This document shows, one piece after another, positions 1 to 31,436 of a stretch of DNA of 31,436 bases (the first letter of the stretch is position 1; the number at the start of each line of letters is the position of its first letter). A program made the translations under genes and the position numbers. This stretch comes from a virus. Under the pieces are notes generated by a model, which was not told where the DNA came from, searched no databases, and was given only the letters and a program-made list of their open reading frames with translations. The stretch lies in IMG/VR virus record IMGVR_UViG_3300037587_000138, positions 1 to 31,436 of that record, one strand, 5' to 3'.

Positions 1-799
1 TTACGGCGGAATCAACATACTTAGTGGCCAGAGCAAGCACTGCCAAGTGCTCACCAGCAGTGCATTCATCAGCAGTCCTTCCTTTGATACCCCACTCTCT
101 ATACGCATAATCTTCTACAGCCTCAATAGTGGCCACACCATCAACCAACACCTGTCGGTCATAAGCGTGGCTGAATACAGGCTCAATACCCCCAGACACA
201 TTATCCGCTGTTAGGGAGATAGTTCCCGTTGGAGCAAAAGACAGGAGGTGGCTGTTACGAATACCAAACTCCCCTATTCCATCACGGATAGTATCTGGGA
301 GAGTTTTAATAAACTCAGCCTCAAGATACTTCTCCTTGTCGAACATAGGGAAGGCTCCCTTCTCCTTAGCCAGAGCCACAGAAGCTCTGTACACCTCATT
401 CCGTAGACACCGTTGTATGTCCTCCTGAACTGACAGGAATCGTTCAGAGCCATACGGGAAACCCAGGGCTTCAATGGCATTAGCCAGCCCAGTGAACCCT
501 AGCCCCATCCTCCGCTTAAGCCGACTCTCCTCTGCTTGCTGCTCTAGAGGGAAGACAGTGTTGTCGTGGATGTTGTCCATTGCCCTCACTACGTGGGGGA
601 CATCTAGAAGAAGCTGTGAAAAATCAAAGCTCCGAGTCCCAGCATCATCAAAATCAACGTACTTAGTAAGGTTAAATGAACCCAATAGACAGGCCCCATT
701 AGGAGGTAGCGGTTGCTCTCCACATGGGTTTGTAGCAGCGATGTATTCACAGTAATACAGATTATTAGCACGATTAATGCGATCAATGAATAATACCCC
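1..799 (-). CDS. nrdJ: Ribonucleotide reductase large subunit, 3' exon (partial, runs off the left edge)
   Basis: This is the second exon of the reductase begun at 2310. It is read from 799 down to the window edge, giving 266 codons before it is cut. It starts GVLFID and carries the radical and active-site block NPCGE (N258, C260, E262 in spliced numbering), then a [10 protein letters not shown] block and APTGTISL followed by GGIEPVF. These motifs are typical of the ribonucleotide reductase catalytic barrel. The [16 protein letters not shown] style resembles adenosylcobalamin-dependent class II enzymes, so NrdJ is preferred, but the C-terminus is outside the window and class I cannot be excluded. 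The enzyme reduces ribonucleotides to deoxyribonucleotides for phage DNA synthesis. The reading frame only makes sense when joined to 1609-2310 by removing the intron at 800-1608; the join restores a continuous AEP/GVLF sequence. Confidence 0.9.
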
Positions 800-1608
800 C
801 GTTAATATTCAACACAGGTCGTTAGGCTGTGCCGGTTCTCCTATGAACTCCTGCATGTTTCCATGCAGACTAGACTATATCAAGAACTCAGAGAGTCCCC
901 GCCCGTTTCCACCCACTTGGGTGTACGTCCCTTAGGACTAGTCGTTGCACGTTCAATAAACTCTATGGTATAGCCACTTCTAGACGGACGTTCCTGCTTA
1001 GAACAGTTGAATACAGTGTTCTTACTAACCCCACTGAGGGTCATAACCTCTTGGTAGCCAGTGCAGATCCTAACCTCACCATCAGGGGATGTGACTTTGT
1101 AAACATTATGGTAAAATGTCACTAGGCCTGTGTCCACAGCGTGTAGATTATTCTCTGATCCTGTCACCCATTCAAGGTTCTCAGAACAGTTATTACTCTT
1201 ATTCCCGTCAAGATGGTTAACGTAAGGTTTACCACAATCGTTGGAGACAAAGGCTTCTGCGATCAGCCTGTGGACCCTCTTGTGGACAACCTTACCACCC
1301 ACGTTAAGCTCGATGTACTCATAACCGTTCTTCTTAAGAGACTTCTTAAGAAATCTTTCAGCTCGAACTGAGTAAACCTCACCCTCTTCAGTGACTTTAT
1401 AGTACCCCTCAAAACCAACAACATCTTTCATAAGCTTCTCCAAGTGTGTAAATTCATGTTACTCTAACACTAGTTGGGAGTGGCTGTTAAGGAGTATAGA
1501 GTTTAAAGCTTCGCTCAGGATTGCCTTAGCACTTCATTAGATGCCTTAGGTATCCCCTGAATTAAAGCGGTTTCGACATACCATCGCTGGCATGAAGCCC
1601 AATTATTT
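800..1608 (-). ncRNA. Group I self-splicing intron in the ribonucleotide reductase gene
   Basis: An 809-nt insertion separates two collinear reductase exons. The 5' exon ends in U (GAACCT) and can form P1 with the intron segment GGGCTTC, including the terminal U.G pair and one bulged C. The intron ends in G (800), as group I introns do. Conserved core pieces are visible on the minus strand. A P-like segment (AATTCAGGGG, about 1555-1564) pairs with a Q-like segment AATCCTGAGCGAAGC (1508-1522); TTCAGG and CCTGAG form P4. An R-like segment GTGCAACGACTAGTCC lies at 935-950 and an S-like segment TTGATATAGTC at about 873-883. A perfect 7-bp hairpin with a GAAA loop (CTGCATG/CATGCAG) follows S and fits P9. 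Without splicing, the 5' exon would end one codon into the intron at TAA (1603-1605). The exact 3' boundary was set by the reading frame and family alignment from memory. Confidence 0.88.
880..1431 (-). CDS. Intron-encoded HNH homing endonuclease (NUMOD4-HNH-NUMOD1 type)
   Basis: The protein has 183 aa. The N-terminus (VGFEGYYKVTEEGEVYS) is a NUMOD4 motif. The centre (VHRLIAEAF, then YVNHLDGNKSNNCSENLEW) is an HNH_3 nuclease core. The C-terminal half (VYKVTSPDGEV to the SGYTIEF segment) resembles a NUMOD1 DNA-binding module. Such proteins cut intron-free alleles and spread the host intron. The gene lies wholly inside the group I intron in the same direction. The ATG at 1431 is preferred because GGAG lies 6 nt upstream; the longer frame begins with a TTG at 1443 with no better site. 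The last 23 or so codons overlap the R and P8 part of the ribozyme core, and the TGA stop touches the S segment, so protein and ribozyme share sequence there. Confidence 0.88.
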   Translation of the reverse strand: MKDVVGFEGYYKVTEEGEVYSVRAERFLKKSLKKNGYEYIELNVGGKVVHKRVHRLIAEAFVSNDCGKPYVNHLDGNKSNNCSENLEWVTGSENNLHAVDTGLVTFYHNVYKVTSPDGEVRICTGYQEVMTLSGVSKNTVFNCSKQERPSRSGYTIEFIERATTSPKGRTPKWVETGGDSLSS

Positions 1609-2310
1609 AGGTTCGGCCCAATCCCATGTTGAGCGCATAATCATCTCCCACAGAGTGGGGGCGTGAATCTCTTTAAACCTACGTCCCTCAAACACTAAGT
1701 CAAACATCTCACCAGCCATTACAGCTTCCATGAACTTGTCAGTGATGCCAATAGAGATGTTGAAGGCTGTGAGTTCTGTACGATTCTGCTTTGCGTGAAT
1801 GAACTCCTCGATATCAGGATGGTCTACTCGCAACACACCCATCTGAGCCCCTCGACGATGCCCTGCACTACTCACTGTCTTACAGAGGCTGTCGTAGATT
1901 TGCATGAAGCTGATAGGGCCGCTTGAGTAAGAGCCCAAGGAAGCAATGAGAGCACCCTTAGGCCGGATGGTGGAGAAGTCATAACCAATCCCCCCACCCT
2001 TACGCATCGTCTGACCAGCCTGCTTGGCTATGTCCATGATGGAGTCAAAGCTGTCTTCGATGGTGGTGGATACAAAGCAGTTGAAAGCCGTGGTTTGCTT
2101 CGGGCTACCAATAGCTAGTTGTGTCCTGCCCCCTCCCATGAATCGTTGATTAAGGAGGATGTCTCGGAAGGCCCGGAAATGCTCCTCGTTGTCTGCCAGT
2201 GTTCCAGCAAAACGATTCTGAGCCTCTACAAAGCTCTCCCCCTCTGACCGGTATTTGGTTTGGTGTAGCTCTTGTGCTAGGCGGGTTTTAGGCCCGTATT
2301 GTTTGCTCAT
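1609..2310 (-). CDS. nrdJ: Ribonucleotide reductase large subunit, 5' exon
   Basis: The first 234 codons of the reductase. The sequence has the FNCF cysteine (C78), which should be one of the redox-active pair, then MRKGGGIGYDFS, SSGPISFMQ, the HRRGAQMGVLRVDHPDIEEFI block and a TLWEMIMRSTWDWAEP end, all recognisable reductase barrel sequence. It lacks an ATP-cone allosteric domain at the N-terminus, as in many phage enzymes. The start at 2310 follows AAAGGAGA with correct spacing and abuts the stop of phoH at 2311. Unspliced mRNA would give a 235-aa product ending WAEPK. Function needs the second exon (1-799), which supplies the NPCGE active-site loop. Confidence 0.92.
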
Positions 2311-3009
2311 TTAGTCTCCTTTTGCTGTATGGTATCTATCGAAAGCCAGGGTGATACCCCGGCAGAAGTCACTTCTTACAATATCTTCTGGATTATCAAA
2401 CTCAACAAACCCAATCCACTCCTTCACCTCAGGGACTAATCTATCATCCCTCATATCTAGGAGCATCTTAAGCCCACTCTTGCCCCCTAGACGAGCCTGG
2501 GCGATGTCACCAGCAATAACAACCTTCGTGTTCTCCCCAATCCGCTTCAGGAACATCTCCATCTCTTTGGGAGCTGTGTGTTGAGCTTCGTCAAGAATGA
2601 CAAAAGCATCATCGAAGGTCCGGCCCTGCATGTGTTCAAAGACACACACCTCAATACGACCCTTCCTCATATCAGCTTCAACCTTATCCACCCCTAGATG
2701 TTGCTTTAACACTTGAGTGTAGGGTTGAATCCACGGAGCCATCTTCTCCAGTGTATCTCCGGGAAGCGCTCCAATAGACTTACTGTCTGAGACATTGGGA
2801 CGACACAGGATGACAGTGCTGTCTTTAACCCCCACTTTCCACTGGGCTGCTAGTGTAGAGGCAATGTATGTCTTGCCACTTCCAGCAAACCCCATCCCAA
2901 CTGTCACCACATGGTCCTCAATGGACTGGATGTATTCTCGTTGGTGTTCACTACGAGGGTCAAGCTGGATGCGTTCTAGCTGTGGATTCTTATCGCGGTA
3001 GCGACTCAT
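2311..3009 (-). CDS. phoH: PhoH-like P-loop ATPase
   Basis: A 232-aa single-domain PhoH family protein. Walker A is GFAGSGKT at residues 40-47 and Walker B is VILDEAQ at 137-143. The blocks LCRPNV, IGALPGDTLEKMAPWIQP and VIAGDIAQ are typical of the family. PhoH proteins are ATPases related to superfamily 1 helicases; in phages they are common near nucleotide metabolism genes, but their role is unsettled and a phosphate-starvation function should not be assumed. The gene overlaps the end of the small membrane gene upstream by 20 nt and its TAA directly abuts the reductase ATG, so the two are probably translated from one message. Confidence 0.93.
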   Translation of the reverse strand: MSRYRDKNPQLERIQLDPRSEHQREYIQSIEDHVVTVGMGFAGSGKTYIASTLAAQWKVGVKDSTVILCRPNVSDSKSIGALPGDTLEKMAPWIQPYTQVLKQHLGVDKVEADMRKGRIEVCVFEHMQGRTFDDAFVILDEAQHTAPKEMEMFLKRIGENTKVVIAGDIAQARLGGKSGLKMLLDMRDDRLVPEVKEWIGFVEFDNPEDIVRSDFCRGITLAFDRYHTAKGD

Positions 3010-3238
3010 CTTTAGTCTCCTTAGGACGAATTACAATATCAATAGCCCTACCCTCTGCTTCCTCTAAGGCATCTACAACAGATTGGTAAAGCTCTCCCTC
3101 GATATCCATACCATACTTAGCCTCCGTCCATTGTGACCATAGATAAGGGAGGATGAGGAGCCCTACAGCCCCCAACATTCCCAGTGATGCTGCCAGCCAG
3201 ATGATGCTAGTTGCTAAGTCTAATGCCGAAGCGAGCAT
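2990..3238 (-). CDS. Small membrane protein with a charged tail
   Basis: An 82-aa protein of unknown function. Residues about 8-33 form one hydrophobic segment (TSIIWLAASLGMLGAVGLLILPYLW region), so it is probably an inner-membrane protein. The rest is acidic and helical, ending in a lysine- and glutamate-rich stretch. The start is supported by GGAGG 6 nt upstream. It overlaps the preceding 43-aa gene by 32 nt and phoH by 20 nt. No family was recognised. Confidence 0.75.
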   Translation of the reverse strand: MLASALDLATSIIWLAASLGMLGAVGLLILPYLWSQWTEAKYGMDIEGELYQSVVDALEEAEGRAIDIVIRPKETKDESLPR

Positions 3239-3338
3239 AATGTGCCTCCACCAGAGTAGTAGCGATTGCCATGCCCCACATCATCTGCATGAAGTAGGGG
3301 TTCCCACTAATATAAGGCTGTTTCCAATCAATATTCAT
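3207..3338 (-). CDS. Very small protein (43 aa), unknown
   Basis: A 43-aa frame that fills the gap between two clear genes. It starts at ATG 3338 in a TGATG junction with the stop of the DUF7220-like gene, and GAGGTGAT sits 5 nt upstream. The protein begins MNIDWKQPYISGNPYFM and has a short, moderately hydrophobic middle (MMWGMAIATTLVEA). It ends at TAG 3207, inside the start of the next gene. The ribosome site and tight junctions argue that it is translated. Function is unknown; a peripheral or single-pass membrane peptide is possible. Confidence 0.6.
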   Translation of the reverse strand: MNIDWKQPYISGNPYFMQMMWGMAIATTLVEAHYARFGIRLSN

Positions 3339-3574
3339 CACATATCACCTCTTTTGAAGAAATTGTACTTATTAAAAAACCTCCTCCACACATACCCCCT
3401 TACCACAGACACCACTGTAAAGATGCCTGTAATGGTGAGGTTGTCATTCATCGAAACATCTAGCTCCCAGACAGGGACGATTATGAAAGACCACAAGAGG
3501 AGGGAGATGAAGAACCCGGAGCCAATGTTCAGCACCTGCTCTACAAAAGACCCCACCCTACTCTGCATACACAT
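3338..3574 (-). CDS. DUF7220-like two-pass membrane protein
   Basis: A 78-aa protein with the pattern QSRVGSFVEQVLNIGSGF, then an aliphatic segment, a loop, LTITGIFTVVSVVRGY and a basic WRRFFN end. This matches, from memory, the small phage family DUF7220, which is predicted to span the membrane twice. Its function is not known. It overlaps the end of thyX by 17 nt and its stop overlaps the next start as TGATG. Recognition rests on the family pattern, not on a search. Confidence 0.75.
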   Translation of the reverse strand: MCMQSRVGSFVEQVLNIGSGFFISLLLWSFIIVPVWELDVSMNDNLTITGIFTVVSVVRGYVWRRFFNKYNFFKRGDM

Positions 3575-4475
3575 GACCTTTTATTAGCTGACGATGTTGG
3601 ATGAAGCCTTTGAAGTTAGCGCTCCAATGATCACCAAACCTATCGGTGTGAGTGCCCCCTTCGATGTCTACAATGTTGAATATGTGAGGGTCCATAGGAG
3701 TAGCCTGATGCTCAAAAGGACTAGCATGAACAGGCTTCATATTAACAAGCTGATGATAAATCTTCAGAGCCTTCTCAAGAGACTGGTCTGACTTACGATA
3801 GCTCACTTGGGCACAGAGGGACGCTGATAGTTTCTTGGCATCCTCTAAAGAAACCTCCCCCCCTTCACACCAGTATATGAGCCCCCTCTCCCTATCAACC
3901 CCTAAGGTGAGGTAAGGCAGGTGCCATTGTCCTGGCCGTAGCTGCTTAGCTATAGACTTCTCCCTAGCCTCCCGCATACACCGAGCCAACTCAGCTATCT
4001 CTGGCTGTGCATCTGCATGATCACGAAGATAGAAGAAGTTCTCATACTCCGTAGCAGTGCAAACAACCTTGATGAATTGGTAGGGTTCTAGGATGCGATT
4101 GACGATTTGCTTGTGTAAGTGGTTTAGACGAAGGCCGTTAGCAAAGCTTGCTGAGTGCTTTGCTGCGTTAGTCCACCCACCCACAGCGAAAGTTTTGTTT
4201 GTGCCTGATAACTCCTCCTTGGCCTGCATACCACCCTGATTCTTCCCCCAGTGGATGGGCATGGCTGGGTTGCTCTCCACTTGCTCAATCACCTTCTCCA
4301 CAGGGATGGCCCGAGAGGACGCAGCATTCCGGGAGAATTGCCTGTGCGTCATGAATTCGCTGTGGCAATACCTGTGGTACTCAAGTTCAAAAGTCGTGAT
4401 TCGTTGACCAGCTTCTGAGATGGAGTCAGCGACAACCGAAGCTTTGATGCCGCCTTTCCCCTCAACAACTATCAT
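3558..4475 (-). CDS. thyX: Flavin-dependent thymidylate synthase-like protein (ThyX)
   Basis: A 305-aa ThyX family protein. ThyX makes dTMP from dUMP using FAD, NADPH and methylene-tetrahydrofolate. The signature usually written RHRxxSxNExSxR appears as THRQFSRNAASSR at residues 43-55: the first Arg is Thr and the Glu is Ala, a variation seen in phage relatives. Later parts fit the fold: LNHLHKQIVNRILEPYQFI, CTATEYENFFYLRDH, and LRPGQWHLPYL. At 305 aa it is longer than typical bacterial ThyX, also common in phages. The start overlaps the stop of the thioredoxin-like gene as ATGA. Context with RNR and MazG-like genes supports a role in dTTP supply. The changed signature residues leave some doubt about catalysis. 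Confidence 0.9.
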   Translation of the reverse strand: MIVVEGKGGIKASVVADSISEAGQRITTFELEYHRYCHSEFMTHRQFSRNAASSRAIPVEKVIEQVESNPAMPIHWGKNQGGMQAKEELSGTNKTFAVGGWTNAAKHSASFANGLRLNHLHKQIVNRILEPYQFIKVVCTATEYENFFYLRDHADAQPEIAELARCMREAREKSIAKQLRPGQWHLPYLTLGVDRERGLIYWCEGGEVSLEDAKKLSASLCAQVSYRKSDQSLEKALKIYHQLVNMKPVHASPFEHQATPMDPHIFNIVDIEGGTHTDRFGDHWSANFKGFIQHRQLIKGHVYAE

Positions 4476-4735
4476 GCTTCAAGGAATTTCTCAAACGTTC
4501 CACGGGTGTACTTATAACCCGCTAGGGCTTCCGTCACAGTACCATGCTCGTTCACCTTAACCAGCGTAGGCACTCCCCTCACTCCAAACTTCTGGGCCAG
4601 CTCTGTAGGATCTAGGTTGTCATCCCGGAATTTCACTTCCTCAATCTCCAGCCCACCTTCTACTCGGGCAAGCTCTCCTTTTAGGAGCATACAATCTTTG
4701 CTGAATGGGATGGTGAATAGATAGACTTTATTCAT
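4472..4735 (-). CDS. Thioredoxin/glutaredoxin-like protein with a changed active site
   Basis: An 87-aa protein with a compact thioredoxin fold: a first strand KVYLFTIP, an active-site loop FSKDC (S12 to C15), a helix, then GVRGVPTLVKV with the cis-proline at P56. In ordinary thioredoxins and glutaredoxins the loop is CxxC, and monothiol forms keep the first Cys; here the first is Ser and only the second (C15) remains. A normal dithiol mechanism is therefore unlikely. In phages such proteins usually reduce ribonucleotide reductase, which lies downstream. It overlaps thyX by 4 nt and the upstream gene by 8 nt. Confidence 0.78.
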   Translation of the reverse strand: MNKVYLFTIPFSKDCMLLKGELARVEGGLEIEEVKFRDDNLDPTELAQKFGVRGVPTLVKVNEHGTVTEALAGYKYTRGTFEKFLEA

Positions 4736-5057
4736 TTACTAATTCCTTCTCAAGTTCATCTAGGAAAAACCGCATCTTGTTAATGTCATACACAATGGAA
4801 GCTCCATCCTTCTTGCCTAGACGGACAAGAGCTTTGAAGATATTGCCTTTGTCAAAGTCGTTGTTTAACGCATGGCGGATGATGTCTTTTACCTCAACCC
4901 GAACCCTACCACTAACAAAATCAGACAAGGGCATCCCTTCGGTTGGTGTGATTAGCATGACTTTGTTTACAGGGATGTCAATCTCATAATAGGTGGAAGC
5001 CGACCCATCACTCTTAACTTTAGGGGTTGACCCAAACATTCTCCCGTCTTCACTCAT
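4728..5057 (-). CDS. Small phage protein with a DUF3310-like end (weak)
   Basis: A 109-aa protein. The C-terminal part (DFDKGNIFKALVRLGKKDG, then an INKMRFFLDELEKEL helix) resembles the DUF3310 pattern GN-x2-KY-x2-R and a KA-x2-YLD helix, found in many phage 'nucleotide kinase-like' proteins of unproven function. The N-terminal half (about residues 1-60) does not match that family well. It overlaps MazG-like gene 5054 by 4 nt and the thioredoxin-like gene by 8 nt. The family link is tentative; the gene itself is well supported by its close packing. Confidence 0.65.
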   Translation of the reverse strand: MSEDGRMFGSTPKVKSDGSASTYYEIDIPVNKVMLITPTEGMPLSDFVSGRVRVEVKDIIRHALNNDFDKGNIFKALVRLGKKDGASIVYDINKMRFFLDELEKELVNE

Positions 5058-5521
5058 AGCAACCCCTCAAAGCTTGGAGCTTTCCACTCAACACTCTTTA
5101 GAAACTTCCCTCGTGGATAGAATTTCCCAGAGATATCATGGCAATCCTCTCCAACCATAATATAAGCTTTTGGCAGCTCTCCATGAATCTGCACACTAAC
5201 TCCTAAGTTGGCATAATGTTTTAGTGTCTTCTCAGCCACCTCCGCAGTTGTACACAGCTTCGAGAAGTTACTCTCACTTACCCTTCGCATAGCCGCATCA
5301 GCATCCACACCAGCAAGATGGAGTAAGCCATAAGTGACAACCAGCAGGTCCGCACAGCCGTCCACCACCTCCTTCTTATCTCGTGCTTCGATAGCATCGT
5401 AACTCTCCTTAAACCCCTCTGCAATCAAATGGAACTGACGTTGGAGTCGTTCCCAATCCCAACCAACCTCTTCATTACCAAAGGCCTCGTTTAGTTGTGC
5501 TACAGCTCGGAAATTACTCAC
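5054..5521 (-). CDS. MazG-like / phosphoribosyl-ATP pyrophosphohydrolase-like protein
   Basis: A 155-aa all-alpha NTP pyrophosphohydrolase-like protein. The helix pair EGFKESYDAIEARDKKEVVD, then GCADLLVVTYGLLHLAGVD, gives the spaced acidic residues (E-x3-E and E-x2-D) that bind metal in the MazG/HisE fold; AAMRRVSESNFSKL follows as in other phage members. These enzymes split NTPs or dNTPs to NMP and pyrophosphate and may clean the nucleotide pool or act on alarmones. The C-terminal 50 residues look like the small domain often present in phage forms. It overlaps the coiled-coil gene by 8 nt. Confidence 0.85.
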   Translation of the reverse strand: MSNFRAVAQLNEAFGNEEVGWDWERLQRQFHLIAEGFKESYDAIEARDKKEVVDGCADLLVVTYGLLHLAGVDADAAMRRVSESNFSKLCTTAEVAEKTLKHYANLGVSVQIHGELPKAYIMVGEDCHDISGKFYPRGKFLKSVEWKAPSFEGLL

Positions 5522-5720
5522 CCAAAATCTCCTTGATCTTAGTCAGAGACTTATCTGCACGGTTACGTTCATCTTGCACTTGATCTTGCTCGTGCTCTAG
5601 GTCTTGCACCTTCTGGACAATCTTCTCTACACGCTCATCCTGGTTTCCAATGAATGTCTCAAGGTCTGTCTTGGCTTTGTGGAACTGACCCATGATGGAT
5701 GATAGGCTCTTCTTCAACAT
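5514..5720 (-). CDS. Small coiled-coil protein, unknown
   Basis: A 68-aa, highly charged protein that is probably one long helix (heptad-like spacing through VEKIVQKVQDLEHEQDQV). The ATG at 5720 is chosen because AAAAGGA lies 8 nt upstream; the longer frame begins inside the preceding HNH gene with no such site. It starts 1 nt after the HNH stop. No function can be read; a small scaffolding or adaptor role is only a guess. Confidence 0.7.
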   Translation of the reverse strand: MLKKSLSSIMGQFHKAKTDLETFIGNQDERVEKIVQKVQDLEHEQDQVQDERNRADKSLTKIKEILGE

Positions 5721-5721
5721 A

Positions 5722-6237
5722 TTATAATCCTTTTGTTTTACGGAACGCATTAGTGCGCTTTTCTTGGTTACTCATGTCTTCGTCTTTCACTTTCTTCTTC
5801 TTGAGAGTCGCCTTCTGCTTTGCAACAGAGAGCTTAGTGAAAGCTATAACAGGTTTTTCTTTAAGGGCCTCCTCGAAAGTTATACCTCGTTTATCAGCTA
5901 ATGTCTTGGCCGAGTGGCAGGGGTCTGGGCATAGGATTTGGAATCCCTCAGAACCACAGAACAAACGTGTGATAAACCCTTCCACATCCTCATAACACCT
6001 AAGGCTTCCAGCAGGAATAATGTGGTCGACGATAGCGTGGCTCTTTGCCATAGTCTTCCCACAAATCTCGCAGTCTACAACCTGCTTAGCTCTGCTACCT
6101 TTAGGAGCTGGCCTACACATACTCTGAAGATATCGTTGTATCGCTGGGTATCTCATCGTACACTTCCGTAGATTGGATCGTATGAATGAGAAGTACCGGG
6201 CTTTCGTCCAGCCACAATCGTCCCAAGGACTACTCAT
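5722..6237 (-). CDS. Free-standing HNH endonuclease
   Basis: A 171-aa protein. A zinc-binding pair CEICGKTM is followed by AIVDHIIPAGSL and, after an insert, LCPDPCHSAKT with an extra Cys pair: the layout of a classic HNH nuclease with a structural zinc. The C-terminus is very basic (KQKATLKKKKVKDED). It lies between ordinary genes, not in a visible intron, so it is a free-standing homing or phage-specific HNH endonuclease. The ATG at 6237 is chosen over the TTG at 6240. It overlaps the preceding gene by 8 nt. Confidence 0.85.
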   Translation of the reverse strand: MSSPWDDCGWTKARYFSFIRSNLRKCTMRYPAIQRYLQSMCRPAPKGSRAKQVVDCEICGKTMAKSHAIVDHIIPAGSLRCYEDVEGFITRLFCGSEGFQILCPDPCHSAKTLADKRGITFEEALKEKPVIAFTKLSVAKQKATLKKKKVKDEDMSNQEKRTNAFRKTKGL

Positions 6238-6523
6238 CAAACTCGGCCTTGAGTCGATTATAATGGGTCAACCTAAGCTGCCTACGCCGCTCTACTTCCG
6301 TAGAAGACTTCTCCAACTCCTCTTTATTTAGTGGCCTACGGTAGGTAAAAATATGTGTGTAGGTATCATCATACCTATCCTCCTCACGATCAATACGCAG
6401 TGTGTCCCTGTACTCTTCAGGACATGCCGCAACAGCTCGGTCAAGCTGTTGCCTCACCCTTGAAATACAATCTTCTAGGTCAACATACCCTACATCTAAT
6501 TTAACTGTTTTGGTGGCGTCCAT
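6230..6523 (-). CDS. Charged helical protein, unknown
   Basis: A 97-aa protein with a short beta-like start (KTVKLDVGYVDL), a helix with arginine and acid pairs, and a charged helical end (LEKSSTEVERRRQLRL). No family was recognised. It begins within the last 28 nt of the exonuclease gene and ends over the start of the HNH gene, so it belongs to the same message. A cofactor role for the adjacent exonuclease is possible but unsupported. Confidence 0.65.
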   Translation of the reverse strand: MDATKTVKLDVGYVDLEDCISRVRQQLDRAVAACPEEYRDTLRIDREEDRYDDTYTHIFTYRRPLNKEELEKSSTEVERRRQLRLTHYNRLKAEFDE

Positions 6524-7344
6524 AGCTCCCCCTCATAAGTTTGCATCCAGAGCAACTGTCCCTGCTCAATAATTAACTCTTCGATTGTTTTGTATTCGTG
6601 CTCACCCCTCCAATTGGTGTATTGGACCGCGCCTGAGTCTCCAAGTGTTTTTGAATAGGCTTGGACGTAAGTGGAATATACACGGGAATACATCTGCCTC
6701 TCTGAGACACAGTTATTAATCGCGTCATATGCTGCTACTGCTCCTTTTCTTGGTGCTCCGGGAATGTTATCTGCTCCATCACCCATAATGAGCTGACTAT
6801 AAAAGAACTTTAAGCCTGTACCCTTAAGGTCGGCAAGCGTTCTACCTCTCTTACCAGCTTTCCATTTGGGCCATAGCTCTCCCATACGAGACACGAGGTA
6901 CAAAGGCTTCTCTGGTTGATACTCTCCACAGGGCCATGAGTAGTGCCACCCTGGTGTGATTCGTAAATCCTTGTCTCTCGATGCGATGCAACTCTTGATA
7001 GCGAGGAAATTGCACTCACGTTGCTTGATGGAGAGCATATCGTCGGCCTCACAGCCATGTACTGCTGTGGCATCCCAATGTTCATAGAGGTAGTCCCTTA
7101 TGTGTTGCCACCACTTGGGCTTGTCTGGCATCCTCTGGCCTTTATACTGCTTCACAGATGCGATGTCCAGCCTGAAATTACCCTTCTCTGAGAGGAACAG
7201 TTCATACTCAGTTGCCTGTGTACGCTCTAAGATAAACTCAACGAGCTGGTCAACCTTGTCTGTCACCTTGGACAGGGTGTGGAACCCCTCAGAGATGGCT
7301 CCTATCTCATACGGAATTATATCTCCGTCTGTGTGTGTCCTCAT
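6496..7344 (-). CDS. 5'-3' exonuclease, FEN/T7 gp6-like
   Basis: A 282-aa nuclease of the FEN/PIN-like superfamily. Motifs in order: ASVKQYKGQR, a basic arch-type region; GCEADDMLSI, metal-binding acids; ASRDKDLR; and LIMGDGADNIPG, the last acid cluster. In phage T7 and relatives this enzyme degrades DNA from 5' ends to remove primers and recycle host DNA. The start used is the ATG at 7344, 4 nt after AGGAGG; the GTG one codon upstream is the alternative. Placement between replication genes fits. Length is close to T7 gp6 (about 300 aa). Confidence 0.88.
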   Translation of the reverse strand: MRTHTDGDIIPYEIGAISEGFHTLSKVTDKVDQLVEFILERTQATEYELFLSEKGNFRLDIASVKQYKGQRMPDKPKWWQHIRDYLYEHWDATAVHGCEADDMLSIKQRECNFLAIKSCIASRDKDLRITPGWHYSWPCGEYQPEKPLYLVSRMGELWPKWKAGKRGRTLADLKGTGLKFFYSQLIMGDGADNIPGAPRKGAVAAYDAINNCVSERQMYSRVYSTYVQAYSKTLGDSGAVQYTNWRGEHEYKTIEELIIEQGQLLWMQTYEGELWTPPKQLN

Positions 7345-7352
7345 CACACCTC

Positions 7353-7616
7353 CTAGTGCTTCACTGGCTTAACATCAACCCCATCCAAATACACAAGCTC
7401 CCCAGCAGTATCCTCATCCTCACCAATATATCCAGTAAGCTCTCCCATCTTCATCTGCAATATCTCTGCTGCTTCAACAGCATTGGGGAGTGCCTTCATC
7501 TCAGCTTCCACCACTCCGTTGCTTTTGTTCACAACATCGTAGTTGTAGTCTTGTGTTGGTCGATCTTTTAATACAACTCTGTACATACTATTTTCGTATA
7601 ATGTCTCTGACGACAT
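7353..7616 (-). CDS. Hypothetical acidic protein (87 aa)
   Basis: An 87-aa acidic protein of unknown function. The first half (MYRVVLKDRPTQDYNYDVVN) looks like a small beta sheet, followed by a helix (LPNAVEAAEILQMKMGEL) and an acidic tail. The start has AGGAGA 6 nt upstream. It lies 8 nt before the exonuclease start. No motif allows a functional call. Confidence 0.7.
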   Translation of the reverse strand: MSSETLYENSMYRVVLKDRPTQDYNYDVVNKSNGVVEAEMKALPNAVEAAEILQMKMGELTGYIGEDEDTAGELVYLDGVDVKPVKH

Positions 7617-7638
7617 GATAGTCTCCTACATCTTGTTA

Positions 7639-7908
7639 TTATAACCTACAGGTACAATCGTGTCCATACCAACTGCCGCAGTGTGGACAATCTCCTGTAT
7701 ATGTGGAACACCCCTTCATTCCTGCTGGAGCCTCCCTAATCTCTTTGAAGCTACGCATATCAGGATAGTCATCATGAACACTATCCCCACGAGTGGTTAT
7801 TACAGATAGTGTTTTCTGACCACACACCTTCTGGCTAGGGCAATAATAGAAGGAGCCGTAAGGCCCCTCCCTTACACCCATGTTCTTATTGCAAGATGGG
7901 CATTTCAT
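7639..7908 (-). CDS. Small zinc-ribbon protein (topoisomerase C4-like)
   Basis: An 89-aa Cys-rich protein. The start (MKCPSCNKNMGVREGPYGSFYYCPS) is like the C4 zinc fingers at the ends of bacterial topoisomerase I, and the end has CPHCGSWYGHDCTC, a second possible metal site. The ATG at 7908 has AGGAG 8 nt upstream; the longer open frame upstream is not needed and overlaps the previous gene. Such small ribbons often bind nucleic acid or a partner protein; none is identified here. Confidence 0.7.
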   Translation of the reverse strand: MKCPSCNKNMGVREGPYGSFYYCPSQKVCGQKTLSVITTRGDSVHDDYPDMRSFKEIREAPAGMKGCSTYTGDCPHCGSWYGHDCTCRL

Positions 7909-7927
7909 ATGATATGCTCCTATTACA

Positions 7928-8119
7928 TCAACAACTCTCGTCACACCCGTTCCCAAATATGCACGACACGGGACAATAACCAGTGTGATCTTCAACCTTA
8001 TCCTCACACTCCGGGCAAGCATACCAAGTCTGTGATCCGTCTGATTCAGAACACATTTCAGAAGCTAAACCAGAGTTTGAACAATCAGGGAAATCACAAT
8101 AAACAATCTTATCAGTCAT
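7928..8119 (-). CDS. Small Cys-rich protein, probably zinc-binding
   Basis: A 63-aa protein with eight cysteines: a CDFPDC pair, CPEC, and a C-terminal group including CPVSC. Paired cysteines suggest one or two zinc sites. The ATG at 8119 follows AAGGAGG by 6 nt, a strong ribosome site; a longer frame from 8152 lacks one. It lies just upstream of another zinc-ribbon gene, so the two may act together or be a diverged duplication. Confidence 0.68.
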   Translation of the reverse strand: MTDKIVYCDFPDCSNSGLASEMCSESDGSQTWYACPECEDKVEDHTGYCPVSCIFGNGCDESC

Positions 8120-8265
8120 ACAATCCTCCTTTGGTGAGCAGTTTATCATCATGCTCGGGATGTACCCTCATCAACGGGTGCGCCCTGACCAACCACCTTG
8201 GCCTACTATTACAGAGACTCGGCTAGAGCCCCTTGGCGTCGAGGGTATCTAAATGATAATCAATC

Positions 8266-8907
8266 TCAGAAAGGAATGTCATCGTCAAAGTCATCACCAA
8301 CATCGGGCATAGCACGCTCAGGTGTAGGTGCAACAGCCTCTTCAATACGCTTAGCATAGACATAAGCCGCAAGGCCATACAGAGCCTTGGTGCAAGCATT
8401 CTCCTCGTCATCAGCATCACCAATGCAAGGCTCAATCAGAGCAGGGCCTACACCAGCCTGATACTTAGCAGGGATGGGGGTTAGGCTATCAATGTTGTCA
8501 TAGATGTTGCCAGCATTGGCTCCACGGCCAGGAGTGTTGACGATGAACGCATTACAAGGCTTGCCCAATTGAGCATCCCAATCAGCATCACCATCAGGCT
8601 GTGCAGAGGGATCAAACACCTTGTAGTATTGTAGCTCCACGCCCTTCTCTGTCAGGTTGGAGAAGATGTTGAAAGGGCGTGTCCACAGCATACGAGGAAC
8701 CTCCTTATCGTCTAGGGTGATTGTCTGCCCAATAATCTCAATACCCAGAGCAATCTGTTGGGCAGGTGGCTTCTCCTCACCCTTGTACTCTCGTGATTGC
8801 AGGCCGAGGTCTGCTACATACACGAGACGACCCTCATGCTCACCTGGAGTGAGGTTGGGGATGGTGGAAGTGGATTCTTGTTGTGTAGTGCGACGTTTAA
8901 GTGACAT
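8266..8907 (-). CDS. ssb: Single-stranded DNA-binding protein
   Basis: A 213-aa protein. The decisive sign is its acidic C-terminal tip DDFDDDIPF, nearly the same as the tip of bacterial SSB that docks replication partners. The body begins with LTPGEHEGRLVYVADLG, consistent with an OB fold, and residues 40-130 are rich in beta strands. It probably coats single-stranded DNA at the fork and recruits the polymerase and primase-helicase encoded nearby. The body is not a clear match to the E. coli SSB or T7 gp2.5 sequence by eye, so the family is a phage-specific one. AAAGG precedes the ATG; it lies 18 nt after the polymerase gene. Confidence 0.82.
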   Translation of the reverse strand: MSLKRRTTQQESTSTIPNLTPGEHEGRLVYVADLGLQSREYKGEEKPPAQQIALGIEIIGQTITLDDKEVPRMLWTRPFNIFSNLTEKGVELQYYKVFDPSAQPDGDADWDAQLGKPCNAFIVNTPGRGANAGNIYDNIDSLTPIPAKYQAGVGPALIEPCIGDADDEENACTKALYGLAAYVYAKRIEEAVAPTPERAMPDVGDDFDDDIPF

Positions 8908-8925
8908 CTATATTACCTTTATTTA

Positions 8926-9495
8926 TTAATGAATCTTACTGTAATCACTGCCAAACTGGACATCAATGTCCAAGTCTCTGTTCAACTTCAACTCCTTATT
9001 AGTTGCTAATATAGCACTTCTCAGGAGTGAAGTACACCCCTCCCTATGCCCTTTCTTGATACATAATATCACCTCGTCATGCATTTGTCCAGTTAACTGC
9101 GAACGCCTCTTCCTGAAGTGTTTTATCCACGTATCAAAACAGTACACTCCTGTCCCCTGATTTAGGGTGCTCCACCTATCCTTTTCATGCCGAAGGCTGT
9201 ACCAAAACCCGCTTACTGGATTTTTTAGCCATAGCCCTGTACTCACCTCTTTAGTTTCTAGAGTTTTAGCCACGGCAGGGATGCTCCAATTGAGCTTCCA
9301 ATAAGCTTGATGGAGGAGCCTTCCTTCCGCCTCCGATACCCCTGCCCCCCTTGCTATGGTTGGGGGGCCAGCACCATAGGTGGCTGCATAGTTTGTGGAT
9401 TTCCCCTTCTTACGTGCGGCGTCAATCTTCTGAAACAGGGCCCTCTGTTCCTCCGGGGGTAACCTCTTCATCTCCGCTAAGCTTAGCTTGCTCAT
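8926..9495 (-). CDS. Family A DNA polymerase, C-terminal fragment (motifs B and C)
   Basis: A 189-aa fragment of a T7-type DNA polymerase. Motif B is a perfect Rx3Kx7YG (R28, K32, Y40-G41 in ARKKGKSTNYAATYGAG). Motif C is MHDEV (H139-D140-E141). The fragment therefore supplies the nucleotide-binding fingers helix and one catalytic acid, while the N-terminal fragment (9910-11280) has the exonuclease and motif A. The ATG at 9495 is preferred: AGGAGG lies 12 nt upstream and GAGG 3 nt upstream, both inside the HNH gene. A TTG start at 9525 is the alternative. The two fragments together (about 645 aa) match the length of an intact T7-type enzyme. Confidence 0.88.
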   Translation of the reverse strand: MSKLSLAEMKRLPPEEQRALFQKIDAARKKGKSTNYAATYGAGPPTIARGAGVSEAEGRLLHQAYWKLNWSIPAVAKTLETKEVSTGLWLKNPVSGFWYSLRHEKDRWSTLNQGTGVYCFDTWIKHFRKRRSQLTGQMHDEVILCIKKGHREGCTSLLRSAILATNKELKLNRDLDIDVQFGSDYSKIH

Positions 9496-9931
9496 AAACC
9501 TCGTGTGCCTCCTCTGGCGTAGCAAAACACCCTAAATTTTTATTCCTAAACCTCGCAGCGTACTTGCCTGTATCCTTCCGGTAAGTTACCCCAAGGAATC
9601 CAGATATGTTATCTTTATGACACTGGTGTAAGTTTAGTGCATTATTCACTTTCGTAGACTCACGTAAGTTTGAAGGGCGGTTATCTAACTTGTCTCCATT
9701 CTTGTGATCCACCAGCTCAGGTAGCTCTCCATAATGCATAAGGTAGATGAGGCGGTGGACGTAGTAACGATAACCAGCAATACTCAAGGTTTTGTAGCCC
9801 CTCTGGGATACAGTGCCCACCTCCCTGCGAGCTTTCCACTGTTTATAGTCATGACGCCGGAGTAGCCTGCCAGCTTCGTCAAACACGTACTCACGAAGTA
9901 AATATTCCCTCAGTGGGTTTGTTTGTACCAT
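9422..9931 (-). CDS. HNH-AP2 homing endonuclease splitting the DNA polymerase gene
   Basis: A 169-aa endonuclease. Residues about 50-105 (YYVHRLIYLMHYGEL, LVDHKNGDKLDNRPSNLR) form an HNH_3 core, and 110-150 (SGFLGVTYRKDTGKYAARF, then GCFATPEEAHEVYEQAK) is an AP2-type DNA-binding domain. It sits between the two polymerase parts, overlapping the first by 22 nt and the second by 74 nt, in a different frame from each. GAGGAG lies 8 nt before its ATG, within polymerase codons for a Glu run. The last dozen or so residues are read over polymerase codons and are probably an added tail. There is no room for a group I core or an intein, so it appears inserted directly. Confidence 0.9.
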   Translation of the reverse strand: MVQTNPLREYLLREYVFDEAGRLLRRHDYKQWKARREVGTVSQRGYKTLSIAGYRYYVHRLIYLMHYGELPELVDHKNGDKLDNRPSNLRESTKVNNALNLHQCHKDNISGFLGVTYRKDTGKYAARFRNKNLGCFATPEEAHEVYEQAKLSGDEEVTPGGTEGPVSED

Positions 9932-11280
9932 TTATAGAACTCCTCTTCTTCAGGTGTGATCATTCCAGCCACGATTGACATCGTGGTGTGTGGATCATAC
10001 CCTACGGCAGACTTTTTGTCAACATAGCCTGGGTCTAGCGGGTATTGGTAGTGCATCCCAGTCCTATCCTCCAAGGAAGACATATCAGCGCCACACAACT
10101 CATAACCCTCAGGGGCTATCAGACAACCCCTCATCAACTCGCCGTAGGGCTTATCAATGCCGGGCAGGTTCAACACCACCTTGTGCTTAAACCTCAAGGT
10201 GTTGGTGAACCCCTGTATCTCGGCCCGTATATAGCCGTCTTCGTCTACGTTGTCCAGATATCCCTTAAGGATTCCTATGCGGTGGGTGAGGATTGAAAGT
10301 CCATTCAACACCTCCAGCTTAGGCTCTAGCTCAAACAAGGCCTTAACACTGTCACAAACCTCCCCCTTGATGTGCTCAGAGGCCACCTGAGGGATTGTTC
10401 GTACATCCCCTGTCTCTTTGTTACGGACATACTTAAGGTGTATAGGAACCCATCCCAGAGAGAACAGCCAGTCCTTGATTTGTGGGACAGACCCAGCATT
10501 GGGCTCTTTGTAGCTGTGTATGAAGTCTATATCTCCCCGGTAGCCAATAGGCTTTCCTTGAGACACACAGAACTCATCCCATTTAATGCCCGAGGCACTC
10601 TTGCTACGGTCCTTTTTGAGGGGCTTAGCTGGATAGCTCTTCACCTTCCACACAGGAACCTGAGGCATCACAGTACCTAGCTCCAGCTTCTTGCTGGCCT
10701 GTAGCTCTGTTAGCTCTATCAATCCTTCAGAGCACCTAACGACATCCAGCTTCCACCTAGAGGCTTCCTGCTCTCTTGCACAGTCCATCTTGAACATGAG
10801 GTAGTAGATGAACCTCCAGGCATCATCCTCTTCTTCGTACAGCTCCACAAGCTGAGCCCATTGCCTGTCCCAAAGGATTCGATTGATTTCTACATCACGA
10901 TGGCATCGTTCTTCATAATCTCCTTGTGTTTGATTCTCCCAATCTGTGATAACCACTTTGGGATAGCCAAATTCAACACCGTAGTCTTCTAGGCCGTGCT
11001 TGGGTCGCTTAGGTTCAAGATACCAAGACAGGGCCAACGTATCAACAAGAGTGGCCTCAATCTTAATTTCAAGTAGGTGCTCTAGATGTACAGCATCCCA
11101 TCGTATGAAGTTGTGGCCAATGATGATTACATCCTTACGAGAGAGGAGTTTCCTCATACTGTCGTAAGAGGCTGTAGTATGAATGGGAGTGTTGCCCACC
11201 TTGTTGGCTGACAAACACCACAGCTTAGTTGGTTGAAGCCCGTCCCCCTCCACATCTACAATGTAAAGGATTTTATCCAT
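9910..11280 (-). CDS. Family A DNA polymerase, N-terminal fragment (exonuclease and motif A)
   Basis: A 456-aa fragment with the 3'-5' proofreading domain first: Exo I D9-x-E11 (IVDVEGDG), Exo II GHNFIRWDAVHL, and Exo III RCHRDVEI. The thumb and palm follow, ending with motif A in LCGADMSSLEDR and the DPHTTMS block. It stops at TGA 9910 shortly after EEEEFYKWYK, before motif B. The missing fingers and motif C are in the gene at 8926-9495. The two products presumably associate to make an active enzyme, as reported for other phage proteins split by homing endonucleases. The ATG at 11280 is used, with AAGGAG 5 nt upstream; GTG 11283 is an alternative. Confidence 0.92.
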   Translation of the reverse strand: MDKILYIVDVEGDGLQPTKLWCLSANKVGNTPIHTTASYDSMRKLLSRKDVIIIGHNFIRWDAVHLEHLLEIKIEATLVDTLALSWYLEPKRPKHGLEDYGVEFGYPKVVITDWENQTQGDYEERCHRDVEINRILWDRQWAQLVELYEEEDDAWRFIYYLMFKMDCAREQEASRWKLDVVRCSEGLIELTELQASKKLELGTVMPQVPVWKVKSYPAKPLKKDRSKSASGIKWDEFCVSQGKPIGYRGDIDFIHSYKEPNAGSVPQIKDWLFSLGWVPIHLKYVRNKETGDVRTIPQVASEHIKGEVCDSVKALFELEPKLEVLNGLSILTHRIGILKGYLDNVDEDGYIRAEIQGFTNTLRFKHKVVLNLPGIDKPYGELMRGCLIAPEGYELCGADMSSLEDRTGMHYQYPLDPGYVDKKSAVGYDPHTTMSIVAGMITPEEEEFYKWYKQTH

Positions 11281-11534
11281 CACTTCTCCTTCAGTTCATA
11301 GTTATCTTCAAGCCAAGTGATAAACTGACCTACATGCCACTTACCCATGTGAGAGCAACCACCGGGGTAGTGCTCCCCAACAGTACCTTTCTCTTCATCG
11401 GCGATTGACATAAAGGCTGTAAAGAGTTTGTGGTTTAGCTCACTTACCATTCTAATCTCGTCAGGATGGCTTAGGCAGCTAGCAGGATGGCTTGCAGAGT
11501 ACCCCACTTTAACACTTTTGCTCGTATCTCCCAT
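11280..11534 (-). CDS. Small hypothetical protein (84 aa)
   Basis: An 84-aa protein without a recognised family. It has histidines and cysteines (ASHPASCLSHPDE, GEHYPGGCSHMGKWHVGQF) that could bind a metal, and a helix at the end (FITWLEDNYELKEK). The ATG at 11534 has GAGGAG 7 nt upstream; it overlaps the end of the metallophosphoesterase by 26 nt. Its TGA overlaps the polymerase start. Confidence 0.68.
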   Translation of the reverse strand: MGDTSKSVKVGYSASHPASCLSHPDEIRMVSELNHKLFTAFMSIADEEKGTVGEHYPGGCSHMGKWHVGQFITWLEDNYELKEK

Positions 11535-12024
11535 CTCTAATCTCCTCAAAATCTATTGGATACCCATCACAAGCCTCAACACACACATTGACATATCGCT
11601 TGTCAGCTTGGTGGTAATGATCCCTAATCGTGTTATGGTGTACGTGTCCATGAACGTTCTTACATTCACGAAGCTCCGCAGGGTGTACAGGGGCATGACT
11701 AAACCAATGCCCATGCTTCTTAAAGATTCCACGTACATCCTCAAATTGTGTTAGATATTCACCACACTGAAGCTCATCGTGGTTCCCTCGTACAAGGATT
11801 TTCCTCCCAGCCAATTGAGGCATGTATTCAAAGAACGCTGTCCTGCTGAAAGAGACATCCCCCAGCACGAACACTAAGTCCCGCTTGCCAACGACAAAGT
11901 TCCACTTGGCCACAAGGATGTTGTCATGCTCCTCCACAGTGGACCCTTCCCGGAGGGTGGGTGAAAACTGCAATATCTTCTTATGGCCGAAATGTAAATC
12001 TGAGATGCAATAGACTCTACTCAT
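11509..12024 (-). CDS. Calcineurin-like metallophosphoesterase
   Basis: A 171-aa single-domain enzyme with the complete two-metal motif set: DLHFGH (D9, H11), GDVSF (55-59), GNHDE (80-84), SHAP (109-112) and HGHVHH (125-130). The fold hydrolyses phosphomonoesters or diesters; the substrate cannot be read. The gene follows the Nampt homologue with an 8-nt overlap, so it may take part in nucleotide or NAD-related metabolism, but phage phosphoesterases of this size also act on nucleic acid or nucleotide signals. Confidence 0.88.
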   Translation of the reverse strand: MSRVYCISDLHFGHKKILQFSPTLREGSTVEEHDNILVAKWNFVVGKRDLVFVLGDVSFSRTAFFEYMPQLAGRKILVRGNHDELQCGEYLTQFEDVRGIFKKHGHWFSHAPVHPAELRECKNVHGHVHHNTIRDHYHQADKRYVNVCVEACDGYPIDFEEIRDGRYEQKC

Positions 12025-13510
12025 TCAACCTCCCACGAATCTCACTCAAAGTTGTCTCATTCAGCAGCTTGCCATCAAGGAACACAGTCTGTAAGGCTCC
12101 CTGAGCCTCCTGAGCCTTTGTTTGCTGATCATACAATACATACTCCCCACCCTCCTCTTCGACACGCAGGAGCCCTCTGGCGCTCTTCTTAGTGCCTGAG
12201 TCAGTGGCGGGGTCTTTAAAGATTTCACGACCAACACCATTCACCTCACCATACGTGGCCTTCATAGCAAACCCGAAGGTATCACGAGTGACGTATTGAT
12301 AAGTGTAGGAGCCAATGCCCAATACAACGTTACAGGACGCGAAGCCTTTAGCTTCAAGACGGGCCATAATCTCTTCACAGCGGTCAATTGTAATACTATC
12401 TCCGTAAATCAGTCCAATGTGTTCATCCAATACCTTGTAGTCCTTGTCCGTCACAGTACCACCGAAGGTGTCCCAGAGGCACTCTACAGCACCTTTATAC
12501 TCAGGGCTGTCAACCGGAGCATCGGTATCACCACAAATAATAAGAACAGGATCGCCAGAGTCAGGACGAATAACCACCTTCGATAAACCGAGGGCGTTGC
12601 GTTCTCGGGCAAGAATGTCATCTCGAAGAGCCGGTAGATACTCAGTGATGACCTTCCAGAAGTCCCATGTATCTGAGACGATGGAAACAATTCCTGCTGG
12701 GTATATTTCTTTGATAAGACGAGAGAACGTTCCAATCTCATCATCAACACCACCCATACACATAACGCTATGCTCAGTAGCAGGCACAGAACAACCAACA
12801 AGCTCTTTGTCACTATCAGCTCCATAATAGTCCTCCAAGTAGTCAATAGACGCTACGCTGTCAGTGCCCACGAAGGATGTCAGGTGTCCAGAGCCATTAG
12901 AGCCCACATCGTGCATACCTGATCCACCTCGGGAGGAGAAGTCGTGTCCCTGCAAAGGAACAAACTCAAGAGGGGAGCCTGTCTTATTTGCATACTCTGT
13001 CAATACTTTCTTATACTGATAGGCAGTGGTGGCTGTAGTAGTGGCCTTCCACACCTCAGCGGAGAATACAGTTTCCAGATAATTCACCAGCCAGAAGAAC
13101 TCAGCCAGAGTGTTCTGGATTGTGAACACTGGCACCTTCATGCCAACCCTGCTGCCCTCAGGCAGAGCCTTGACACAGATAGGCAGGTAGCCCAGATCGT
13201 GGAGAGCTTCAATATGCTCCATGTTAATGCTGTCAGCGCCTAGAGCGTTGTCCATACGACGCTTGTACTTGGCTACAGCCTTTTCCTTGGGAAGGTTGAA
13301 GAACCCTCCGTTCCACGTATCAAGCAAGAACCACTTCATGAAGCCTTGCAGGCCGTAGAAAACAACCTTGCCATCGAAGGAGGAGCCCATACTGGCTAAC
13401 CTATCGGAACGTGGGGTGAAGTTGGAGTACACCAGAGATGTGCCTGAAGGATACTGGCTTCTGTGGTCTGCTTTGTAGAAGTCGATACAATTAAGTGGAT
13501 TTAGTTTCAT
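12017..13510 (-). CDS. Nicotinamide phosphoribosyltransferase-like protein (Nampt/NadV homologue)
   Basis: A 497-aa full-length homologue of Nampt, which joins nicotinamide to PRPP to make NMN. Recognisable blocks are IDFYKADHRSQYP near the N-terminus, FVPLQGHDFSSRGGSGMHD in the middle, EHSVMCMGG, SDTWDFWKVI and VVIRPDSGDP. The start is the ATG at 13510, which overlaps the stop of the Prs homologue as ATGA, so the two are translationally coupled. In phages a Prs-like plus Nampt-like pair defines the NARP1 NAD+ reconstitution pathway, where the substrate is ADP-ribose pyrophosphate rather than PRPP; sequence alone does not decide between the two activities. No NMN adenylyltransferase was seen in the window. 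Confidence 0.93.
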   Translation of the reverse strand: MKLNPLNCIDFYKADHRSQYPSGTSLVYSNFTPRSDRLASMGSSFDGKVVFYGLQGFMKWFLLDTWNGGFFNLPKEKAVAKYKRRMDNALGADSINMEHIEALHDLGYLPICVKALPEGSRVGMKVPVFTIQNTLAEFFWLVNYLETVFSAEVWKATTTATTAYQYKKVLTEYANKTGSPLEFVPLQGHDFSSRGGSGMHDVGSNGSGHLTSFVGTDSVASIDYLEDYYGADSDKELVGCSVPATEHSVMCMGGVDDEIGTFSRLIKEIYPAGIVSIVSDTWDFWKVITEYLPALRDDILARERNALGLSKVVIRPDSGDPVLIICGDTDAPVDSPEYKGAVECLWDTFGGTVTDKDYKVLDEHIGLIYGDSITIDRCEEIMARLEAKGFASCNVVLGIGSYTYQYVTRDTFGFAMKATYGEVNGVGREIFKDPATDSGTKKSARGLLRVEEEGGEYVLYDQQTKAQEAQGALQTVFLDGKLLNETTLSEIRGRLNE

Positions 13511-14295
13511 GGTAAGGTCCAATCGTAGGTTGCTGTTACTTCGTCAATGAGGCCATCAAAAACCTCCTTGCCTTTAGAAAAGATTCCATGTGTTACATGG
13601 AGGTGGATGTGTTCGGCTCCAAGGCCCTTCAACACCTTGGCCAGCTCGATAAAGGTTCGTCCCCCATCACAGATGTCATCTACGATAACGACGTTCGGAC
13701 GGATGGAGTACATCCCGTCTACTTGTAGCTCTGTGTACAATATTTCCCCGGTGGCTACATCCCTTACTTTGGACGCCTGCACCACATCGTCACAGTGGTA
13801 TGATTTAGCAATGTCTAGGGTCTTCTTCATAGCCCCGGCATCAGGGCTCACAAGAGTGATGCCTTGGCGCAGCTTCGCCATCACGCTCATTGGGAGTAAA
13901 TCCTTTTGTGGAAGGGAGCTGCAATTATCAATACAAGCCACGCCAACATCGCTGTGAGCATCCGACACCAGCACAGAACAAAACCCCATGCTGTTAATCA
14001 AGTTGGCAAATACCTTCACCCCAATGGCCTCTCCTGATGCACAAGCTCGGTCCTGACGAGCATAGGGTAGGTACGACATGAGGAGCTTCTTCCTCAGGGG
14101 TTTTAGGAGTCTGTCAACAGTTTCATTGACAAGCAGGAGTGCCATCACATCGTCAGAGTTACGGATATCGGCCTTGATGGTGACATTATCACAATACTCG
14201 GGAGTTACATTAAGCTTCGTCTGTACCTCCCCTCCGGGGAATACAAACTGGCTCACATCAACTCCCCTCCCGGAGCCGTTATACACCTTAATCAT
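13507..14295 (-). CDS. Ribose-phosphate pyrophosphokinase-like protein (Prs homologue, possible Adps)
   Basis: A 262-aa member of the PRPP synthetase family, about 50 residues shorter than the bacterial enzyme. It keeps YLPYARQDR (75-83), the divalent-metal motif DAHSD (112-116), VSPDAGAMKK (149-158) and the PRPP-binding loop VVIVDDICDGGRTF (202-215). Prs transfers pyrophosphate from ATP to ribose 5-phosphate. In phage NAD+ reconstitution (NARP1) a homologue called Adps instead pyrophosphorylates ADP-ribose. Pairing with a Nampt homologue makes that plausible here. The ATG at 14295 has GGAGG 9 nt upstream; the longer frame starts inside the preceding gene. Confidence 0.9.
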   Translation of the reverse strand: MIKVYNGSGRGVDVSQFVFPGGEVQTKLNVTPEYCDNVTIKADIRNSDDVMALLLVNETVDRLLKPLRKKLLMSYLPYARQDRACASGEAIGVKVFANLINSMGFCSVLVSDAHSDVGVACIDNCSSLPQKDLLPMSVMAKLRQGITLVSPDAGAMKKTLDIAKSYHCDDVVQASKVRDVATGEILYTELQVDGMYSIRPNVVIVDDICDGGRTFIELAKVLKGLGAEHIHLHVTHGIFSKGKEVFDGLIDEVTATYDWTLP

Positions 14296-14455
14296 CCTCA
14301 ATAGCCTCCACAACCTTCTGTATGGCCTCCTGCCGGGTAGCGGCAGTGAAGCCTATGCATCGCATTGCCTCTGGGCTATCGCCCAGCCAGCACCAAGCAG
14401 AGGCTCCCTCAGAGCCAATGCTGTATTTATCAACCAACTCCTCAAGACTCTCCAT
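14288..14455 (-). CDS. Small hypothetical protein (55 aa)
   Basis: A 55-aa acidic protein beginning MESLEELVDKYSIGSEG and ending in the helix TRQEAIQKVVEAIEDD. The ATG at 14455 has GAGGA 7 nt upstream. It overlaps the preceding 55-aa gene by 14 nt and the Prs gene by 8 nt. The CWLGDSPEAMRCIGFTAAT centre has a strand-like pattern, typical of small phage proteins of unknown function. Confidence 0.62.
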   Translation of the reverse strand: MESLEELVDKYSIGSEGASAWCWLGDSPEAMRCIGFTAATRQEAIQKVVEAIEDD

Positions 14456-14609
14456 CTGCAATTCCTCGGAAGAAGTCAGCACAATCCCGGAGAAGGGTGT
14501 TAACATCCTCTTCGTCAATAGGATCACCTGCTTCCTGCGCTTCTAGCAGCTCCTCAATACGTTCTTGAAAGGAGGATACGTTTCGGATTTCAGTTAAGTC
14601 ATATGTCAT
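14442..14609 (-). CDS. Small acidic helical protein (55 aa)
   Basis: A 55-aa protein, strongly acidic and helical (FQERIEELLEAQEAGDPIDEE). The ATG at 14609 has AGAGGA upstream and lies 1 nt after the stop of the primase-helicase gene. The longer open frame from 14681 lies inside the helicase gene and is rejected. No family was recognised. A small acidic partner of a replication protein is possible. Confidence 0.62.
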   Translation of the reverse strand: MTYDLTEIRNVSSFQERIEELLEAQEAGDPIDEEDVNTLLRDCADFFRGIADGES

Positions 14610-14610
14610 A

Positions 14611-16293
14611 TTAGTGTGTCCTCTTTTGTAGAGCCTTTGGCTCCAGATAAGACATATTGTCTTTGTTAAAATATAACTCACAGGTTAGGCTCTCACCAAA
14701 GTCTCGGTCAAACAGCATATCGAGATAAGAGGTGTTGGGAGCTTCCGAGTCAGGACTTCTGTCCCGACGAATACCCCAGCCATAATGGAACCATTTCTCC
14801 ATTGCTCGGGAGCCTGTGAACTCTCCACTCAACACCCTAGCACCCTCCTCGTGCGTCTTACTCCCCTTTTGTTTGGGGTTAACGTGGGTGTAGATGAACA
14901 GGGTTACGGGATGTTTATAAACAAAATCTGCAATATCTGTGCAGATTTCATTCAACATATCGTTAGCTTGCGATGATGTATACCGACTCACCAAGGCAGT
15001 GAGGGGATCTAGGAAGAGGAAGTTGATCCCATCAAGGAGGTGCATCTCTTCCATAGCAATACGAATATCAGGCCAATCCCTTGAGGCCCCTCTATCGTAG
15101 AACCGCACACGCCCATCCATCTGCATCAAATGGGCACGAAGCTCGGGAGTCTCGTACACACTGTCCGGCTTTGTGTAGTCCAAGCCAGCAAACTTTGATG
15201 CAATCTTCTTAGCCGTCTTCTTCGGAGGATTCTCCAAATCAAACACCCCAACCAATTGGTTTTGGACATTAGCCAACCACTCAATGTTCTGATATTCGTG
15301 GTCACTCTTACCAATCTTAGGTGCAGCTCCGATGATGTGGATGGTGTGGGGTCGATACCCATATGTAGCCTTGGTTACACTCGGCCAAGGGGTGGGAACA
15401 CCCATCTCAGGCCGTACAAGAGCGTCCTCAATGAAGTCTCGGACATCAACCACCTGTCCTTGACGCTCAACAACAGCGTTCCACGTAACCAAATCGGCCA
15501 ATTCCTTGCCTCGGCCAGCTAAGATCATGTCATTTGCATCCTTCATGGGTAGCTTAGCCACCTTAAAGGTTGGAAATGTCTTCAAAATCTTCTGCATGGC
15601 ATCAATTCCGGGACCATCTTGATCCAAAACCAACACCACTTCCTTGAAACTCTCAACAAACTTACGATTACTGAGGATATCCTTCAAGGCACCTCCTGCC
15701 CCTCGTGTCAAAGACACCACCGCAGGGGTTAGGTGGCTCCACTTTTTAGGTAGATTCTCTACAATAGCTTGAAACAACGCCATTGCATCACACCTACCCT
15801 CTGTGATGAAGAGCTTCTTGGCTGTGAGACTCTTAGCTTGGGCTGTTCCCCAGAGTTCAACAGCCCCCTTACGGTCACCAACGGCAGAGAATGCCTTGTC
15901 AGCAACCCTCTTCACCTCGTATCCACACACCTCACCACCCTTCGTGTCAGGATAGTAGTGGTGCGTCACAGTAGTTCTATCCTTTTCAGACAAAGACACA
16001 CGGACACCGAAGTATTCACAGGTGGCCAAACTAATGGCTCTGTCTTCTAAAGCTCGGATGGGGAGATCGGGGATGGCCTTCATCATAGCCGAGTGATCTT
16101 TCTTTAATTGTTTCTTTTCCACAGGGGCCTCCTGCACTCCCTCACGGGGATCGTTTGGGATGTGTCTACCTCCATCGGGGCAGGCAAAACATCGTGCATC
16201 AACACTCCCATCCTCTTGTTGAAATAACTGAATTCCATCCGACGACCCGCACTCATCACACGGTAGTCTCGGATCTATCGGGATTCCTGACAT
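14611..16293 (-). CDS. T7 gp4-like DNA primase-helicase
   Basis: A 560-aa bifunctional replication protein, close to T7 gp4 (566 aa). An N-terminal zinc-binding site has C12, C15, C35 and C38 (CDEC, then CFAC). The TOPRIM primase core follows with LFITEGRCDA (E165) and VLDQDGPG (D224, D226). The C-terminal RecA-like helicase has a Walker A-type loop GAAPKIGKS (322-330), LFLDPLTAL as Walker B, and FIYTHVNPK. It makes RNA primers and unwinds the fork as a ring. The ATG at 16293 is chosen because GGAG lies 6 nt upstream and the zinc finger begins soon after; the frame upstream is unneeded. Its partners are the split polymerase and SSB. Confidence 0.94.
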   Translation of the reverse strand: MSGIPIDPRLPCDECGSSDGIQLFQQEDGSVDARCFACPDGGRHIPNDPREGVQEAPVEKKQLKKDHSAMMKAIPDLPIRALEDRAISLATCEYFGVRVSLSEKDRTTVTHHYYPDTKGGEVCGYEVKRVADKAFSAVGDRKGAVELWGTAQAKSLTAKKLFITEGRCDAMALFQAIVENLPKKWSHLTPAVVSLTRGAGGALKDILSNRKFVESFKEVVLVLDQDGPGIDAMQKILKTFPTFKVAKLPMKDANDMILAGRGKELADLVTWNAVVERQGQVVDVRDFIEDALVRPEMGVPTPWPSVTKATYGYRPHTIHIIGAAPKIGKSDHEYQNIEWLANVQNQLVGVFDLENPPKKTAKKIASKFAGLDYTKPDSVYETPELRAHLMQMDGRVRFYDRGASRDWPDIRIAMEEMHLLDGINFLFLDPLTALVSRYTSSQANDMLNEICTDIADFVYKHPVTLFIYTHVNPKQKGSKTHEEGARVLSGEFTGSRAMEKWFHYGWGIRRDRSPDSEAPNTSYLDMLFDRDFGESLTCELYFNKDNMSYLEPKALQKRTH

Positions 16294-16295
16294 AT

Positions 16296-16607
16296 TCACT
16301 CCAATGTTATTGGCTTCTTCTCTTCGCAGAACTCCAAGTAATTGTCTACAAAGAACCAAGTTTGATATATATACCCACAATACTCACCACATTTAGTCCG
16401 GTAAGTGTATTCGTAGTCTTTAACAACCCGCTTAGACCGAAGCACAGCCCAATCCCTAATCTCCTTGAGGTCTTTAAGGGGTAGGCCATGGTGGATGGTC
16501 ATATTCAGTGGGATTGTACAAAACTTCTCGTCAGCCCCACCACCCTTCTCGTCTGTGTAAACACGGACAATGTGCTCCTTACCGGGCTTCACCACGTATG
16601 TGCTCAT
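16296..16607 (-). CDS. Hypothetical protein (103 aa)
   Basis: A 103-aa protein of unknown function with a beta-rich start (MSTYVVKPGKEHIVRVYTD) and an aromatic end with three cysteines (TKCGEYCGYIYQTWFFVD). The ATG at 16607 is the first with a plausible site (GGGGATT). It overlaps the gamma-glutamylcyclotransferase-like gene by 29 nt and lies 2 nt before the primase-helicase. It could belong to either neighbourhood. Confidence 0.68.
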   Translation of the reverse strand: MSTYVVKPGKEHIVRVYTDEKGGGADEKFCTIPLNMTIHHGLPLKDLKEIRDWAVLRSKRVVKDYEYTYRTKCGEYCGYIYQTWFFVDNYLEFCEEKKPITLE

Positions 16608-16965
16608 GCCAATCCCCGCAGCCAATCAATTCGTGACCGTCGTATTCGGCCCCCTCTAAGATATACATCTCTGCATCACCAAACTTTGTGGAGATGGTGG
16701 CCTTGTTATAGAAGTTGAAGTCAGCATCTTGCTCTCGGAAACCCTCAAGCCAATCCAAACTCTGGGCGATGCTTTCCTCCGTTACACGATAAACTTCAAC
16801 CAATACAGATTTATCACCTTGACGTACTCCGGGAAAACCCCCAAGTGAGAACATTTCCCACTCAGGGGCCAGGGCAGTTAGCCCCAGCTTTTCACTATCC
16901 CCAAGTACGCAGTTATTACCGAAGCCTTGACGTAAGGTTCCATACACTGCGACAAGCTTATCCAT
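16579..16965 (-). CDS. Gamma-glutamylcyclotransferase-like (AIG2/GGCT) protein
   Basis: A 128-aa protein of the GGCT/AIG2 fold. The N-terminus VAVYGTLRQGFGNN is the family's YGTL substrate loop, followed by FSLGGFPGV, VEVYRV and a LDWLEGF segment with the expected acidic residue. Family enzymes release 5-oxoproline from gamma-glutamyl amides. It directly follows the ATP-grasp gene with a TAATG junction and a GAGG site, which places it in the amide-ligase cluster. In known clusters of this kind a GGCT protein is thought to trim or process the peptide product. The actual substrate is unknown. Confidence 0.85.
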   Translation of the reverse strand: MDKLVAVYGTLRQGFGNNCVLGDSEKLGLTALAPEWEMFSLGGFPGVRQGDKSVLVEVYRVTEESIAQSLDWLEGFREQDADFNFYNKATISTKFGDAEMYILEGAEYDGHELIGCGDWHEHIRGEAR

Positions 16966-18869
16966 TAAACAGTTACCTCGTGGCGTTCATTACGAACGAC
17001 TGTTACTCGAACCTCTGCAGAGCGTCGCTCGTTAATCGAAGCAATCATTCGTTCAGGTAAGGTGAAGGGTACACCAGGTCGTCGAGAAGCGTTAGTCACA
17101 GTCCCAGGAATCCTGACCCGATAGCTGTGGAACTCTCCCCCTGCCTCACCAACAATCCTATCCACCTCAGCTTGGACACGCTCATAAGTGGTTAGTTGTC
17201 GTGGAGAGGGTGTAGAAAACCCTGCTGGCACGGAGGCGACAGCAGGAGCAATAGAAGGAGCAACAGGAGGGGCAATAGGAGGGGCAATAGGAGGGGCAAT
17301 AGGAGGAGCAATAGGGGCCTCTTCCACCAGCTCCAGCCATGAGGCTTGGTAGTTCCAGGACGCGTGCCTTATAGCCCGTCCTCCTTGACGGACATCAACA
17401 ACTACAAACTCCTGTCCGACCATATTATTTGTGTCTGGCACCCAACCATAACCGGAATATGTATCATCCCCATGCAGGTGTGTGGGCAGTACACGAACAC
17501 GCTGTCCCACTTCCACACGAGTAAGGGGTGTGGGTTGTGCTGGGGCAGTAAAACCAGCCACTTCGGTAGCATCTTCCAACCACTCAGGGAGATAAGACCA
17601 CTCTCCAACCGTCAACCAGCCGTTGTTAGTATTCAGGCTACGCACCATACCCTCTTCAATGCCCTCCATCCGAGAAAAATACCCAGGACCGGCGCCTCGA
17701 TTTTGGACAGAGCTGCGTGGACGAATCCGTACCCGTTGTCCAACAACAAACCCACCAACGTTCTCTACGGGGGGGGTTACAGAGACAGAGACAATACCTA
17801 AGGAGACGCCAGTTCTAGAAGAGTAAGAACCTCCTACGATGTAGATGCGATCCAATCGTGGGTCGCCGCCCAGGTTGTATCTAACCTCTCTTACAACAGC
17901 TACATGAGAGCCTGTAGACCACGTATCACCATCGTTCCGTACAATACGTGTGCCTACAGAGAATGGCTCAACAGGAGCAGCGAGGGGATCTACAGCAGGA
18001 GCAGAAGGGGCTTCTGCCACAACACCCATAGTCGGCTCCCACTGTGCAGGAGTTGCTCCCAACACCATTGCTGAGAAGGCAGCAGTGTAACGCTCAAGGG
18101 TGGTCCCCTCCAGCCCACAAGCTGTATTCACTTCCAGAACGGTTGCCTTGGAATCACGGTTGTTCCACACGATATCAACAGCACCGAAGGTGAGTCCCAG
18201 AGCTTGAACAGTGAGCTTAGCTTGCTCAAGGACAGAAGCATCGGGATTGACACCACCACGGACGAAGTTGAAGCCATTGCCGTGGTTACGGATCTGCCAA
18301 TTGACATCATCATCCCCAACCTCTGTACTCCGGGCCTTGCGCTGCACATCCGTCACAGTACCTCCCACTACATGAACACGATACTCGTCACGCTTACGGA
18401 CGTACATGGTGTACAGAGGAGCAGAAGGCACAGTGGGGACTTCATCATCCTCGCCACTAGGGGGCATGAGGAGTTCGATACCTTCTCCAGAGTGGCCAGC
18501 CAGAACATGGCGACAGACAACACCCTTGCCACTATTCAGCCACTCCTGAGCAACCGCTTGGTCAGTGGTGAAATCGGGGATGTTGATGCGGTCTCCTCCC
18601 AGAGACTCACTATCATCCAGGGCGTTACATTCAGAGACGTTTAGGAAAAACGCCAACTTATTACTTGCAGGTCGAATATCACGATTTAAAACATTGGCCT
18701 CAGAGAATCGAGACAGGTCTGTACGGGTGTTACCCCAATTGATGATGGTGAGGCCACGCCCATCCCTGGTGGTTGAGCCTTCAACTCGCATACGACGACA
18801 GCCCAGGGCTTCAGAAAGAGCACGGGCAGATGCAGATGCAGTGCGGTAAGGTAGAATAATAGTAGCCAT
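16965..18869 (-). CDS. ATP-grasp ligase with repeat-rich C-terminal extension
   Basis: A 634-aa protein. The first 300 or so residues fit an ATP-grasp ligase: an N-terminal Rossmann-like part (TIILPYRTASASARAL, IINWGNTR), then YRVHVVGGTV, a QRKAR segment, LTFGAVDIVWN and VLEVNTACGLEG, the metal- and ATP-binding end of the family. Such enzymes form amide bonds through acyl-phosphates. The next 270 residues hold about three copies of a small beta module (for example GTRIVRNDGDTWSTGSH, GQRVRIRPRSSVQ and GQRVRVLPTHLHG), which look like SH3/KOW-type repeats. An Ala-Pro-Pro-Ile linker and a basic C-terminal domain follow. Start ATG 18869 overlaps the upstream stop as TAATG. The long tail is unusual for the family and may hold substrate or dock on a phage structure. 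Confidence 0.85.
   Translation of the reverse strand: MATIILPYRTASASARALSEALGCRRMRVEGSTTRDGRGLTIINWGNTRTDLSRFSEANVLNRDIRPASNKLAFFLNVSECNALDDSESLGGDRINIPDFTTDQAVAQEWLNSGKGVVCRHVLAGHSGEGIELLMPPSGEDDEVPTVPSAPLYTMYVRKRDEYRVHVVGGTVTDVQRKARSTEVGDDDVNWQIRNHGNGFNFVRGGVNPDASVLEQAKLTVQALGLTFGAVDIVWNNRDSKATVLEVNTACGLEGTTLERYTAAFSAMVLGATPAQWEPTMGVVAEAPSAPAVDPLAAPVEPFSVGTRIVRNDGDTWSTGSHVAVVREVRYNLGGDPRLDRIYIVGGSYSSRTGVSLGIVSVSVTPPVENVGGFVVGQRVRIRPRSSVQNRGAGPGYFSRMEGIEEGMVRSLNTNNGWLTVGEWSYLPEWLEDATEVAGFTAPAQPTPLTRVEVGQRVRVLPTHLHGDDTYSGYGWVPDTNNMVGQEFVVVDVRQGGRAIRHASWNYQASWLELVEEAPIAPPIAPPIAPPIAPPVAPSIAPAVASVPAGFSTPSPRQLTTYERVQAEVDRIVGEAGGEFHSYRVRIPGTVTNASRRPGVPFTLPERMIASINERRSAEVRVTVVRNERHEVTV
17245..17316 (-). 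repeat. 12-bp tandem repeat coding for an APPI linker
   Basis: Six 12-bp units lie in phase within the ATP-grasp gene. Three are identical (GGGGCAATAGGA on the + strand, 17269-17304) and three are close variants (17245-17268 and 17305-17316). They code for a run of Ala-Pro-Pro-Ile on the minus strand, a flexible proline-rich linker before the C-terminal domain. Identical neighbouring copies suggest recent expansion by slippage, so copy number probably varies between related phages. Confidence 0.9.
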
Positions 18870-19102
18870 TAGATGGTTCCCCATTGACGTTTCATTAGTT
18901 CGATTTGTACAGCAGACATGGCGGAGCAAGCTACACACACTGGTCTAGGCAGGCCGTGCCAGTCATCCATCCATGTGATGTCTTTGTGTTCTGATGGTTC
19001 TATAAAAGAAGCGCAGTGTACGCATCCAGAGGCCACCATTCTTACAAACTGGGGCTTCGAGATGATTGCATTCATCGGTCCAAGGAACCCGTCCTGGGAC
19101 AC
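18869..19102 (-). CDS. Small zinc-ribbon protein, possibly fused to the amidotransferase by frameshift
   Basis: A 77-aa protein with two Cys pairs, CVHC and CVAC, separated by about 30 residues, a simple zinc-ribbon plan. The GTG at 19102 overlaps the stop of the amidotransferase gene (TAGTG), like many junctions here, but lacks a clear ribosome site. An ATG at 19075 is the alternative. The same frame can also be entered by a -1 shift at the A8-G run at 19114-19122 (see that feature), giving an amidotransferase-zinc-ribbon fusion. Function is unknown; it lies within the amide-ligase cluster and its stop overlaps the ATP-grasp start. Confidence 0.7.
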   Translation of the reverse strand: MSQDGFLGPMNAIISKPQFVRMVASGCVHCASFIEPSEHKDITWMDDWHGLPRPVCVACSAMSAVQIELMKRQWGTI

Positions 19103-20244
19103 TACGCTTGGTGCTTTTTTTTAGCGAGAGCCTCAACCTCAGCTTCCCGTCCTGCGTTGTTCGAGTCACCCTCGATTACGTCAGTGAGCTTAACGTCAGT
19201 GACAACCAAGTATTTCAGTTCGCCGGTGTCTGTGCCACAGGAGATTGTCCCTGTATAGAACCCAGCGAGAGCATCAGATTTGATCTGGTAGCACCGCACA
19301 TCAAGGCACTCACCCTCGGTGACGATACCATGCATTATCCCTGTATCCGAGACGGAGCTGTAAGGCACCACCCCGTCAGAGTAAAACTCAATCTTATCTC
19401 CCCTTTTAAATCCCCACCTCTCTAACGGGGCTGGCAGGGTTACAACCTTCTTCGAACTCTTAAGGGTGCCCTTTCGCGTACTGCCTCCTCCTTGGTGGTA
19501 GCCACCGTATCCACTACCACTGCCGTAGCCCCACTCAGAGTCCTGGACAGTGATGTCTCTCACCACAGGAAGAGAGATGGAGCCCTTTTCAAGAGCGATG
19601 GTAACCAACTTACCAGGAGCCAGCTCGATATAATCGACATCAGTGATGTTGTTACGGTCTAACACCATTTCCAACATCTTCCGCTCAGAGGCGTAGTATG
19701 TCACCTTACGGCCTTTATGATTGGCGAAGCACAGAGTTCGCTCATCGTTACGGACGATGTTGAAGGTTTTCTTGCCCTCGTCATACCAAGTGAGAGCAAA
19801 GGCTCCACGGAGGGTGGGGATTGTCTTCTCTGCTCCGTCTACATTGAATGCATTGGCAATACACTCAGAGTCTACAGCAAACGTTGCCCCGGCTGGCATG
19901 TAGTATTGACTGGTGAGTGTACCATTGTGACACAAGGTGATGTCACCGCGAGTGAAGGGGTGTGCCGTCTTAGTACTTACACCACCCTTGGTGGCATATC
20001 GGTTGTGAGCAAACATAACTGCTGTCATAATGCCGTTGTCCAGAATCGCCTCAGTCTTATCCAACTGGAGGAAATCAGGGCCATCAACTGCCTTCTTAAA
20101 GCTTTCAATACTCCCGTCAAACCCAACAGCAGCTAAGCCTGTTGAGTGGTGACCACGTAAACTATCAACGTAGATTAATTGTTTCAACACTTTGACATCT
20201 GGGAGGGAGATGCCTGACCCGAAAATCCCAACTAAGCCGCAAAT
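19102..20244 (-). CDS. Class II glutamine amidotransferase, apparent AUU start
   Basis: A 380-aa protein of the class II glutamine amidotransferase (Ntn) family. Reading from ATT at 20242-20244 gives M-C-G-L-V-G-I-F-G, the expected start, with the nucleophile at Cys2. Later motifs are RGHHSTGLAAVG, AHNRYATKG and CHNGTL, all characteristic of the glutaminase site. AGGAGG (20253-20258) lies 8 nt before ATT. Upstream in frame there is a TAG after only seven further codons and none of them is ATG, GTG or TTG. The first ordinary start (GTG 20190) would remove Cys2 and the first strand. The domain frees ammonia from glutamine for a ligase; partners are the amidoligase just upstream and the ATP-grasp protein downstream. 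The remaining C-terminal half is not recognised. Confidence 0.85.
   Translation of the reverse strand: MCGLVGIFGSGISLPDVKVLKQLIYVDSLRGHHSTGLAAVGFDGSIESFKKAVDGPDFLQLDKTEAILDNGIMTAVMFAHNRYATKGGVSTKTAHPFTRGDITLCHNGTLTSQYYMPAGATFAVDSECIANAFNVDGAEKTIPTLRGAFALTWYDEGKKTFNIVRNDERTLCFANHKGRKVTYYASERKMLEMVLDRNNITDVDYIELAPGKLVTIALEKGSISLPVVRDITVQDSEWGYGSGSGYGGYHQGGGSTRKGTLKSSKKVVTLPAPLERWGFKRGDKIEFYSDGVVPYSSVSDTGIMHGIVTEGECLDVRCYQIKSDALAGFYTGTISCGTDTGELKYLVVTDVKLTDVIEGDSNNAGREAEVEALAKKKHQA
19114..19122 (-). other. Possible -1 ribosomal frameshift site (A-AAA-AAG)
   Basis: Near the end of the amidotransferase gene the minus strand reads GCT AAA AAA AAG CAC. It contains the heptamer A-AAA-AAG used in dnaX frameshifting. 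GAGG lies about 8 nt upstream, where a stimulating Shine-Dalgarno site could act. A -1 shift continues GCA CCA AGC GTA GTG and runs without stop into the zinc-ribbon frame. Downstream, CCAGGA and TCCTTGG can form a short bulged stem, about 18 nt from the slip, rather far. Use is inferred, not shown. Confidence 0.5.
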
Positions 20245-20248
20245 TGCT

Positions 20249-21490
20249 TTATCCTCCTGACGTGTCTAACGTCTCTGAAAAGATTTCACCCAACCGGCCT
20301 ATGCCGTGTGGGCCAACATTAATATTAGTGTCATCACCGAAGGCTGCTTGGAGCACCCTCACGGCTTGACGGTAGCCAATACTTGAATCGGCTGGATTAA
20401 CCCGGATTCTCGGGTGATGGCTGCGCATATAATCCTGGGCTGCACCACTCAACCTCACCCTAGCCTCAGATTGAGAGGGGTTTGGTGGGGGTGGTTCTGT
20501 CGAAAAGGCGGGGATAGAGCTGTTGCGGATATTCATCATCGAAGGGTTATACCGTGAGGATGTCGTCAGAGCTTCTGCTTGTTGAGACACACCAAACGCC
20601 TCCAGCAAATCATATCCACCCTCACTCTCAGTGAGTTCCTCTCTGATACCCTCCAAACGTCCCCCAAACAATACATCCTCTGCCACCCAAGCACCACGAT
20701 AGACACGCTCTCGCACATCCTCTTCAATAACATCGGAGGTGAGGTCTCCAAAAATCTCACGAAGGAACCCACGAGGCTGCAACCTACTCATCAGGGCAGG
20801 CAAATCCTCGACAGAACCTCGATACTGCTTTGCATATTCATACAGAGACAGGAGGTGGTTTGTCCAGTTGATGATGCGAGGCACATCATAAGTGCCCTCC
20901 ATGCCTCGGAACTCTAGAGATCCAAAGTCTAGCAGGGCATTAATGTTCATGGCAGAGTATTTGGGTCTATGCTCCGATCCCAGCCTTAGGAGTTGTTGGA
21001 GTGTTCTCATACGAGCTAGGCTACGAATCTGCCCCTGTCCCTTCTCGTAGGATAGAGAATAGATATTGTGCTCCCTGCTATCTCCACATAGAGTGAACAG
21101 GTAGGGCTCGACAATGGTGTACAACACCATCATGTTCCACACCTGGGGGTATTCTAGATGACGAACATCAATGTGGACATGGACACTGGTGCGTTCGGAG
21201 CATAGTGGTGGGGAGGATAACCCCGCAACACTCTCTCCAAACCGCATCATGCGATTATAAAACTCAGCCCCGCCTGCGGGACCATCGAATACATATTCAA
21301 CCCCGCCATTACGCAGAGAGCCATCGGGTACAAGCCTCCACCCACTGGGTGTTGAAGGAGATGTCACTAGGTTGCCTATGCCCTCCAGCTCAACCTCAAT
21401 ACCTACACCGTTATTACCAACCACAGATGGGTGTAAGTCCCAAACTACACTGCCCTGGCCGTGGCCTAGGTCTTCACCGATGGTAGGCAT
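20249..21490 (-). CDS. Amidoligase (PF12224-type, glutamine synthetase-like fold)
   Basis: A 413-aa protein whose first 230 residues match the putative amidoligase family: VGIEVELEG, the metal-binding acids; RLVPDGSLRNGGVEYVF; RTSVHVHIDVRH, the His-rich strand; and later KYSAMNINALL and GSLEFRGMEGTYD. This family shares the fold of glutamine synthetase and glutamate-cysteine ligase and couples ATP use to amide bond formation. The C-terminal 180 residues are not recognised. GGAGG lies 8 nt before its ATG. It is followed 4 nt later by the amidotransferase, the likely ammonia donor or partner. Confidence 0.87.
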   Translation of the reverse strand: MPTIGEDLGHGQGSVVWDLHPSVVGNNGVGIEVELEGIGNLVTSPSTPSGWRLVPDGSLRNGGVEYVFDGPAGGAEFYNRMMRFGESVAGLSSPPLCSERTSVHVHIDVRHLEYPQVWNMMVLYTIVEPYLFTLCGDSREHNIYSLSYEKGQGQIRSLARMRTLQQLLRLGSEHRPKYSAMNINALLDFGSLEFRGMEGTYDVPRIINWTNHLLSLYEYAKQYRGSVEDLPALMSRLQPRGFLREIFGDLTSDVIEEDVRERVYRGAWVAEDVLFGGRLEGIREELTESEGGYDLLEAFGVSQQAEALTTSSRYNPSMMNIRNSSIPAFSTEPPPPNPSQSEARVRLSGAAQDYMRSHHPRIRVNPADSSIGYRQAVRVLQAAFGDDTNINVGPHGIGRLGEIFSETLDTSGG

Positions 21491-21491
21491 C

Positions 21492-22127
21492 TCATGCCCC
21501 TCCCAGTATTGTTGCCAGTGTAGACTCTAAGTGGGATGCTCTCTCATGAAGAACGCACTCTCCCTCCTTCACAACACCAACAATCGATTCTTTATAAACA
21601 ACCGTGGGATGCTTAATCTCAGGGTAAGCCATGATAGCCCAATCCCTATCAAAAGCCTGTGAATACCCACGGCCAGCTAACACGTGCTGAATACACGCTT
21701 CCAACGGTTCAAACGTCGGATTGAACAGAGCTAAGATATGGTTGCGAGAGGTGAAGCTGAAGGAAGACCGGCCTCTTCTGCGCCTCATGTGGTTTCCAAC
21801 AATCGCACTGGTGATTTGATGCTCACGTACACCACGCTTCCATTGACGTTGAGCATTCCTGCGATGGTATACAGCAAAATCTTCAAGATTCACCATACCC
21901 AGCTCAGGATAATCCCACTTCACCTCTGCCCCACTATGAAACGGCTTAAACTCAACGCTAGTCTCGGTCCTCATGTTTACGCCCATCAAAACTGGGCCAG
22001 CAGAGCGGTCCGAAGCACTCTCGATGTAAATCGGATCAAAGGTGCCACACCCTTCCAGCTTTACAGCCAGATATGTGTGACAATATGACGCCATTAGGTC
22101 ATCTGCACACATTATGGATCGTTCCAT
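21492..22127 (-). CDS. Conserved-looking unknown protein in the amide-ligase cluster
   Basis: A 211-aa protein without a recognised fold. It starts MERSIMCADDL; residues 10-60 look beta-rich, and the middle has a very basic patch (NHMRRRRGRSSFSF). The end is mixed helix and strand. The ATG at 22127 has GGAGG 8 nt upstream and overlaps the previous stop as TGATG; the next gene begins 1 nt after its stop. The tight placement among ligases suggests that it takes part in the same process, perhaps as a substrate carrier or modified protein. Confidence 0.72.
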   Translation of the reverse strand: MERSIMCADDLMASYCHTYLAVKLEGCGTFDPIYIESASDRSAGPVLMGVNMRTETSVEFKPFHSGAEVKWDYPELGMVNLEDFAVYHRRNAQRQWKRGVREHQITSAIVGNHMRRRRGRSSFSFTSRNHILALFNPTFEPLEACIQHVLAGRGYSQAFDRDWAIMAYPEIKHPTVVYKESIVGVVKEGECVLHERASHLESTLATILGGA

Positions 22128-22576
22128 CACTTCACCTCCAACGCTTCCAGACGCTTAGTGAGCTTTTCCATTTCAGCCCTTATCTCGTCACGCTCTTTCT
22201 CGGCAGGGGAGGGGCAGGGTTTGATACGAAAGTCGTATTTAACATTCCAGTCGGGGTATTCTCCCTCAATGAAGAACCAGCCACTACCACCATTACACTC
22301 AATCTCAGCCCCATCAGCCCACGCCTTAATCACCTCAGCGTGTTTATGGGGTGGGTTGGGGTAGATAGGGGGGACAAGTTCAAAAGAACGTTCACCAATA
22401 TAACCGTTAAAGGAGCCTGACTTGGTGTTGCCAACAGGAGGGCTTACTCTGTACCCAGGGCCATCATTGTACTTACCAACTTCAGTGATTACGACGAGGC
22501 TGTCTCTATCATTAAGATCACAACCAGACCCACTTACGACAACTCTCACCTTATCGCCAACTTTAAACTCTTTCAT
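22127..22576 (-). CDS. KOW/SH3-like protein with a phage W-rich domain and coiled tail
   Basis: A 149-aa protein in three parts. Residues 1-65 (FKVGDKVRVVVSGSG and following) look like a small SH3/KOW-type barrel, similar in style to the repeats in the ATP-grasp tail. Residues 75-120 (HKHAEVIKAWADGAEIEC to the YDFRIKPCP region) match a small domain found in many phage proteins of unknown role. The end is a charged helix (EIRAEMEKLTKRLEALEVK). It sits between the two ligase-type genes with TGATG junctions on both sides. Confidence 0.75.
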   Translation of the reverse strand: MKEFKVGDKVRVVVSGSGCDLNDRDSLVVITEVGKYNDGPGYRVSPPVGNTKSGSFNGYIGERSFELVPPIYPNPPHKHAEVIKAWADGAEIECNGGSGWFFIEGEYPDWNVKYDFRIKPCPSPAEKERDEIRAEMEKLTKRLEALEVK

Positions 22577-23373
22577 CACGCCACCTTCAGATTCAATGTG
22601 TCCACGATATGACGAGCTGCTGCCTCATCACCACTGTTGATTGTTTGTTGGACGAGAGAGCTAGGCACTTGCCCCAACATATACTCCAGCTCATCCAAAT
22701 GCTCAGCACCCCACTTGGCCCTGTCAAACACCCAAGCCTTCAGGCTATCACTCTTCAGCCAGAAGTTAGATAATGGACGATACTCCATGCCATAAGGTTT
22801 ATGGCGCATACTACCAGCACTGCCGTACAGAACCCTCCGACGAATGTCTCCGTCCAGGAGAATAGAGGGAACGCCAAGAACAATGTCAAGCATACGAGAC
22901 AAACCGTAATTACCATCATCCCAGGGGTCATCATAGCCCACATGAACGTGTCCTCCTGCTGTACGTAGCCCTGAGAGGGCACCATTTGGCTTCTGAAGGA
23001 TGTCCTCCGTCCACCCATCCCATTCTGTACCACAGCCAAATTCCATCGCCTTGGGGCCTTGAGAGCGCAGGAACTCCATTTGGAACTCATAGCTGCTCGT
23101 GATGCTTGGCTCCAACCCCTGAGGGATTAGGACGGCTTCAAGCTCTTCAAACACGGTGTTGATGTTCTCAACAAACTCAGAGACAGTGGAGGCAGGGTGG
23201 ATATTAAACTCCGCCATCACATTGTCCTCCTGAAGAGCCCCTTTGCGAACAGGGATGGGACGAGACTTGCTCCCACCCACCTTACCGATGGCACTCGTCA
23301 TAGTACCTTCGAGGGTTCTTACCATCACCTCGGGGTCTGCCCCGATAGTTATCTTTTCCAATGCTGGAAACAT
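22576..23373 (-). CDS. phiEco32-like COOH-NH2 ligase, type 2
   Basis: A 265-aa protein with the pattern of phage phiEco32-like COOH-NH2 ligases (Pfam PF14395): ITIGADPEVMV at the start, ALQEDNVMAEFNIHPA, the His-rich strand RTAGGHVHVGYDDPW, and a helical end. Like the PF12224 protein it should have the glutamine synthetase-like fold and join a carboxylate to an amine with ATP. Two such ligases in one operon suggest two successive bonds or two substrates. The ATG at 23373 has AAGGAGG 7 nt upstream; the frame upstream of it overlaps the previous gene and is rejected. Confidence 0.88.
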   Translation of the reverse strand: MFPALEKITIGADPEVMVRTLEGTMTSAIGKVGGSKSRPIPVRKGALQEDNVMAEFNIHPASTVSEFVENINTVFEELEAVLIPQGLEPSITSSYEFQMEFLRSQGPKAMEFGCGTEWDGWTEDILQKPNGALSGLRTAGGHVHVGYDDPWDDGNYGLSRMLDIVLGVPSILLDGDIRRRVLYGSAGSMRHKPYGMEYRPLSNFWLKSDSLKAWVFDRAKWGAEHLDELEYMLGQVPSSLVQQTINSGDEAAARHIVDTLNLKVA

Positions 23374-23374
23374 A

Positions 23375-24211
23375 TCAAGCCTCCTTGAGCTTGTTTTCAA
23401 ACCATTCAGCCGCTTTAACCAACATATTAATATCCATCTGGCGTTCCGAACCACGAAGGCTGCCAGTGCCACCCCTCACGCTAGGCCATAGCTCAGGGAA
23501 CTGTTCCCTAATCATGGTGTGACACATGGTGCGGTTCTCGTCATCAACACCCCCATGAGGTTGTGTCCAGCCCATGATGTAATTGGAGTCACCACGCTCA
23601 CCACGACAATAGGTGAGAACCTCCGAGTATAACCCCTGATCACCATGGTAGGCGGATGCCCAATCACTGCCAAACAACACATTGTGCAGAGAGATGGCAT
23701 CAGGCATACCCAACTCCATACGATTGACAATGCTGTGCTCGCAGTCGTAGCTGTCACAGAAGGTGATGCCGTCTGACCTATGCCCAACCACACCCAAGGC
23801 AATCGTAGCTGCAACCTTAGGCTCGATGTCTGCATCCGTCATCACAACAAACGCTCTAATGGCCTGTCTGTGGGTGTAAGGTACACGGAACAACGAGAGG
23901 ACATTCAACATACGATCAGCGGGGATGTCACAACGGACATGCACCTCTTGATTGTTATTCGAACGCTCATAGACGATTGGCTCCGACAACGAACCCTGGA
24001 TGACGGGGAGGCTTTCAAGGAAACGTGCCCACACCTTCCAATCACGGGTATCACTCCATCTACGAGCATGGAAGACCACCTTGTTCGTTCGGACTACACT
24101 ATCCATGTCGTTGTACTCACACAACATACCGAAGCACGGAGCATCGGTCTGGCTTCTAACAGACTCTCCACCGTTCCTGTTGGTGTAATGAACATCAAAA
24201 TCTACAGGCAT
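23375..24211 (-). CDS. First gene of the amide-ligase cluster, unknown (278 aa)
   Basis: A 278-aa protein of unrecognised family. It starts with a strand-rich part (MPVDFDVHYTNRNGGESV), has VVFHARRWSDTRDWKVW, a HVRCDIPADRMLNVLSLFR region, and a long mixed C-terminal half with several histidines. It begins the operon after a 220-bp AT-rich gap, with AGAGGA 7 nt before the ATG. Its stop lies 1 nt before the COOH-NH2 ligase start. Position suggests a cluster-specific enzyme or substrate protein. Confidence 0.75.
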   Translation of the reverse strand: MPVDFDVHYTNRNGGESVRSQTDAPCFGMLCEYNDMDSVVRTNKVVFHARRWSDTRDWKVWARFLESLPVIQGSLSEPIVYERSNNNQEVHVRCDIPADRMLNVLSLFRVPYTHRQAIRAFVVMTDADIEPKVAATIALGVVGHRSDGITFCDSYDCEHSIVNRMELGMPDAISLHNVLFGSDWASAYHGDQGLYSEVLTYCRGERGDSNYIMGWTQPHGGVDDENRTMCHTMIREQFPELWPSVRGGTGSLRGSERQMDINMLVKAAEWFENKLKEA

Positions 24212-24250
24212 AATAAGTCCTCTTGATATCTATTTAAGTTTATGCTACCC

Positions 24251-24310
24251 TAATACCTAGGTATATATTACTAGTAATACTCCTAGTATATTACTAGATA
24301 CTCCTAAGAA
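24251..24310. repeat. CTAG-centred palindromes and short repeats in an AT-rich intergenic region
   Basis: Perfect palindromes ATACCTAGGTAT and TATTACTAGTAATA lie side by side. The nonamer ATACTCCTA occurs twice 21 bp apart (24277-24285 and 24298-24306). On the minus strand this reads as two imperfect copies of TAGGAGTAT-CTAGTAATATA. The core resembles the ACTAGGGA array at the right edge. The site lies just upstream of the amide-ligase operon, so a regulator-binding region is the simplest reading. Confidence 0.55.
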
Positions 24311-24385
24311 TATTATTACTACCACTTACTATAATATTTAAATATACACTTAATACTAATTATATTAAATACATATTTAGATATT

Positions 24386-24405
24386 GAGGGGCCTTTCAAC
24401 CCCTC
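24386..24405 (-). terminator. Possible terminator hairpin before the amide-ligase operon
   Basis: On the minus strand GAGGGG and CCCCTC pair perfectly around an 8-nt loop (TTGAAAGG), followed by AATATCTAAATATG. It lies 26 nt after the last gene of the small-gene block and before about 170 bp of AT-rich DNA. The downstream tract is AU-rich but has no long U run, so termination may be weak. It could also act as a processing hairpin. Confidence 0.45.
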
Positions 24406-24431
24406 GTCTTGCTCTCCTACACTATCACCCC

Positions 24432-24845
24432 TCAGAAGTCTTTCGACAAATACATGATTATGCCACCACCCATATCCAAAGAGATGGCAGCCTTGGTTGT
24501 TTCATTTATATTGTACACTAAAGGCGCTGTAACGATGTCTGCCGGGTCAAACCGTATGTTGGTTGATTCCCATAAACTCAGCACTATCACAGCGCCAGCA
24601 TGTCCCACCAACTCGCTGGCACCAGCCTCTGTGAGTATCGAGTGTGTCGCCTTGGCCACCATACCATGACACCACTTGTTGGCTATGGAGCCACTATTAT
24701 ACCAGTTGCTACAAGGATAGCTCTCACCGAACCTAGGCCCACTCATGAACATCACATCGTCTGCCTCCAGACCCATATATGAAACCTCTGCTCTCGCAGT
24801 AATAGATGCCATAAGTAGGCTGATGACCAATATGATTCTGTTCAT
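24432..24845 (-). CDS. Secreted protein with signal peptide, unknown (137 aa)
   Basis: A 137-aa protein beginning with a clear signal peptide: basic start MNR, hydrophobic IILVISLLMASITA, and a likely cleavage after ARA. The mature part has two cysteines (YPCSNW, NKWCHG), which could form a disulfide in the periplasm, and a histidine-containing helix. CAGGAGA lies 7 nt before the ATG. It follows the SPFH gene. No family was recognised; the form fits a periplasmic phage factor, for example in envelope modification or exclusion. Confidence 0.75.
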   Translation of the reverse strand: MNRIILVISLLMASITARAEVSYMGLEADDVMFMSGPRFGESYPCSNWYNSGSIANKWCHGMVAKATHSILTEAGASELVGHAGAVIVLSLWESTNIRFDPADIVTAPLVYNINETTKAAISLDMGGGIIMYLSKDF

Positions 24846-24867
24846 GGTTGATCTCCTGTTGCAACTA

Positions 24868-24888
24868 CTCGATGAGAGTAAAGCCTTT
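24868..24888 (-). pseudogene. Relic of the prepilin gene start
   Basis: The 21 bp at 24868-24888 are identical to 25907-25927, the part of the prepilin-like gene coding for KGFTLIE. On the minus strand the SPFH gene ends ATGAAATAA and the repeat follows immediately. The living gene reads ATGAAATGTAACAAAGG, so the relic looks like the same start with five bases missing. It is out of frame and reaches TAG at once. Only this short stretch is left. Confidence 0.7.
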
Positions 24889-25771
24889 ATTTCATATTCA
24901 TCAGAACATTCGTACCATCACCCAGCATTGTCTGGGGCATAACACCGTTCCAGAGCAGTTTGGCTTCAGCTTCTTTCAACTTGATGAGGGCAGGGGTGAC
25001 ACTACGTGCCAGAGCCTTGTTACCTTCAGCCACCTTCGTGATACGGTAGAGTTCGGCATCAGCAGCCTTCTTTACAGCAGAGGCGTTAAAAGAGGCAGAG
25101 TCGTCAGCAGCTTTAGCGATAGCTGTCAGCTTTGCAGCCTTCAACTTCTCAATCTCAAGGGCAGACTGTTGCTTAACTACCTTCTCCTGCTCCGTCACAG
25201 CCGCTTTAACAGCCGCTACAATGGTAGGCGGTAGGTTGATGTCCTTAATGAGGATATCCGTCACTGTGTAGCCTGTGAGGGCGTCGTTCAACCGGTTGAT
25301 GCCCTCAATCCGCATCTTCTCGATAGTGGTTTCATTGTAGAAGTCAGAGCTTTCAACAGCTATAGCCTTACCAACATCCACCATAATCGAGGGTACACGA
25401 GGGAACAACTGGTTGTTGATGTAACCCTTGGCAGAGCCGAACTGCTTACGGACATTGGCGGTGGAGCCGGGGGTAAACTTACCGATCACCGTGACGTCCA
25501 TGCTGGTACGCAGCTTGTCTTGAGAGGGGATGGGCATGTTATCCCAAGAATAACTAACTTCTTGAACATCGTAAACCTCAAAATCAGCCAGGGGGTTGAC
25601 GATGTGGAAGCCGGACTTCAGTTCCTGCGGGTTAACCTTCCCGAAGACAGCGCCAACCTTCTCGTCACCCACCTTAACGGTGGTATAGGAGTTGAGGCCG
25701 ATAGCGAGAGTTGTGATGCCAACAATGGCAGCGATGGCGATATGTTTAATAGTACGGGCGGGGTTTTGCAT
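24887..25771 (-). CDS. SPFH (prohibitin/stomatin-like) membrane protein
   Basis: A 294-aa protein. An N-terminal membrane anchor (IAIAAIVGITTLAIGL, about 11-26) precedes an SPFH/band 7 domain: VGAVFGKVNPQELKSGFHIVNPLADFEVYDV, then MDVTVIGKF and later DILIKDINLPP. A long Ala/Lys/Glu coiled coil follows (VTEQEKVVKQQSALEIEKL region). SPFH proteins form ring-like membrane scaffolds and regulate proteases or membrane domains. Phage copies are occasional; T4-type phages have other membrane exclusion proteins. It has AAGGA before the ATG, lies 3 nt after the prepilin-like gene, and its 3' end seems rebuilt from a piece of that gene. Confidence 0.9.
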   Translation of the reverse strand: MQNPARTIKHIAIAAIVGITTLAIGLNSYTTVKVGDEKVGAVFGKVNPQELKSGFHIVNPLADFEVYDVQEVSYSWDNMPIPSQDKLRTSMDVTVIGKFTPGSTANVRKQFGSAKGYINNQLFPRVPSIMVDVGKAIAVESSDFYNETTIEKMRIEGINRLNDALTGYTVTDILIKDINLPPTIVAAVKAAVTEQEKVVKQQSALEIEKLKAAKLTAIAKAADDSASFNASAVKKAADAELYRITKVAEGNKALARSVTPALIKLKEAEAKLLWNGVMPQTMLGDGTNVLMNMK

Positions 25772-25774
25772 AGT

Positions 25775-25939
25775 TTAATCCTTAAAGACAGGGGATGTTG
25801 GTGTGCGGGTTTGAGGCTCTTGCGCTACCTGCTCACTCTTATACTGCTCATAAGCAGGTTGCAGGAGTGCTGCCAGGATACCGATGATGGCCACCACAAT
25901 CATCAGCTCGATGAGAGTAAAGCCTTTGTTACATTTCAT
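25775..25939 (-). CDS. Type IV prepilin-like small protein (54 aa)
   Basis: A 54-aa protein with a textbook class III (prepilin) signal: MKCNKG, then [18 protein letters not shown]. Gly6 is at -1, Phe at +1 and Glu at +5, which prepilin peptidase (PilD) requires, and a hydrophobic helix follows. It lacks the globular pilin head: after [13 protein letters not shown] it ends in a Pro/Thr-rich tail of about 15 residues. GAGGTG lies 8 nt before the ATG, and the start overlaps the preceding gene by 11 nt. It may insert in the host membrane, be processed and methylated by PilD, and compete with or join type IV pilus or type II secretion pseudopili. That role is inferred. Confidence 0.85.
25907..25927 (-). 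repeat. Intact copy of the 21-bp prepilin repeat
   Basis: This 21-bp segment encodes KGFTLIE within the prepilin-like gene and is repeated exactly at 24868-24888, about 1.04 kb away in the same orientation. Recombination between the two would remove the SPFH gene. Confidence 0.8.
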
Positions 25940-26261
25940 AATTGAACACCTCTTTGTTCGCTTCGTCTAACGCATATTCACTGGCCTCCCATGTGCCGTT
26001 GTTGGGGTTGGTTTTGCAATAGCTCAACAGGTTGTAGCTGTAAGCGAAGGCATAGTCTGTCCTCAAGGCGGGAGGAACAGAGCCATGAACCCTCACTACA
26101 GTTCGCCACACTACAGGGTGGGATGCCCTCTCAACAGTGGCAGCAGCATCTTTGGTTTCATAAGCCATTCGGATGAAGTTGGAGCAGACAGTGTTCCCAG
26201 CGGCTGCCGTCACAGTAGTAGAACTAACCAGTAGAGCCGCCAGAAGAATCAGACGTTTCAT
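25929..26261 (-). CDS. Secreted protein with signal peptide, unknown (110 aa)
   Basis: A 110-aa protein with signal peptide [22 protein letters not shown], cleaved probably after TAA or AAA. The mature part has two cysteines ([15 protein letters not shown]), possibly one disulfide, and several aromatic residues. The ATG at 26261 has AAGGAGG 7 nt upstream; the longer frame is rejected. Its stop overlaps the prepilin-like start by 11 nt, so the two are probably made together. Confidence 0.75.
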
Positions 26262-26391
26262 TGTGCGCCTCCTTATCGGCGATGTGTTTGGACACTTTGG
26301 CAGCCAGCTTAATACCATCACGGGCAGCACGAATGAGCAACAATGGGATGATTAACGATGTTCCCACAACAAGTAAAGGCCACACGAACAC
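26224..26391 (-). CDS. Small single-pass membrane protein (55 aa), GTG start
   Basis: A 55-aa frame filling the gap between two clear genes. A hydrophobic segment (PLLVVGTSLIIPLLLI) is followed by a basic helix (RAARDGIKLAAKVSKHI) and a Ser/Gly-rich tail. The likely start is the GTG at 26391, with a G-rich upstream site only. It overlaps the secreted-protein start by 38 nt. The layout (membrane anchor plus basic helix) matches its neighbours, but the start is uncertain. Confidence 0.5.
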   Translation of the reverse strand: MFVWPLLVVGTSLIIPLLLIRAARDGIKLAAKVSKHIADKEAHNETSDSSGGSTG

Positions 26392-26396
26392 AGAGG

Positions 26397-26675
26397 CTAC
26401 CCCGCAATGCCAGTGCCAAGACAGCCACCGATGTGGGCTTTACAATTCACCACCTCATGACGAGTTTTCCTGAACTCCCAGCACCAGACCACATCGAAGA
26501 TCCAACCCGTCCACCAATTATGGAACTTCTGACGATCAGTGAAAGCACAACACCACTCAATCAAAGGCACCAGAAGAAAGCCCACGAGAGTTAATGCAGC
26601 TACAACGACCCACAGAAAGGTGGCAACAGGCCAGTACCAATCTATGAGATTGGTAATTGAAATCCCAACAAACAT
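26397..26675 (-). CDS. Two-pass membrane protein (92 aa)
   Basis: A 92-aa protein with one or two hydrophobic segments in its first half (WPVATFLWVVVAALTLVGFLLVP), an aromatic linker with several Trp (FHNWWTGWIFDVVWCW), and a C-terminal part with cysteines (VNCKAHIGGC). GGGAGAG lies 6 nt before the ATG. It is followed closely by another small membrane gene. Function unknown. Confidence 0.7.
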   Translation of the reverse strand: MFVGISITNLIDWYWPVATFLWVVVAALTLVGFLLVPLIEWCCAFTDRQKFHNWWTGWIFDVVWCWEFRKTRHEVVNCKAHIGGCLGTGIAG

Positions 26676-26676
26676 A

Positions 26677-26877
26677 TCAACTCTCCCAAATACCAGCCGT
26701 AAACAACCCCAACAGCACGAACACTAAATATGCTGATGGGAGTAGTGGGTGGCTTAACATTGATTTAAAAGGCTTACCAGTGGCCTCAGCCTCTTCTTTC
26801 CGGAGTGCATTCACTACCCACAAAGCAATCATCCCAACAGCCATTAGGATGAAGAGTGTTGTTAATATCATTTTCAT
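26677..26877 (-). CDS. Two-pass membrane protein (66 aa)
   Basis: A 66-aa protein with two hydrophobic segments: MILTTLFILMAVGMIALWVV and a second near the end (AYLVFVLLGLFTAGI), joined by a charged loop (RKEEAEATGKPFK). GAGGAGA lies about 9 nt before the ATG. The start overlaps the stop of the preceding gene by 4 nt and it lies 1 nt before the next start. It has the size and layout of holin-like or superinfection-exclusion peptides, but nothing marks it as either. Confidence 0.7.
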   Translation of the reverse strand: MKMILTTLFILMAVGMIALWVVNALRKEEAEATGKPFKSMLSHPLLPSAYLVFVLLGLFTAGIWES

Positions 26878-27158
26878 TCCGATGTCTCCTCATAATCCCC
26901 AGCAACAGCATCACGAGCAACACTGATGTCTATCTGCATCACATCTCTGCTGTTCAGAAGGCTCAGGGTGCCGTCTAAGCGACGAAAGGCAATGAACCCA
27001 CAGCTACCTTCAGGGTTCCAGTCAGAGGAGCACACAAAGCGCCAGGGAGCGGCTCCTGCCTCCACGGGATAGACGATAACATCCAACACCTTCACAGGCT
27101 CGGATGCACTCAACAGCACATTGCTGTCATTAACGATTTTATCTTCTCGTTGGAACAT
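26874..27158 (-). CDS. Hypothetical protein (94 aa)
   Basis: A 94-aa soluble, probably beta-rich protein (EPVKVLDVIVYPVEAG, RFVCSSDWNPEGSCGFIAF). Two cysteines lie close together. The ATG at 27158 is chosen, with GGTGA 5 nt upstream; a GTG at 27170 is the alternative. It sits between two membrane protein genes. No family was recognised. Confidence 0.66.
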   Translation of the reverse strand: MFQREDKIVNDSNVLLSASEPVKVLDVIVYPVEAGAAPWRFVCSSDWNPEGSCGFIAFRRLDGTLSLLNSRDVMQIDISVARDAVAGDYEETSE

Positions 27159-27159
27159 A

Positions 27160-27342
27160 TTAGTCACCAATACTAAACATAACCGCAGAGGCGGCTATTA
27201 TGCTGAACACGGAGATGCTATATGTACGATGGCTTATAGACTCTCTGACGGGATCTATGAAAGCTATGAAGTGCATTAACGGCACAGCCAACACCAGAGC
27301 TGCCATCAGGAGGAGCAGGCCGAGTATGACACTGTTAAACAT
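27160..27342 (-). CDS. Two-pass membrane protein (60 aa)
   Basis: A 60-aa protein with two membrane segments: VILGLLLLMAALVLAVPLM and VFSIIAASAVMFSI, joined by a loop with a few charges. The ATG at 27342 has GGGGGTG immediately upstream (3 nt). It is part of the run of small envelope-type genes. Function unknown. Confidence 0.68.
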   Translation of the reverse strand: MFNSVILGLLLLMAALVLAVPLMHFIAFIDPVRESISHRTYSISVFSIIAASAVMFSIGD

Positions 27343-27343
27343 A

Positions 27344-27565
27344 TCACCCCCTATAATCCACGACAATTTGAACACCTTGACGCCTTAGGCTGGCCATCAG
27401 CTTATTGGCAGCATAGACAGCCTGGTACCGCTTGGTGTGGCCCTCGCTCACCGGCGTCACAGTAGCTCCACCTTCGTCACTGCCCCCTTCACTGACATGT
27501 TCCACTTGATGGTAGAGGCCGGAGGGGGACCGTCTGATTCGGAGCGTCCCAATGATTTTAGACAT
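27344..27565 (-). CDS. Hypothetical protein (73 aa)
   Basis: A 73-aa basic protein: strand-rich start (KIIGTLRIRRSPSGLYHQVE), an acidic Gly/Ser stretch, then a helix (RYQAVYAANKLMASLRRQG). This strand-helix plan is seen in small phage proteins of unknown role. The ATG at 27565 has GGAGG 10 nt upstream, and overlaps the previous gene by 8 nt. Confidence 0.65.
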   Translation of the reverse strand: MSKIIGTLRIRRSPSGLYHQVEHVSEGGSDEGGATVTPVSEGHTKRYQAVYAANKLMASLRRQGVQIVVDYRG

Positions 27566-28112
27566 TGTGTATGGCCTCCAGTGCAGACTCCTCAAGAATA
27601 TAATCTTTACTGCCAACCCTCACACCACACACACTACGTCCGCTCCCATTCTGGAGTTGGGTTTGACCCAAAACCATGCCAGAGCTTCGCCCAAGCTTGC
27701 TTGTATGCCAACTGGAGGTATCATAATTCAACAGCCCTAGCTTTCTGGCTAGGGAGGGGTTTTCGGAATAGCACCTCCCAGGGTTAATCACCCTCACCAT
27801 AGTCCCAGCCACAAACTTACGCTTGCTCAGTTGGACGAGGGCTTTGGGGAGGGAGGAAACCGCAGGTTTCTTTATTTCATAGGCGATGGATTTGAGAAGA
27901 GGCATTCGCTCTCCACTTTCATTTACTACCCAATAGTGAGTTTCGCTCTCTGCAACCACCTCATAGGATTTCAGAGGGTTGAGCCTTGAGAACTGTATAA
28001 ACGAAGCTGACACTTCGGGCTGCAACCTTATTCTCTGCACCCACTTCGGAACATCACCCTCGTTTGCAGGTGGTGCCCAGCTTAGTATTTGCCCACTACT
28101 ATCTTGTATCAT
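27558..28112 (-). CDS. Hypothetical protein (184 aa)
   Basis: A 184-aa soluble protein. It has beta-rich segments (QRIRLQPEVSASFIQF, YEVVAESETHYWVVNE, FVAGTMVRVINPGR) and no signal peptide. AAAGGAA lies 7 nt before the ATG. The end (VGSKDYILEESALEAIHNV) is helical. No catalytic motif was seen. It follows a stem-loop in the gap of about 115 nt behind it. Confidence 0.68.
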   Translation of the reverse strand: MIQDSSGQILSWAPPANEGDVPKWVQRIRLQPEVSASFIQFSRLNPLKSYEVVAESETHYWVVNESGERMPLLKSIAYEIKKPAVSSLPKALVQLSKRKFVAGTMVRVINPGRCYSENPSLARKLGLLNYDTSSWHTSKLGRSSGMVLGQTQLQNGSGRSVCGVRVGSKDYILEESALEAIHNV

Positions 28113-28160
28113 GCTATGTTCCTTTCATTGTGTCAGAAAGCACTCCAGAAATAGCCCTAG

Positions 28161-28177
28161 GAGGCTCTGTAAGCCTC
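28161..28177 (-). other. Intergenic stem-loop
   Basis: GAGGCT and AGCCTC form a perfect 6-bp stem around a 5-nt loop (TACAG on the minus strand) between two small genes. No U-run follows, so processing or mRNA stability is more likely than termination. An alternative pairing with GGCTC and GAGCC is possible. Compare the hairpin at 29128-29150. Confidence 0.5.
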
Positions 28178-28228
28178 TGTGAGCCATTTTAAGTGTACAC
28201 CCTAAGCTACCGCATTGATTGGTGGTTA

Positions 28229-28402
28229 TTAGAGGAACTGGAGCTTCTCAGCGGGAGTGAGTTCCCGAAGGTTGTTGGCCCGGACATTCTGGAAGTTGCC
28301 CCCAACCAGACAAGGAACATACTTACCACCCGTGTCTGTGAAAGACCGCTCAGGGTGAGCCACAACGATTTGATTGCTTGATACGATTGCTTGACGTTTC
28401 AT
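28229..28402 (-). CDS. Small hypothetical protein (57 aa)
   Basis: A 57-aa frame beginning MKRQAIVSSNQIVVAHPERS and ending NLRELTPAEKLQFL. GAGG lies 9 nt before its ATG, and the start overlaps the previous stop as TAATG. A single Cys occurs (VPCLVGG). It fills an otherwise empty gap of nearly 300 nt. Codon use and junction style match the neighbours, so I take it as real. Function unknown. Confidence 0.65.
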   Translation of the reverse strand: MKRQAIVSSNQIVVAHPERSFTDTGGKYVPCLVGGNFQNVRANNLRELTPAEKLQFL

Positions 28403-28731
28403 TATTCACTACCTCTTATTTCGATCAACATTTCACTATCCAAACCATAATCAGTTTGTCCAGCACTTGCATAAATACCAACTTCAGCCAGAGCATCACC
28501 AATAATTCGATCCAGCTCCTCAATGATATCTTTCTTAAAACCACCCGGCATGTCTGAATAATGCACACAATGGATATGGATGAGGTTTTCTTTAGAGTCC
28601 CGGTCCAGCCCTAAGCACTCCAAGAGCTTAGTGACATTGCATACGTCGAAGAAATCTCCACTGTTAAGGTTTTCTTGTATGGTCTTAAGGGCAGCCAACA
28701 CAGCCACTTGCCTAAACTTATTAATAGCCAT
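28402..28731 (-). CDS. Hypothetical protein (109 aa)
   Basis: A 109-aa mostly helical acidic protein (MAINKFRQVAVLAAL, LECLGLDRDSKENLIH, IIEELDRIIGDALAEVG). It has no membrane segment. The ATG at 28731 has a GGGTGGAT site; the longer frame overlaps a membrane protein gene. The end (LDSEMLIEIRGSE) is acidic. No family was recognised. Confidence 0.68.
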   Translation of the reverse strand: MAINKFRQVAVLAALKTIQENLNSGDFFDVCNVTKLLECLGLDRDSKENLIHIHCVHYSDMPGGFKKDIIEELDRIIGDALAEVGIYASAGQTDYGLDSEMLIEIRGSE

Positions 28732-28909
28732 TATCCACCCCACTCCCAAATGGAAACATTTTGTTCCCGATTGCAATAATAACACGCCCCTCTTCAGGCA
28801 TACCAACATATATCAATGCTATTCCAATGATAAGGAATACACCCACGACAGCAAGCCATAGCGCAGCCGCCACAGTAGCTATGCTCCCCCAATACATTAG
28901 AGCGTTCAT
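28721..28909 (-). CDS. Small membrane protein (62 aa)
   Basis: A 62-aa protein with one long or two short hydrophobic segments (SIATVAAALWLAVVGV, FLIIGIALIYVG) and a short soluble end (GNKMFPFGSGVDNGY). GGAG lies 9 nt before the ATG at 28909, and the start overlaps the previous stop as ATGA. Function unknown. Confidence 0.68.
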   Translation of the reverse strand: MNALMYWGSIATVAAALWLAVVGVFLIIGIALIYVGMPEEGRVIIAIGNKMFPFGSGVDNGY

Positions 28910-29094
28910 TCTGATTGCTCCACCCAAGTTTGTATTGGGAAATCTACACACTGACCACCGAAGCCATCGCGCTCTAAGGTTCTGCAAACAGCTTCAGCCT
29001 GTCCTCGTGTATCATGGTAGTCCGTGGTGATGCCTTTGCCGTCAATGCCCCCGTAGACCAAGTGGGGCCACTTAGCGTTTGATGTGAAACTCAT
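28906..29094 (-). CDS. Small phage protein (62 aa), unknown
   Basis: A 62-aa protein reading MSFTSNAKWPHLVYGG, then YHDTRGQAEAVCRTLERDG and ending FPIQTWVEQSE. From memory this resembles a common small phage protein whose end reads TWVE, often annotated hypothetical. AGAGGA lies 7 nt before the ATG at 29094; ATG 29097 and TTG 29124 are alternatives. Function unknown. Confidence 0.7.
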   Translation of the reverse strand: MSFTSNAKWPHLVYGGIDGKGITTDYHDTRGQAEAVCRTLERDGFGGQCVDFPIQTWVEQSE

Positions 29095-29127
29095 CATCCA
29101 ATCCTCTAAGGTTTCAATGAACAAGCG

Positions 29128-29150
29128 GAATAGCCCCTGTAAGGCTATTC
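29128..29150 (-). other. Intergenic stem-loop
   Basis: GAATAGCC and GGCTATTC form a perfect 8-bp stem around a 7-nt loop (TTACAGG, minus strand) shortly after the stop at 29173. The following bases (CGCTTGTTCATTG) have no U run. Its loop shares TTACAG with the hairpin at 28161-28177, which suggests a repeated element, perhaps an RNase processing site. Confidence 0.55.
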
Positions 29151-29172
29151 ACGTTTATACACTGTTGGTTGT

Positions 29173-29784
29173 TTAAGCAGCAGCCGACTCAAGGCCAACT
29201 TCTTCGTCCTTTTCCATGCTATCCAAACCCAACAACTCAGCAGCAGCATCAATTTTAGCTTGCAATGCTGCTTGCATAGCTTGCATTTGCTCCAATGCTG
29301 CTTGCATATCACCGGCAGACAGCTCTTGTTCGCTTTCCATAAACTTGACAGCATTGGCTTTCAATGTGTCAGCAAACGATTTAACAGCCTTAGGTTTAAC
29401 TTCTTTCTTTGTAGGCAAGAATGCCTTGAGAGCTACACCCTCACCAGTGGCAAGAGCTTCCAATAGCAACCCCAGCTCATTTGCCTTTACAAGCTTCTTG
29501 CGCTTGTTCTTAGAGCTAATACCATGCTCCTCATCTGTTACATCTTTACATAGCTTAACAGGGGAGCACTCAGCAACCACAAGACGGAATGCCTTGGCAA
29601 TATTGCCATTGATACGGGGAAGAATGGCGTCAAGCTGGACGATGAGAGAGCTATCCCCATTACCCTTGCCCCAATAGTGGCTTACCACTTCAAACGAGAG
29701 ATAAGCTGCCTTATCCCATTGTTGAGCGCCTGTTTTAGCGAATGATTCGATTGACTTGACGATTTGACCTTGTGAACGTGACAT
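29173..29784 (-). CDS. Early protein with helical, Met/Gln-rich end (203 aa)
   Basis: A 203-aa soluble protein of unknown function. The first 120 residues are mixed helix with KGNGDSSLIVQLDAILPR and a conserved-looking basic patch (SSKNKRKKLVKANELG). The end is a coiled-coil-like helix rich in Ala, Met and Gln (GDMQAALEQMQAMQAALQ) and an acidic tip. AAAGGAA lies 8 nt before the ATG. As the second gene after the early promoters it is probably made early; a host-takeover role is only an inference. Confidence 0.75.
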   Translation of the reverse strand: MSRSQGQIVKSIESFAKTGAQQWDKAAYLSFEVVSHYWGKGNGDSSLIVQLDAILPRINGNIAKAFRLVVAECSPVKLCKDVTDEEHGISSKNKRKKLVKANELGLLLEALATGEGVALKAFLPTKKEVKPKAVKSFADTLKANAVKFMESEQELSAGDMQAALEQMQAMQAALQAKIDAAAELLGLDSMEKDEEVGLESAAA

Positions 29785-29845
29785 AATGGTATTCCTTTAG
29801 TTCATGATGGCCGGATGGCCTATACAACAGGGTAAAACACCCACA

Positions 29846-29870
29846 AAAGCCCCACACTTAGCAGGCTTTA
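29846..29870 (-). terminator. Possible terminator/attenuator between the two earliest genes
   Basis: On the minus strand AAAGCC and GGCTTT can pair around a loop of about 12 nt, with TTTT at the end of the second arm. It lies between the 61-aa gene (ends 29880) and the 203-aa gene (starts 29784). The loop is large and the U run is short, so termination would be partial at best. Confidence 0.35.
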
Positions 29871-29879
29871 GAAGGTATT

Positions 29880-30065
29880 CTAGTGGGTTTCAAGCAAAGA
29901 ATTCAACTCAACTATATGGACGTTTTCGGGGTCCATATAATCACTGTCTAACAGGGCCAGTGTGTGTTCTCTTATAACTTCCAAGGTTTCTGGATACCCA
30001 CCGTCAGCTTTCATTTCCAAAGACGCTTCAATCATTGCCATTTTTAAATTATCGCCTAACAACAT
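29880..30065 (-). CDS. Small acidic protein, first gene of the leftward block (61 aa)
   Basis: A 61-aa acidic helical protein (KMAMIEASLEMKADGG, LEVIREHTLALLDSD). AGAGGA lies 7 nt before the ATG. It is the first gene seen downstream of the right-end promoters, about 900 nt away. No family was recognised. Early position and acidic charge suggest an inhibitor or adaptor, which is inference only. Confidence 0.65.
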   Translation of the reverse strand: MLLGDNLKMAMIEASLEMKADGGYPETLEVIREHTLALLDSDYMDPENVHIVELNSLLETH

Positions 30066-30954
30066 AATCTTATCCTCTAATTAATTCACAAACGTAGCAG
30101 GATGCTAAGTGCTAATTAACATCCTACCGTTTGCAAACCTGTTACCAGTGTGCATACATTAAACATTTCCGTTTAATGCTTCCCTTAGTTTGGCGGGTGT
30201 TGCTAAGGGTTTTAAGACGGGGCAAAGCCCCAATTATCCCGCTAACAGCTAGCCTCTTCGATGCGCTATTGCGACTTATACCCTTTGACTAGGTAATTCC
30301 CCGAACTATGCAAACCCTTCCCCGCTTCACGTTAACTCTAAGCATCCTGCTATGCGTTCCATTAGGTTCTGACACCTAAGGTTGATTGACGTATATCTGT
30401 AGGCTAGTAATCGAAGAACACCCCACGGAAACTATGTTCCCTTCTGGTGTGCTGCTGTGGTGAGTTTCAAGCCTAGATTTAACACCAAGATTATCAGAGC
30501 CACACTGTGAGCTTGTGGGTAATTATCTTGCAATGACTAGGTAGTAGCCCGTTGCCACACTTAAACGATTCAAGGTTATAGCGCCCTTTATCCGCTAGAA
30601 GGTTTAAGCGCCCTCTATCAAGGTTGAAACAATCCCCTCCACTTGTGACTAATAAGCCCACTTGCTTTGGTTGTGCTTCCCTATCCGCTCATACAGTCCT
30701 TCGGTTTATTCTTGCTCTCACCATGCTCTATATGCTTTCAGCCTGTCACCAACTGGGGTACTTAGGGCCTAGTCGCAGAGCTAGGGTTGAACGAACAATC
30801 CCGTAACTGCGTAGTGTCAGCGAAGCCTATCTAGGCTCCCCCTCAACCCCTAAGGGCTGGCTAGTCGCTGGGGCTCTATCCGATGCTTTGGACTCCTCCC
30901 CCTGCTAATACTGTCTCGAAGAGGCCTCCTGCCTTTCCGTATTGCTTGGAACCT
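30066..30954 (-). other. ORF-free, hairpin-rich leader or non-coding RNA region
   Basis: About 890 nt without a credible gene on either strand. Three hairpins lie in a row at 30157-30178 (CATTAAAC/GTTTAATG), 30182-30209 (CCCTTAG/CTAAGGG) and 30219-30231 (GGGGC/GCCCC). An inverted pair TAGCAGGATGCT lies at 30095-30106 and 30341-30352; AGCCTA-TC-TAGGCT is at 30824-30837; GTTTGCAAAC at 30129-30138 is a palindrome. The leftward promoters would transcribe all of it. It may be a long 5' leader, a structured RNA, or an origin region. No tRNA was found by eye. Confidence 0.5.
30572..30619. repeat. Imperfect 21-bp direct repeats
   Basis: Two copies (30572-30592 and 30599-30619), 18 of 21 positions identical: AAGGTTATAGCGCCCTTTATC and AAGGTTTAAGCGCCCTCTATC. 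A third partial copy (AAGGTTG) follows at 30620-30626. Such iteron-like repeats occur at origins, but there are too few here to decide. Confidence 0.6.
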
Positions 30955-30983
30955 ATATTAAACCTTTCATTCTAGCCTGTCAA
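30955..30983 (-). promoter_or_regulatory. Strong sigma70-type promoter, leftward
   Basis: On the minus strand TTGACA (30978-30983) is followed after 17 bp by TAATAT (30955-30960). The -35 is a perfect consensus, the spacing is ideal, and the -10 differs from TATAAT at two positions. Transcription would start near 30948 and run through the ORF-free region to the gene at 30065. It should be read by host RNA polymerase early in infection. Confidence 0.75.
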
Positions 30984-31088
30984 GCAGAGCCCTAAGGGAT
31001 GAATGACCAAGAACAACGAAGGAATATCTAAGGGCTTGTTTATGACTGCCCGTGTCTGTTTCCGTTGTTCTGTGTTGCTATGGACCCC

Positions 31089-31116
31089 ACTATACGCTTA
31101 TGGAAACGTATGTCAA
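31089..31116 (-). promoter_or_regulatory. Sigma70-type promoter, leftward
   Basis: On the minus strand TTGACA (31111-31116) is followed after 16 bp by TATAGT (31089-31094). It lies about 130 bp upstream of the other leftward promoter and points the same way. Paired host-type promoters at the start of a block of small genes are typical of phage early regions. Confidence 0.65.
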
Positions 31117-31140
31117 CACCCTTGTAAGCCCTTAGTAATT

Positions 31141-31425
31141 ACTAGGGAGACACATGGTTGACAGGTAGAGGAGTCAGATCTGACCCTATCACATGATGGA
31201 CCGCTATACAACTAGGGATATGCTGTTGATATTACTAGGGAATATTCTTGGTATAACTAAGGCTTATGGTAGGCAGGGCTAGGATATACTTATCTTTATG
31301 CCTGGTAGGACTATCATTTCCCCCCTCTTTAGTCAATCCCCAGAGCTGTCTACCATGTATTCCTATGTCTTACTATACCTATTACTAGGTATACACTAGG
31401 GAATCTCCTTATGATAGACTAGGGA
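31141..31425 (+). repeat. Array of ACTAGGGA octamers
   Basis: ACTAGGGA occurs five times in the same orientation, starting at 31141, 31211, 31234, 31395 and 31418, with a variant ACTAGGTA at 31384. Two neighbouring pairs are both 23 bp apart, and the variant lies 11 bp before its neighbour, close to one helix turn. Chance would give about 0.004 copies on one strand in 285 bp. The array fills the right edge of the window, upstream of both leftward promoters. It may bind a regulator, or be short repeats near a genome end, as in T7. Confidence 0.7.
31173..31184. promoter_or_regulatory. Operator-like palindrome GTCAGATCTGAC
   Basis: A perfect 12-bp palindrome about 57 bp upstream of the TTGACA at 31116. 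Size and position suit a dimeric regulator, but the site has no known match here. Confidence 0.35.
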
Positions 31426-31436
31426 GGGGGAGGGAG

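What the first reader, a model, noticed from the sequence alone, without database searches (positions are those of the whole stretch)
16579..24211. A phage amide-ligase cluster with two different COOH-NH2 ligases, an ATP-grasp enzyme, a glutamine amidotransferase and a GGCT-like enzyme
Seen: nine close-set genes in one direction, including a PF14395-type ligase (22576-23373), a PF12224-type amidoligase (20249-21490), a class II glutaminase (19102-20244), an ATP-grasp protein (16965-18869) and a gamma-glutamylcyclotransferase-like protein (16579-16965). Known: clusters joining these families in phages such as phiEco32 have been predicted from genomics to make peptide or amide modifications. Inferred: two ligases plus an ATP-grasp enzyme mean at least two bond-forming steps, with ammonia from glutamine and trimming by the GGCT. 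Three members (23375-24211, 22127-22576, 21492-22127) are uncharacterised and could be the carrier or target. The product and its purpose, perhaps capsid, cell wall or defence evasion, are unknown.
Basis: partly seen in the sequence, partly recalled or inferred. Interest (0 to 1): 0.88.

Follow-up and report, generated by a model that had tools for sequence, protein, structure and literature searches.

The report
Known phage amide-bond enzyme cluster
A phage fragment carries a known but biochemically untested set of enzymes for building and trimming glutamate-type amide bonds; across dozens of unrelated phages the set always includes one of two unrelated enzymes that cut gamma-glutamyl bonds, which gives a concrete, testable idea of the chemistry.

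Summary
In detail: 16579-24211 (minus strand) encodes a PF14395 ligase, a PF12224 amidoligase, a class II glutaminase, an ATP-grasp ligase and a GGACT enzyme, all with intact catalytic residues. It is not new as a kind. The same genes, in the same order before the primase/helicase, occur in UFV-P2, PaP3 and phiEco32 and are published. What I add: (1) in 52 of 53 independent, fully covered loci the four core enzymes occur together, always with GGACT and/or a C26 gamma-glutamyl hydrolase, never with neither, so a gamma-glutamyl-cleaving step looks obligatory; (2) the PF14395 model has the YbdK/glutamate-cysteine ligase/glutamine synthetase fold (Z 14.8); (3) in PaP3 these are published middle genes, which argues against a virion role; (4) the 77-codon ORF 18869-19102 is the glutaminase's zinc-ribbon domain, displaced to the -1 frame behind an A_AAA_AAG slippery site (candidate programmed frameshift); (5) the glutaminase starts with ATT; (6) the 212-residue protein between the ligases is a widespread partner with no solved relative. 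Best mechanism: a middle-phase pathway that makes a gamma-glutamyl amide and later removes the gamma-glutamyl group. Substrate and product remain unknown.

The parts
23375..24211 (-). U278: 278-aa protein of unknown fold, directly upstream of the PF14395 ligase in about 10 locus clusters of the window's own branch only
   Evidence: family at -0.7 to -1.0 kb from PF14395, 28 members, 10 clusters; no Pfam match
22576..23373 (-). PF14395 COOH-NH2 ligase, GS/GCS fold
   Evidence: Pfam 47.0 vs 25 bits; AF2 pLDDT 94.6, best match YbdK Z 14.8, rmsd 3.3, 221 aligned; D13, E15, E55, H142, H144, R179, R190, E197, R199 conserved
22127..22579 (-). U150: accessory small protein, fast evolving, not part of the core module
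   Evidence: 54% identity to sister L002; relatives at unrelated positions in L031, L090, L117
21492..22130 (-). U212: core partner of unknown function between the two ligases (phrog_11055/phrog_4877)
   Evidence: AF2 pLDDT 82, pTM 0.80; no PDB match better than E 0.3, SH3/Sm-like N-terminus at Z about 4 only; phage-only structural relatives incl. CW02, E 1e-10
20249..21490 (-). PF12224 Amidoligase_2
   Evidence: 24.7 vs 22 bits; phrog_7469 3.5e-47; E32, E34, E65, H104, H106, E193, R195 conserved
20253..20258 (-). Shine-Dalgarno AGGAGG for the ATT-started glutaminase
19102..20244 (-). Class II glutamine amidotransferase, ATT start codon (20242-20244), catalytic Cys2
   Evidence: C2, R82, N107, G108, D125 in 90 of 90 cluster representatives
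19114..19120 (-). A_AAA_AAG slippery heptamer in the glutaminase frame, 9 nt before its TAG stop (19102-19104); candidate -1 frameshift site
   Evidence: the only AAAAAAG in the window on either strand; conserved in L002
19078..19100 (-). Possible hairpin (GTCC-C-AGGA / TCCT-T-GGAC) 13 nt after the slippery site; only loop bases differ in L002
18869..19102 (-). Zinc-ribbon (GCxxC...CxxC) ORF in the -1 frame, homologous to the C-terminal domain of the glutaminase in relatives
   Evidence: phmmer L022 E 2.1e-6, L017 4.2e-5, L018 3.1e-4; alignments of C-termini; in-frame CxxC...CxxC in 45 of 89 clusters
16965..18869 (-). ATP-grasp ligase (residues 1-290) with a proline-rich C-terminal extension of about 365 aa, the longest of 116 homologues
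   Evidence: phrog_2599 3.5e-74 on residues 1-273; K71, E162, R164, K178, D232, E246, N248 in 89 of 89; extension lengths
16579..16965 (-). GGACT (gamma-glutamylamine cyclotransferase family, PF06094)
   Evidence: 58.3 vs 22.8 bits; YGxL and catalytic-type Glu in 65 of 65
16296..16625 (-). Small unknown protein between GGACT and the primase/helicase; a relative was found only in the sister L002

Best explanation
The genes encode one pathway, expressed in the middle phase of infection, that forms and then removes gamma-glutamyl amide bonds. Shown from sequence or structure: the glutaminase, two GS-type ligases, the ATP-grasp ligase and GGACT have intact active sites; they are inherited as a set; and every complete set has at least one enzyme of a family known to cleave gamma-glutamyl bonds (GGACT or C26). 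Inferred: the glutaminase releases ammonia and glutamate from glutamine; PF14395 and PF12224 use ATP to activate a glutamate gamma-carboxylate and join it to an amine or ammonia; the ATP-grasp enzyme adds an amino acid to a carboxylate, as RimK-type enzymes do; and GGACT or C26 takes the gamma-glutamyl group off again as 5-oxoproline or glutamate. That would be a protect, modify, deprotect logic like butirosin synthesis (BtrJ/BtrG) or putrescine breakdown (PuuA/PuuD). The 212-residue protein would be a non-catalytic partner of the ligases. The end product is more likely a modification of a host target, or a small molecule, than of the virion; its identity is not known.
For: Co-occurrence: 52 of 53 independent fully covered locus clusters have PF14395, PF12224, GAT-II and ATP-grasp, with GGACT only (21), C26 only (12) or both (19), never neither, in about 20 different gene orders and always on one strand, so content is kept while order is not. 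Only 5 of 84,980 species genomes gave a PF14395 hit, all in MAGs, and 0 of 72,556 plasmid records. Key catalytic residues of all six enzyme families are 97-100% conserved; the five families present in the window keep them. The PF14395 model matches YbdK (Z 14.8), plant GCL (13.7), GS (13.4), Dop (13.3) and PafA (12.7), which from established enzymology act on glutamate gamma-carboxylates. C26 homologues keep Cys-His-Glu (C84, H180, E182), and PA11's copy weakly matches PuuD (PRK11366) and gamma-glutamyl-CDP-amidate hydrolase. The ATP-grasp weakly matches MptN and RimK-type alpha-L-glutamate ligases. PaP3 ORF32-48, which hold the module, DNA polymerase and primase/helicase, peak at 10-30 min (PMC4707531).
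Against: I found no measured activity for any member. GGACT and C26 could act on other gamma-glutamyl compounds such as glutathione, or C26 could be a class I glutaminase. Order of steps, amine acceptor and product are not determined by sequence. The locus sample was seeded mostly by PF14395 (some loci by PF12224 or C26), so it says nothing about phages that have lost PF14395; L044-L049 were chosen for C26.
Confidence: 0.55

Rival explanations
1. GGACT/C26 are not a step of the pathway but recycle or destroy host gamma-glutamyl compounds (for example glutathione), to feed glutamate or 5-oxoproline into it or to disarm the host.
For: GGACT often lies at the far end of the cluster or outside the ligase block, and its position varies.
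Against: The cleavers are on the same strand in every locus where seen (65 GGACT, 49 C26 clusters) and one of two unrelated families is always kept, which fits a dedicated step better.
Confidence: 0.2
2. The pathway modifies the host cell wall or envelope to exclude other phages, as proposed for phiEco32 by Iyer et al. 2009 (quoted in PMC10580990; the original could not be read here).
For: Published proposal; amide and ATP-grasp ligases act in peptidoglycan synthesis (established knowledge). Compatible with the best explanation: it names a target, not a chemistry.
Against: The module is found in phages of Pseudomonas, Escherichia, Klebsiella, Vibrio, Salinivibrio, Sinorhizobium and in a crAss-like phage, whose host envelopes differ; no secreted or membrane partner is universal.
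Confidence: 0.25
3. The module modifies a phage capsid or other virion protein.
For: Peptide-tag ligases are known for proteins (RimK and S6, PafA and Pup; established knowledge).
Against: Published middle, not late, timing in PaP3; the cluster lies with replication genes; no structural gene travels with it.
Confidence: 0.07
4. The module builds an amino-acid or amine hypermodification of phage DNA bases.
For: Neighbour of primase/helicase and polymerase in many phages.
Against: The window's thymidylate synthase is ThyX-type (PF02511), not a ThyA-like hydroxymethylase, and no hydroxymethyl-pyrimidine kinase or transferase appeared among the proteins scanned; not every window ORF was scanned and the window is incomplete.
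Confidence: 0.06

Closest known systems
phiEco32-type COOH-NH2 ligase cluster (phiEco32 gp77-gp86; PaP3 orf42-48; UFV-P2 ORF21-29)
   Same: Same enzyme families in the same order, PF14395 - ~200 aa unknown - PF12224 - GAT-II - ATP-grasp - GGACT, before the primase/helicase (PMC3890496)
   Different: Window has the zinc ribbon in the -1 frame, a 365-aa ATP-grasp extension and an inserted U150 gene; its PF14395 is under 60% identical to every phage record (best rows 43-46%)
Zobellviridae variant (PA11, CVT22, Klyazma)
   Same: Same four core enzymes and the ~200 aa partner
   Different: C26 gamma-glutamyl hydrolase in place of GGACT
YbdK / glutamate-cysteine ligase / glutamine synthetase / PafA-Dop superfamily
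   Same: Fold of the PF14395 protein, Z 12.7-14.8
   Different: 9-15% identity; substrate unknown; no credible solved relative by sequence
Gamma-glutamyl protect/deprotect pathways: butirosin BtrJ/BtrG, putrescine PuuA/PuuD (own knowledge)
   Same: ATP-dependent gamma-glutamyl ligation paired with a GGACT-type or C26-type remover
   Different: Works-like comparison only, no sequence-level membership; the phage set adds GAT-II and a second GS-type ligase
E. coli dnaX -1 frameshift (own knowledge)
   Same: A_AAA_AAG in the zero frame, early stop in one frame, possible downstream hairpin
   Different: Here the shift would add a domain rather than shorten the protein; hairpin spacing of 13 nt is long; no experiment

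Membership tests
phiEco32-type amide-ligase cluster | PF14395, PF12224, GAT-II, ATP-grasp and a GGACT on one strand in one gene run | tested here: met
phiEco32-type amide-ligase cluster | intact catalytic residues in each enzyme | tested here: met
phiEco32-type amide-ligase cluster | forms an amide or peptide product | not testable with these tools
   no biochemistry; none found in the literature held
PF14395 COOH-NH2_lig | above the curated cut-off and GS/GCS fold | tested here: met
   47.0 vs 25 bits; YbdK Z 14.8, rmsd 3.3, 221 aligned
PF12224 Amidoligase_2 | above the curated cut-off with E-x-E, H-x-H and E-x-R residues | tested here: met
   24.7 vs 22 bits; residues
GGACT PF06094 | above cut-off with YGxL and catalytic Glu | tested here: met
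   58.3 vs 22.8 bits; E in 65 of 65
GlmS (the name carried by phrog_4736 and public annotations) | above the GlmS equivalog cut-off | tested here: not met
   TIGR01135 38.9 vs 418 bits, only residues 2-214; a glutaminase domain without the GlmS isomerase half
R2K ATP-grasp clade | above the Pfam R2K cut-offs | tested here: not met
   R2K_3 14.5 vs 26.3, R2K_2 12.1 vs 26.2 bits
RimK family alpha-L-glutamate ligase | above the curated cut-off | tested here: not met
   TIGR00768 19.8 vs 143.4 bits; resemblance only
LysW-type carrier protein (considered for the zinc-ribbon ORF) | small zinc ribbon with an acidic C-terminal EDWGE-like acceptor motif | tested here: not met
   two CxxC pairs present but the C-terminus reads KRQWGTI; it is a GAT-II domain in relatives
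dnaX-type -1 programmed frameshift | slippery heptamer in the zero frame, open -1 frame encoding a conserved domain | tested here: met
   conserved in L002
dnaX-type -1 programmed frameshift | stimulatory hairpin and upstream Shine-Dalgarno | tested here: inconclusive
   hairpin stem kept in L002, but the two sequences are about 90% identical there and spacing is 13 nt; GAGG repeats upstream, not tested further
dnaX-type -1 programmed frameshift | a frameshifted fusion protein is made | not testable with these tools
   needs a reporter or mass spectrometry

The most novel reading that the evidence does not exclude
The module is a phage-borne gamma-glutamyl protecting-group pathway: a gamma-glutamylated amine intermediate is made by GS-fold ligases, used to build an amide modification during middle infection, and its gamma-glutamyl group is obligatorily removed by either of two unrelated enzymes (GGACT or C26), with the dosage of the glutaminase/zinc-ribbon fusion set in this phage by an ATT start and a -1 frameshift.
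Probability: 0.3. Interest if true: 0.75.

Novelty: new member of a known kind. Interest (0 to 1): 0.48.

Why it matters
The cluster has been predicted since 2009, sits in hundreds of phage records (317 with a PF14395 match), including Escherichia, Pseudomonas and Klebsiella phages and a human-gut crAss-like phage, and I found no report of its product. That one of two unrelated gamma-glutamyl-cleaving enzymes is always kept narrows the chemistry to something that can be looked for directly: a gamma-glutamyl intermediate (+129 Da on a protein, or a gamma-glutamyl metabolite) in the middle phase of infection.

Tried and rejected
Zinc-ribbon ORF as a LysW-like carrier: rejected, it is the C-terminal domain of the glutaminase in relatives and lacks an acidic C-terminus. 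'The zinc ribbon is universal': rejected, 44 of 89 clusters have no in-frame CxxC...CxxC, and the closest marine relatives (L055-L079) have none downstream either. Similarity of U150 to the ATP-grasp C-terminal extension: no support. Hfq/Sm-like identity of the U212 N-terminus: only Z about 4, not claimed; Foldseek against the PDB gave nothing better than E 0.3. Sequence relatives in the PDB for PF14395, PF12224 and U212: none credible. A universal carrier or target gene in the neighbourhood: none found in an all-against-all clustering of 3,020 ORFs. Near-identical phage genome in the phage collection: none. Purifying selection on the zinc-ribbon ORF between window and L002: not decided (omega 0.63, but dS unusually low). 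A strict primase/helicase profile found that gene in 28 of 95 clusters, looser single-linkage clustering in 62; I rely on the stricter count. The primary paper (Iyer et al. 2009, PMC3268129) is not held.
Full report
WHAT IS THERE. The window is an incomplete linear virus record of 31,436 bases. The stretch 16579-24211 on the minus strand holds nine closely packed ORFs. Pfam places four of them above the curated cut-off: GGACT PF06094, GATase_6 PF13522, Amidoligase_2 PF12224 and COOH-NH2_lig PF14395; the ATP-grasp protein is recognised by phrog_2599 at 3.5e-74.

IT IS A KNOWN CLUSTER. The same genes in the same order stand before the primase/helicase in UFV-P2, PaP3 and phiEco32. UFV-P2's amidoligase, glutamine amidotransferase and ATP-grasp genes were published in 2014 (PMC3890496) and similar genes in Pa11virus in 2018 (PMC6209634). 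A 2023 paper cites Iyer et al. 2009 for the idea that they modify the cell wall to block superinfection (PMC10580990). I could not read the 2009 paper. I found no experimental work on the product.

HOW TIGHTLY IT TRAVELS. I collected 127 loci with a PF14395 gene, which fall into 95 clusters at 80% PF14395 identity. Among 53 clusters with at least 6.5 kb on both sides, 52 have PF12224, GAT-II and ATP-grasp as well. The one exception is a Neisseriaceae metagenome contig (L054, 27% identity). Partners are always on the same strand, in about 20 gene orders. PF14395 gave 5 hits among 84,980 bacterial and archaeal species genomes and none in 72,556 plasmids, so it is essentially a phage family at the sensitivity of these scans.

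AN OBLIGATORY GAMMA-GLUTAMYL CLEAVER. PA11 and GP100 lack GGACT but carry a peptidase C26 gene (PF07722, E 1e-16 to 1e-19). Across the 52 complete clusters GGACT alone is seen in 21, C26 alone in 12, both in 19, neither in none. C26 keeps its Cys-His-Glu residues (47 of 48, 47 of 47, 47 of 47) and GGACT its Glu (65 of 65). These are unrelated folds whose known members cleave gamma-glutamyl bonds (established knowledge: BtrG and human GGACT; PuuD and gamma-glutamyl hydrolase). Six of the loci (L044-L049) were picked for their C26 gene; the others were not.

ACTIVE SITES AND FOLD. In the cluster representatives (65-95 per family present in the window) the catalytic-type residues are invariant or nearly so, and the window has them all. 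The PF14395 model (pLDDT 94.6) matches YbdK, plant glutamate-cysteine ligase, glutamine synthetase, Dop and PafA at Z 12.7-14.8 over 175-225 residues.

THE UNKNOWN PROTEINS. The 212-residue protein (21492-22130) is the only unknown that is widespread: it lies between the ligases in most loci. Its model (pLDDT 82, pTM 0.80) has no PDB match and only phage relatives in BFVD, among them the protein at the same place in CW02. Motifs such as RQWRRG/RQYRQS recur. The 278-residue protein (23375-24211) is confined to the window's own branch. The 150-residue protein (22127-22579) is accessory.

A SPLIT GLUTAMINASE. The ORF 18869-19102 matches the C-terminal zinc ribbon of the glutaminase in L022, L017 and L018. 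In the window it lies in the -1 frame. The junction carries A_AAA_AAG (19120-19114) in the glutaminase frame, 9 nt before its TAG stop; it is the only AAAAAAG in the window. The sister contig L002 keeps heptamer, stop and hairpin stem although the two codons just before the AAA AAG pair changed from GCT AAA to TCT GAA, and synonymous changes are few around the junction. Restart at the overlapping GTG (TAGTG) is the alternative; there is no Shine-Dalgarno sequence close to it. A second phage, L084, has an A8 run at the same junction with the ribbon-like ORF in the +1 frame, which a -1 shift does not explain. I regard a programmed -1 frameshift as likely (about 0.6) but unproven.

AN ATT START. 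Catalytic Cys2 fixes the start of the glutaminase at ATT (20244), behind AGGAGG; no ATG, GTG or TTG lies between the upstream stop and Cys2. phiEco32 (annotated from that codon), BUCT695, L082 and L127 also have ATT there, Klyazma ATC, and the sister L002 CTG. This suggests that glutaminase expression is kept low in several lineages (inference).

TIMING. Microarrays of PaP3 infection class ORF32-48 as middle genes peaking at 10-30 min (PMC4707531); the module is ORF42-48. This argues against a virion target and fits host takeover or replication-phase chemistry.

MECHANISM, AND WHAT IS SHOWN OR INFERRED. Shown by sequence: set inheritance, intact sites, GS/GCS fold of PF14395, alternative cleavers. 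Inferred: gamma-carboxylate activation by the two GS-type ligases, ammonia supply by the glutaminase, amino-acid addition by the ATP-grasp enzyme, removal of gamma-glutamate at the end. Unknown: acceptor, product, purpose.

VERDICT. Ordinary as a discovery (a new member of a known cluster), more interesting as a clue: the always-present gamma-glutamyl cleaver makes a long-open question directly testable. Interest 0.48.

Noticed in passing
window 12017-14313: Overlapping NAMPT-like (12017-13522) and PRPP-synthetase-like (13507-14313) genes beside the cluster; from own knowledge this pair resembles the phage NAD+-reconstitution (NARP1) genes Namat and Adps, a counter-defence system.
   Followed up: no
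window 19078-19122: A_AAA_AAG slippery site, early stop and possible hairpin between the glutaminase and its displaced zinc-ribbon domain.
   Followed up: partly
L084 (GAT-II C-terminus): An A8 run at the same glutaminase/ribbon junction, but with the ribbon-like ORF in the +1 rather than the -1 frame; slippage in transcription or an assembly error could explain it.
   Followed up: partly
window 20242-20244; L034, L040, L046, L082, L127, L002: Recurrent non-AUG starts (ATT, ATC, CTG) of the class II glutaminase in several phage lineages; gene callers that miss them will truncate the protein and drop the catalytic cysteine.
   Followed up: partly
window 16965-18000: The ATP-grasp C-terminal extension (about 365 aa, proline-rich) is the longest of 116 homologues and evolves fast (omega 0.60 against 0.18 for the catalytic part).
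   Followed up: partly
window 8926-11283: Family A DNA polymerase appears split into two ORFs around an HNH_3/AP2 endonuclease ORF at 9422-9931, as with homing elements.
   Followed up: no
L049 (crAss-like phage cr108_1, record 69036-97656): A crAss-like gut phage carries the module with C26 next to its primase.
   Followed up: no
L054: A PF14395 relative in a 77-kb Neisseriaceae metagenome contig without any of the partner enzymes within 8.7 kb.
   Followed up: no
window 24887-25771: Band_7/SPFH protein upstream of the cluster, also found near it in UFV-P2, ZRK32, PJNS034 and TacPo2.
   Followed up: no
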